Both the position numbers and the translations under genes were made by a program. Under the pieces are notes generated by a model. That model made no database searches, was not told where the DNA came from, and saw nothing but the letters and a program-made list of their open reading frames with translations. Below, one piece after another: positions 1 through 43,509 of a stretch of 43,509 bases of DNA; positions within the stretch are counted from its first letter, which is position 1; every line of letters starts with the position of its first letter. The stretch comes from Acidobacteriota bacterium (lineage in GTDB: Bacteria; Acidobacteriota; Terriglobia; Terriglobales; Acidobacteriaceae): the NCBI GenBank assembly GCA_021779935.1, contig JAJXZT010000072.1, positions 1 to 43,509 on the forward strand, in the 5' to 3' direction.

Positions 1-2
1 TC

Positions 3-77
3 CGCCGTCCGCGCGGCCAGGACATCTATGCCGCCTGCGGCCAGCTCAAGCGCACTACCGAACTAGTCCGACTCTGA
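3..77 (+). CDS. rlmN: 23S rRNA (adenine-2503-C2)-methyltransferase RlmN, C-terminal fragment
   Basis: The window opens inside a gene. The third frame reads 24 residues to a TGA at 75-77 and contains GQDIYAACGQLK, which matches the conserved RlmN C-terminus (RG.DI.AACGQL). RlmN is a radical-SAM enzyme that methylates C2 of A2503 in 23S rRNA and A37 of some tRNAs. Only the tail is present, so the radical-SAM cluster and catalytic cysteines cannot be seen; the Cys in AACGQL belongs to the conserved C-terminal segment. The call rests on this one motif and the position of the stop. A pyrimidine-rich spacer separates it from the next gene. Confidence 0.75.
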   Translation, partial: RRPRGQDIYAACGQLKRTTELVRL

Positions 78-131
78 CCGCGTCTTTCGTTTTTCCTTTC
101 TACTTTTCCCTTTTTCCTTTCTACTTTATTT

Positions 132-638
132 GTGTTCTGTCTTCGCGATTACCGCCTCCCCGACTTCGAGCATCTTTACCGGCTCGACCAGCAATGCTTT
201 CCACCGGGCATTGCCTACTCCCGCGCCGAACTCTCCAGCTACGTCGCGCGCAAGGGTTCCTTCACGATTGTTGCTGAATTCGTCGCAGACGAAACTTCAT
301 CGGGGGAGGGAAGCCCCGCGGCTGCCGCCAAGCCCCCGGAAGCGAAGCCCGCGATTGCCGGCTTCATCACCGTTGAAATGCATCCCAAGGGCTACGGTCA
401 CATCATCACCATCGACACGCGCGCGGAATTTCGCCGTCAGCATCTCGGATCGATGCTCATCGAAGCCGCTGAAAAGCATGTGAGTGATCTTGGAGGGTTT
501 ATGACCATACTGGAAGTGGCGGTCAATAACGCAGCGGCCATCGCCTTCTACAAGCGCCACCGTTACGTCACTGTCAAGACACTGCCGCGCTACTACAACG
601 GCGAGCTCGACGCGCTCCTTCTCTCCCGCCGCCTTTGA
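132..638 (+). CDS. GNAT-family N-acetyltransferase (RimI-like)
   Basis: The 168-residue protein has a GNAT fold. The acetyl-CoA loop region follows GYGHIITIDTRAEFRRQHLG (about 98-117), with R..R.HLGS as the motif-A R/Q-x-x-G-x-G/A-like turn. The usual C-terminal N-x-x-A-x-x-F-Y pattern is NNAAAIAFYKRHRY (about 141-154), as in RimI-type protein N-alpha-acetyltransferases. An Ala/Pro/Glu-rich insert at about 55-75 looks like a disordered loop. The reading frame starts at GTG 132 with no clear Shine-Dalgarno, only a pyrimidine-rich leader, so the start is uncertain. The family transfers acetyl groups to protein N-termini or small molecules; the substrate cannot be named. Confidence 0.75.
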   Translation: MFCLRDYRLPDFEHLYRLDQQCFPPGIAYSRAELSSYVARKGSFTIVAEFVADETSSGEGSPAAAAKPPEAKPAIAGFITVEMHPKGYGHIITIDTRAEFRRQHLGSMLIEAAEKHVSDLGGFMTILEVAVNNAAAIAFYKRHRYVTVKTLPRYYNGELDALLLSRRL

Positions 639-665
639 CCTGGGACAGCTCCGTCCCAGCGGGCG

Positions 666-704
666 CCCCACGTTCGCGCCCTGCTGTTGGGCGATAACGT
701 GGGG
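666..704. repeat. Intergenic palindromic repeat, copy 1 (CCCCACGTT type)
   Basis: Outer arms CCCCACGTT (666-674) and AACGTGGGG (696-704) are perfect inverses. Inside them CGCCC (677-681) pairs with GGGCG (689-693), giving an interrupted stem with a seven-base loop. A close copy lies downstream of lon at 4265-4304. Here it sits between a rightward and a leftward gene, where it could serve as a bidirectional transcript end. A second hairpin (CCCACCCT/AGGGTGGG, about 722-749) follows. Confidence 0.7.
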
Positions 705-811
705 AGAAGTCTGCGCGGGTGTCCCACCCTGAGCATCACGAAGGGTGGGATCGACGCCCTTTTCCCTCTTGTTTTTTTACCTTCAGACCTTCCAACCTTC
801 TGACGGCCTTT

Positions 812-1396
812 CTAGAACCGGAACACTATTCCTGCCTGTGCCACCACGCTATGCTGATGTCCGCTATCCCGTATGGCGGCCAGGCTCGGCGTTCCCGAGA
901 TGAAGTCTCGCAGTTCTCCACGCAAACTGATGTATGGTGCTACCTTCACGTCCACTCCGCCGCCCACGTCAAACACCGCTTTATTCGACGAACTGCTGCC
1001 GGCTACTGGAGTCTTGTCCGTGCTGAAGTGCGCCACGCCCGCTCCCGCCAGCACGTAGGGTGAGATCGGCATCGATCCAAGGAATTTCAGCTTCAGTCCT
1101 GGAGTGAAGAAGAGCGAGCGATATCCATTTCTCACCAGCGTTGTCGGTTCCGTGAATCCACTCTTCGTCGCCACCACCAGCGGCAATTCCACGTAGAGCC
1201 CCATTCCCGGCCCATGCAGCCATCTTCCTGCAAAGCTCACGCCGAACACCGGGCTCTTGTCTGCATTCACGTAGTTGTCATTCGGGAAATTTCCTCCCGC
1301 TGTAATGGCCAGTTCGGAGTTCTGTGCCATCATTCCAATCGCCGCCAACATCGCTGCTGCCACTATGAATCCTCGCATCATCGTCTTCTTCTTCAC
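812..1396 (-). CDS. Outer-membrane beta-barrel protein (porin/OmpA-like barrel)
   Basis: This 194-residue protein has a signal peptide (MKKKTMMRGF, a hydrophobic stretch, likely cleavage after MMAQ). Alternating polar/aromatic strands follow, and it ends in VFRF, with the C-terminal Phe typical of outer-membrane barrels. Strand-like segments such as GVSFAGRWL, LYVELPLVV, LFFTPGLKLKFL and ISLRGELRDF suggest about eight strands. The start is set by AAGGAGG on the minus strand at about 1402-1408, spaced for the GTG at 1394-1396. It is divergent from lon across about 420 bp. A structural or small-porin role is inferred from topology; no substrate can be named. Confidence 0.7.
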   Translation of the reverse strand: MKKKTMMRGFIVAAAMLAAIGMMAQNSELAITAGGNFPNDNYVNADKSPVFGVSFAGRWLHGPGMGLYVELPLVVATKSGFTEPTTLVRNGYRSLFFTPGLKLKFLGSMPISPYVLAGAGVAHFSTDKTPVAGSSSSNKAVFDVGGGVDVKVAPYISLRGELRDFISGTPSLAAIRDSGHQHSVVAQAGIVFRF

Positions 1397-1815
1397 ATTT
1401 CCTCCTTCTTGGGAAGCCCCGTTTTCCGGCCTCCCCTGTTATTCGCGATTTCAATTCCTTCCAGTAACGCACATCGTCTCAGACTTCGACGCGCTCCTTC
1501 GCGTTACGCGTCGTTACTACTCTGAGCCTGCCGTCCGAAGTGGGCCAACAATCACCGCTACGTGCCACATTTCGTTGCTCCCACCCAGCCCTGTTGGCTA
1601 CAATCCCGCAGACTTTCCGAGGGCGTGTTTTATGGGTCTGCAATCAAAATGCCACCTTTTTTCGGCTCGAACTGGCAGATTTTCCGCCTCGCCGGTATCC
1701 TTGTCCCTGTCTTTCTATTTTGCTAACTGACGTACTCATAACGGTTTACACTGGTCTGCAACTTTGCGGCCACCAACGTCATCAAAAGTTGAGTATTACT
1801 GACTCAAGGAGTCCT
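1397..1815. other. Divergent intergenic region between the barrel protein and lon
   Basis: These 419 bases carry the 5' regions of two divergent genes. I found the strong AAGGAGG for the leftward gene at the left edge and a TTGAGT/ACTCAA inverted repeat next to the lon ribosome-binding site at the right edge. An open frame runs through the region into lon (from 1540), but its composition and the well-placed start at 1816 make it an upstream read-through. No convincing sigma-70 promoter or CIRCE-like operator (TTAGCACTC-N9-GAGTGCTAA) was found. Confidence 0.5.
1789..1811 (+). promoter_or_regulatory. Inverted repeat overlapping the lon Shine-Dalgarno
   Basis: TTGAGT (1789-1794) and ACTCAA (1802-1807) are perfect inverses with a seven-base loop. 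The Shine-Dalgarno AAGGAG (1806-1811) begins inside the right arm, five bases before the lon ATG at 1816. As RNA this could be a short hairpin that partly hides the ribosome-binding site; as DNA it could be an operator. The stem is short, so either role is only an inference. Confidence 0.35.
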
Positions 1816-4245
1816 ATGGCAAACAAAGCGCGCAATATTGACCGCACCAGTCCAGAATTACGGGACGATGCCACCGAAGCGCGAACCCTTCCGGTTCTTC
1901 CGGTCCGGGATACTGTTCTTTTTCCGCACGCCGTCCTGCCGCTTACTGTCGGACGTGAAAGCTCCGTACAGCTCATCAATTCGCTCGGTGAAGACAAGAC
2001 CATCGTCGTAATCGCGCAGCGTGAAGCGCGCATCGATGCGCCGCAGCCCACGGATCTCTACACCGTCGGCTCGCTTGCCGTCGTCCACAAAGTCGTCAAG
2101 ATGCCCAACCAGAGCCTCTTCGTTTTTGCCGAAGGCCTGGAGCGTGTCCGCGTCGAGGAGTACACGCAGCTTTCACCCTACATGCGGGCCACTGTCGGCA
2201 GCATCAGCGAGATTCTTCCGCCCAAGACGGCGGAGACCGAGGCCTTGCAGCGCAACATTCTCACGCTCTTCCAGCAGATCGTCGGCGGTTCGCCCACGCT
2301 CTCCGATGAGCTCGCCACCGTTGCCGCCAACATCGATGAGCCCGGTCGTCTCGTTGACTTCATTGCTTCGTCGCTGCCTTCTCTTTCCACGCGCGACAAG
2401 CAGGACGTCCTCGAAACTCCCGACGTTCACATTCGCCTTGAGAAGATCAACCAGCACCTCGCCAAGGAACTCGAAGTCCAGCAGCTTCGCAACAAGATTC
2501 AGAGCGAAGTCCAGGATCGCGTTCAGCAGACGCAGCGCGAGTACTACCTCCGCGAGCAGATGAAGGCCATCCAGAAGGAACTCGGCGAACAGGACGAGAC
2601 GCAGCGCGACGTTGACGACTTCAAGGAAAAGATCGAGCAGTCCGGCATGCCCGATGAGGTCAAGAAGGAAGCGCTCAAGGAACTCAACCGCCTCGCGCGC
2701 ATGTCGCCCATGGCGGCCGACTATTCCGTCACCCGCAATTACCTTGAGTGGCTTGTCATTCTGCCCTGGACCAAGTCCAGCGGCACCGAGGTCGACATCA
2801 ACAAGGCCAAGGAGGTTCTCGACGAGGATCACTACGATCTCAAGAAGGTCAAGGATCGCATTCTCGATTACCTTTCCGTCCGTCGCCTCAATCCCAAGAT
2901 GAAGGGCCCGATCCTTTGCTTCTTCGGACCTCCAGGCGTTGGCAAAACTTCGCTCGGCAAGTCCATCGCCCGTGCCCTCGGACGCAAGTTCGTGCGTATC
3001 TCTCTTGGCGGCGTCCACGACGAAGCCGAAATCCGCGGCCATCGTCGCACTTACATCGGCGCGCTTCCCGGACAGATCATCCAGGGCATTCGCCGTGCCG
3101 AGAGCAACGATCCCGTCTTCATGCTCGATGAGATCGACAAGGTTGGTCGCGATTTCCGCGGCGATCCGTCCTCTGCGCTTCTCGAAGCGCTCGACCCTGA
3201 GCAGAACTACACGTTCCGCGACAACTATCTTGACGTGGCGTTCGACTTGTCCAAGGTGCTCTTCATCACCACGGCCAATCAGCTCGACACCATCCCCGAT
3301 CCCTTGCGCGACCGCATGGAGATCATCGACCTCCACGGTTACACCGAGGAAGACAAGGCGCACATCGCCTTCCAGTACCTCATCCGTCGCCAGACCGAGG
3401 AGAACGGCCTCCAGCCGGATCAAATCGAGTTCTCCGGCGATTCCGTGCGCTTCATCATTCGCCACTACACGCGCGAAGCTGGCGTCCGCAGTCTTGAGCG
3501 CCAGATCGGCACCATCTGCCGCAAGCAGGCGCGCCGCATCGCCGAAGGCAAAATCGAAAAGCTGGTTGTCACTCGCGAAGTCGTGCAGGAGATGCTCGGC
3601 GGCATCAAGGTCCGTGTCGACACTGAAATCGCCGAGCGCACCAAGCGTCCCGGCGTCGTCGTCGGACTCGCCTGGACTCCCACCGGCGGCGACATTCTTT
3701 TCGTCGAAGTCAGCAAGATGAAAGGGAAGGGCGAGTTCAAGATTACCGGCCAGATTCAGGACGTGATGCGCGAATCGATGCAGGCTGCGTTGAGTTGGGT
3801 CCGCTCCAATGCCATCTCGCTCGGCATCGATGAGGATTTTCTCTCCAAGTACGACTTGCACATGCACGTTCCCGAGGGCGCCATTCCCAAGGATGGCCCA
3901 TCTGCCGGCGTGACGATCTGCACCGCGCTCGTCTCGTTGCTCACGGATAAGCAGGTGCGTCCGCTGCTCGCCATGACTGGTGAAATCACGCTCAGTGGCG
4001 ACGTGCTGCCTATCGGCGGCGTCAAGGAAAAGTTCCTCGCCGCCAAGCGCGCCGGCGTCAAGGACATCATCTTTCCCGCCGACAACAAGCAGAATGTCGA
4101 CGAGGATGTCCTGCCCGAGCAACTCGATGGCGTCACCGTTCACTACGTCAAGACGATCCAGGAAGTGCTGGCCATCGCCCTGCCGTCTTCCCCGGAAGAG
4201 CAGAAGAAGTGCGCCGAAACCCGCGAGCAGGTCCTCGCTCGCTGA
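1816..4245 (+). CDS. lon: ATP-dependent protease Lon (LonA)
   Basis: The product is an 809-residue cytoplasmic LonA protease, a homohexameric AAA+ machine that unfolds and degrades damaged and regulatory proteins. The N-terminal LON substrate-binding domain begins at LPVLPVRDTVLFPHAVLPL. A coiled region is followed by AAA+ Walker A GPPGVGKT (371-378) and Walker B FMLDEIDKVG. The C-terminal protease domain has the catalytic Ser in PKDGPSAG (S696) and the Lys in VKEKFLAAKR (K739), the usual Ser-Lys dyad 43 residues apart. The ATG at 1816 follows AAGGAG by four bases and gives the normal family length. The open frame extends 92 codons further upstream without family similarity. A hairpin with a T-rich tail follows the stop. 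Confidence 0.97.
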   Translation: MANKARNIDRTSPELRDDATEARTLPVLPVRDTVLFPHAVLPLTVGRESSVQLINSLGEDKTIVVIAQREARIDAPQPTDLYTVGSLAVVHKVVKMPNQSLFVFAEGLERVRVEEYTQLSPYMRATVGSISEILPPKTAETEALQRNILTLFQQIVGGSPTLSDELATVAANIDEPGRLVDFIASSLPSLSTRDKQDVLETPDVHIRLEKINQHLAKELEVQQLRNKIQSEVQDRVQQTQREYYLREQMKAIQKELGEQDETQRDVDDFKEKIEQSGMPDEVKKEALKELNRLARMSPMAADYSVTRNYLEWLVILPWTKSSGTEVDINKAKEVLDEDHYDLKKVKDRILDYLSVRRLNPKMKGPILCFFGPPGVGKTSLGKSIARALGRKFVRISLGGVHDEAEIRGHRRTYIGALPGQIIQGIRRAESNDPVFMLDEIDKVGRDFRGDPSSALLEALDPEQNYTFRDNYLDVAFDLSKVLFITTANQLDTIPDPLRDRMEIIDLHGYTEEDKAHIAFQYLIRRQTEENGLQPDQIEFSGDSVRFIIRHYTREAGVRSLERQIGTICRKQARRIAEGKIEKLVVTREVVQEMLGGIKVRVDTEIAERTKRPGVVVGLAWTPTGGDILFVEVSKMKGKGEFKITGQIQDVMRESMQAALSWVRSNAISLGIDEDFLSKYDLHMHVPEGAIPKDGPSAGVTICTALVSLLTDKQVRPLLAMTGEITLSGDVLPIGGVKEKFLAAKRAGVKDIIFPADNKQNVDEDVLPEQLDGVTVHYVKTIQEVLAIALPSSPEEQKKCAETREQVLAR

Positions 4246-4264
4246 TCGGCGGAAGTTTTGTGTG

Positions 4265-4310
4265 CCCCACGTTTGCGCCCTGCTTTTGGGGCGATAACGT
4301 GGGGCTTTTG
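4265..4310 (+). terminator. Probable lon terminator formed by the CCCCACGTT repeat, copy 2
   Basis: CCCCACGTT (4265-4273) pairs with AACGTGGGG (4296-4304), with an inner GCGCCC/GGGGCG stem, and CTTTTGTTTTTG follows. This is the second copy of the element at 666-704; the two differ mainly in the loop. It begins 19 bases after the lon stop, and the T-rich tail makes it a credible intrinsic terminator. Confidence 0.6.
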
Positions 4311-4326
4311 TTTTTGCCCTTCTTTT

Positions 4327-4384
4327 TGAAGCTCTCATCCCGACCCCGTTGCTGAGTCAGTATCCATGCATTTGCCTTTGCTTT
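4327..4384. repeat. Dispersed intergenic repeat, copy A
   Basis: This stretch (TTTTGAAG..CTCATC..GTTGCTGAGTCAG.ATCCATGCATTTG) is clearly related to 8248-8305 (TTTTGAAG..GTCATC..GGTTGCGACTCAGGATCTATACATTT). Both lie just downstream of rightward genes and grade into pyrimidine-rich sequence. It looks like a non-coding dispersed repeat, possibly transcript-end associated. Confidence 0.5.
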
Positions 4385-4469
4385 TGTTGTTGCTTTACCT
4401 AATACCTAACACCCAGCACCTGACACCTTTCCCTGCATCTCCCGCCGCCCATTCCGCCTCTAATCTTTC

Positions 4470-4865
4470 ATGACTGACAAGATCCAAAAGACTGAAGAGG
4501 AGTGGCGCCGCGAGCTCACTCCCGAGCAATATCGTGTTCTGCGCGAGAAGGGCACCGAGTCTCCGTTCACCGGCGAGTATGTCGATACCGACACTCCGGG
4601 CGTCTATCTCTGTGCTGCTTGCGGACAGGAATTGTTTTTGTCTTTTACGAAGTTTCACTCCGGCTGTGGATGGCCGAGTTTTTTTGCCCCGTCAAAATCT
4701 GAGACCGTCGATGAGCACGAGGACACCAGCTTCGGCATGCGTCGTGTCGAAGTCACCTGTTCGCGCTGCGGCTCTCACCTCGGACACGTTTTTCCCGACG
4801 GCCCGCGTCCCACCGGTCTCCGCTATTGCATCAACTCCGTCTCTCTGAAACTGGAGCCGAAGTAG
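4470..4865 (+). CDS. msrB: Peptide-methionine (R)-S-oxide reductase MsrB
   Basis: This 131-residue protein is a complete, single-domain MsrB, which reduces methionine-R-sulfoxide in oxidised proteins. Zinc-binding pairs are C48-x2-C51 (CAAC) and C97-x2-C100 (CSRC). The catalytic cysteine is C120 in RYCINSVSL, and the signature GCGWPSFF (65-72) is present. There is no signal peptide, so it is cytoplasmic. A resolving Cys is not obvious outside these five, apart from C66 in the GCGWPS signature. The ATG start gives the usual length. It is a stand-alone gene after lon, consistent with a protein quality-control neighbourhood, with a perfect 9-bp hairpin just downstream. Confidence 0.95.
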
Positions 4866-4879
4866 CTCGCTTGCGGGCG

Positions 4880-4912
4880 GACGTTCGCTTCCTTGCGAAC
4901 GTCTATCTTTCT
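4880..4912 (+). terminator. Intrinsic terminator after msrB
   Basis: GACGTTCGC (4880-4888) and GCGAACGTC (4895-4903) form a perfect 9-bp stem with a six-base loop, followed by a T-rich stretch (TATCTTTCTGTT). It lies 15 bases after the msrB stop. Confidence 0.65.
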
Positions 4913-4956
4913 GTTCCTTTCTACTTTCCCCTTTTCCCTTTTTACCTTCCAAGGCT

Positions 4957-4985
4957 AAGGGCCGCTGTTTTTGGCAGCGGCCCTT
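4957..4985 (-). terminator. Hairpin downstream of rpsU
   Basis: AAGGGCCGCTG (4957-4967) and CAGCGGCCCTT (4975-4985) form a perfect 11-bp stem with a seven-base loop. It starts four bases beyond the rpsU stop on the minus strand. No clear U-run follows in that direction, so it may work as a terminator or as a 3'-end stabiliser. Confidence 0.55.
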
Positions 4986-4989
4986 GTGG

Positions 4990-5187
4990 TTAATCGTGTT
5001 CTTTCCGAATCTTCTTGCGCGCACGTTTCCGCGCTAAAGCTTGCTTCAACCGGAGCTTCTCGCCTGGCTTCAGGTAGTAGGAGTGACGTTTTACTTCCTT
5101 GATAATGTCTTCCGTCTGAACCTTGCGTTTGAACCGGCGCAGGGCATTCTCCAACGACTCGCCCTCTTGCAGCCGAACTTCTGCCAA
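4990..5187 (-). CDS. rpsU: 30S ribosomal protein S21
   Basis: The 65-residue product begins AEVRLQEGESLENALRRF after its start codon, a typical bS21 N-terminus, and ends in a Lys/Arg-rich tail. S21 sits on the 30S platform near the anti-Shine-Dalgarno end of 16S rRNA. The start is a TTG at 5187-5185. An ideal GGAGGTGA lies five bases upstream, inside the longer frame that begins at 5202, so that longer start would put the ribosome-binding site in the coding region. The unusual TTG start with a near-perfect Shine-Dalgarno is consistent with tuned or autogenous translation. It is a single gene, convergent with msrB. Confidence 0.95.
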   Translation of the reverse strand: MAEVRLQEGESLENALRRFKRKVQTEDIIKEVKRHSYYLKPGEKLRLKQALARKRARKKIRKEHD

Positions 5188-5373
5188 AACAATCACCTCC
5201 AACCTAGCCCACGGCGGACCTCTTTTATCTTACGCTATTCTTCCATTTTCCGCCCTGTCGTTACCTGCATCCGCGAACAAATCCTTCGTTTGTGCCGTCG
5301 CCCGCTTCGCTCCTGCTGTTCCTAACATTTGTACCGCCGCGTTCCCTCACGTATGATAGAGGAGGCGTCACGG

Positions 5374-5463
5374 ATGCCGCTTGAAGTGTTGCGACTCCTC
5401 GTTCACTTCAGCTTCCGTTGCGAGCCGTATCCTTTCGTCCGATCGAAAGTCTCGGCAGAGTAG
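5374..5463 (+). CDS. Possible small ORF (29 aa) ahead of 5473
   Basis: An ATG at 5374 follows GAGGAGG by about eight bases and opens a 29-codon frame (MPLEVLRLLVHFSF, then Arg/Ser-rich) ending in TAG at 5461. The next gene starts nine bases later. The good ribosome-binding site and short gap suggest a translated leader or upstream ORF coupled to the next gene. The peptide resembles nothing I know, so this could be chance. Confidence 0.3.
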   Translation: MPLEVLRLLVHFSFRCEPYPFVRSKVSAE

Positions 5464-5472
5464 GAAATCTTT

Positions 5473-5715
5473 ATGAAACCAGCCGTTAGTCCGTACGTCC
5501 TCTCGTTCCAGACGGAACCTTTCCACAGGAAAACGCGCTATCACTGGATGATCTGCCTCGCCGATGCTCCCGACCAACTCTTGTCCTGGGGACACGCTCC
5601 AACCAAGGAGCTGGCGGAAGAGGCTGCGCGGAACGAAGTGGCCAATCTCACTTCCGGACAGACCGAGGGCGGCCGCGTCATCAGCACCATCAAGGCATTT
5701 ACCAACCGCTGCTGA
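5473..5715 (+). CDS. Small conserved-type hypothetical protein
   Basis: This 80-residue protein has no signal peptide or membrane segment. The middle is a short beta-rich core (YHWMICLADAPDQLLSWGHA), followed by an acidic/alanine helix (TKELAEEAARNEVANL) and a C-terminal TIKAFTNRC. The layout loosely recalls a small beta-beta-alpha domain such as a degenerate dsRBD or HicB-like unit, but I do not recognise a family. TAGGAAA about five bases before the ATG is a usable ribosome-binding site. It may be co-transcribed with the 29-codon ORF ahead. No function can be assigned. Confidence 0.6.
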   Translation: MKPAVSPYVLSFQTEPFHRKTRYHWMICLADAPDQLLSWGHAPTKELAEEAARNEVANLTSGQTEGGRVISTIKAFTNRC

Positions 5716-5780
5716 TTACCGCTGCGCGTTCGTCCTTTGCCGGTTGCAGCAAATTCATCAAGCGTATATCCCGTGGTAGA

Positions 5781-5832
5781 GCCGGGCTTCAGCCCGGCGT
5801 TGTTGCGCTCATAGATGCGGGGCTTCAGCCCC
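5781..5832. repeat. Paired GGGCTTCAGCCC hairpins
   Basis: Two small palindromes lie 20 bases apart: GCCGGGCTTCAGCCCGGC (5781-5798) and GGGGCTTCAGCCCC (5819-5832). Both share the core GGGCTTCAGCCC. They sit between two convergent genes (stops at 5715 and 5859), a usual place for REP-like elements and bidirectional transcript ends. Confidence 0.7.
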
Positions 5833-5858
5833 TGGGGTACTCCAACATTGGCCCCGCT

Positions 5859-6215
5859 CTAAATATCCTTCAGTTGTTCTTCGCTCATTCCGAAGTAGTG
5901 CCCCAGCTCGTGAATCACCGTCAGTCTTATCTGCTCGCGGACCTCTGCATCGTTTGCGCACACGGCTTCTATGTTCTTCTGGTAGAGCACCACGTAATCG
6001 GGCCCGGTCACCATGCCGAACGTGCTTTTCTCCGTCATCGGCACTCCGTGAAAAATTCCTAGCAGCAGCGTCCTCGGCTTGCCGGGAATAACCGGTGACT
6101 GGTTGGCAGGGAAGTCCTCCACCAGCACGGCCACATTGCGAATCCGCCGCCGAAACTCTTTCGGCAGCGAGTCCAGCGCCTCCGCCACCGCCTTTTCGAA
6201 CTCTTCCCGCTCCAT
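5859..6215 (-). CDS. Zincin-like metallopeptidase family protein
   Basis: This 118-residue protein is a minimal zincin (Pfam PF06262-type). The zinc motif is HELGHYFGMSEEQL near the C-terminus: HExxH, then a downstream Glu inside GMSEEQL. This small family is widespread, of unknown substrate, and close in size to the catalytic core alone. The N-terminal helix MEREEFEKAVAEALDSLP is typical of it. There is no signal peptide, so it is probably cytoplasmic. It faces the preceding gene and sits just left of the 131-bp tandem repeat. Confidence 0.85.
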   Translation of the reverse strand: MEREEFEKAVAEALDSLPKEFRRRIRNVAVLVEDFPANQSPVIPGKPRTLLLGIFHGVPMTEKSTFGMVTGPDYVVLYQKNIEAVCANDAEVREQIRLTVIHELGHYFGMSEEQLKDI

Positions 6216-6276
6216 CCCGTGTTGCCTCTTTTCAGATTCTACGGGAATCCCCCCGGGGTGGAATCAGAGATCGGGT

Positions 6277-6540
6277 GGCCCATTCAAGCCGCTTTTGCCT
6301 GAGTGGGTAGTTGACTTTGCTTTTGTTTTTGATTTGTCATGCTGAGCGCAGCGAAGCATTTGTGCCCTACCCTTGTCGCGTTGTTTGCGACAGGGTGGGG
6401 TAGTCCGACGGCCCATTCAAGCCGCTTTTGCCCGAGTGGGGTCGTTGACTTTGCTTTTGTTTTGATTTGTCATGCTGAGCGCAGCGAAGCATTTGTGCCC
6501 TACCCTTGTCGCGTTGTTTGCGACAGGGTGGGGTAGTCCG
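6277..6540. repeat. 131-bp tandem duplication with internal hairpins
   Basis: Copy 1 (6277-6407) and copy 2 (6410-6540) are almost identical and begin GGCCCATTCAAGCCGCTTTT. They differ by a few bases (CCTGAGTGGGTAG versus CCCGAGTGGGGTCG, and one T in the T-rich run). Each contains TGTCATGCTGAGCGCAGCG and a stem built from CCCTTGTCGC and GCGACAGGGT. The pair fills the gap ahead of the methyltransferase gene and ends 72 bases before its start. Confidence 0.9.
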
Positions 6541-6612
6541 GTGGATTTGTCCCCGCACCTCGAATATCATGCGCCCCGTTTCCCGGATCGTGTACACTTT
6601 CGCCGACACATC

Positions 6613-8241
6613 ATGGCCCTGAATCAGCTCTATTACGGCGACAACCTCAAGGTCCTCCGCGACTACATCCGCGACGAATCCGTAGACCTCATCTATCTCG
6701 ATCCGCCCTTCAACAGCCGTCAGGACTACAACGTCCTTTTCAAGGAAAAGGACAGGACAGAGTCGGCAGCACAAATCACCGCCTTTGAGGACACTTGGGA
6801 GTGGTCAGTAGAGTCTCAGAGAGTCTGTGAGCAAATTATCGAGCGTGGTGGCAAGGTATCGGAAGTCATTCAGGCCTTCCGCACCTTCCTCGGTCATAGC
6901 GACATGATGGCCTACCTCGCCATGATGGCCCCGCGCCTCATCGAACTCCACCGTGTCCTCAAGCCAACCGGATCGATCTACCTCCACTGTGATCCGACCG
7001 CCAGCCATTACCTGAAAATGCTGATGGATGCGGTGTTCGGGCCGTCGCAGTTTCGCAGCAACATTATTTGGAAGCGCACTAGCAGCCACAGTAATGCATC
7101 CCGCAGGTACGGCGCCGTCAATGACGACCTTCTCTTTTACGTGAAGACCGACGCGTACACTTTCAATGTTCAATACGTCCCGTACTCACAAGAATATTTG
7201 GATGGCTTCTATAGGCACGTAGACGAGAACGGACGACGATACCGTATTAGCGATCTCAGAAATCCAAGTGTTAGGCCAAATCTCCAATACGAATACAAGG
7301 GCTACAAGCCACATCCAAATGGGTGGGCGGTGTCCAAAGAAAAGATGGAGGAATACGACAAACAAGGCCGACTTTGCTACCCAAAGTCAAAGGATGGGCG
7401 AATCCAACTGAAGCGTTATCTGGATGAGATGCCGGGGATGCACGTATCAAACATCTGGGATGACATTCCGGCAATCCATGCCCAAGCCGCCGAGCGCCTC
7501 GGCTACCCCACACAGAAGCCCGAAGCCCTTCTCGAACGCATCATCAACGCCAGTTCAAACGAAGGCGACATCGTTCTCGACCCCTTCTGCGGCTGTGGCA
7601 CCGCTGTCGTCGCCGCGCAGAATCTCAAGCGTCAGTGGATCGGCATTGACATCACCCATCTCGCCATCGGACTCATCAAGAAGCGTCTTCAGGACAAGTT
7701 CGGCGACGCCATCAAAGGCGCCTACGAAATTCACGGCGAACCCACCGACCTGTCGTCCGCCCGCCGCCTTGCCGAAGAAGACAAATTCCAGTTCGAGGCT
7801 TGGGCGCTCTCGCTCGTCGGCGCGCGCCACGCCGGACAGGTTCGTCGCGGAGCCGATCACGGCATCGACGGTCGCCTCTACTTCCACGACGACAAGAGCG
7901 GCAAGACCAAGCAGATTGTGATTAGCGTAAAGGCCGGAGCCAACGTGCAGGTCGCCCACATCCGCGACTTGCGCGGCGTCATCGAACGGGAAAAGGCTGC
8001 CATCGGTGTGCTCATTACTCTCGAAGAACCGACCAAGCCCATGACGAAGGAAGCCGCCGAAGCCGGTTTCTATAAGTCCCCCAGCTTTGACCGCGAATTC
8101 CCGCGCCTCCAGATCATCACCATCGAACAATTACTGAGCGGTTCCGAAATCCAGCATCCCCGCATGTTGGAGGTCACGTTCAAGCAAGCTCCCAAGGCAA
8201 AATCCGCCAAGGAGGAAAACCTCGCCCTTCCCTTGGAGTAA
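6613..8241 (+). CDS. Adenine-specific DNA methyltransferase fused to a PD-(D/E)XK-like nuclease domain
   Basis: The 542-residue protein begins with a beta-class amino-methyltransferase. Motif IV DPPF (30-33) comes first, then a long target-recognition region, then motif I DPFCGCGTA (from 323); this order marks the beta class of N6-adenine/N4-cytosine enzymes. After about residue 390 a second domain has RRGADHGIDG (D419) and IVISVKAG (S438-V-K440), a PD-(D/E)XK/Mrr-like layout in which the usual acidic or Gln residue before x-Lys is Ser. The start at ATG 6613 (MALNQLYYGDNL) is chosen because similarity begins there; the frame extends 47 codons upstream into the duplicated repeat. No separate restriction gene lies nearby, so this may be a one-polypeptide restriction-modification enzyme or a methyltransferase with a degenerate nuclease. 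Confidence 0.85.
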   Translation: MALNQLYYGDNLKVLRDYIRDESVDLIYLDPPFNSRQDYNVLFKEKDRTESAAQITAFEDTWEWSVESQRVCEQIIERGGKVSEVIQAFRTFLGHSDMMAYLAMMAPRLIELHRVLKPTGSIYLHCDPTASHYLKMLMDAVFGPSQFRSNIIWKRTSSHSNASRRYGAVNDDLLFYVKTDAYTFNVQYVPYSQEYLDGFYRHVDENGRRYRISDLRNPSVRPNLQYEYKGYKPHPNGWAVSKEKMEEYDKQGRLCYPKSKDGRIQLKRYLDEMPGMHVSNIWDDIPAIHAQAAERLGYPTQKPEALLERIINASSNEGDIVLDPFCGCGTAVVAAQNLKRQWIGIDITHLAIGLIKKRLQDKFGDAIKGAYEIHGEPTDLSSARRLAEEDKFQFEAWALSLVGARHAGQVRRGADHGIDGRLYFHDDKSGKTKQIVISVKAGANVQVAHIRDLRGVIEREKAAIGVLITLEEPTKPMTKEAAEAGFYKSPSFDREFPRLQIITIEQLLSGSEIQHPRMLEVTFKQAPKAKSAKEENLALPLE

Positions 8242-8546
8242 CCGTTATTTTGAAGTCGTCATCGTGAGTCGTGTGGTTGCGACTCAGGATCTATACATTT
8301 CTCTTTCCTCCGCGAACCTCCGCGCCCTCTGCGTTTAATTCTTTGTCTTTCCTCCGTGTTCCTTCGTGACCTCCGTGGTAATCCTTCTTGCCTTTGCTGA
8401 CGACCGACGACCATCGGCCGACGGCCATCCCATCACTTGTCAATAGGACGCGGGTCACACATTTCTTGTAGCTATATGATTCCACGGCAAATAGAGTTTC
8501 AAATTCGATGTCACCTTTTACCCCCTCCAACTGCCATACTGGATAT

Positions 8547-8592
8547 AGAGGGGCTTGGTGCCGCATTCCGGTGCCAGGCCCCTCTGCTTTTG
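8547..8592 (+). terminator. Probable transcription terminator
   Basis: AGAGGGGCTTGG (8547-8558) pairs with CCAGGCCCCTCT (8574-8585) along 12 positions with one G-T wobble, followed by GCTTTTG. It lies about 300 bases after the methyltransferase stop and ahead of the palindrome, so it may close that long transcript or an unseen small RNA. Confidence 0.5.
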
Positions 8593-8601
8593 AGCTAACA
8601 C

Positions 8602-8652
8602 CTTTAGAATCTAATATCTACAGGGAATTCCCCTAAATATTAGATTCTAAAG
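8602..8652. repeat. 51-bp near-perfect palindrome upstream of the zinc-motif gene
   Basis: CTTTAGAATCTAATAT (8602-8617) and ATATTAGATTCTAAAG (8637-8652) are perfect 16-bp inverses. The 19-base centre holds its own palindrome, GGGAATTCCC (8623-8632). It is strikingly AT-rich against its surroundings and ends 23 bases before the next start codon, so an operator or a 5'-leader hairpin is plausible. Confidence 0.9.
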
Positions 8653-8675
8653 TATTTAAAAATATAGGGGGGGGT

Positions 8676-9200
8676 ATGTCGAACCAACAATCCGAAAAAT
8701 CTCAAGTCAATCTCTGTCGCCATGTCTTTGCCAACGGCGAAATCTGCAGGGCCATTGCCGTCCGGAGGGGCGAGTACTGTCACTGGCATCTTGAAGCCAT
8801 GTTGCGAAAGGAGGCTGGTGAAAAGCATGTGCGATGGTCAGAGTCCATTCATGGACTCACCTTGCCACTCATCGAGGATCCACACGCACTCCAGCAAGCC
8901 ATCGTTGACACGCTCAATGCCATCGTCGAGGGCCGCCTTGGATCGCAAAAAGGCAAGCTCATGCTCTATGGTCTCCAGCTTGCGCTCTCTAATGTTCATT
9001 ACCTTCAGCGCCTCGAGCCTGTCGGGAAGAAAACGCTCAGTAGTTGTCCCATCTGGTCCCATGGATTCTGCAAAAAACGACGCAGCGGCGAGACCGAGGC
9101 AGGCGCCTGTGATCCTTGTGAATTTCTCGAGGCTCGATCGAAAAACCTTCTTGCCGGGGACGCACCTGCCACGGACGCTGCTCCCTCCAGGCGCAAGTGA
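8676..9200 (+). CDS. Hypothetical protein with a CxxxxxxxxC...CxxH zinc-finger-like motif
   Basis: In this 174-residue protein, residues 14-40 give C-x8-C-x10-C-x2-H (LCRHVFANGEIC then YCHWH), a likely zinc site. A helical segment follows (DPHALQQAIVDTLNAIVEGR, then GKLMLYGLQLALSNVHYLQR), and then a low-complexity Lys/Arg/Ala tail. Proteins of this plan are, to my knowledge, common and uncharacterised in Acidobacteria. There is no normal Shine-Dalgarno: the ATG is preceded by a run of eight G one base away, and a 51-bp palindrome lies just upstream. It ends 12 bases before the MoaD-MoaE gene, so the two may share a transcript. The function is unknown; nucleic-acid binding is only an inference from the zinc motif. 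Confidence 0.65.
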   Translation: MSNQQSEKSQVNLCRHVFANGEICRAIAVRRGEYCHWHLEAMLRKEAGEKHVRWSESIHGLTLPLIEDPHALQQAIVDTLNAIVEGRLGSQKGKLMLYGLQLALSNVHYLQRLEPVGKKTLSSCPIWSHGFCKKRRSGETEAGACDPCEFLEARSKNLLAGDAPATDAAPSRRK

Positions 9201-9212
9201 TATCTTTTCTCT

Positions 9213-9959
9213 ATGCGGGTGCGTGTCGTCTTCTTTGGAATACTCAAGGATCTCGCCGGCTGTGCCGCGCAGGAGCTCGAACTTCCTGCCAACGCCACGG
9301 CCGCCGATGCCTGGACCTTTCTCGCGCGCCAGCACGTCACCTTCGAGCGCTTTGCCGGTTCCGTTGCGATTGCCGTCAACCACCACTACTCTTCCGGCGA
9401 CACGGTGTTGAAACAGTCAGATGAGATCGCGCTGCTTCCGCCCGTGAGCGGGGGGCTTGGCTCCACGGGGGACGGCATGGTTCCCGGTTCCGTCGTACAG
9501 CTGCCTCTGGAAACGGCGCATTGCCGGCTGCAACGCGATCTCATTCGCGCTGATCGTGTCGTCGATCCCATGAAGCGTGGAGAAGATGGCGCCGTCTGCG
9601 TCTTCGACGGTGTCGTGCGCAACAACACGCGCGGCCGTCGCACGCTCTACCTCGAATACGAGGCTTATGCGGAAATGGCCATCGCGCAGATGGAGCAGTT
9701 GGCCGTCGATGCGCTCGCCCGGTTCTCCGTTCGCAGCGTGCGTCTCGTGCATCGCGTCGGACGCCTGGAGATTGGCGACACCAGCGTGCTCATCATCGTT
9801 GCTTCGGCCCATCGCGCCGCCGCCTTCGACGCCTGTCGCTGGCTCATCGACACCCTCAAGCGCACGGTGCCGGTCTGGAAGAAGGAATACTTCGAGGATG
9901 GCGCGGTCTGGGCCGATGGCGAACCCTTTCCGCCGGAGATTCCGACGGCAGGGAAGTAG
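9213..9959 (+). CDS. moaX: MoaD-MoaE fusion (molybdopterin synthase, both subunits)
   Basis: This 248-residue protein contains both halves of molybdopterin synthase. Residues 1-81 are a MoaD ubiquitin-like domain (MRVRVVFFGILKDLAG to LLPPVSGG). Its Gly80-Gly81 pair, normally the free C-terminus that carries the thiocarboxylate, is here internal. A linker follows (about 82-105), then MoaE with GAVCVFDGVVRNNTRGR, a shared HR.GRL segment, TLKRTVPVWKKE (active-site lysines) and a C-terminal PP. The complex converts cyclic pyranopterin monophosphate to molybdopterin. Mycobacterial MoaX, the same fusion, is known to be cleaved after the Gly-Gly; the same processing is inferred here. No other moa gene is in the window. 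The ATG at 9213 has only a weak ribosome-binding site. Confidence 0.93.
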   Translation: MRVRVVFFGILKDLAGCAAQELELPANATAADAWTFLARQHVTFERFAGSVAIAVNHHYSSGDTVLKQSDEIALLPPVSGGLGSTGDGMVPGSVVQLPLETAHCRLQRDLIRADRVVDPMKRGEDGAVCVFDGVVRNNTRGRRTLYLEYEAYAEMAIAQMEQLAVDALARFSVRSVRLVHRVGRLEIGDTSVLIIVASAHRAAAFDACRWLIDTLKRTVPVWKKEYFEDGAVWADGEPFPPEIPTAGK

Positions 9960-10005
9960 CGTGTTTCTTTGAGATATCGTTACGCGGAGTCGAACGGGTA
10001 ATAAC

Positions 10006-11034
10006 GTGGAATCGGTGACTTCAAGAACCTCGGTTGGAATCCTGCTCTCTCTCGTGCTTCTGCTTGGGCTGAGCGTCGCGGCGCAGAACAATCCTGTTCC
10101 GCGTCCGCCCAACGATCGCCAAAAGCCCGCGCAGACTGCCGTTCCGCATCCGCCCGAGTCCCCGCAGGAATCGCAGGAAGCTCCCGCGGCAACCTTCAAG
10201 GTCAACGTCAAGCTCGTCAACGTTCTCGCCACCGTCACGGACGCCGACGGCGCGCCCATCGGTGGTTTAAATAAGGATGACTTCCAGGTTTACGAAGACG
10301 ATGTCCCGCAGAAAATCGCCGTCTTCGATCGCGAGACTGGAATGCCGCTCTCCATCATCATGGGCATTGACACCAGTCTGAGCACGCGCAAGGATCTTCC
10401 GCTCGAACTCGACTCCGCGCGTCGCTTTGCCAACACCATTCTGCGTCCCGTCGATGCGCTCGCCATCTACCGGTTCAGCGATACCGTCGAGGAAGTGCAG
10501 CCTTTCACGTCGAACCTTCAGGACATCGACCGCAGTCTGCGTCGCGTTCGTTCCGGAACTTCGACCGCGCTCTACGACGCCATCTATCTTGCCTCGCGCG
10601 CGCTCTATAAGCGGCAAGGAAGAAAGGTCCTCGTCCTTATCACCGATGGCGGAGATACGGCGAGTTCCGTCAACTATCAGGATGCGCTTCGCGCCGCGCA
10701 AACCGCGCAGGCCATCATCTACTCCATCATCATGGTGCCCATCGAGGCCAGTGCTGGACGCGACCTTGGCGGCGAACACGCTCTCATTCAGCTCTCTCAC
10801 GATACCGGCGGAAAGTATTACTACGCCACTTCGCTCTCCGAACTCGAGTCGGCCTTCCATCAGATCTCCGACGAGCTCCGCACGCAGTATCTTCTCGGCT
10901 ATTATCCCAGCCGAACCGGCTACGACTTCCGCCACATAAGGGTGGAAATCGTTCCCCATCCCGGCGATCCTTCTTCCACTCCCGGACTCAAGGTGCGCAG
11001 CCGTTCCGGCTACTACACCAGCAAGCTTGAGTAG
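10006..11034 (+). CDS. Secreted VWA-domain protein (VWFA-related Acidobacterial domain)
   Basis: The 342-residue protein starts with a signal peptide (hydrophobic GILLSLVLLLGLSVA, cleavage near AAQN) and a Pro/Gln-rich linker to about residue 60. A domain with VNVKLVNVLATVTDADG and LNKDDFQVYEDDVPQKI follows, then a von Willebrand A fold with the MIDAS motif DTSLS (about 124-128) and ITDGGDTAS. This matches the acidobacterial VWFA-related family, thought to be exported and adhesive or metal-binding. It ends in RSRSGYYTS. Translation appears to start at GTG 10006, with no strong Shine-Dalgarno. It is a single gene before a 504-bp gap. Its partner and role are unknown. Confidence 0.88.
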   Translation: MESVTSRTSVGILLSLVLLLGLSVAAQNNPVPRPPNDRQKPAQTAVPHPPESPQESQEAPAATFKVNVKLVNVLATVTDADGAPIGGLNKDDFQVYEDDVPQKIAVFDRETGMPLSIIMGIDTSLSTRKDLPLELDSARRFANTILRPVDALAIYRFSDTVEEVQPFTSNLQDIDRSLRRVRSGTSTALYDAIYLASRALYKRQGRKVLVLITDGGDTASSVNYQDALRAAQTAQAIIYSIIMVPIEASAGRDLGGEHALIQLSHDTGGKYYYATSLSELESAFHQISDELRTQYLLGYYPSRTGYDFRHIRVEIVPHPGDPSSTPGLKVRSRSGYYTSKLE

Positions 11035-11538
11035 CCGTTCGGTGCCCTTATAGCTACAGGAATAACACCTTTCGGTTGGTATATCTTAATACGATATATT
11101 CATCACTTTTAGGTAGTTCTACAAATTTAGGGATAACCGATTTTGGATAATCCAAATTCACGGAAGTGAAATATTTGGTGTAACAACTAAACTCCGCAGA
11201 ATCAATGGCCCGCGATTGTCGCAGGTTTGGTATTCCGAATGCTCTAGTAATACCGCGATGCCTGCTCAAAGGTGTCTCAACCTAGACCGGACTTAACCGG
11301 CGGAGATTTTGACAAACTGCAACAACTGCCGCAAATTGCGGATTCATCGCCGTTCCTCCTGCCACCGAACTCAGGGGCTGATCGCATCTTTGGAAGATAG
11401 CAAGTGGAGTACCACCAAGGTATTAATCGTGCGCTTGGGCGCTTGCCACTTCCGAACAACCGATTAACCCGCGTCCCGTAATTCATTACGCGGATATTCC
11501 AGCGGCATTTCTCGCTGCCGCTGATTCACGAGGTACGT
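11035..11538. other. 504-bp AT-richer intergenic region upstream of the TonB receptor
   Basis: No credible gene is visible; the two leftward frames (11054-11269, 11277-11486) lack family features and ribosome-binding sites. The left half is much more AT-rich than the flanks and holds a TATATC/GATATA inverted repeat (11080-11098). A TTGACA (11309-11314) lies 17 bases before CAAATT (11332-11337), a possible but weak promoter. Near the right end are CGTAAT-TC-ATTACG (11477-11490) and an AGCGGCA/TGCCGCT hairpin (11501-11522), just ahead of the receptor's GAGGT ribosome-binding site. Confidence 0.5.
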
Positions 11539-14500
11539 ATGAGTAAATTCCGGAACCTTACAATTAGGTTCTCAGCTATTGTTGCCCTTTTCCTGCTGGC
11601 CTTTACTGTCCAGCTTGCAGCGCAGTCGACCGTGTCCGGTGGCATTGCTGGAACAGTCACCGATCCAACTGGCGCCGTCGTTCCCAACGCCAAAGTCACT
11701 CTCAAGAGCGTCGATTCTGGGCAATCGCAGGCCACAACGACAAATGCCACTGGCGCGTACCGCTTTGCTCTTCTGAAGCCGGGCCGCTACACCGTGTCGG
11801 CAACAGAGAAGGGTTTCCGTACCACTACGGCCACGGCCGCTGTCTCGATTGGGCAGTCGACGCGTGCGGACATTAAGCTTTCGGTCGGCGAGTCCTCGCA
11901 GACCGTCGAAGTCTCCGCGCAGACTCCGATGGTGCAGACCGATAGCGGTAACACGCAGACGAGCTACAACACCCAGCAGATCGATGCGCTTCCCAACCCG
12001 GGCGGCGATATTACCTACGTGGCTTCCACCACACCTGGCATCGCGCTTAATACCTCGTCCGGTGGCGGATACGGCAACTTTACGTCGAATGGCATTCCCG
12101 CCACTTCGAATAGCTTCACCGTCAACGGCACGGATGAAATGGATCCGTATCTGAACCTCAATAACTCGGGCGCCAGCAACCTCACGCTGGGAGCCAACGA
12201 GTTATCGGATGCCACGGTCACCACGAACGGCTATTCCGGTGAATATGGCCGTAACGCCGGTGCGCAGATCAACTACACTACCAAGTCCGGCACCAACAAG
12301 TTCCACGGCAATGCCAGTTACGATTACACCGGCGCGTCCATGATGGCTCGCGACTGGTTCGCCAACGGTGGCGCTGGCACGCAGGTCTACCAACCGAATC
12401 CGAATGCGCAGGATCAGCAGTGGGCAGCCTCCATCGGCGGTCCCATCGTTAAGAACAAAACGTTCTTCTTTGTGGACACCGAGGGCCTGCACTACAAACT
12501 GCCGACCAGCGCCCAGGTAGATATCCCTAGCCCGTACTATCAGCAAGGTACGCTCACTGGCGATCCGGCTTTCCTTGCCGCTGTCGGCGGCACGCCGCTG
12601 CCGGCTGCCGAAGTTCCGTTCTACCAGAGCATGTTCAACCTCTATAACAACGCTCCGGGCGCTTCCGGGGCCGTGCCAGTTGCTGGCAATCCCTACATCA
12701 ATACCTTCCGCTCGCTCGGCACGAACGTCGCGCATGAGTGGCTTCTGATCGGCCGTATTGACCAGCAGTTCTCTCAGAACGACAAGGTGTTCTTCCGTTA
12801 CAAGACCGATCATGGCCTCCAGCCGACCTACACGGATCCCATTAACTCGGCGTTCAACGCGGAGAGCGTTCAGCCCTCTTATGAAGGTCAGTTGAACTGG
12901 TCGCACATCTTCACTCCGAATATGGTCAACCAGTTCCTCGCCTCTGGCTCTTACTACAGCGCGATCTTCCGCTCTGTGGACCAGGCCAAGGCGACGGCTT
13001 TGTTCCCGTACAACAGCATTTTCAACGCTGACTTCACGGGTCTTGGCGGTGAAAACTTCGTATTTCCTCAGGGCCGCAACGTCACCCAGTACCAGATGGT
13101 GGATGACCTGTCGTGGACGAAGGGAGCTCATGCTTTGAAGTTCGGCGTCAATTTCCGCCGCAACGATGTCTCCGACTATTCGTACAGCGAGACCTATGTC
13201 ACGCCGGTGGTCGCCGAGCTTGGCCTTGGCAGCTTCGCCAGCGGTGTTTGGGACTACTACAGCCAGAACTTCCCGTCGCGGCTGAGCCAGCCCTTCTCGC
13301 TCTTCAGTATCGGCTTGTACGCGCAAGACACGTGGACGGTTTCTCCGAAACTGGTGCTCACGCTTGCCCTCCGCGCCGATCACAACGGCAACCCGAAGTG
13401 CATTACCAACTGCTTCGCCGAACTGACAACCACGTTCGACAAGCTCTCGCACGACGCCAGTGTTCCTTACAATCAAGCCATCCAGAACGGTCTTAACAGC
13501 GCCTTCCGCGGCATCGAATCCATTGTTTGGCAGCCGCGCTTCGGATTCGCCTACACGCCGTTCGGCAACTCCAACACCGCGATCCGTGGCGGATTCGGGA
13601 TGTTCTCCGACCTCTTCCCCGGTACGATGGCGGAGTACTTCTCCAGCAACCTGCCCCAGGTCGCATCGTTCAACGTCTTTGGCGGTTATGCGGCTCCTAA
13701 CTATCCAGGCAGCGCGCAGAGCGACGCGGCAGCGGCGAACGCCGCGTTCCAGCAGCAATTCGCCAATGGCGGCACTCTTGCCTCCATTACGAATGCTCTG
13801 AATGCGCAGAACGTTCCGTTCTTCCCACCTTCAATAAACGTCATGGCGAACAACGTCACCAACCCCAAGTACCTGAAGTGGAACTTTGAGGTTGAGCACG
13901 CGATCGGTACTCGCAACTCGGTTACCCTTGACTATGAGGGGAACCACGGGTATGACCTCTTCATCGAAAACGGTGGTCTCAACGCTTACACCACGAATAA
14001 CATGCCGGGATTCCCGACTGCCGCTCCCGATCCGCGTTTTGGAACGGTCTTGCAGTACGGCAACACCGGACGTTCAAACTACAACGGGCTGACTGCGTCG
14101 TTCACACGCCGCTACTCCACCCTGACACTGAATACCAGCTATACTTGGAGCCACTCGCTTGACGATGTCTCCGGAGTTGCTGGCGAGTACTACAGCTACC
14201 ACAACTCGATCACAACACAAATCAACCCCTATAACCTCGCTGCGAGCTATGGCAATTCGGACTACGATATTCGCCACTACTTCCAGGCGACGTATACGTA
14301 CATTCCGAAGCATCGCTTCAGCAATGCCATCCTGAACAACGTTCTGAGCGGCTGGTTGATGTCCCAGACATTCTTCGTCCGTTCGGGCCTCCCGTTCTCG
14401 GTGTTTGACAGCTCGGTTCCCAATTCAGATGTGCTCAACTACACCGGCACCCTGCTGGCGAACTACAGCGGTGGTGGATCGTCTTGCAACTCGCCGTACC

Positions 14501-14835
14501 ATGCTTGTCTGACCGCCGCCGACTTCACTTCGCCGTCGACGGCTGGCCTGGTTACCAATCAGCGCCGCAATCAGTTCCGCGGTCCGGGCTACTTTGACTC
14601 GGATCTGAACCTGACGAAGAGCTTCCACCTGCGTGAAGGCACGTACTTCACGCTGGGCGCGCAGGCGTTCAACGTCTTCAATCATCCGAACTTCGGCGCC
14701 CCGGTTGCTGACTTGGCGAGTTCGCAGTTCGGCACCATTCAAAATACGGTTTCTCCGCCGACCAGTCCGTTCGGTGCGTTTGCCGGTGTCGCTTCCGGCC
14801 GTATCGTGCAGATTCAGGCGAAGTTCAACTTCTAG
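11539..14835 (+). CDS. Oar-like TonB-dependent outer-membrane receptor
   Basis: This 1,098-residue protein has a signal peptide (MSKFRNLTIRF, then a hydrophobic core to VQLAAQS). A carboxypeptidase-regulatory-like beta-sandwich (about 32-115: GGIAGTVTDPTGAVVPNAKV to GRYTVSATEKGF) and a plug domain follow (about 120-230, with NGTDEMDPY). The rest is a long 22-strand-type barrel ending VQIQAKFNF, the terminal Phe expected for outer-membrane insertion. Acidobacteria carry many such Oar-like receptors, presumed to import large carbohydrates or metal chelates with TonB-ExbBD; the substrate here is unknown. The ATG at 11539 follows GAGGT by four bases. The gene stands alone, behind a long 5' region and before a strong terminator, so it may be individually regulated. 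Confidence 0.93.
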   Translation: MSKFRNLTIRFSAIVALFLLAFTVQLAAQSTVSGGIAGTVTDPTGAVVPNAKVTLKSVDSGQSQATTTNATGAYRFALLKPGRYTVSATEKGFRTTTATAAVSIGQSTRADIKLSVGESSQTVEVSAQTPMVQTDSGNTQTSYNTQQIDALPNPGGDITYVASTTPGIALNTSSGGGYGNFTSNGIPATSNSFTVNGTDEMDPYLNLNNSGASNLTLGANELSDATVTTNGYSGEYGRNAGAQINYTTKSGTNKFHGNASYDYTGASMMARDWFANGGAGTQVYQPNPNAQDQQWAASIGGPIVKNKTFFFVDTEGLHYKLPTSAQVDIPSPYYQQGTLTGDPAFLAAVGGTPLPAAEVPFYQSMFNLYNNAPGASGAVPVAGNPYINTFRSLGTNVAHEWLLIGRIDQQFSQNDKVFFRYKTDHGLQPTYTDPINSAFNAESVQPSYEGQLNWSHIFTPNMVNQFLASGSYYSAIFRSVDQAKATALFPYNSIFNADFTGLGGENFVFPQGRNVTQYQMVDDLSWTKGAHALKFGVNFRRNDVSDYSYSETYVTPVVAELGLGSFASGVWDYYSQNFPSRLSQPFSLFSIGLYAQDTWTVSPKLVLTLALRADHNGNPKCITNCFAELTTTFDKLSHDASVPYNQAIQNGLNSAFRGIESIVWQPRFGFAYTPFGNSNTAIRGGFGMFSDLFPGTMAEYFSSNLPQVASFNVFGGYAAPNYPGSAQSDAAAANAAFQQQFANGGTLASITNALNAQNVPFFPPSINVMANNVTNPKYLKWNFEVEHAIGTRNSVTLDYEGNHGYDLFIENGGLNAYTTNNMPGFPTAAPDPRFGTVLQYGNTGRSNYNGLTASFTRRYSTLTLNTSYTWSHSLDDVSGVAGEYYSYHNSITTQINPYNLAASYGNSDYDIRHYFQATYTYIPKHRFSNAILNNVLSGWLMSQTFFVRSGLPFSVFDSSVPNSDVLNYTGTLLANYSGGGSSCNSPYHACLTAADFTSPSTAGLVTNQRRNQFRGPGYFDSDLNLTKSFHLREGTYFTLGAQAFNVFNHPNFGAPVADLASSQFGTIQNTVSPPTSPFGAFAGVASGRIVQIQAKFNF

Positions 14836-14852
14836 CTTCATGTTGTCCACTG

Positions 14853-14884
14853 GCGGCGGGCCGAAAGGTTCGCCGCGTTTTTTT
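14853..14884 (+). terminator. Strong intrinsic terminator after the TonB receptor
   Basis: GCGGCGGGCC (14853-14862) pairs with GGTTCGCCGC (14867-14876) around a GAAA tetraloop, with two G-U pairs, followed by GTTTTTTT. It begins 17 bases after the receptor stop. It is the clearest rho-independent terminator in the window. Confidence 0.9.
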
Positions 14885-14921
14885 GCCCAGAAAATCGGCA
14901 TTCCACACGTCCACATGTAGA

Positions 14922-15269
14922 ATGAACACCATGGCCTATCGCGCGCCGCAACCACCGACCAAAAAGGGCAGGACGCCTCCTCCCGAAGAAACGTTTGAAG
15001 AAGCTTCCTATCTGCGAAGTCTCGGCGAAACTCAGCAACCCGTCAGCGTGAAGCTGGTCGGCGGTGAGATCGTGCAGGGCTGGATCGAGTACTACGACCG
15101 CTACATGATTCGCCTTACGCGCGAAGGCGGTCCCAATCTTTTCATCTTCAAGCACGAGATCATGTACGTCTCGGACGGTCCGCTGGCGGCTCCGCCTCCC
15201 AAGCGCACTGTTCGGGCCAGCAAGACGGCAAGCGGCTTGCGAAAGTCCGCCGCTCCTTCTGCCGGGTAG
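14922..15269 (+). CDS. Hfq-like Sm-fold RNA-binding protein
   Basis: The 115-residue protein has a central Hfq/Sm fold. An N-terminal helix (EEASYLRSLGETQ) leads into Sm1 VSVKLVGGEIVQGWIEYYDRY (about 48-68) and Sm2 LFIFKHEIMYVS, where FKHEI takes the place of the Hfq YKHAI motif and keeps the Lys-His pair. Hfq forms hexameric rings that pair small RNAs with mRNAs. Compared with canonical Hfq it has a Pro-rich N-terminal extension (about 25 residues) and a basic Ser/Ala/Lys C-terminal tail. The start is ATG 14922 or 14931; neither has a good Shine-Dalgarno. It ends eight bases before the phosphatase-family gene, so the two are likely co-transcribed. RNA-chaperone function is inferred. Confidence 0.75.
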   Translation: MNTMAYRAPQPPTKKGRTPPPEETFEEASYLRSLGETQQPVSVKLVGGEIVQGWIEYYDRYMIRLTREGGPNLFIFKHEIMYVSDGPLAAPPPKRTVRASKTASGLRKSAAPSAG

Positions 15270-15277
15270 GCGAGTTC

Positions 15278-16117
15278 ATGGCTGCTCCGGAATTCACGCC
15301 CCGCATCGCAACCGTTGCCCGCGAAGCTGGCGCACTGCTGATGACGTATTTCGATCGTCGCATCGGCTTCGAATACAAGGGCGATGTCGATCTTGTCACC
15401 GAAGCTGACCGCGCTTCGGAGAAGATGATCGTCTCCCGCCTCCGCGAGTTGTGGCCCGGCTTCGACATCGTCGGAGAAGAGGGCACGCGCCAGGAAAACG
15501 GCAGCGACTGGCGTTGGTACGTCGATCCGCTCGATGGCACCACCAACTTCGCGCACGGTTACCCGGTCTTCTGCGTCTCCATTGGGCTTGAGTACAAGGG
15601 CGCGTTGCACGCCGGAATTCTCTACGATCCGACACGCGATGAGTTATTCAGCGCGGAAAGAGATTGCGGCGCGACGCTCAACGGCAAACCAATTCACGTC
15701 TCCACGACAAAAACATTGTCGGAATCGATTCTTGCCACTGGCTTTCCAAGCCACAAGCGGCACAAGAATCCGAACATCCACTTCTACCACCAGATCACCC
15801 TGCGCTCGCATGGCGTCCGTCGCGCAGGGTCTGCCGCGCTCGACCTTGCCAACGTCGCCGCCGGACGTTACGACGGTTTCTGGGAGTTCAATCTGAATCC
15901 CTGGGACACTTCCGCAGGTGTGCTGATTGTGCAGGAGGCAGGAGGAACCGTAACCCGCTTCGATGGTTCTCCGTTCCGCATTGACAGCAGGGAAATCCTC
16001 GCTTCCAACACGGTCATTCATGCGGAACTGATGCACAACTTTGCGGAGATCTTTGCCGGTCGCGGCCTCGAAGAAATTCCGAGTCCGGTGGATTACGCGA
16101 AGGGCCGCGAGAAGTAA
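15278..16117 (+). CDS. Inositol monophosphatase family protein (SuhB-like)
   Basis: This 279-residue enzyme is a magnesium/lithium-sensitive phosphomonoesterase of the IMPase superfamily. Metal-binding motifs are present in order: GEEGT (around 68-72), WYVDPLDGTTNFAHG (about 85-99, the D-P-x-D-G-T signature) and the C-terminal NPWDTSAGVLIVQEAGG. Substrates in the family include inositol-1-phosphate, histidinol phosphate, fructose-1,6-bisphosphate and PAP; sequence alone does not decide. It starts nine bases after the Hfq-like stop. In enterobacteria the homologue SuhB also has an RNA-polymerase/ribosome-maturation role, so its pairing with an RNA-binding protein is suggestive but unproven. 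Confidence 0.92.
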   Translation: MAAPEFTPRIATVAREAGALLMTYFDRRIGFEYKGDVDLVTEADRASEKMIVSRLRELWPGFDIVGEEGTRQENGSDWRWYVDPLDGTTNFAHGYPVFCVSIGLEYKGALHAGILYDPTRDELFSAERDCGATLNGKPIHVSTTKTLSESILATGFPSHKRHKNPNIHFYHQITLRSHGVRRAGSAALDLANVAAGRYDGFWEFNLNPWDTSAGVLIVQEAGGTVTRFDGSPFRIDSREILASNTVIHAELMHNFAEIFAGRGLEEIPSPVDYAKGREK

Positions 16118-16157
16118 GCACGGCCTGTCGCTTGCCGTGGCGATTTTTCCCCGACCG

Positions 16158-17624
16158 CTAAGCCTGGCTTGTCCGAGCGAATAGCTGTCGTACCTTAGGA
16201 GCATCGCTCTCCATCAGCAGCACCATCAGCCGATCTCCTCCCCGCAGTACGGTCGATCCTTGTGGCACTACGAAGCGTTCCTTGCGGCTTACCAGCACCA
16301 CCAGTGTATTTTCCGGAAGCTGCAGGTCCATGATCTTGCGATTTTCCGCTGCGGAGCCTGCTTCCACCGTGATCTCCGCCATGTGCGAATCAATCGACTC
16401 GTCTGGATTGAACAGTAGTGGAAACGCGCGTTGGCGGCTGGCAACCGCTGTCAGATTCCAGTACCGGGCCAGCGCGGCCAGTGTCGTTCCTTGCAGCAGG
16501 AGAGAAGTGAGCGCCACGAAAAACACAATATTGAAGATCAGGTGCGAATCCTTGATCCCCGCCAGCAGCGGGAACGTTGCTAGAATGATCGGCGCCGCGC
16601 CGCGCAGCCCCGCCCACGCGATGAAGAGTTTTTCGCGCACTGAGTATGTTGAGGTAGGCAGTGCCACGAATACGCTCACCGGTCGCGCCACCAGCATCAG
16701 GAAAAATGCGATCAACATTCCGGAGATTGCGACGCGCGGCAGCTCAGACGGGAATACTTGCAGTCCCAGAACCAGGAACATGGCAATCTGCATCAGCCAC
16801 GCAACACCCTCGTGGAAGAGTCGTAGCGTTGTTCGATGGGTTAATCTTCCCGCTCCTACCATGATGCCAGCGACGTAGACCCCGACAAAACCGCTTCCGC
16901 GCATTGTTGCGATTGCCGCAAACGCAAAAACCGCCATGGCGACCGTGAAGACCGGGTAGAGCCCTTCCCACTCCAGTCGTATTCGGTTCACAGCGACAAC
17001 GATGAGCCGTCCTATCACGTATCCAGCCGCCGCTCCCAATAGAAGTTGTACAACCACCATGAGGGCGGTGCTCCCCAGCGTCGTCTCCGGGTGACTCATC
17101 AGGCGGATGAGCGCAATTGTCAGCAGAACTGCCATCGGATCGTTACTGCCCGACTCCAGTTCGATCAATTCTCCAAGATTTCGCTTCAGGTAGAGGCGTC
17201 GCGAACGCAGCACGTTGAACACTGCCGCGGCATCGGTTGAAGAGATGATGGCTCCGATCAGCAACCCTTCCTCAACCGGGAGGTGCAGTAGCCAGGAACT
17301 GAAGAGTCCTACTACTACTGCGCTGACCGCGACCCCCACCGTTGCCAGGCTAATCCCTTGCCATAGCACTGGGCGCACCAGGGAAAAATTCGTCTCGAAT
17401 CCCGCCGAGAACAGAATGAGAGCCAGCGCCGTGATGCCAAGAAACTGCGTTGCCCACGGGTAATCGAAGTAGATGCCGCCTGGGCCGTCTGATCCGGCCA
17501 GCATTCCTATGATGGCGAACAGCAGGAGCGCGGGAACGCCGAAGCGCGAGGAGATTTTGCTCGCAATCACACTGAGCAGGAAAAGAAGCGAGATGACCAG
17601 CAGGATGGCTTCCGTGGTTGGCAT
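16158..17624 (-). CDS. CPA1-type potassium/proton (or sodium/proton) antiporter, NhaP2/CvrA-like
   Basis: This 488-residue inner-membrane protein has about 12 hydrophobic segments (for example AILLVISLLFLLSVIASKI and ITALALILFSAGFETN). It carries the antiporter core signatures SSTDAAAVF and LIELESGSNDPMAV, with the Asp residues expected to carry ions and protons. After about residue 405 there is a cytosolic TrkA-C/RCK-C-like domain (HMAEITVEAGSAAENRKIM to GGDRLMVLL), which fits the NhaP2/CvrA group of K+/H+ antiporters rather than plain NhaP. It probably serves ion and pH homeostasis. It is convergent with the phosphatase gene and divergent from the ferredoxin gene. Confidence 0.9.
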   Translation of the reverse strand: MPTTEAILLVISLLFLLSVIASKISSRFGVPALLLFAIIGMLAGSDGPGGIYFDYPWATQFLGITALALILFSAGFETNFSLVRPVLWQGISLATVGVAVSAVVVGLFSSWLLHLPVEEGLLIGAIISSTDAAAVFNVLRSRRLYLKRNLGELIELESGSNDPMAVLLTIALIRLMSHPETTLGSTALMVVVQLLLGAAAGYVIGRLIVVAVNRIRLEWEGLYPVFTVAMAVFAFAAIATMRGSGFVGVYVAGIMVGAGRLTHRTTLRLFHEGVAWLMQIAMFLVLGLQVFPSELPRVAISGMLIAFFLMLVARPVSVFVALPTSTYSVREKLFIAWAGLRGAAPIILATFPLLAGIKDSHLIFNIVFFVALTSLLLQGTTLAALARYWNLTAVASRQRAFPLLFNPDESIDSHMAEITVEAGSAAENRKIMDLQLPENTLVVLVSRKERFVVPQGSTVLRGGDRLMVLLMESDAPKVRQLFARTSQA

Positions 17625-17851
17625 GAAGACGCGTCCCTGCCGACAACATACCCCACTCCGGCGCTACGGTGAAGCCGTAATGTACGTGCCGTTCAGGTAC
17701 GGATTCTGGCATCACAGGCTCCCGTGAGGCCCGTTACATACATTTTGGGTGCTCGTGGATTACGAGGTTTTGATAGAATTTGAAGTTCCAGAGATCCTCA
17801 GGATCGTGCCCGGTGGTGAGGCGCGACTGCATCCGGAGACAAGAGAGAGTT

Positions 17852-18112
17852 ATGGCCTACGTAATCGCAGAACCCTGTATTGGCACCAAGGACACGGCTT
17901 GCGTCGATGCCTGTCCGGTTGATTGCATCCACCCGAAGAAGGATGAAGGAGCGTTTGGGACCGAAGAAATGTTGTATATCGACCCAGTGGAGTGCATCGA
18001 CTGTGGCGCCTGTGTCCCTGTGTGCCCGGTTTCCGCCATTTTTGCCCTCGATGATCTGCCGGAAAAATGGGCTCATTTCACCGAGCGCAACGCAAAATAT
18101 TACGGCCGGTGA
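17852..18112 (+). CDS. 7Fe-type ferredoxin ([3Fe-4S][4Fe-4S])
   Basis: This 86-residue electron carrier has cysteines at 9, 17, 21 and 25 (C-x7-C-x3-C-x3-C) and at 48, 51, 54 and 58 (CIDCGACVPVC). The spacing matches seven-iron ferredoxins, where C9, C17 and C58 hold a 3Fe cluster and C21, C48, C51 and C54 a 4Fe cluster. The C-terminal LDDLPEKW is also typical. It is soluble and cytoplasmic. The ATG at 17852 follows AAGAGAGAG; an upstream in-frame extension to 17780 has no family similarity. It is a monocistronic gene, so its redox partners are unknown. Confidence 0.94.
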   Translation: MAYVIAEPCIGTKDTACVDACPVDCIHPKKDEGAFGTEEMLYIDPVECIDCGACVPVCPVSAIFALDDLPEKWAHFTERNAKYYGR

Positions 18113-18135
18113 TCCATCGGCACTGGTTTTCGTGG

Positions 18136-18165
18136 GCGCGTCCTCTCGGGCGCGCTTTGTATTTT
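18136..18165 (+). terminator. Possible terminator after the ferredoxin gene
   Basis: GCGCG (18136-18140) and CGCGC (18151-18155) form a short GC-rich stem, followed by TTTGTATTTT. It lies 24 bases after the stop. The stem is short, so confidence is moderate. Confidence 0.4.
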
Positions 18166-18335
18166 CATCTGAATATTCGCTCGTCTCGCCGCTGATCTCC
18201 GCGGATGTGTTTTGTCCGCTTCCATCCTTGCGCTTCGTCCAGTAGAATCAAGGTTTCAGAGCATTGTGTCATCGGCTCTGGAAAGGGTTGGACCGTCGCG
18301 GGAAGAGCCCGCTTTGTTCCTTCGCAGGGGAAGAC

Positions 18336-19076
18336 ATGCCGCTGAAGCAGTCGGAGGCGATTGTGCTGCGCACGTATCCGCTGCGCGAAGCGGATCTGCT
18401 GGTCACGTTCTTCACCCGTCAGGAAGGCAAGGTCAAAGGTGTCGCCAGGTCGGCGAAGAAGTCACGCCGCCGTTTTGGCGGAGCGCTCGAACCGCTCACC
18501 TGTGTCCGTGTCTATTGGGAGGACCGTGAGCGACAGGAGCTTGCGAGAATCGATTCCTGCGACGTGCTGCAGTCGCCGCTCTCCAGCGAGGTGGATTATC
18601 CGCGCGCTATTGCGCTCGGCCACATCGCGGAAATGCTTGACGAAGTGATGCCGGACCGCGAAGCCAGCGACACGGTTTTTCGCCTTGCGTGGTCCGTCTT
18701 GCAAAACCTGAAGGCCGGTCAGGTGTGGTTGCCGGTCACGTACTTCGACCTCTGGATGGTCCGTTTGCTGGGCTTCCTGCCTTCGCTGGAGGGATGCGTT
18801 GTCTGCGGGCGTTCCCTGGGTGAAGAGCTCGCGTGGTTTCATGCGCTGTCCGACGGCCTTACCTGCCACGACCACCGGCGCATTGCCTCGTCGGAAATGG
18901 CCGTGAGTTCGCGGAAGATTGCCGCTGCCATGTTTCGCGCGCCGCTCGATAAGTTTATCGGCGATCCCTGGCCGCGTGCCGTAGCCGCCGACCTGAGAAA
19001 GTTTTTGATGCAGATCCTTGATCGGCATCTCGATAAGCGCCTCGTTACATCGGCGCAGTTGGATAAATTGGAATAA
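18336..19076 (+). CDS. recO: DNA repair protein RecO
   Basis: This 246-residue protein has the N-terminal OB fold of RecO ([21 protein letters not shown] and [21 protein letters not shown]). A helical domain follows, with a zinc-like CVVCGRSL (about 155-162) and a downstream C.DH (LTCHDHRR). RecO works with RecR and RecF to load RecA on SSB-coated single strands and anneals DNA. The ATG at 18336 is chosen because AGGGGAAG lies four bases ahead and similarity begins at [13 protein letters not shown]; a longer frame from 18264 adds 24 unlikely residues. It heads a run of rightward genes, recO-glyQ-glyS-ppdK, with gaps of 37, 83 and 66 bases. Confidence 0.93.
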
Positions 19077-19113
19077 AGCCAAGAGCCAATGGCTGAGAGC
19101 TAATAGCTGGCCC

Positions 19114-20160
19114 ATGTCTTCTTCTAAGAACAAACCGCTTACTTTCCAGGAACTCATCCTCAAGTTACAGGAATTCTGGGCCGGTCGCGGCTGTGTGTTG
19201 CAGCAGCCGCACGATGTAGAGGTCGGCGCTGGCACCATGTCGCCGGAAACCTTCCTGCGCGTGCTCGGTCCGCGGCCTCATCGCGTCGGCTATGTGCAGC
19301 CATCGCGCCGCCCGGCTGACGGACGCTACGGCGAGAATCCGAATCGTCTCTACAAGCACACGCAGTACCAGGTCATCCTCAAGCCGCCGCCGGATAACGT
19401 GCAGGAACTCTATCTCGAATCGCTTGCTGCCATCGGCATTGACCTGCGCAAGCACGACATCAAGTTCGAGGAAGACAACTGGGAGTCGCCCACGCTCGGC
19501 GCATGGGGCATTGGCTGGCAGGTCATGCTCGACGGACTTGAGATTACCCAGTTCACTTATTTCCAGCAGTGCGGCGGCATCGATCTCGACCCCATCTCCG
19601 CCGAACTGACTTACGGCCTTGAGCGCATCGCCGCATTCCTCCAGGACGTCGATTCCATCTACGACATCGTTTGGGTCTATGGGCCCGATGGCCAGCCGGT
19701 CACCTACGGCGACATTCGTCAGCTTGATGAGGAGCAATTCTCGATTTACAACTTTGAGAAGGCCGACGTCGCAAAGCTCTGGCAGCACCTCAACGACTAC
19801 GAAGCCGAGTGCCAGGCGTTAGTCGATGAATACATTCGCAAGACTGCGGAGCCGAAGAAGCCGAAGAAAGGCCAGGAGACTGCGCATGCTGAAAACGTCG
19901 AGCGCTTTGCCGATGTCAAGTCTCGCCGTCGCTTCCCGGTGCTTCCGGCTTTTGATCTTTGTCTCAAGTGCTCGCACCTGTTCAATTTGCTGGACGCGCG
20001 TGGCGCCATCAGTGTGACCGAGCGTGTCGGTGTCATCGCACGCATTCGCGCCCTCGCCGTTGCTGTTGCCAGGGCTTATGCCGATCAACAGCGGGTGATT
20101 GCCGAAGACAGGGAAGCGGCGCCGGAGAAAGCGACTGCCGCCGCAGTGGGTACATCTTAA
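19114..20160 (+). CDS. glyQ: Glycyl-tRNA synthetase alpha subunit
   Basis: The 348-residue product matches bacterial GlyQ, the catalytic subunit of the alpha2beta2 enzyme that charges tRNA-Gly. Clear signatures are [18 protein letters not shown] at the N-terminus, [27 protein letters not shown] and [10 protein letters not shown] Lys/Pro-rich insertion (about 245-262, [19 protein letters not shown]) and an Ala-rich C-terminal tail lengthen it beyond the usual ~300 residues. The ATG at 19114 is preceded by a repeat-like AGCCAATGGCTGAGAGC stretch with no strong Shine-Dalgarno. The 83-bp gap to glyS supports a common transcript. Confidence 0.97.
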
Positions 20161-20243
20161 GTGTTGTTTGCCGCGATTCTGTGATGACAATCACACGCGC
20201 GAGGCGCCGCGAGGCCCCACAATAGAAGGAACGAATCGAACGA

Positions 20244-22397
20244 ATGGCTGACTTCCTCCTTGAAATCGGAACCGAAGAAATTCCAGCGCGCATGATTGCC
20301 GGCGCCAGCGACGAACTGTCCCGTCGCGTGGGTGAGTTACTCAGCCGCGAACGCCTCGTCGCCACCATACAGGTCGAGAATTTTTCCACTCCACGCCGCA
20401 TTGCTGTCCTCGCGCGCGGAGTCAGTCTCTCGCAGCCGGACATGGAAGAGCAGGTCATGGGACCCGCTTTGAAAATCGCATTCAAGGACGGCCAACCGAC
20501 TCCCGCCGCGCATGCTTTTGCCAAAAAAGTGAATCTCGACGTTGACAGGCTTGAACAGGTCAACACGCCCAAGGGCGACTACCTCGCCGCGAAGGTCACG
20601 AAACAGGGGCGCCCTGCGAAAGATCTCCTCGCCGAATTTTTGCCGAAAGAAATAACATCCATCTATTGGGCAAAGAATATGTACTGGCGTGGCGGCAAGC
20701 CCGAGCGTTTTGTCCGCCCCGTTCGCTGGATCGTCGCCAAGCTCGATGGTGAAGTCGTACCCGTTGAGTTCGGAGGCATCGCCGCGGGCGACACTTCGCG
20801 AGGCCACCGCATTCTCTCCGGCAATGCAGTCACCATTGGCCGCCCGGACGACTACTCCAGGGCTCTCGCATCCGTCTCCGTCGTTGCCACTCCCGCCGAG
20901 CGCGAGCACATTATTCGTAAGGCGCTCGATGCCGCCACGCGCACCGTTCCTGGCGCTCGCTGGCGTGAAGACAAGGCGCTGCTTGAAACCGTTGTTCACC
21001 TTACCGAATTTCCCTCGGTCATTCTAGGCAGCTTTGAACCCGAGTACCTCGATCTTCCGGAAGAGGTGCTGGTCACGGTAATGCGCGATCACCAGAAGTA
21101 CTTCGCTGTTGAAGATGCCAATGGAAAACTCGCGCCGCACTTCCTCGCCGTGCTCAATACTTCGGGCGATCCCGATGGACTCATTCGCCACGGTAATGAG
21201 CGCGTGTTACGCGCCCGGTTCAACGACGCCCGTTTCTTCTGGGAGACCGATCAGAAACATTCGTTGAAAGAGCGCGTTGCATGGTTGAAGTCCGTGACCT
21301 TCCAGAAGGACCTCGGCAGCTATCACGCCAAGACCTTGCGCACGCAGAAACTCGCCAGCCTGATCGCGGAAGTTCTTCTGCAGGCCGAAGTCAAGACGCG
21401 CGCCGGAGTCATTCACAAGGCTGCGTTGCTTGCGAAAACGGATCTCACGACGGAGTTGGTCAAGGAATTTACCGAGTTGCAGGGAATCATCGGCGGCCTT
21501 TATACAAAGGCCCAGGCTGCGCAGTTGGATGTCAGCCAGGACGTTGCCGACGCCATCGGTGAAACTGTCTACGATCAGTACAAGCCTGAATCGATGGATG
21601 ACGATCTTCCGCGCAGTGTCGAAGGCGCCGTGTTGGCCATTGCCGACAAGGCCGACACCATCGCCGGCATGTTTGCCATCGGTCTCCAGCCCACGGGGTC
21701 CAAGGACCCCTTCGCGCTCCGGCGTGCCGCCAATGGAATCGTTCGCATCATCGCCGAGCATAAACTTCCGCTCAACCTTGCCAGCTTGATGAGCGACGCG
21801 CTCGCCGAATACAAGGGCAGTGACGCCGAAAGGAACTTCACGGCCACTTTCGCCGGAGATGTTGCGGCCTTCTTCCGCGAGAGGTTGGAGTTCTACCTGC
21901 GCGACGTAAAGGGCTACGCGTATGACGTGGTCAACGCCGTGCTCGCCGCCGATGCCGGCAACATCGTGGATGCGCTTGCGCGTGCCGAAGCCGTTGCCAA
22001 GGTTCGTGGTTCGGAAGACTTCGCCGCAATTTCAGCGTCGTTCAAGCGCATCAAGAACATCCTCCGCCAGGCGAGTGAGGGCGGTAAATTGAAGGAAGGC
22101 GGTGTTGCAAGCGATTCGGTGGAGAGCGATGAACCCGCGGAGCGCGCATTGGCCGTCGCGACCCTCCAGTCCGGAGAGAGAGTTCGCCACTTCCGCGAGG
22201 CGAAGCAGTACGACGAAGCGCTGGCTGAGATCGCGACGATTCGCAAACCGCTGGACACCTTCTTCGATAAGGTGATGGTGATGGTGGATGACGAAAGCGT
22301 GCGTGACCGCCGGTTGGCGCTGCTGGTGACGCTGCTTGAAAGTTTCAGTCGCATCGCCGACTTCAGCGAGATCGTCACCGAGCGCAAGAGTTCTTAA
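20244..22397 (+). CDS. glyS: Glycyl-tRNA synthetase beta subunit
   Basis: This 717-residue protein is the tRNA-binding partner of GlyQ. It begins with the family signature FLLEIGTEEIPARMI and contains MRDHQKYF, LNTSG, RFNDARFFWETD and KSVTFQKDLGS. An HD-like segment and a C-terminal DALR-type anticodon-binding domain follow, ending near residue 700 (FFDKVMVMVDDESVRDRRLALL). An acidic/Glu-rich linker at about 620-640 (GGKLKEGGVASDSVESDE) is longer than usual. The start is ATG 20244, with AGAAGGA about 12 bases upstream. With glyQ it makes the two-gene-type glycyl-tRNA synthetase typical of many bacteria. Confidence 0.97.
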   Translation: MADFLLEIGTEEIPARMIAGASDELSRRVGELLSRERLVATIQVENFSTPRRIAVLARGVSLSQPDMEEQVMGPALKIAFKDGQPTPAAHAFAKKVNLDVDRLEQVNTPKGDYLAAKVTKQGRPAKDLLAEFLPKEITSIYWAKNMYWRGGKPERFVRPVRWIVAKLDGEVVPVEFGGIAAGDTSRGHRILSGNAVTIGRPDDYSRALASVSVVATPAEREHIIRKALDAATRTVPGARWREDKALLETVVHLTEFPSVILGSFEPEYLDLPEEVLVTVMRDHQKYFAVEDANGKLAPHFLAVLNTSGDPDGLIRHGNERVLRARFNDARFFWETDQKHSLKERVAWLKSVTFQKDLGSYHAKTLRTQKLASLIAEVLLQAEVKTRAGVIHKAALLAKTDLTTELVKEFTELQGIIGGLYTKAQAAQLDVSQDVADAIGETVYDQYKPESMDDDLPRSVEGAVLAIADKADTIAGMFAIGLQPTGSKDPFALRRAANGIVRIIAEHKLPLNLASLMSDALAEYKGSDAERNFTATFAGDVAAFFRERLEFYLRDVKGYAYDVVNAVLAADAGNIVDALARAEAVAKVRGSEDFAAISASFKRIKNILRQASEGGKLKEGGVASDSVESDEPAERALAVATLQSGERVRHFREAKQYDEALAEIATIRKPLDTFFDKVMVMVDDESVRDRRLALLVTLLESFSRIADFSEIVTERKSS

Positions 22398-22463
22398 CGC
22401 AGCAACGTGTTATCGCAGCAGTGGCAGTTGGCAGCACAAGCCAGAAGAAATCGGTAGTTTCCG

Positions 22464-25196
22464 ATGAGCACAACCTTAGCATCGATAGAGAGCGAAAAGA
22501 TGGAAACCAAATCTGCAATCAAGTACGTGTATTTCTTCGGCGGCGGGTCCGCTGAAGGCAATGGCAAGATGAAAGATGTTCTCGGCGGAAAAGGCGCCGG
22601 TCTTGCTGAGATGACCAATGCCGGCCTTCCGGTTCCCCCGGGCTTCACCATTCAGACGGAATCCTGCCGCGAATATATGAAGGGCGTTGTTTCCCCGGAA
22701 ATGAATAAGCAGATGGAAGTGTCGCTGGCTCGCCTGGAAGAGTTGCAGGGCCAGAAGCTGGGTGCGGGCGACAATCCGCTGCTCGTCTCCGTCCGTTCCG
22801 GCGCCAAGTTCTCCATGCCGGGCATGATGGATACCATCCTCAACCTCGGCCTCAATGATCAGTCGGTGGAAGCCCTTGCCAAGCGCACCAACAATCCGCG
22901 CTTCGCCTACGACAGCTATCGCCGCCTCATCCAGATGTTCGGCAACGTCGTGCTCGACATCGAAAAGTCGCACTTCGAGGAAGTCTTCGACGGAAAGAAA
23001 AAGCAGAAGAAGGCGAAGCTCGATACCGAACTCGATGCCAAGGCATTGCTGGAAGTAATCGCCGAGTACAAGAAGGTCGTCAAGAAGCACGCCAAGATTG
23101 ACTTTCCGCAGAACCCGCATGAGCAGCTCGTCATGGCGCGTGACGCCGTTTTCCGGTCATGGCAAAACGATCGCGCCAAGCACTATCGCCGCATGAATAA
23201 CATCGACGACATGCTCGGTACGGCCGTCAACGTCCAGGCGATGGTCTTCGGCAATCTCGGCGACACCAGCGGAACTGGCGTGGGCTTCACACGCAATCCC
23301 GCCACCGGCAAGAAAGAGTTCTACGGCGAGTTCCTGATGAACGCGCAAGGCGAAGACGTGGTTTCCGGCGTGCGCACCCCCGTGCCCATCACCCGCCTCT
23401 CGGAAGTCCTGCCCGATGTCTACAACCAGTTGCGTGACATCACTTCGCGCATGGAAAAGCACTACCGCGACATGCAGGACTTCGAATTCACCATTCAGGA
23501 TGGACGCCTCTACATGCTCCAGACGCGCAACGGTAAGCGCACCGGTCTGGCAGCTGTTCGCGTCGCCATCGACATGGTGGAGGAAGGCCTGATCACGAAG
23601 GAAGAAGCCATCTTCCGCGTCGAAGCCAACCAGCTTTATGACTTCCTCGTCCCGCGTCTCGATGAGAAGGGCGCGAAGATCGAGGTACTTGCCACCGGCC
23701 TGCCGGCTTCTCCCGGCGCCGCCGTTGGACAGATCGTTTTCACCGCCGACGAAGCCGTCACCATGTTGCAGAAGGGCAAGATGAAGAACATCATTCTTGT
23801 CCGCGGCGAAACCACGCCGGAAGATATTCACGGCATGGAAATCGCGGCTGGCATTCTTACCTCTCGCGGCGGCATGACTTCGCACGCTGCGGTCGTCACT
23901 CGCGGTATGGGCAAGTGCTGTGTTGCCGGCGCTGGCGATATCACGGTCGACGAGAAGAAGAAGGAAATGCGCGTCAAGGGTCAGACCTTCAAGGAAGGCG
24001 ACTGGCTCTCGCTCGACGGCACCACCGGTCGCGTCATCAAGGGCAGGCTCAATACTCTGCCCGCTTCTCCCGATGATCCCGACCTCGTCAAATTCATGGC
24101 GTGGGCCGATCCTTTCCGTCGGCTCAAGGTCCGTGCCAACGCCGACATTCCGCGCGACGCCAAGCAGGCCCGCGCATTCGGCGCTGAAGGCATTGGCCTC
24201 TGCCGCACCGAGCACATGTTCTTCGCCGAGGACCGTCTGCCGCGCATGCGCACGATGATTCTGGCTGAGAACGAGAAGGACCGTCGCGCCGCGCTCAAGA
24301 AGCTGTTGCCGATGCAGCGCGCCGACTTTGTCGGTCTCTTCAAGGCGATGGACGGATTCGGCGTCACCATCCGCACGCTCGATCCTCCGCTCCACGAGTT
24401 CCTGCCGAAGCGTGAAGACCTGCTGGTCGAAATCGCCAAGCTGGAAATCACCAAGCCGAAGTCGCCCAAGTTGAAGGAACTTCACAAGCTGCTTGCCCGT
24501 GTGGAAGAGCTGCACGAAGTGAACCCGATGCTCGGCCACCGTGGCTGCCGTCTCGGCATTACCTATCCGGAGATCACCGAGATGCAGGTGCGCGCCATCA
24601 TCGAGGCCGCCGTTGCGGTTTCCAAGCAGGGCATCAAGGTGCTTCCGGAAATCATGATTCCGCTCACCAGCGGCTTGAAGGAAATGAAGAACCAGGCGGA
24701 CATCGTTCATCGCGTTGCCGCCGAAGTCTTCAAGGAGAAGGGCGCAAAGGTCGAGTACATGGTGGGCACCATGATCGAGTTGCCGCGCGCTGCGCTGGTT
24801 GCCGATCAGATCGCCAAGGAAGCCCAGTTCTTCAGCTTTGGCACCAACGACCTCACGCAAACCACCTTCGGCTTCTCGCGTGACGACATCAACAAGTTCC
24901 TGCCCGCGTACCTCAAGGAAGGCATCTTCAAGCAGGATCCTTTCGCGGTGCTCGATCAGGAAGGCGTTGGACAGCTCGTCGAAATGGCCGTCAAGAAGGG
25001 CCGCGCAACGCGTCCGGATCTCAAGGTCGGCATCTGCGGCGAACACGGCGGCGAGCCCGAGTCGGTGAAGTTCTGTCACCGCACCGGTCTCAACTACGTC
25101 TCCTGCTCTCCCTTCCGTGTCCTCACTGCTCGCCTTGCGGCGGCGCAGGCTGCGGCGGAAGAGAAGAGCGGCATGACCGCCGGACAGTCGAAGTAG
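22464..25196 (+). CDS. ppdK: Pyruvate, phosphate dikinase
   Basis: This 910-residue enzyme interconverts pyruvate, ATP and phosphate with phosphoenolpyruvate, AMP and pyrophosphate. The N-terminal ATP-grasp domain starts at YVYFFGGGSAEG with GGKGAGLAEM and PVPPGFTIQTE. The central phosphohistidine domain has SRGGMTSHAAVVTRGMG (catalytic H474). The C-terminal PEP/pyruvate TIM barrel has GTNDLTQTTFGFSRDD and GICGEHGG (C858). An Ala/Lys linker (KKKQKKAK) lies near 175. The ATG at 22464 is used; a second in-frame ATG at 22500, preceded by GAGAGCG, is almost as likely and would start 12 residues later. It probably serves gluconeogenesis or PPi-linked glycolysis. A terminator follows directly. Confidence 0.97.
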   Translation: MSTTLASIESEKMETKSAIKYVYFFGGGSAEGNGKMKDVLGGKGAGLAEMTNAGLPVPPGFTIQTESCREYMKGVVSPEMNKQMEVSLARLEELQGQKLGAGDNPLLVSVRSGAKFSMPGMMDTILNLGLNDQSVEALAKRTNNPRFAYDSYRRLIQMFGNVVLDIEKSHFEEVFDGKKKQKKAKLDTELDAKALLEVIAEYKKVVKKHAKIDFPQNPHEQLVMARDAVFRSWQNDRAKHYRRMNNIDDMLGTAVNVQAMVFGNLGDTSGTGVGFTRNPATGKKEFYGEFLMNAQGEDVVSGVRTPVPITRLSEVLPDVYNQLRDITSRMEKHYRDMQDFEFTIQDGRLYMLQTRNGKRTGLAAVRVAIDMVEEGLITKEEAIFRVEANQLYDFLVPRLDEKGAKIEVLATGLPASPGAAVGQIVFTADEAVTMLQKGKMKNIILVRGETTPEDIHGMEIAAGILTSRGGMTSHAAVVTRGMGKCCVAGAGDITVDEKKKEMRVKGQTFKEGDWLSLDGTTGRVIKGRLNTLPASPDDPDLVKFMAWADPFRRLKVRANADIPRDAKQARAFGAEGIGLCRTEHMFFAEDRLPRMRTMILAENEKDRRAALKKLLPMQRADFVGLFKAMDGFGVTIRTLDPPLHEFLPKREDLLVEIAKLEITKPKSPKLKELHKLLARVEELHEVNPMLGHRGCRLGITYPEITEMQVRAIIEAAVAVSKQGIKVLPEIMIPLTSGLKEMKNQADIVHRVAAEVFKEKGAKVEYMVGTMIELPRAALVADQIAKEAQFFSFGTNDLTQTTFGFSRDDINKFLPAYLKEGIFKQDPFAVLDQEGVGQLVEMAVKKGRATRPDLKVGICGEHGGEPESVKFCHRTGLNYVSCSPFRVLTARLAAAQAAAEEKSGMTAGQSK

Positions 25197-25215
25197 TTTT
25201 TTGCAATCGCATAAC

Positions 25216-25251
25216 AAGGGCCAGCTCAGTAACGGGCTGGCCTTATTTTTT
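25216..25251 (+). terminator. Intrinsic terminator after ppdK
   Basis: AAGGGCCAGC (25216-25225) pairs with GCTGGCCTT (25236-25244), with one bulged G, followed by ATTTTTT. It lies 20 bases after the ppdK stop and closes the recO-ppdK run. Confidence 0.85.
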
Positions 25252-25355
25252 ACCGCAAGGGTTGCTCCCTCAAAAGGAGCATGGGATCGCTGTTCACAAA
25301 ACTGTTACCATAACCTGCTTCACTAATTTCTTCTAAAGGCCTCATCGAGCTATCC

Positions 25356-26534
25356 GTGGCAACCATCGCTTCAACCTTGGATGAAACGTTCACCGCCGTT
25401 GCTCCCGCGCGTGTAGGGGCCGGACGCTTCTATCATCCCGAGCTCGACATCCTCCGCTTCTTTGCTTTCTTCATGGTGTTTCTCCACCACGCTCTTCCGC
25501 ACGAGGTCCCTTTCTGGACGCACCTCGGCGTACCTTTGCCCATCGCGCGTCTTCTCGCCGGCGTGGGAGCCATGGGAGCCTTCGGTGTCAGCGTCTTCTT
25601 TCTTCTCAGCGCCTATCTCATCACCGAGCTTCTCCTGCGCGAGAAAGCGCGCTTCGGACGCCTTGATGTAAAGTCGTTTTACAAACGCCGCATCCTGCGC
25701 ATCTGGCCGCTGTACTTCGGCTTCCTCGGATTTGCCTGGGCCTTGCAGTGGATCATCCCCGGCCAGCACATCGGATGGCGCGCCGGTCTGTCGTTTACGC
25801 TGCTTGCCGGCAACTGGTGGATCGTCTTTCAAGGTTTTCCGTCGTCCATCATCTTCCCTCTCTGGAGCGTCTCCATCGAAGAGCAGTTTTATCTCCTCTG
25901 GCCGGCCGTTGTGCGGCGCATCGGAGAACGCGGCATGATCGTCGCCGCGGGTCTGTTGCTCGTCGTCGCCAATGTCGCGCGTGTTTACCTCGGCATGCAT
26001 CACCGCTGGGAGACACCCATCTGGAGCAATACATTCGTACAACTCGATCCAATCGCCCTCGGAATTCTCACCGCCGTTCTTCTTCGCGGTGAAGCTCCGC
26101 GTTTCTCGCGTCATCTTCGCGTACTGCTCGTCATCACCGGAATCGCCAGCCTCGCACTCGCCGCCAACTATTTCGAAATCAAGGGCGACCCGCTGACTAC
26201 CGCTCGCATTATGATTGGCTATCCCATGGTTGCGTTTGGCGCCCTCGCGATCCTGCTTGCCGTCCTTTCCCGCGAAGCCATCCTCGGCAAAAGTTTTCTC
26301 GTCTACTTCGGACGCATTTCATACGGCCTTTACGTCTTCCACGTCCTCGGCCTGATGATCTCGGACTACACCGTGCACAACCAGACGGCCTCGCTCGCGC
26401 GCTACGCGCTTCGGGTCGGAGTTGCATTCACTCTGACGATCATCCTTGCCTCGCTCTCGTTCCGCTTCCTTGAGACTCCGTTCCTCAACATCAAGCAGCG
26501 CTACACCCACGTACAGTCGCGCCCCGGCGGATAA
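25356..26534 (+). CDS. Acyltransferase-3 family membrane protein (OafA/YrhL-like)
   Basis: This 392-residue integral membrane protein has about ten hydrophobic segments. Family features are LDILRFFAFFMVFLHHALP near the N-terminus (the conserved His pair thought to take part in transfer), FYKRRILRIWPLYF, and SVSIEEQFYLLWP. The family moves acyl groups from a cytoplasmic donor to sugars of O-antigen, exopolysaccharide, peptidoglycan or lipids; the acceptor here is unknown. Translation probably starts at GTG 25356, with no obvious Shine-Dalgarno. The first 30 residues are soluble and not conserved. It is convergent with the hypothetical gene at 26603 across a bidirectional hairpin. Confidence 0.9.
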   Translation: MATIASTLDETFTAVAPARVGAGRFYHPELDILRFFAFFMVFLHHALPHEVPFWTHLGVPLPIARLLAGVGAMGAFGVSVFFLLSAYLITELLLREKARFGRLDVKSFYKRRILRIWPLYFGFLGFAWALQWIIPGQHIGWRAGLSFTLLAGNWWIVFQGFPSSIIFPLWSVSIEEQFYLLWPAVVRRIGERGMIVAAGLLLVVANVARVYLGMHHRWETPIWSNTFVQLDPIALGILTAVLLRGEAPRFSRHLRVLLVITGIASLALAANYFEIKGDPLTTARIMIGYPMVAFGALAILLAVLSREAILGKSFLVYFGRISYGLYVFHVLGLMISDYTVHNQTASLARYALRVGVAFTLTIILASLSFRFLETPFLNIKQRYTHVQSRPGG

Positions 26535-26560
26535 GGTGCTTCCTCGACTAAAAGTGAAAA

Positions 26561-26587
26561 GCCCAGCCATTTGGCCGGGCCATTTTT
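26561..26587. terminator. Bidirectional terminator between convergent genes
   Basis: GCCCAGCC (26561-26568) pairs with GGCCGGGC (26573-26580) with one mismatch and an ATTT loop. A T-run follows on the plus strand (26583-26587), and AAAA at 26557-26560 gives a T-run on the minus strand. It suits the convergent stops at 26534 and 26603. Confidence 0.7.
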
Positions 26588-26602
26588 ATGGATTGGATTT
26601 CT

Positions 26603-27196
26603 CTACTGTACGCGCTGTAACCGTGCGATCAGCTTCTGCGCCAGGTTGTCTTCGCTCTCTGACCAGAGCACGCGCCCCGTCAGGTTCACGTTTTTTTCAA
26701 TCTTCTGTGTGAAGTCGATCAGCTTGGCAACGTTCCAACGCACTTTGTCTTCGTCGTCCTCTGCCAGTTCCATCTCTTCGTAGAGGAAAGGGAAGTCCAA
26801 CCCGAAATCAATCTCGATGTGGCCGGAATCGGTATAAATGCCTTCGTCGAAACGCTTGCCGTGCGCGATGAAGGCCACCTTCTCTGGATGCTTGTGCCAC
26901 TCCGCGCCGCGCTCGTCGGGCATCCATAGGTCCCAGTACGCCTCGAAGCTGATCGCGAAATCTTCATGCGCAAACTCGGCGACCGCCTCTGCGGCTTCCC
27001 CCGGGCCGGCTGGCGGCGTAAATCTCCGTTCCAGCACGGACGCCTCCGACCAATTCAGCGGCTGCACCGCAACATACGTCACTCCCGGTTCGATCGCGGA
27101 AAAAGTAAACTGGCGCATTACGGCCACCATTTTCGGCAGAATCTCTTCCGCGTCGAAAGTCGGGAACCACAAACTCAGGTAAAGGTTATCGGCCAT
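26603..27196 (-). CDS. Conserved-type hypothetical protein
   Basis: This 197-residue soluble protein has no signal peptide. It begins LYLSLWFPTFDAEEILPKM and has an acidic, aromatic middle (EDFAISFEAYWDLWMPDE, then FGLDFPFLYEEMELAEDDED). A helical, basic C-terminus follows (KLIDFTQKIEKNVNLTGRVLW). The plan is compact and well formed, and I believe it is recurrent in Acidobacteria, but I do not recognise a named domain. It lies immediately left of the tRNA-Glu gene, as the last core gene before the integrated island, so it marks the chromosomal side of the junction. Confidence 0.6.
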   Translation of the reverse strand: MADNLYLSLWFPTFDAEEILPKMVAVMRQFTFSAIEPGVTYVAVQPLNWSEASVLERRFTPPAGPGEAAEAVAEFAHEDFAISFEAYWDLWMPDERGAEWHKHPEKVAFIAHGKRFDEGIYTDSGHIEIDFGLDFPFLYEEMELAEDDEDKVRWNVAKLIDFTQKIEKNVNLTGRVLWSESEDNLAQKLIARLQRVQ

Positions 27197-27352
27197 GGAA
27201 TCAGGGCGACGTGCATCGCCTCAAGTCATTGTAAATCCTCGGAGATCATATCTTCTCAGCGTGCCAATTCCGCGCAACTCGTGCTTTTGACACCCCGAGA
27301 GGTGCTTGGTAGTATGGATTGTCCGGTGCACGTCAAGGATCCCACCTGTAGC

Positions 27353-27430
27353 GTCCCCGTCGTCTAGCCCGGCCTAGGACATCGCCCTTTCACGGCGGTA
27401 ACGCGGGTTCGAATCCCGCCGGGGACGCCA
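27353..27430 (+). tRNA. tRNA-Glu (anticodon TTC)
   Basis: The acceptor stem is GTCCCCG (27353-27359) with CGGGGAC, then discriminator G and an encoded CCA (27428-27430). The anticodon stem-loop is CGCC-CTTTCAC-GGCG, giving anticodon TTC. The T loop is TTCGAATC. All arms pair well, so the gene is intact. An integrase gene follows within 190 bases, so this tRNA is the likely attachment target of the island; the intact 3' end means the island restored the tRNA on insertion. Confidence 0.97.
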
Positions 27431-27469
27431 AATCTTTTCAGTAGCTTACAAAGAATTCCCAAAAACACG

Positions 27470-27544
27470 TGGTACACAGGTTGGTACACACAACTTTGGA
27501 GCACGCCTGTTTTCGCCTCCATCTGGTACACAACTTGGTACACA
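27470..27544. repeat. Four TGGTACACA iterons between tRNA-Glu and the integrase
   Basis: TGGTACACA occurs at 27470-27478, 27482-27490, 27524-27532 and 27536-27544. They form two pairs, each with 12-base spacing, and the pairs are 54 bases apart. Such repeats beside the attachment site are expected to be integrase arm-binding sites; binding is inferred, the repeats are plain. Confidence 0.85.
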
Positions 27545-27616
27545 ACACCGTGGAGTGAATGGAAGTCGATGGATGACTTCCACTCCACTTCGCGTTCTCG
27601 TGATTCCCTCGCATCA

Positions 27617-28852
27617 CTAATCCGTCCCCGTTTGTTTCTCCGCCGCACTTGCTGCTTTCCGCTGCGAGTCTGCGACCAGTTCTACTACCTTGCTCTGAGC
27701 ACTCCGCTTTTTCTCGCTGATTGCCTGAGCGTAGACGTTCATCGTCACTGCCATCGATGCATGTCTTAGCAACTCCTGCACGACTTTTGGATCGTCGTTG
27801 TGGGCCTGGAGCAGGGAAGCATAGGTCCTGCGCATCGTATGCCAAGTAACGTGTTTGCCCGGCACAACGCGAGCAGCCACCGGCTGAATGTGATCGCGCA
27901 TCATGGCGGACATCCAGAGAGGCTGCTTGCCCTGTTTTACAGGACTGGCAAACACGTAGTCGGTATCTTTTGCGTACGGCGTTTCCTGTCGCCACGCCAA
28001 CAAATCACGAACCAATAGAGGCGAGAGTGGAATGGGTTTCTCGGAGGCTTCCGTCTTGAGTTTTCCAACGTGCTGCTTCACGATCGACCTTTTCGGATGC
28101 AAGATCCCTTTCGCAAAATCAACATCGCCCCAGATGAAACCCTGAAGTTCACCTCTGCGTGCCCCGGTGCCGAAGTCAAGAAAAACCGCAATGCGCTCGC
28201 GAACTTCAAGCGCGTTCAGCAACGCCGCCAACTCTCCGACCTCGAGGATGTCAGGCGTGTGTTCGCGCTTTCCGCTCTGGCGCACGGGCGAGATCGGATT
28301 GCGCTCCATCCACTCATAACGAATTGCGTGCTGGTAGATGAGGTGCATTAGATCGCGAATCTTCTTCTTCGTCCCGTTTGCTGCCTTCTTGCCTTCAGGG
28401 TGCTTCCTGTTTGGATCAAGGCGCAAGCCGCGGAGCCAATCCTCCACGGCAATCGCCTTGATATCGCCCAGCGCGAAGGCGCCCCACTTCGTCCCGATCC
28501 ATTTCCGGAGATAGTAGCGGTAATTGTCCTTCGTGGAATACGCGCGACCCTCTCCATCAAGATCGTCTGACTTCGGCAGCTCCTTCGTGGAAAAATGCTC
28601 GACCAACTCCTCGAACGTGCGCGGGCAGGGCGCATCAATCGAGCGGTCGAGGTTGATGTTGAGCTTCAATTGCTCCACTCGTTCCCATGCTGCGCTCTCC
28701 GAGCGGAACGCCTTCGTCGTACCAATCACAAGTTTGCGTGGCCGCCGGATGCCGTCCGGTCCGGTCTCCCGCCAGCGGTAGATCCAGACCTCACGGCCTC
28801 CACTGCGCCGCACGCGTTTCAGACTGCCATTCTGATGGTGTGTCTTCCTCAT
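27617..28852 (-). CDS. Tyrosine recombinase / integrase
   Basis: This 411-residue phage-type integrase has an N-terminal DNA-binding part (MRKTHHQNGSLKRVRR, REVWIYRWRE), a SAM-like core-binding domain (about 75-185) and a C-terminal catalytic domain. Catalytic residues are all visible: R232 (TGARRGEL), H338-x-x-R341 (HTMRRT), H364 (LLRHAS) and nucleophile Y374 (NVYAQ). The start at 28852 overlaps the stop of the HTH gene by ATGA, which points to translational coupling; a longer frame from 28945 is a read-back of that gene. It would excise and integrate the island at tRNA-Glu. It looks intact. Confidence 0.95.
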   Translation of the reverse strand: MRKTHHQNGSLKRVRRSGGREVWIYRWRETGPDGIRRPRKLVIGTTKAFRSESAAWERVEQLKLNINLDRSIDAPCPRTFEELVEHFSTKELPKSDDLDGEGRAYSTKDNYRYYLRKWIGTKWGAFALGDIKAIAVEDWLRGLRLDPNRKHPEGKKAANGTKKKIRDLMHLIYQHAIRYEWMERNPISPVRQSGKREHTPDILEVGELAALLNALEVRERIAVFLDFGTGARRGELQGFIWGDVDFAKGILHPKRSIVKQHVGKLKTEASEKPIPLSPLLVRDLLAWRQETPYAKDTDYVFASPVKQGKQPLWMSAMMRDHIQPVAARVVPGKHVTWHTMRRTYASLLQAHNDDPKVVQELLRHASMAVTMNVYAQAISEKKRSAQSKVVELVADSQRKAASAAEKQTGTD

Positions 28853-29121
28853 TGAATCCGGTCTCCATGAGGACGACACGGACGGCGACACAAGTCTACG
28901 GTTGAACGCAGCGCGGCGTCTACCTCCGACAACTTGTAACGCCAATTGTTGCGGGTCTTCTTCCCACCGGGAGGCGGATAGCCGGGGATCTTTCCCTCGC
29001 GCGTCCAGCGCAAGATTGTGCGGCGGTCATACCCGGTGAATTTGGCCACGACATTAGCGTCAACATAGGGCTCAAGAGAAAAATAGTTGAATTGAGGAAC
29101 CAGAGCCATGTGACTAGACAT
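28849..29121 (-). CDS. Small helix-turn-helix protein (excisionase/MerR-like)
   Basis: This 90-residue protein has a winged-HTH of the excisionase type: VDANVVAKFTGYDRRTILRW, then REGKIPGYPPPGGKKTR and WRYKLSEVDAALR. Such proteins bend DNA as recombination directionality factors or act as small repressors. The start at ATG 29121 follows GAGGTG by four bases and overlaps the stop of the upstream gene (ATGTCTAG). The stop overlaps the integrase start by four bases (ATGA). Its place directly before the integrase suggests an excisionase. Confidence 0.8.
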   Translation of the reverse strand: MSSHMALVPQFNYFSLEPYVDANVVAKFTGYDRRTILRWTREGKIPGYPPPGGKKTRNNWRYKLSEVDAALRSTVDLCRRPCRPHGDRIQ

Positions 29122-29476
29122 AGTGGCACCTCGACTCAGTTGCCATGCGGAGCCACGTATCGAGTTCCGCCGGGTAAAATTCCCAGACATAACGCCGTCC
29201 ACGAGCGCTGCGGTGCGCAGGGATTTCTCCTTTGCGTGCCATACGCACAACGGTCTTGTAGTGCAGACCGACGTAAGCGGCGGCTTCGCGTGTATTGAGC
29301 GGAAGCTCGTAGCCCAATTCATGTGCGCGACGGCGTTCAAGGAAACGCCGGAGTTCACGCGAGGTGGGCGGAACGTGGGTGGATGACTGCTGGTCCGGAT
29401 GCTGGTTGACGACGGACGGCGAAAACGCCGAGACGTCTACGTTATCGTACTGTGTATTACCGTGGTTGAACGACAT
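29114..29476 (-). CDS. Helix-turn-helix domain protein (second excisionase-like protein)
   Basis: This 120-residue protein has a low-complexity Ser/Gln-rich N-terminal half. A MerR/excisionase-type HTH follows at about 58-112: LNTREAAAYVGLHYKTVVRM, then ARKGEIPAHRSARGRR and WEFYPAELDTWLR. It is clearly related in plan to the 90-residue HTH gene downstream but not a copy. Its 5' end overlaps the 3' end of the winged-helix gene by 20 bases, and its 3' end overlaps the next gene, so all four leftward genes form one unit. It could be a directionality factor or a cargo-expression switch. Confidence 0.78.
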   Translation of the reverse strand: MSFNHGNTQYDNVDVSAFSPSVVNQHPDQQSSTHVPPTSRELRRFLERRRAHELGYELPLNTREAAAYVGLHYKTVVRMARKGEIPAHRSARGRRYVWEFYPAELDTWLRMATESRCHYV

Positions 29477-30023
29477 CAGGTTGGGGTTTCTCCCTCAGGA
29501 ATTGGCTCAGCAACGAGAACGCGTCACCTTCCGCGCCTCGTCGCCGGGCCTCGCTTAAGGCCCGCATCCACGCGTACGTGGACAGCGAGTCTTTTTGCGT
29601 TTTTCCCAACCGTTCTGCTTCCATACTCTTCTCCTCTGCCGCCAACTTGCGGCCGATTGCTAGTCCGTTCAGATAATCTCCCGCATATTGCGGATCGTCC
29701 ATGAGCAGTGCAACGCCCGCTGCCCGCAGAACAGATTCGCCGTCCGGGTACTCGCGCATGCAATTTCGCCACGTGCGGTTCAGATACAAAACGCCCCCTG
29801 GCGTGAGCGAGAAGTCCCGGCGTCTACGCGCGCCCGACTCTGCACGCGCGATGAGACGAAGGCTCTCCAGGCGTTGCAGTGCAGAGCGAATCCCTCCCGG
29901 TTGCAATCCCGCTCCCTGCTGAAACGCGTAAAGCGATGTCAGTTCTGCCTTTTGAATCAGTGCCAGCAGAAAGTACTCCATGGCGCTCAGCGTAATCTCT
30001 GTTTCGTTAGTTTCGTCAAACAT
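29457..30023 (-). CDS. Winged-helix transcriptional regulator (PadR/MarR-like)
   Basis: The 188-residue protein has an N-terminal winged helix (about 10-80). MEYFLLALIQKAELTSLYAF fits the PadR first helix, GGIRSALQRLESLRLIARAE the recognition helix, and RRRRDFSLTPGGVLYLNR the wing (K/R...Y.LT..G pattern). A helical C-terminal dimerisation-like region follows. PadR proteins are usually repressors of nearby genes. The ATG at 30023 lies about seven bases beyond a -10 element, with no room for a Shine-Dalgarno, so the message is probably leaderless. It is first in the leftward unit that ends with the integrase and a good candidate for island control. Confidence 0.7.
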   Translation of the reverse strand: MFDETNETEITLSAMEYFLLALIQKAELTSLYAFQQGAGLQPGGIRSALQRLESLRLIARAESGARRRRDFSLTPGGVLYLNRTWRNCMREYPDGESVLRAAGVALLMDDPQYAGDYLNGLAIGRKLAAEEKSMEAERLGKTQKDSLSTYAWMRALSEARRRGAEGDAFSLLSQFLREKPQPDVVQPR

Positions 30024-30030
30024 GTCAATA

Positions 30031-30059
30031 TAGTTACAACCATGTTATAGGTATGTCAA
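30031..30059 (-). promoter_or_regulatory. Sigma-70-type promoter of the integrase/HTH operon
   Basis: On the minus strand, a perfect -35 TTGACA (30059-30054) is separated by 17 bases from TAACTA (30036-30031) as -10. The start codon at 30023 follows within eight bases, which implies a leaderless transcript. TTGACAT recurs right at the start codon (TTGACATG), so a repressor could bind at both places. Confidence 0.6.
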
Positions 30060-30164
30060 GGTGAAAATTAAAACTTTTGTGGTTTGGAGTGTCAGGAACA
30101 CGTTGAGGTGTTTCAAAAGGCTCGTAAAACCTTAGAAACCAGCAGGATGGGCCTTCTGCCGAGG

Positions 30165-30482
30165 CTAGTCAACATCCTTTCGTAGGCACGAGCGGCACAC
30201 ATAAGCAATCGGTAACGTCGTCGGCCAGACCATACTGAGACATCGGACAGTGACCACCGCTGCGTACACCTTCACCCAGATCTTTTCCCGCTTGAACACC
30301 GTCCGATACTCGGCCAGGCATTTGCCCAGCTCGTACCGGTCAGCGAGGTACTGCGCGACGACTCCCACCACCAGCGGATGCTGCTTCCGTTCCGCCTCTG
30401 CCTCCTGACCTTTCAAACCGGACGTCGGCTGCTCCAGCAGATTGGGCAAATTGTCCAATCTGAAGTTGCGCCTAGAACCCAT
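30165..30482 (-). CDS. Hypothetical protein, divergent from hsdM
   Basis: In this 105-residue protein, the ATG at 30482 is chosen because GGGAGCG lies about four bases upstream; the frame extends 11 codons further. The N-terminal half is polar (GSRRNFRLDNLPNLLEQP, then a Glu/Lys stretch), the middle helical (VVAQYLADRYELGKCLAEYR), and the C-terminus hydrophobic with two Cys (YVCRSCLRK). I do not recognise a family. It stands between the integrase unit and the restriction operon, divergent from the latter, where a controller gene might be expected, but no DNA-binding motif is clear. It may not be a real gene. Confidence 0.45.
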   Translation of the reverse strand: MGSRRNFRLDNLPNLLEQPTSGLKGQEAEAERKQHPLVVGVVAQYLADRYELGKCLAEYRTVFKREKIWVKVYAAVVTVRCLSMVWPTTLPIAYVCRSCLRKDVD

Positions 30483-30515
30483 GGTTCGCTCCCGCGCCAG
30501 GTTGACGAAAACCAT

Positions 30516-30841
30516 GGAATATAACCGGCGTAGGAATAGCTTTCAGTTACTACAGCACTAATTGATTCTCGTGTGTTCCCGTTTGGGACCGGGTGGATAA
30601 ACATACGGCCGTCGGATCGAGACCAGAGGATTCGCATACCACCTTCGATTCTGCACAGCTACTAACGGCCACCAAAACATCTCGCCAAGAACAGTCCGCT
30701 CTGTTCCGCAGGCATTTCATAAACTGGTTGCACATCACAGACTTACGCGTTAAAAGGGGAGTGCCTTCCGAAGGCTTCGCTTAAGACTTCCGCCAGAGGC
30801 ATGTGCCAGCGAAGGCACGCGGACGTGGGATCATAAGGTCA
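30516..30841. other. 326-bp region upstream of the restriction operon
   Basis: No gene is credible here. TTGCAC (30728-30733) lies 16 bases before TTAAAA (30750-30755), a possible hsdM promoter. AAGG is placed about five bases before the hsdM ATG at 30842. Short frames in both directions lack features. Confidence 0.4.
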
Positions 30842-33292
30842 ATGGCTCTTAAAAAATCACATCTTTATTCTTCTCTCTGGAGCAGCTGCGACGAGCTGCG
30901 GGGCGGCATGGACGCCTCGCAGTACAAGGACTACGTCCTGACGCTGCTGTTTATGAAGTACGTTTCCGACAAAGACAAAAATGCCGGCAAGTCTGGTTCG
31001 GTGATCGAAGTTCCCAAGGGCGGCAGCTTTGCCGACATGGTGAAGCTCAAGGGCGACAAGGAAATCGGCGAGAAGATCGACAAGATCATCGGCAAGCTCG
31101 CCGAGGCGAACGACCTGCGCGGTGTCATCGATGTTGCCGTCTTCAACGACGACGACAAACTCGGCAAGGGCAAGGAGATGGTGGACCGGCTGTCGAAGCT
31201 GGTTGCCATCTTTGAAGGTCTGGACTTCAGTTCCAACCGCGCCGAGGGCGACGACCTGCTGGGCGACGCGTATGAGTACCTGATGCGGCACTTCGCCACG
31301 GAGTCCGGCAAAAGCAAGGGGCAGTTCTACACGCCGGCTGAAGTCTCGCGCATCATGGCCAAGGTCATCGGCATCGGCCCGAAGACGCGCCAGGACCAGA
31401 CAATTTATGACCCAACATGCGGCTCGGGATCATTGCTGCTGAAGGCTGTGGATGAGGCTCCGCGAGGTCTTTCCGTCTACGGACAGGAAAACGACGTGGC
31501 TACCTGGGCGCTGGCCCGCATGAATATGTTCCTGCACAACTGTCCGTCGCACGTCCTCTGGCGAGGGAACACACTGTCAGCACCGTATTTCCGGGATGAT
31601 TCCGGCCGGTTAAAGACCTTTGATTTCGCGGTTGCCAACCCACCGTTTTCTGCCAAAGCGTGGACGAACGGACTCGATCCCGCGCACGATGAATTCCACC
31701 GCTTCGAGTACGGCATTCCGCCGGCGAAGAATGGCGACTATGCCTTCCTGCTGCATCTCATCAAGTCGCTCAAGAGTAGCGGCAAGGGAGCCATCATTCT
31801 TCCTCACGGCGTCCTGTTCCGCGGCAACAAGGAAGGCGACATCCGCCGCAACCTTATCCGGCACGGGCTGATCAAAGGCATCATCGGGCTGCCGCCCAAC
31901 CTTTTTTATGGAACGGGTATTTCAGCCTGCATTGTCGTCGTCGACAAGGAGAACGCGCACGTCCGCACCGGCATCTTCATGATCGACGCCAGCAAGGGCT
32001 TCCTCAAGGACGGCAACAAGAACCGGCTGCGGGAGCAGGACATCCACAAGATCGTCGATGTCTTCAACCGCCAGCTTGAGTTGCCGCGCTACTCGCGCAT
32101 GGTGCCCGTCTCGGAGATCTCCAATGCGGCCAACGACTACAACCTCAACATCCCGCGCTACATTGATTCCTCCGAACCCGAGGACCTGCACGATCTCGAC
32201 GCGCACCTGCGCGGAGGCATTCCCAACCGGGACGTGGACTTGCTTGAGGAGTACTGGCAGGTGTTTCCTTCGCTGCGCCGGGTACTGTTCGAGAAGGGCG
32301 ACCGCGCCGGATACAGCCGCGCCCGGGTCGCGTCGCAGCAGGTGAAGGCCACGATCCTGAAGCATCCGGAGTTTGCCGCCTATTCACAGAAGGTGCGGGT
32401 GGTCTTCGACGCATGGCGGGCGGCGCACGATCCCATGCTGCGGAAGTTGAAGCAGGAGACGAAACCCAAGGCGGTGATCCGGACGCTGTCGGAGGACCTG
32501 CTGGAACGGTTTGACGGCCTGCCGCTGCTGCACAACTACGACACATATCAACGGCTGATGGATTACTGGGCCGACGTGATGCAGGACGACGTGTATCTCA
32601 TTGCCGCCGATGGCTGGCTCGCGGCGGCCAGGCCGAGAGCGGCCGTCGAGGGCAAGGACAAGAACATCCGCGAGATACCCGACCTCACCGTGCATAAGAA
32701 GAAGTACAAGATGGACCTGATTCCGCCGGCGCTGATCGTGGCACGCTACTTCGCCAAGGAGCAGGCGGAGGTGGATGCGCTGGAGGCGAAGCGCGAGGCC
32801 GCCGAGCGAGAGCTGGAAGAGTTCACGGAGGAGCACAGCGGCGAAGAGGGCCTGCTGGAAGAGGCAAAGACCGAGAAGGGCACGCTCACACGGGCCAGCG
32901 TCAGCGCACGGTTAAAGGAGATTCGGAAGGAAGCGGAGAGCGACGACGAGAAACAGGCACTCACCCGCTGCCTGGGGCTGATGGACGCGGAATCCGAGGC
33001 TGACCACGCCGTGAAGGAGGCGCAGGAGGCGCTCGACGCGGCGGTGCTGGCCCGATATGGCAAACTCACCGAGGCGGAGATCAAGACACTGGTGGTGGAT
33101 GACAAGTGGTTCGCTTCAATCTGGACGGCCATCGATGGCGAGGTGCAACGACTGACACAGGCCTTGGCCGGACGCGTCAAGGAATTGGAGGAGCGCTACG
33201 CGGAGACTTTGCCGGAGCTGGAACAATCAGTGGATGAGCTGAGCAAGAAGGTGGAAGGGCACTTAATAAAGATGGGGCTGGTAGTAAGGTGA
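30842..33292 (+). CDS. hsdM: Type I restriction-modification methyltransferase subunit HsdM
   Basis: This 816-residue protein begins with the HsdM N-terminal helical domain (LYSSLWSSCDELRGGMDASQ, then YVLTLLFMKYVSD). A gamma-class N6-adenine methyltransferase follows, with motif I DPTCGSGS (190-197) and motif IV NPPF (266-269). After about residue 480 there is a helical region and a long charged coiled coil (roughly 640-816; for example QAEVDALEAKREAAERELEE), so it is about 300 residues longer than classical HsdM. HsdM2-HsdS forms the modification enzyme; HsdM with HsdR and HsdS makes the restriction complex. The start at ATG 30842 is supported by AAGG and similarity beginning at MALKKSHLYSSLW. 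It is the first gene of the operon. Confidence 0.96.
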   Translation: MALKKSHLYSSLWSSCDELRGGMDASQYKDYVLTLLFMKYVSDKDKNAGKSGSVIEVPKGGSFADMVKLKGDKEIGEKIDKIIGKLAEANDLRGVIDVAVFNDDDKLGKGKEMVDRLSKLVAIFEGLDFSSNRAEGDDLLGDAYEYLMRHFATESGKSKGQFYTPAEVSRIMAKVIGIGPKTRQDQTIYDPTCGSGSLLLKAVDEAPRGLSVYGQENDVATWALARMNMFLHNCPSHVLWRGNTLSAPYFRDDSGRLKTFDFAVANPPFSAKAWTNGLDPAHDEFHRFEYGIPPAKNGDYAFLLHLIKSLKSSGKGAIILPHGVLFRGNKEGDIRRNLIRHGLIKGIIGLPPNLFYGTGISACIVVVDKENAHVRTGIFMIDASKGFLKDGNKNRLREQDIHKIVDVFNRQLELPRYSRMVPVSEISNAANDYNLNIPRYIDSSEPEDLHDLDAHLRGGIPNRDVDLLEEYWQVFPSLRRVLFEKGDRAGYSRARVASQQVKATILKHPEFAAYSQKVRVVFDAWRAAHDPMLRKLKQETKPKAVIRTLSEDLLERFDGLPLLHNYDTYQRLMDYWADVMQDDVYLIAADGWLAAARPRAAVEGKDKNIREIPDLTVHKKKYKMDLIPPALIVARYFAKEQAEVDALEAKREAAERELEEFTEEHSGEEGLLEEAKTEKGTLTRASVSARLKEIRKEAESDDEKQALTRCLGLMDAESEADHAVKEAQEALDAAVLARYGKLTEAEIKTLVVDDKWFASIWTAIDGEVQRLTQALAGRVKELEERYAETLPELEQSVDELSKKVEGHLIKMGLVVR

Positions 33293-33297
33293 TTCCG

Positions 33298-34497
33298 ATG
33301 ACTGTGGTGCAACACTCCGTACACATCCGCTCAGATGGCAGCGTCGATGAAACATCATCCCTGCCAGCCGACTGGGCGGTGACACCGATTGCCGAGATTT
33401 GCAGCACCTCTTCTGGGACAACGCCTCCCCGCAATATGTACGACCGATACTATCGTGATGGTACTGTCGCATGGGTGAAAACCCTGGACTTGAACAATTC
33501 AGATGTCTCAACGACAGACGAATATGTTACGCAAATTTCCCTAGACGAAACGGCGCTCCGGGTATACCCGCCGGGAACAGTTCTAGTCGCCATGTATGGA
33601 GGCTTCAACCAAATTGGCCGAACCGGGCTATTGCGAATTCCAGCAACAGTGAATCAGGCGATCACAGCAATTCAGCCAAATCCGAATCGATTGTCATCTG
33701 AGTTCCTGTTGGCGACCTTAAATTACCGTGTGGGTCATTGGAGGTCTGTCGCAAGTAGCAGCAGGAAAGATCCGAATATCACCAGTCAAGACATTCGCGA
33801 CTTCAACTTGACTCACCCCAAGCAGATTGAGGAGCAGCGGGCGATTGCGGAGGCGTTGTCGGATGTGGATGCGCTAATTGGTGCGCTGGACAAGCTCATC
33901 GCCAAGAAGCGCGCGATCAAGCTGGCCACCATGCAACAACTCCTCACCGGCAGGAAGCGGCTGCAAGGCTTCAGCAAGCGGTGGGTGCGAAAGGAAATTA
34001 AGGAGTTCGCTCCTCTTCAGCGTGGGTTCGACTTGCCGACGTACAAGATTTCTGCCGGTCCTTATCCTGTCATTTACTCAAACGGTATTCTCAATCACCA
34101 CTCTCAGTTCATGGTAAAGGGGCCAGGTATAGTAACAGGCAGATCCGGAACGATCGGTAAAGTAATATTCGTCGAACAGGATTTTTGGCCTCACAACACC
34201 ACCCTCTGGGTCACTTCGTTCAAAGCGAACAATCCGCTTTTTGTGTACTACCTGTACTCGACAGTAGGATTCGAGAGATTTGCCACAGGTTCGGGAGTGC
34301 CTACGTTCAATCGCAATGACGCACATTCGTATGAATTGCTCGTGCCGGCCGACCAGGACGAGCAAGCTGCAATTGCTTCCGTTCTCTCCGACATGGATGC
34401 CGAGATCGCCGCGCTGGAATGCCGTCGCGACAAGACCAAATTCATCAAGCAGGGCATGATGCAGGAACTACTGACTGGAAGGATTCGATTGATATGA
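33298..34497 (+). CDS. hsdS: Type I restriction-modification specificity subunit HsdS
   Basis: The 399-residue protein has the HsdS two-fold plan: a first target-recognition domain (about 20-150) then a conserved helical repeat EEQRAIAEALSDVDALIGAL with MQQLLTGRKRL. A second target-recognition domain (about 235-355) and a second repeat DEQAAIASVLSDMDAEIAAL with MQELLTGRIRL follow. Two domains mean a bipartite DNA site that cannot be read from sequence. Two starts compete: GTG 33289, which overlaps the hsdM stop by four bases, and ATG 33298, with AAGGTGA five bases upstream, which is preferred. Its stop overlaps the next start (ATGA). Confidence 0.95.
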   Translation: MTVVQHSVHIRSDGSVDETSSLPADWAVTPIAEICSTSSGTTPPRNMYDRYYRDGTVAWVKTLDLNNSDVSTTDEYVTQISLDETALRVYPPGTVLVAMYGGFNQIGRTGLLRIPATVNQAITAIQPNPNRLSSEFLLATLNYRVGHWRSVASSSRKDPNITSQDIRDFNLTHPKQIEEQRAIAEALSDVDALIGALDKLIAKKRAIKLATMQQLLTGRKRLQGFSKRWVRKEIKEFAPLQRGFDLPTYKISAGPYPVIYSNGILNHHSQFMVKGPGIVTGRSGTIGKVIFVEQDFWPHNTTLWVTSFKANNPLFVYYLYSTVGFERFATGSGVPTFNRNDAHSYELLVPADQDEQAAIASVLSDMDAEIAALECRRDKTKFIKQGMMQELLTGRIRLI

Positions 34498-35426
34498 CCC
34501 CCACAAGGAGTTACTACCGCGTAATGCTGGGCGAAAAGAGCCGTTTCGCGGAAGAGTGCTTCGCAGGAAATTTCATCGGTACCGACTTCGATATCCGCCA
34601 GGATCTCGCCAACGACTTGCCGGACGACCTCCGCAGCTTCAACCGGAAGTTCATCCCTATCTACCTGACCGTTCAACCGCAGAAAAACAAGATCAGCGCC
34701 GGGCTGGCCTGCGGCGCCCTGTGGACGGTCTCAAAGGGGATCAAGCAGGGAGACCTGGTGCTTTGTCCCGACGGCAACGGGCGGTATCGCGTGGGCGAAG
34801 TAAGCGGGCCCTACAGTTACGAACCGGGCAAGATCCTTCCCCATCGCCGTCCGGTGCATTGGCTGGATATGAGCGTTGAGCGCAGCGCCATGAGCGAAGC
34901 GTTGCAGCACTCGACGGGTTCGATTGGGACGGTGAGCAACATCTCGCAATATGCGGAAGAGATCAATCACCTGATTGGCGGAGCCACGGCGCCCAAGCTG
35001 ATTGCCACCGACGAAGCGGTGGAAGACCCCTCGGCGTTCGCAATGGAGGAACACCTGGAATCGTTCCTTGTGGCGAACTGGCAGCATACGGAGCTGGGCA
35101 AGGAGTACGACATCTATGAAGAAGACGGCGAGAAAGCCCAGCAGTATCCGACCGACACCGGACGGATCGACATCCTGGCGATCAGCAAGGACAAGAAGCG
35201 CCTGCTGGTGGTGGAGCTGAAGAAAGGCAAAGCCGCCGATGTGGCCGTGGGCCAGACGCTGCGCTACATGGGCTATGTGAAAGAAGAACTGGCGGAACAG
35301 GACCAGAGCGTGCACGGATTGGTGATCGCGCTGGAAGACGACCAGAGAATCCGCCGCGCGCTTTCCATGGTGCCGAACATCCAGTTCTACCGGTATCAAG
35401 TGAACTTCCGGCTGGTGAAGAACTGA
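34494..35426 (+). CDS. Two-domain nuclease: possible PUA/EVE-like N-terminus plus NucS-like PD-(D/E)XK C-terminus
   Basis: In this 310-residue protein, residues 1-140 form a beta-rich domain (ECFAGNFIGTDFDI, LWTVSKGIKQGDLVLCPDGN, RYRVGEVSGPY) that resembles the PUA/EVE-like domains sensing modified bases in some restriction enzymes; this is inferred. A helical linker leads to a nuclease core: EEHLESFLVANW, then TGRIDILAIS (D226), VVELKKG (E241-x-K243) and Q254. This is the D-x14-E-x-K-x10-Q layout of NucS/DUF91 endonucleases. The start at 34494 overlaps the hsdS stop (ATGA). The next gene, hsdR, begins after one base. It is embedded in the Type I operon, so it probably acts with it, perhaps as a second or modification-dependent nuclease. 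Confidence 0.8.
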   Translation: MTPTRSYYRVMLGEKSRFAEECFAGNFIGTDFDIRQDLANDLPDDLRSFNRKFIPIYLTVQPQKNKISAGLACGALWTVSKGIKQGDLVLCPDGNGRYRVGEVSGPYSYEPGKILPHRRPVHWLDMSVERSAMSEALQHSTGSIGTVSNISQYAEEINHLIGGATAPKLIATDEAVEDPSAFAMEEHLESFLVANWQHTELGKEYDIYEEDGEKAQQYPTDTGRIDILAISKDKKRLLVVELKKGKAADVAVGQTLRYMGYVKEELAEQDQSVHGLVIALEDDQRIRRALSMVPNIQFYRYQVNFRLVKN

Positions 35427-35427
35427 T

Positions 35428-38400
35428 ATGAGCCTCGTGGGAGAACTCGAACGCGCCACGCAGAACCGGCTGGTTCGGCTGTTTCGCGATCAGCTCCACT
35501 ACCGCTATCTCGGCAACTGGGAAGAGCGCGAGGGCAACACCAACGTCGAGGAAGATCTGCTGCGCGAATGGCTGAAGCGCCGGGGACAAGACGAGAAGAT
35601 CATCGGCAAGGTGCTGCACGAGCTGGGCAAGGCGAAGGCGCTGGGTGGCAGCAAGAATCTCTACGACGCGAACCGCGAAGTGTACGAGATGCTGCGCTAC
35701 GGCGTGAAGGTTAAGCCGGAGGCCGGCGAGCGCACCATCACGGTCTGGCTGGTCGACTGGAAACAGCCGGTGGAGAACGATTTCGCCATCGCCGAAGAGG
35801 TCACGGTCGGCGGCGTCCACGACAAGCGTCCGGACCTCGTACTCTACATCAACGGCATTGCCGTGGGCGTGCTGGAGCTGAAGCGGTCCATTGTCTCGGT
35901 CGCGGAGGGCATCCGCCAGAACCTCGACAATCAGAAAAAAGAGTTCATACAACCGTTCTATGCCACGGTCCAGCTCGTGCTGGCCGGCAACGATACGGAG
36001 GGGCTGCGCTATGGCGTGATTGAAACGCCGGAGAAGTACTACCTGACATGGAAAGAGGCGGCAGAGATTGAGAACCCGCTGGACCGCGCGGTGATGCAGC
36101 TCTGCCGGACAGAGCGACTGCTGGAGATTATCCACGACTTCATGGTTTTTGACGCCGGGACGAAGAAGACCTGCCGGCACAATCAGTACTTCGGTGTACG
36201 CGCGGCGCAGGAGCACGTGCGGCGGCGCGAAGGCGGCGTGATCTGGCATACGCAGGGCAGCGGCAAGAGCCTGACGATGGTGTGGCTGGCAAAGTGGATT
36301 CGAGAGCACGTGACGGATGCGCACGTGCTGCTGATTACGGACCGCATGGAACTGGACGACCAGATCGAAAAGGTCTTCACGGGAGTGAACGAGAAGATCT
36401 ACCGGACAAAGAGCGGCAAGGATCTGGTGGATGTGTTGAACGACGCAAAGGAGTGGCTGGTGTGCTCGCTTGTCCACAAGTTCGGCGCCTCGGAAGACCC
36501 CGACGTGGAGAGCTACGTGGAGGACATCACGCGATCGCTGCCGCGGAACTTCCGTCCGAAGGGCAACCTCTTCGTCTTTGTGGACGAGTGCCACCGCACA
36601 CAATCTGGCAAGCTGCACGACGCGATGAAGGCGATTCTGCCGGATGCGATGTTCATCGGCTTTACGGGGACTCCGCTGCTAAAGAAAGACAAGAAGAAGA
36701 GTATTGAAGTCTTTGGCCCGTACATTCACACCTACAAATACGACGAAGCCGTGCACGACAAGGTGGTGTTGGACCTGCGCTATGAAGCGCGCGACATCGA
36801 CCAGCACCTTACGTCGCGGGAAAAGATTGACCAGTGGTTCGAACTGAAGACGCAGGGTCTGACCGATGTAGCCAAAGCACAACTGAAGCAGCGCTGGGGC
36901 ACGATGCAGAAGGTGCAAAGCTCGGAGCCGCGCCTGAAGATGATCGTGGATGACATCCTGGTGGACATGGAGACGCGCGACCGGCTGAAGAGCGGGCACG
37001 GGAACGCCATGCTGGTGTCGAGCAGCATTTACAACGCATGCCGGTTTTTCGAGATGTTCCAGAGGACAGACCTGGCGGGAAAGTGCGCCATCATCACCTC
37101 GTACAAACCGGCACCGGCGGACATCAAGGGAGAGGCCACAGGCGAAGGACTGACGGAAAGGCTGCGGCAGTACGAGATCTACCGCAAGATGCTGGCCGAC
37201 CACTTCGACGAGCCGGAAGATACGGCGATGTATAAGGTCGAAAAGTTCGAGCAAGACGTAAAACGCCGATTTATCAACGAACCGGGCCAGATGAAGCTGC
37301 TGATCGTGGTGGACAAACTGCTCACTGGGTTCGACGCACCACCCGCGACCTATCTGTACATTGACAAGAAGATGGAGAATCACGGGCTGTTCCAGGCGAT
37401 CTGCCGCGTGAACCGGTTGGACAGCGAAGACAAGGAGTACGGGCACATTGTCGATTACAAAGACCTCTTCAAGTCGCTGGAGAAATCGATACACGATTAC
37501 ACGGGCGAGGCCTTTGAGGGATACGACGCCGACGATGTAAAGGGCTTGCTGACGGATCGGCTGACCAAGGCCAGACAACGACTGGAGGAACTGCGCGAGT
37601 CGGTGAAGGCGCTCTGTGAGCCGGTGGAGGCTCCACGGGATTCACTGGCGTACCAACATTACTTCTGTGCGAAGAACAGCGGCGACGGTGACGAGCTGGC
37701 CGATAACGAGCAGAAACGTGTTGCCCTGTATGAAACCGTCGGCGCATTGGTGCGAGCCTACGCCGACCTGGCCAACGAGATGGGTGCCGCCGGCTACCCC
37801 CAGCAGGAAGCGAAGACCATCAAGGAAGAGGTGGATCACTTCGAGAAGGTCCGTGAGGAGATCAAGCTGGCCAGCGGCGACTACATCGACATGAAGGTAT
37901 ACGAACCCGCAATGAGGCACCTGCTGGATACGTACATCCGCGCCGATGAGAGCAAGAAGCTCTCGGCCTTCGATGATCTGACGCTCGTCCAGTTAATCGT
38001 GGAGCAGGGCGAGAGGGCCATCAAGCAACTGCCGGAAGGACTGCGAGAATTCGAGCCGATGGCGGAGGCGATCGAGAACAACGTCCGGAAGCTGATCATC
38101 GACGAGATGCCGGTGAACCCGAAGTACTTCGAGACTATGTCGCAATTGCTCGACGCGCTGATCAAAGAGCGCAAGACGCAAGCGCTGCATTACACGGCAT
38201 ACCTGGAGAAAGTGGCGCAGCTGGCGAAGAAGGTGCAGTACCCCGAGACTTCCGCAACGTATCCTGCGGAGATCAACACAGGCGCTCTCAGAGCCTTGTA
38301 CGACAACCTGGACCGTGACGAGAACCTGGCAGTCCGCCTTGATGAGGAAATCCGCAAAGTAAAAAAAGCAGACTTCCGTGGCAACAAGTTCAAGGAACGA

Positions 38401-38493
38401 GAAATCCGAATTGCGATTCGGTCTGTGCTTGGCGACGACGATGAACTGGTCAAGCGGATCTTTGCCATCGCAGAGAAGCAACGTGAGTACTAA
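35428..38493 (+). CDS. hsdR: Type I restriction endonuclease subunit HsdR
   Basis: This 1,021-residue protein is the translocating and cleaving subunit. The N-terminal PD-(D/E)XK nuclease has D136 (PDLVLY) and E150-L-K152 (GVLELKR). The SF2 helicase domain follows: Walker A QGSGKS (276-281), Walker B DECHR (386-390), GFTGTPLL, and a C-terminal RecA lobe (LLTGFDAPPATYLYID). A helical C-terminal part (about 690-1021) should dock on the methylase. HsdR pumps DNA past the HsdM2S complex and cuts at random sites. It starts one base after the preceding stop and ends with an 11-bp overlap with the metallopeptidase gene. All key motifs are intact, so the enzyme should be active. Confidence 0.97.
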   Translation: MSLVGELERATQNRLVRLFRDQLHYRYLGNWEEREGNTNVEEDLLREWLKRRGQDEKIIGKVLHELGKAKALGGSKNLYDANREVYEMLRYGVKVKPEAGERTITVWLVDWKQPVENDFAIAEEVTVGGVHDKRPDLVLYINGIAVGVLELKRSIVSVAEGIRQNLDNQKKEFIQPFYATVQLVLAGNDTEGLRYGVIETPEKYYLTWKEAAEIENPLDRAVMQLCRTERLLEIIHDFMVFDAGTKKTCRHNQYFGVRAAQEHVRRREGGVIWHTQGSGKSLTMVWLAKWIREHVTDAHVLLITDRMELDDQIEKVFTGVNEKIYRTKSGKDLVDVLNDAKEWLVCSLVHKFGASEDPDVESYVEDITRSLPRNFRPKGNLFVFVDECHRTQSGKLHDAMKAILPDAMFIGFTGTPLLKKDKKKSIEVFGPYIHTYKYDEAVHDKVVLDLRYEARDIDQHLTSREKIDQWFELKTQGLTDVAKAQLKQRWGTMQKVQSSEPRLKMIVDDILVDMETRDRLKSGHGNAMLVSSSIYNACRFFEMFQRTDLAGKCAIITSYKPAPADIKGEATGEGLTERLRQYEIYRKMLADHFDEPEDTAMYKVEKFEQDVKRRFINEPGQMKLLIVVDKLLTGFDAPPATYLYIDKKMENHGLFQAICRVNRLDSEDKEYGHIVDYKDLFKSLEKSIHDYTGEAFEGYDADDVKGLLTDRLTKARQRLEELRESVKALCEPVEAPRDSLAYQHYFCAKNSGDGDELADNEQKRVALYETVGALVRAYADLANEMGAAGYPQQEAKTIKEEVDHFEKVREEIKLASGDYIDMKVYEPAMRHLLDTYIRADESKKLSAFDDLTLVQLIVEQGERAIKQLPEGLREFEPMAEAIENNVRKLIIDEMPVNPKYFETMSQLLDALIKERKTQALHYTAYLEKVAQLAKKVQYPETSATYPAEINTGALRALYDNLDRDENLAVRLDEEIRKVKKADFRGNKFKEREIRIAIRSVLGDDDELVKRIFAIAEKQREY

Positions 38494-39208
38494 GAGTCGC
38501 AGAATCGAAGTGCGCGGGATCACGGTCGAAATTGTCCGGAAGGATATCAAGAACCTGCACCTTGGCGTTTACCCTCCGAACGGACGAGTGCGAGTCGCCG
38601 CTCCGCGCCGTCTGACGGACGAAGCGATTCGTCTGGCCGTAATCTCACGCCTTGGTTGGATTCGTCGTCAGCAAGCGAAGTTTGAGAACCAGGAACGGCA
38701 ATCGAAGCGCGAAATGGTGAGCGGCGAAAGCCACTATGTTGAGGGGCGAAGATATCGGCTTCAGGTTGTGGAGAAACCGGGAGCACCAGCGATCAAACTC
38801 AAGTCAGGCCGAATTATGTTGCAAGTACCTGCCGAAGCCGACCGTGATCGCAGGGAGAAGGTACTCAACGACTGGTACCGCGCACGTCTTCGTCACCGTG
38901 TAGCGGAGTCGATTGAGAAGTGGGAGCAGGTAACAGGGCTCAAAGTCCGTGACTGGCGGATTCGGAAGATGAAGACGCGATGGGGCACATGCAATGCCTC
39001 CGCTGGTCGGATCTGGATCAACCTGGAGCTGGCGAAGAAATCCCCGCGGTGTCTCGAGTACATCATGGTCCATGAAATGGTTCACATGCTCGAACGTCAC
39101 CACAATGAGAATTTTAAAATGTATATGGACCGATTCATGCCGCAGTGGCGATTACACAGGGATGAATTGAACCGAAACCCACTGAGCCACGAAAGCTGGA
39201 GCTACTGA
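38483..39208 (+). CDS. YgjP/SprT-like zinc metallopeptidase linked to the restriction operon
   Basis: This 241-residue protein of the YgjP (DUF45/M48-like) group has zinc motif HEMVH (197-201) in EYIMVHEMVHMLERHHNE, with a downstream conserved YMDRFMPQW. The N-terminal half holds the family segments VYPPNGRVRVAAPRRL and SRLGWIRRQQAKFEN. There is no signal peptide, so it is cytoplasmic. The start is GTG 38483, inside the hsdR end (11-bp overlap), with AGAGAAG ahead; the start is decided by coupling, since the longer frame from 38378 lies wholly in hsdR. This family often sits beside hsdR; a protective role, for example degrading unassembled or stalled HsdR as ClpXP does in E. coli, is inference only. 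Confidence 0.9.
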   Translation: MSTKSRRIEVRGITVEIVRKDIKNLHLGVYPPNGRVRVAAPRRLTDEAIRLAVISRLGWIRRQQAKFENQERQSKREMVSGESHYVEGRRYRLQVVEKPGAPAIKLKSGRIMLQVPAEADRDRREKVLNDWYRARLRHRVAESIEKWEQVTGLKVRDWRIRKMKTRWGTCNASAGRIWINLELAKKSPRCLEYIMVHEMVHMLERHHNENFKMYMDRFMPQWRLHRDELNRNPLSHESWSY

Positions 39209-39999
39209 AGGGTCCCCACGCAAAGTCCCAATTACCACATTTATTATCCTGCTGAGCCTTAACCCGGATTATGCATTAGGTTAAAGACGCAAGAAACCTC
39301 ATCTGCTACAAACATTTTGTCAAGACAGCGTTTGAAGCAACCGACGAGGCTTCCGCGTAATTGGCGATAGCATGACATGGTGTTTGTTGTTTCCTGGCAT
39401 TTTCCCCAAACGAATCGTTGCTCGTTTTGATCAGTGGCATGGCAGTTCCGATCGTGGTGCCCTCCTGCTGACGGCGGCGGACCGGCGCCATGAATTGATC
39501 GGCGATCTGACAGTGTCTGCGGGACGCACGGCAAGCTGGCAAAGTCGATCATTCGTTGCGAGGGTTCCGGCAGTGGATGTTCGAAGAGAGAGCTGGCATC
39601 TCGAACGAACTTTCGGATGCGATGCGTCATGTCCACACATATCGCAGCACGATGTTCTGAAATCGTAACAAGCCGGCACGGGCGTTGCACTGTTGCCGGA
39701 TAGCAAATTCTCCTCACATTAATCGCCAGTGGAATTCAACTTCAAGAAGGTGGTGTCTGAATAGATCATTGATCCTTCAAACTTTACAGAATCTTGTCGG
39801 CACTTCTTCATTCTCTGGGAATTAGCAAAATCCAGCACGGCACAAATGTGGAGCGTTTCGCTTTTCGGAACAAGGTTGGAAAAGTGTTCGGGTGGTCGCA
39901 AGGATGCTGATAAGTTCACGCCCACATTGGGAAGGGCACAAAAGTAAATTCTAGCCTTCTCTCGACACAACGGATCAGGGCCGCGGGCCAGGGGACTCA
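39209..39999. other. 791-bp region with degenerate sequence
   Basis: It holds no intact gene. Apart from the IS1380-like fragment at 39399-39530 I see only short frames on both strands without ribosome-binding sites. The clear Shine-Dalgarno AGGGGA of the next gene is at the right edge. I searched for the tRNA-Glu 3' end (TTCGAATCCCGCC) here by eye and did not find it. Confidence 0.5.
39399..39530 (+). pseudogene. IS1380-type transposase N-terminal remnant
   Basis: One frame reads IVARFDQWHGSSDRGALLLT then AADRRHELIGDL. This closely follows the IS1380-family N-terminus (VARFD....S.D.G.LLL...DRR..L...L). The similarity stops after about 40 residues: the conserved continuation (VRHS..DLLR.R..A...GYED) is missing and the frame soon ends. 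No terminal inverted repeats were recognised. It is a decayed insertion sequence close to the island's right edge. Confidence 0.5.
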
Positions 40000-40821
40000 A
40001 TGAATCGCCGTTTCGGTTATTTCTCTCTTGTCGGGTTTCTCGTCGTTGCATGTTCAGCTCTTCAGTGCCAGACCTCAAGTGGGTCTTCCACCACCTCTTC
40101 GAATGCAACCAGTCCAGAAGCTCAGGTATTGGCAGCCAAGACCGTTGCCGCGCTTACCGGTGGAACCAGCGTCACCGATGTCACGCTCAACGGAACGGCA
40201 ACGTGGACCAATGGATCGCAACAACATTCTGGCCCGGTGATTTTGAAAGCGCTCGGTCAGGACGAAAGTAGTCTGGATATTTCTCTCAGTGATGGCGAAT
40301 ATGCGGAAATCCGCGATGCGTCTTCCGGTGCTCCCGGCGGTGAGTGGAAGCTCGGCGATAAAACCACCCCATTCGCCCTGCATAATTGCTGGACGGATGC
40401 CGCTTGGTTCTTTCCTCCGCTGTACTACTTGTTTGCTCCGTCCTCCTCGGGCGTGATTCTGTCTTATCTCGGAACGGAGAACAAAGGCGGCAGAGTGCTC
40501 TATCACCTGCGAGCGTGGAGACAGGAATCCGGCCAAGCGCCTGACATTTCTTCGATGATCGCCAAGTTAAGTTCCGTGGACTACTTCATCGATGCAACGT
40601 CCCTGTTGCCTGTAGAGATGAAATTCCAAACGCATCCGGACACGGATGCCAACATGTCTATTCCCGTCAAAGTGACGTTCTCCAACTATCAGGACGTGAA
40701 TGGGGTCAAAGTACCTTTTCACGTCAAAAAGTATGTTGGAGGCCACGTCGTGTTGAACATCACAATCGACTCCGCGACTTTTAATTCCGGATTGCAGTTG
40801 AGCGACTTCAGCATCCAGTAG
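40000..40821 (+). CDS. Secreted hypothetical protein, possibly a lipoprotein
   Basis: This 273-residue protein has an N-terminal signal (LVGFLVVACSALQC), where ALQC could be a lipobox with Cys23 as the lipidated residue. A Ser/Thr-rich linker follows, then a beta-rich domain with repeated strand-turn units (VTDVTLNGTATWTNGSQQH, LDISLSDGEYAEIRD). The C-terminal part has VKVTFSNYQDVNGVKVPFHV, a pattern seen in many acidobacterial secreted proteins with a LolA-like or outer-membrane lipoprotein-sorting fold. The ATG at 40000 follows AGGGGA by four bases. It lies 15 bases before the RHS gene start, so the two are likely co-transcribed. Function unknown. Confidence 0.75.
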   Translation: MNRRFGYFSLVGFLVVACSALQCQTSSGSSTTSSNATSPEAQVLAAKTVAALTGGTSVTDVTLNGTATWTNGSQQHSGPVILKALGQDESSLDISLSDGEYAEIRDASSGAPGGEWKLGDKTTPFALHNCWTDAAWFFPPLYYLFAPSSSGVILSYLGTENKGGRVLYHLRAWRQESGQAPDISSMIAKLSSVDYFIDATSLLPVEMKFQTHPDTDANMSIPVKVTFSNYQDVNGVKVPFHVKKYVGGHVVLNITIDSATFNSGLQLSDFSIQ

Positions 40822-40836
40822 AGGCGAGTGATCCCC

Positions 40837-43401
40837 ATGAAGAAAATTGCTGCCGCCGTGTGTCTTACCGTGCTCTTGAATGTATTTCTCCTCGCGCAAG
40901 CGCCTGCTACAGGAATGCCTCCGTTCCAAAGTCTTGATCACGGGACTCTGGATACTGTCAATCTTGGCAATCTCAACTTTCATTTTGCCGTCCCGGTGTT
41001 GCACAAGAACGGTAGGGGCATACCGTTTGACTTCGACCTCACATACGACAGCTCCATTTGGTATCCAGTCACGTCGGGCTCCACGAAGATGTGGGAGCCT
41101 GTATCCGGGTGGGGCTGGCAGACTCAGACGAATGCGGTGACTGGTTATATTCTTCCGCCAACCGTGACGACGAGGTCGTTAAACTGCTTTCAAAACGGTC
41201 GAAATCATACGAGTTATCTCACGACAACGACCTATAGGGGTTTTGTCGATCCGCAAGGGACCTACCACCACGCCGGCGGCAGTTTCTATAGTCTCTACCC
41301 AGGCTGTTCAATCTTCATGCTTCCACCGAATACTTTCTCCGGCGCTGCTGATGACGGCTCCGGATACACGATGTCGGTTTCTGTCGGTGCTTCCAGTGGA
41401 ACAATTACCTCCAGGGGAGGGAAAACGGAAACTGTTCCTGTGGGCAACACAGGAGGAGCCGGAACAGTTCAGGACTCGAACGGCAATAAGCTTACGACGA
41501 CAAACGGAACGACGTTCAACGACACTCTCGACGGAAATACCGCGGACCCCGTTCTTACTATTTCCGGTAACACAACGAGTTCCCTCGTGTACTCCTACCC
41601 TGCCCCCACCGGTCTATCTGGAACGGTCCAGTTGAATTATTCGCAGGAGACCGTGTGCACGCACTTCGGAGTAACTGGTATCAGTGAGTATCCGCCGACA
41701 CAAGTCTATCTTGTAAGCAGCATTACGATGCCGGACGGAAGTTCATACCAAATCCAGTACGAGAATGTGCCGTCGCCTCCTTCCGGTTGCACGGGAGCCG
41801 TGACGGGACGTATTGCACAAATCACCCTACCGACCGGCGGAACGATTTCGTATACATACAACGGCGTTAACAACGGCATCTTTGCTGATGGCACAACGTC
41901 TGGATTCACTCGGACGGAGCAGTCGGCGGCAGGAAACTACACGTCAGCGGTGACGTATTCGCGGACGCAGGGCTCTCCTGGGACGACAACGATCAGCAAC
42001 GCGTTGGGAACGACGAACTTAACCTTGGAGCCAGACGCCAATAGCAAGTCGACCGGTTATTTCTACGAGACCCAGCGTGTGGTTAAAGACACCTCAGGCA
42101 GCGTACTGGAGACGGTCGATACCTGCTACAACGGGAACGTAACCGAAAGCGCCTGCAATTCCACAGCCGTCAGCTCGCCCATCACGCAGACCACGCAATG
42201 GACAACGATCGGCAGCAAGAAGTCGGAGAGGAATACTCTCTACAATAGTTATGGGTTGGTCACGGAGCTCGACGAATACGATTTCGGCGCGGGTTCGCCG
42301 ACACGACAAACCAAGATCAATTACGACACGGCACTCACGAATGGAATCGTGGACCGGCCCTCGTCGGTGAACGTGTACGACGGCAGCGGCACGCTCGTGA
42401 GCTCGACGACGTATGGCTATGATGCAGGTAGCGTGACGGCGACTTCCGGGACTCCGCAGTTGGCGGCGGTGACGGGATCGCGCGGCAATGTGACTTCGAT
42501 TAGCCAGACCACTGGAACTACTACGCTCACAAAGTCCTTCACATACTACGACACCGGAAACGTAGCGAGTGCGACGGATGTCAACGGCGCGACGACGAAC
42601 TACTCATATGCGAACTGCGGCAATTCCTTCCTCTCTTCGATCTCGCTACCGCCGGTGAATGGCAACACGTTAACCACCATGTATTCTTGGAACTGTACGG
42701 GCGGTGTTGAAACCTCAACGACGGATGCCAATGGAACAACTACCGCAATTTCCTATAGTGGCCAGATCTACTGGCGACCCTCTTCGATTGCAGACGGTCA
42801 GAGCTCAACAGATTTCTTTTACTACTCGCCGAACGAGTCAGGAACCCAAGTGGCGTTCAATAACGGAAATTCTGTTGTAACTGTTTTCTCGGTTCTTGAT
42901 GGTCTGGGGCGCCCCTGGCTGACCCAGAAAAAAGAGTCGCCGGGTTCTTCGAATTTCGACACTGTGCAAACTGATTACGACGTGCTCGGCCGCGCCTACC
43001 GGACGAGTCTGCCATTCCAGTCTGCCCTGAGTACCGGAGCCACGAATCCCAACGGCTCATGGACGCAGTATGACATCTTGGGCCGCCCCCTCGCGGTCAG
43101 CGATTCCGGCGGCGGGTCAACCGCGATTTCGTATACTGGCAACGATGTATACCAGAGCATTGGCCCAGCTCCTGGATCGGAAAACCCGAAGCGCAAGCAA
43201 TTGGAGTACAACGGTCTGGGACAGCTCACCTCGGTCTGCGAAGTGACCTCGGCCAGCGGATCGGGAAGTTGCGGCCAATCTCAATCTCAAGTCGGCTTCT
43301 TGACGGCGTACGGATACAGCGTCCTTGGCCAGTTGACGAACGTCACGCAGGGTACCCAAACCCGCGCCTTTACCTACGACAGCCTAGAAGCGGTCTCATA
43401 A
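40837..43401 (+). CDS. Secreted RHS/YD-repeat protein, 3'-truncated by an insertion sequence
   Basis: The product visible is 854 residues: a signal peptide (MKKIAAAVCLTVLLNVFLLA), an N-terminal beta-rich region and YD-type repeats. Examples are TYDSSIWYP, SFTYYDTGNVASATDVNG, TDYDVLGRAYRTSL and TQYDILGRPLAVSDSGGG. RHS proteins form a shell that often encloses a C-terminal toxin. Here the frame stops abruptly after AFTYDSLEAVS, in the middle of a repeat: the last few codons already belong to the IS element at the window edge, so the C-terminal repeats and any toxin part are missing. The ATG at 40837 gives a clean signal peptide; GTG 40828 is three codons upstream. Confidence 0.85.
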   Translation: MKKIAAAVCLTVLLNVFLLAQAPATGMPPFQSLDHGTLDTVNLGNLNFHFAVPVLHKNGRGIPFDFDLTYDSSIWYPVTSGSTKMWEPVSGWGWQTQTNAVTGYILPPTVTTRSLNCFQNGRNHTSYLTTTTYRGFVDPQGTYHHAGGSFYSLYPGCSIFMLPPNTFSGAADDGSGYTMSVSVGASSGTITSRGGKTETVPVGNTGGAGTVQDSNGNKLTTTNGTTFNDTLDGNTADPVLTISGNTTSSLVYSYPAPTGLSGTVQLNYSQETVCTHFGVTGISEYPPTQVYLVSSITMPDGSSYQIQYENVPSPPSGCTGAVTGRIAQITLPTGGTISYTYNGVNNGIFADGTTSGFTRTEQSAAGNYTSAVTYSRTQGSPGTTTISNALGTTNLTLEPDANSKSTGYFYETQRVVKDTSGSVLETVDTCYNGNVTESACNSTAVSSPITQTTQWTTIGSKKSERNTLYNSYGLVTELDEYDFGAGSPTRQTKINYDTALTNGIVDRPSSVNVYDGSGTLVSSTTYGYDAGSVTATSGTPQLAAVTGSRGNVTSISQTTGTTTLTKSFTYYDTGNVASATDVNGATTNYSYANCGNSFLSSISLPPVNGNTLTTMYSWNCTGGVETSTTDANGTTTAISYSGQIYWRPSSIADGQSSTDFFYYSPNESGTQVAFNNGNSVVTVFSVLDGLGRPWLTQKKESPGSSNFDTVQTDYDVLGRAYRTSLPFQSALSTGATNPNGSWTQYDILGRPLAVSDSGGGSTAISYTGNDVYQSIGPAPGSENPKRKQLEYNGLGQLTSVCEVTSASGSGSCGQSQSQVGFLTAYGYSVLGQLTNVTQGTQTRAFTYDSLEAVS

Positions 43402-43509
43402 ATGTTTGAGAAGCATGAGGAGACAGGCGAGGTGGACGAAGCCGAGGAAGTTCTCGATGTGGTATTCCCATCGGGTAACAAGTCTGCGGTAGTTGTGCAT
43501 CCAGGCGAA
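43388..43509 (-). mobile_element. IS5-family insertion sequence, right-hand part outside the window
   Basis: From about 43388 the RHS reading frame loses its repeat pattern and minus-strand transposase sequence begins at 43396. The exact end and target duplication cannot be fixed; CTAG at 43384-43387 lies at the junction. Only about 120 bases of the element are visible. Confidence 0.65.
43396..43509 (-). CDS. IS5-family transposase, C-terminal fragment
   Basis: The minus strand reads FAWMHNYRRLVTRWEYHIEN then FLGFVHLACLLMLLKHL to a TGA at 43398-43396. NYRRL.TRWEY....FLGF.HL.C is the C-terminus of IS5-family DDE transposases: the tyrosine/arginine stretch followed by the last catalytic Glu region and a hydrophobic end. 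The N-terminal part, including the two Asp residues, is beyond the window. It points away from the RHS gene it interrupts. The overlap of the RHS stop with this frame confirms that the RHS end is a product of insertion. Confidence 0.85.
   Translation of the reverse strand, partial: FAWMHNYRRLVTRWEYHIENFLGFVHLACLLMLLKHL

Follow-up and report, generated by a model that had tools for sequence, protein, structure and literature searches.

Does a type I restriction-modification operon that carries two extra genes, one for a nuclease and one for a metallopeptidase, work as a single five-part system, or are these additions of two distinct sorts? We explored this issue in a 43,509-nucleotide stretch from an Acidobacteriota bacterium of the family Acidobacteriaceae (contig JAJXZT010000072.1), here called the window. 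The features concerned are as follows; the start codons used (hsdM ATG, hsdS GTG, nuclease ATG, hsdR ATG, protease GTG) were chosen, not measured.

27353-27430, forward strand: tRNA-Glu(TTC), the likely integration site of an island
27617-28945, reverse strand: tyrosine integrase gene adjoining the tRNA 3' end (open reading frame and Pfam)
30842-33292, forward strand: hsdM, adenine methyltransferase subunit, 816 aa (PADLOC model PDLC03027, 1331 bits)
33289-34497, forward strand: hsdS, specificity subunit, 402 aa, with two Methylase_S stretches
34494-35427, strand not assigned: cargo slot between hsdS and hsdR
34494-35426, forward strand: nuclease of the PDC-S02 group (PDLC04824), 310 aa, a cargo gene
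35428-38493, forward strand: hsdR, helicase-nuclease subunit, 1021 aa (PADLOC model PDLC03044, 1493 bits)
38483-39208, forward strand: YgjP-family zinc metallopeptidase, 241 aa, with HEMVH and His207

The open reading frame map and the Pfam matches of each gene showed that hsdM, hsdS, the nuclease gene, hsdR and the metallopeptidase gene fill 30842-39208 in this order on one strand with overlapping or abutting neighbours, as the preliminary description had claimed. hsdM and hsdS overlap by 4 bases, hsdS and the nuclease gene have a common ATGA, a single base (35427) separates the nuclease gene from hsdR, and hsdR and the protease gene overlap by 11 bases. Longer open reading frames exist upstream of some chosen starts (hsdM from GTG 30803, nuclease from 34419, protease from 38378). 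HsdM matched HsdM_N and N6_Mtase and contains DPTCGSG and NPPF, and HsdS matched Methylase_S. HsdR matched HSDR_N, SWI2_SNF2 and a T1R_D3-like domain and contains ELKRS, GSGKS and DECH; its solved relatives by sequence, among the matches listed, are EcoR124-type HsdR proteins. The methyltransferase domain of HsdM, the target-recognition domains of HsdS and the nuclease and helicase domains of HsdR were all found, as were the motifs; as predicted from sequence, the three genes are a type I restriction-modification core. Motif and alignment checks also agreed with the earlier statement that the catalytic motifs of HsdM, HsdR, the protease and the nuclease are intact.

When the five-gene order was sought in other genomes, the nuclease, a complete hsdR of the same subtype and the protease were found together at 18 loci from many phyla, and because of this co-occurrence the order is far from chance. 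The concern that the extra genes might rarely lie beside hsdR elsewhere did not materialize, both being common there. The operon probably sits on a mobile island. In the window, a second att copy (the tRNA 3' end) was not found except for a 13-base match at 17395; elsewhere in the same genome, contig C27 has a near-complete tRNA-like match and contig C13 has two that are partial. A promoter and terminator scan performed no better than on shuffled sequences.

The protease matched the Pfam YgjP-like family (PF01863, YgjP/DUF45) at 210 bits, with a cut-off of 26. Its HExxH...H zinc site (H197, E198, H201, H207) is present in 21 of 21 aligned sequences. The catalytic domain resembles abylysin (4jiu; Z 13.8, 1.8 A, 97 residues), Spartan (6mdw; Z 9.0, 2.8 A, 97 residues) and Wss1 (Z 8.0-8.4), in a comparison that hardly covers the N-terminal residues 1-130. 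These scores, like those given below for the nuclease, come from a re-comparison of Foldseek matches, and families missing there are not thereby excluded.

We then compared the genes behind hsdR at 80 loci (L002-L081), which were picked by nuclease similarity and are uninformative on how often the operon is without the nuclease. The protease lies behind 18 of 18 complete hsdR genes of the same subtype and behind 0 of 18 other HsdR-like genes (Fisher p = 2 × 10−10, with loci not all independent); the 18 other genes sit in 17 loci, some of them near copies, 3 are clearly no nuclease partners (2 loci on the opposite strand, 1 distant ORF of 1552 aa at 159 bits), and several further ones are kilobases away from the nuclease. 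The YgjP model was made from same-subtype proteins and may overlook distant members, although elsewhere it picked up such proteins with 93-151 bits. Our correlation analysis of 18 operons showed that hsdR and ygjP distances were positively correlated (Spearman’s correlation, ρ = 0.709, 0 of 2000 permutations). At L117/L179 and L118/L180, YgjP lies beside hsdR according to the match listings, although a distance limit and a split hsdR had hidden it from the locus comparison.

The same tie was found within the phylum. In 297 genomes, YgjP lies behind hsdR for 9 of 9 same-subtype HsdR of at least 800 bits among the matches listed, counting the window and two broken hsdR genes (G096, in two frames; G024, where a single open frame joins HsdR residues 276-860 to YgjP). 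This count used 85 HsdR rows among the matches listed, with second pieces of one gene and some low-scoring rows omitted, and all 106 YgjP rows; "behind" means on the same strand and at most 4 kb from the matched piece. In the bacterium's own family, a YgjP match occurs in 8 of 100 genomes, directly behind hsdR in 6; of the other two, one is truncated where its contig begins and one is a remnant of 44 residues with no hsdR in view. YgjP is kept regardless of the cargo and also with no cargo, as in a genome of the same family (G319) that lacks the nuclease. Among the sequences compared, the protease is a constant companion of this hsdR subtype, lying behind hsdR in every complete case examined. 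The tie is one-way: the subtype hsdR comes with YgjP, and YgjP also occurs apart. No HsdR is found upstream of 67 of the 106 YgjP rows among the matches listed, and three close YgjP copies (G013, G228 and G276; 194-224 bits) have no HsdR-model match in the 6-12.5 kb around them. YgjP is also found with some other HsdR subtypes, and an Acinetobacter plasmid (L173) has the same nuclease type with a different HsdR and YgjP. Our literature search, with most subscription papers beyond its reach, found no publication that links HsdR and YgjP systematically.

The nuclease gave a quite different picture. Its distances were poorly correlated with those of hsdR in the 18 operons (ρ = 0.142, 152 of 2000 permutations), weakly with those of HsdS (0.257, 52 of 2000) and somewhat more with those of HsdM (0.344, 25 of 2000). 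We also built a quick nuclease tree of 66 rows (65 loci and the window, with 15 of the 80 loci left out), on which 30 of 63 inner branches are open. The operon label needed 17 changes on it versus 18.6 for shuffles, and all context labels together needed 32 versus a shuffled mean of 35.2 (18 of 200 shuffles were as low), that is, slightly clustered. The nuclease occurs with other type I subtypes as well, or with none in view, and these contexts are intermixed on the tree. Of the 36 complete HsdR-like genes at the loci picked by nuclease similarity, 25 have the nuclease gene immediately in front of them (15 of this subtype, 10 others). The slot is empty in G319, whose proteins are 76% (HsdM), 81% (HsdR) and 68% (YgjP) identical to those of the window, and in related operons it holds DarTG, GmrSD-like, YhcG-like or PDC-S06 genes. 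Judging from these contexts, the nuclease is an interchangeable cargo that moves freely between them. The earlier idea of a single five-gene system holds only in part, for the protease and the nuclease are not additions of the same sort: both often adjoin hsdR elsewhere, but the former is bound to HsdR and the latter changes context.

The nuclease had been described as NucS-like, and this holds for about residues 184-304. Pfam matches were NucS_C (30 bits) and PDDEXK_4 (25 bits), D226, E241, K243 and Q254 are invariant in 66 of 66 aligned sequences including the window, and fold comparison gave a NucS-like PD-(D/E)XK domain for residues 184-304 (5gke, Z 14.5, 3.1 A, 112 residues; NucS 2vld, Z 14.5). 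It does not hold for residues 2-165, whose predicted structure has an EVE/YTH/PUA-like fold (2p5d, Z 10.1, 2.9 A, 114 residues; 1wmm, Z 10.0, 2.7 A, 113 residues; VcaM4I 6yex, Z 9.9, 3.2 A, 126 residues; YTH domains, Z about 8.5-9.4). NucS structures align with residues 177-304 only, among the matches listed, where a missing match to the NucS N-terminal part excludes nothing. Membership of the whole protein in NucS/EndoMS was rejected (NCBIfam NucS model, 35.2 bits versus a cut-off of 216); the mismatch endonuclease has a similar C-terminal nuclease domain, but the N-terminal half of our protein matches other folds. No Pfam family is listed for the reader domain in any of the 66 sequences, and the sequence profile searched against solved structures returned NucS as its sole significant match and no reader domain. 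Residue 46 is Leu in the window copy and Trp in 61 of 66. That the NucS-like domain comes after an EVE/YTH-like fold suggests cutting in a modification-dependent manner, and by predicted fold the protein has the PUA-superfamily reader plus nuclease domain of EVE/PUA type IV endonucleases.

How far is this operon already described? The nuclease matches PDLC04824 (PDC-S02) at 500 bits over residues 5-309 of 310 and belongs to that group. PDC-S02 is a phage defence candidate listed in PADLOC-DB v2, reportedly derived from guilt-by-embedding by Payne et al. in 2024. The group also includes YhcG-type nucleases (the L175 protein, labelled by eye), whose N-terminus looks different from that of our nuclease. 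In the available part of its description, VcaM4I is an EVE/PUA-type modification-dependent endonuclease whose residues 1-156 resemble our N-terminal fold and are followed by a nuclease domain (PMC7897488). That domain is HNH there, whereas ours is NucS-like PD-(D/E)XK behind a predicted reader fold.

The RRDM island of enteropathogenic E. coli has, in the sections of PMC12255303 covered, the same hsdM-hsdS-cargo-hsdR-metallopeptidase order. An E. coli record (L195) holds the RRDM metallopeptidase accession WP_001122107.1, and with models from relatives of the window its HsdR scored 1441 bits and its protease 327 bits. The window thus has an RRDM-type layout without DarTG2 and RptR: the RRDM cargo is DarTG2, whereas ours is the EVE/YTH-like plus PD-(D/E)XK nuclease, and RRDM has the repressor RptR, whereas we found neither an RptR-like ORF in the window nor an RptR-type site in 30401-30842. 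The same sections report no test of the RRDM metallopeptidase. The claim that the cassette is under-described therefore holds in part, given that its layout is published and its nuclease matches a listed candidate. In EcoprrI, prrC lies between hsdS and hsdR and encodes a tRNA nuclease, unlike ours, and we know of no metallopeptidase there. EcoprrI and the window are alike in having a defence gene inside a type I locus (PMC12707154, available part).

We hold with moderate confidence that this is a modular defence operon, made of a type I core, an HsdR-linked YgjP and a modification-dependent cargo nuclease. The type I complex would cut invading DNA without modification. The cargo nuclease would act as a type IV enzyme, its predicted N-terminal reader sensing a modified base. 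Since HsdM places m6A on self DNA, this base is most likely a modified cytosine; the NucS-like domain would then cut phage DNA whose modification escapes type I. More weakly, YgjP may provide the operon with its own restriction alleviation or turnover by acting on HsdR or on proteins that HsdR meets on DNA; its co-inheritance with HsdR and the likeness of its catalytic domain to Spartan/Wss1-type DNA-linked proteases point this way. In a tentative, more specific form, YgjP would be a fourth component that a widespread type I subtype cannot do without, a DNA-linked protease clearing HsdR motors from self DNA in a Spartan/Wss1-like way. Against a proteolytic role, published work describes restriction alleviation without proteolysis for EcoR124I, the closest solved HsdR (PMC4231737), and ArdC as a metalloprotease with a Spartan-like fold that counters HsdRMS without need of protease activity (PMC7213743).

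Alternatively, the protease might be an activator or counter-counter-defence factor whose target is a phage antirestriction protein or a repressor instead of HsdR. Cleavage of repressors is mentioned for CapP and IrrE in PMC12255303 and PMC7213743, and the presence of YgjP with any cargo or none would suit such a role. We regard it as somewhat doubtful: the lack of an RptR-like ORF in the window, which does not cover other repressors, speaks against it, and the tracking of YgjP and HsdR distances suggests an HsdR-specific partner.

The nuclease could also be a guardian with PrrC-like logic, silent until a phage protein blocks or eliminates the type I complex and then cutting host and phage DNA. 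PrrC, encoded within a type IC hsd locus, senses inhibition (PMC12707154, available part), the nuclease often lies directly before hsdR, and other slot cargo (PDC-S06, DarT) may work by abortive infection. However, for 19 of the 66 tree rows no type I gene on the same strand is in view within 6 kb, so the nuclease probably works without a type I partner, and its N-terminal fold resembles a DNA-modification reader; we consider a guardian unlikely. A single complex of five subunits, with the nuclease bound to HsdM2S and cutting at the targets of the latter, would fit the four tightly coupled junctions and the nuclease-HsdM correlation, but it is improbable in view of the poor HsdR and weak HsdS correlations and the unrelated contexts of the nuclease. 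An obligate five-part system was rejected, since nuclease distances do not track HsdR, tree contexts are mixed and G319 has the same core without the nuclease. That a housekeeping YgjP lies next to hsdR by chance, as the many YgjP-family genes apart from hsdR might suggest, was rejected as extremely improbable, given 18 of 18 same-subtype genes, 9 of 9 in the phylum, and an own-family distribution of 8 in 100 genomes with 6 behind hsdR.

To our knowledge, it is only for a few E. coli enzymes that we understand well how a type I system enters a new, unmethylated host without killing it. If the tentative, more specific role of YgjP is true, the operon would bring its own restriction alleviation and be transferable between hosts without ClpXP. 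Because a protease gene regularly lies behind one HsdR subtype across many phyla, and also on some plasmids, such self-contained alleviation can be tested directly. The swappable slot pairs one core with many second-line defences, and the one carried here is probably directed against phages that modify their own DNA to escape type I restriction.

We checked the open reading frames and Pfam domains of the operon and found the five genes at the positions given in the preliminary description. Adjacent genes overlap or nearly touch: hsdM and hsdS overlap by 4 bases, hsdS and the nuclease gene share ATGA, a gap of 1 base separates the nuclease gene from hsdR, and hsdR and the protease gene ygjP overlap by 11 bases. 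The catalytic motifs were also found in the operon proteins, HsdS offering none to check. Among the PADLOC type I models, PDLC03027 matched HsdM with 1331 bits and PDLC03044 matched HsdR with 1493 bits. Among the sequence matches listed, the solved HsdR structures are of the EcoR124 type, and solved relatives of HsdM (816 aa) cover it at most up to residue 484.

Features of the operon and its surroundings
27353-28945, tRNA-Glu and a tyrosine integrase adjoining the tRNA 3' end, left of the operon
29457-30023, minus strand, 188-aa ORF adjoining the island's HTH_17 genes, no hit in Pfam, NCBIfam or PHROGs (E 0.001)
30842-33292, plus strand, hsdM
33289-34497, plus strand, hsdS
34494-35426, plus strand, two-domain nuclease gene
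35428-38493, plus strand, hsdR
38483-39208, plus strand, ygjP, zinc metallopeptidase gene
40828-43401, 857-aa ORF, RHS/YD-repeat-like by eye

Because of the tRNA-Glu and the integrase, the operon probably lies on an integrated island. Contig C13 of this genome carries the tRNA end in two partial copies, at 98478-98563 and at 93404-93456; elsewhere within the window there is no second copy of at least 14 bases.

We scored 36 HsdR-like genes of at least 700 aa from 80 genome loci encoding the nuclease. YgjP was found behind all 18 genes of the window's HsdR subtype and behind none of the 18 others (17 loci; 3 of these genes are clearly not nuclease partners). Among the matches listed for 297 phylum genomes, YgjP followed all nine HsdR above 800 bits, a count that takes in the window and two broken hsdR frames. 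It also followed 39 of 85 HsdR rows among those matches, so several other HsdR subtypes carry YgjP as well; plasmid locus L173 combines an HsdR of another subtype and YgjP with the same nuclease, which an Abi protein follows. Of 100 genomes of the window's family, 8 had a YgjP match: six directly behind hsdR, one cut by a contig start, and one a remnant of 44 residues near which no hsdR was seen. Across 18 operons (the window and 17 others), HsdR and YgjP distances were correlated (0.709; 0 of 2000 permutations as high), as were those of HsdR and HsdM (0.511). The zinc site of YgjP was invariant in 21/21 aligned sequences. These sequence comparisons tie the protease to the HsdR subtype.

The tie is one-way. 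Three genomes (G013, G228, G276) have close YgjP genes (194-224 bits) with no HsdR-model match within the 6-12.5 kb fetched (L185, L184, L186). In genome G024 (L181, 1650-4274, minus strand), an 875-aa open frame covers HsdR-model residues 276-860 and then the whole YgjP domain. The HsdR N-terminus sits in a different frame. As this hsdR is broken, the 875-aa frame is not a clean fusion; it is either a fusion or a decay product. In E. coli TB06051 (L196, 7945-10214), hsdR lacks its N-terminus beside an IS1 element and the metallopeptidase gene is annotated intact.

The five genes had been proposed to act as one unit. This is only partly supported: the protease belongs with the HsdR subtype, and the nuclease, judged from the same kind of comparison, is cargo of the operon. 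Its distances correlated with those of HsdR at 0.142 (152 of 2000 permutations as high), YgjP at 0.104 (417/2000), HsdS at 0.257 (52/2000) and HsdM at 0.344 (25/2000) in the 18 operons. A quick tree was made from 66 nucleases. Of these, 22 belong to the window's operon type and 17 are found close to other type I genes; 19 have no type I gene on their own strand within 6 kb, and contig ends left 8 undecided. The operon label required 17 changes on this tree, close to the shuffled mean of 18.6 (131/500 shuffles as low), at least 5 changes being forced by starred branches; all context labels together clustered slightly. In the same-family relative G319, the operon has hsdM (76% identity), hsdS, hsdR (81%) and ygjP (68%) but no nuclease; its ygjP starts with GTG and overlaps hsdR by 11 bases, as in the window. 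Placement is non-random: the nuclease directly precedes 25 of the 36 HsdR-like genes (15 of the window's subtype, 10 others). At L005 (13642-20325) and L006 (4244-11551), both minus strand, a nuclease without a same-strand type I partner is flanked by a different type I operon on the opposite strand; between the hsdM and hsdS of that operon lies a further ORF with weak likeness to the nuclease.

Operons of the same subtype carry other genes between hsdS and hsdR.

Contents of the hsdS-hsdR slot by locus
L195, DarT-DarG
L172, two DUF262 genes, one matching GmrSD
L175, PDC-S02 protein, YhcG-like in look
L003, PDC-S06 alongside the nuclease
L182, PDC-S06
L020, DarT-domain protein alongside the nuclease
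L027, PDC-S44 alongside the nuclease
L176, Schlafen AlbA_2 protein
L174, 328-aa protein
L177-L179, L208, L210, no gene between hsdS and hsdR

L177 has instead an ORF between hsdM and hsdS with a weak nuclease-model match (70 bits).

The AlphaFold2 model of the nuclease (66 sequences; mean pLDDT 84, pTM 0.52) has two domains and a poorly modelled linker (163-183). The name 'NucS-like' suits residues 184-304, which match NucS/EndoMS (Z 14.5), but not residues 2-165, which resemble PH1033, MJECL36, the 1-156 stretch of VcaM4I, and YTH domains, with Z of about 8.5-10. Prokaryotic EVE, DCD and YTH readers have been described, with DCD and YTH-like domains fused to PD-(D/E)XK nucleases (PMC7641849); NucS and DUF91 are absent from the covered text of that paper. 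Given these folds and fusions, the best reading of the model is a candidate modification-dependent nuclease with a predicted reader domain. Within that domain, residue 46 (34629-34631) is Leu in the window versus Trp in 61/66 aligned sequences.

The YgjP model (18 sequences, mean pLDDT 90) is closest to abylysin (Z 13.8, 1.8 Å, 97 residues) and selecase, followed by Spartan (Z 9.0) and Wss1 (Z 8.0-8.4). Spartan cleaves DNA-cross-linked proteins (PMC7213743). Translocating EcoKI HsdR is degraded by ClpXP, and EcoR124I shows alleviation without proteolysis (PMC4231737). A role for YgjP as a built-in alleviation protease would fit. However, ArdC, with a Spartan-like fold, does not need its protease activity to counter type I systems (PMC7213743), a caution that this fold need not mean proteolysis.

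The operon had been considered an under-described cassette. Its layout is that of the published RRDM island, whose cargo is DarTG2 (PMC12255303), and the nuclease is PADLOC candidate PDC-S02, a family broader than the window protein and predicted in 39/100 strains of a P. aeruginosa panel (PMC10855318); the kind of operon is therefore already known. The RRDM island protects laboratory E. coli against five phages, and its authors regard the hsdS-hsdR site as a potential recombination hotspot; the parts of the paper covered report no test of the metallopeptidase (PMC12255303). In the literature searched, what seems under-described is the regular tie between the protease and the HsdR subtype, together with the reader-like domain of the nuclease.
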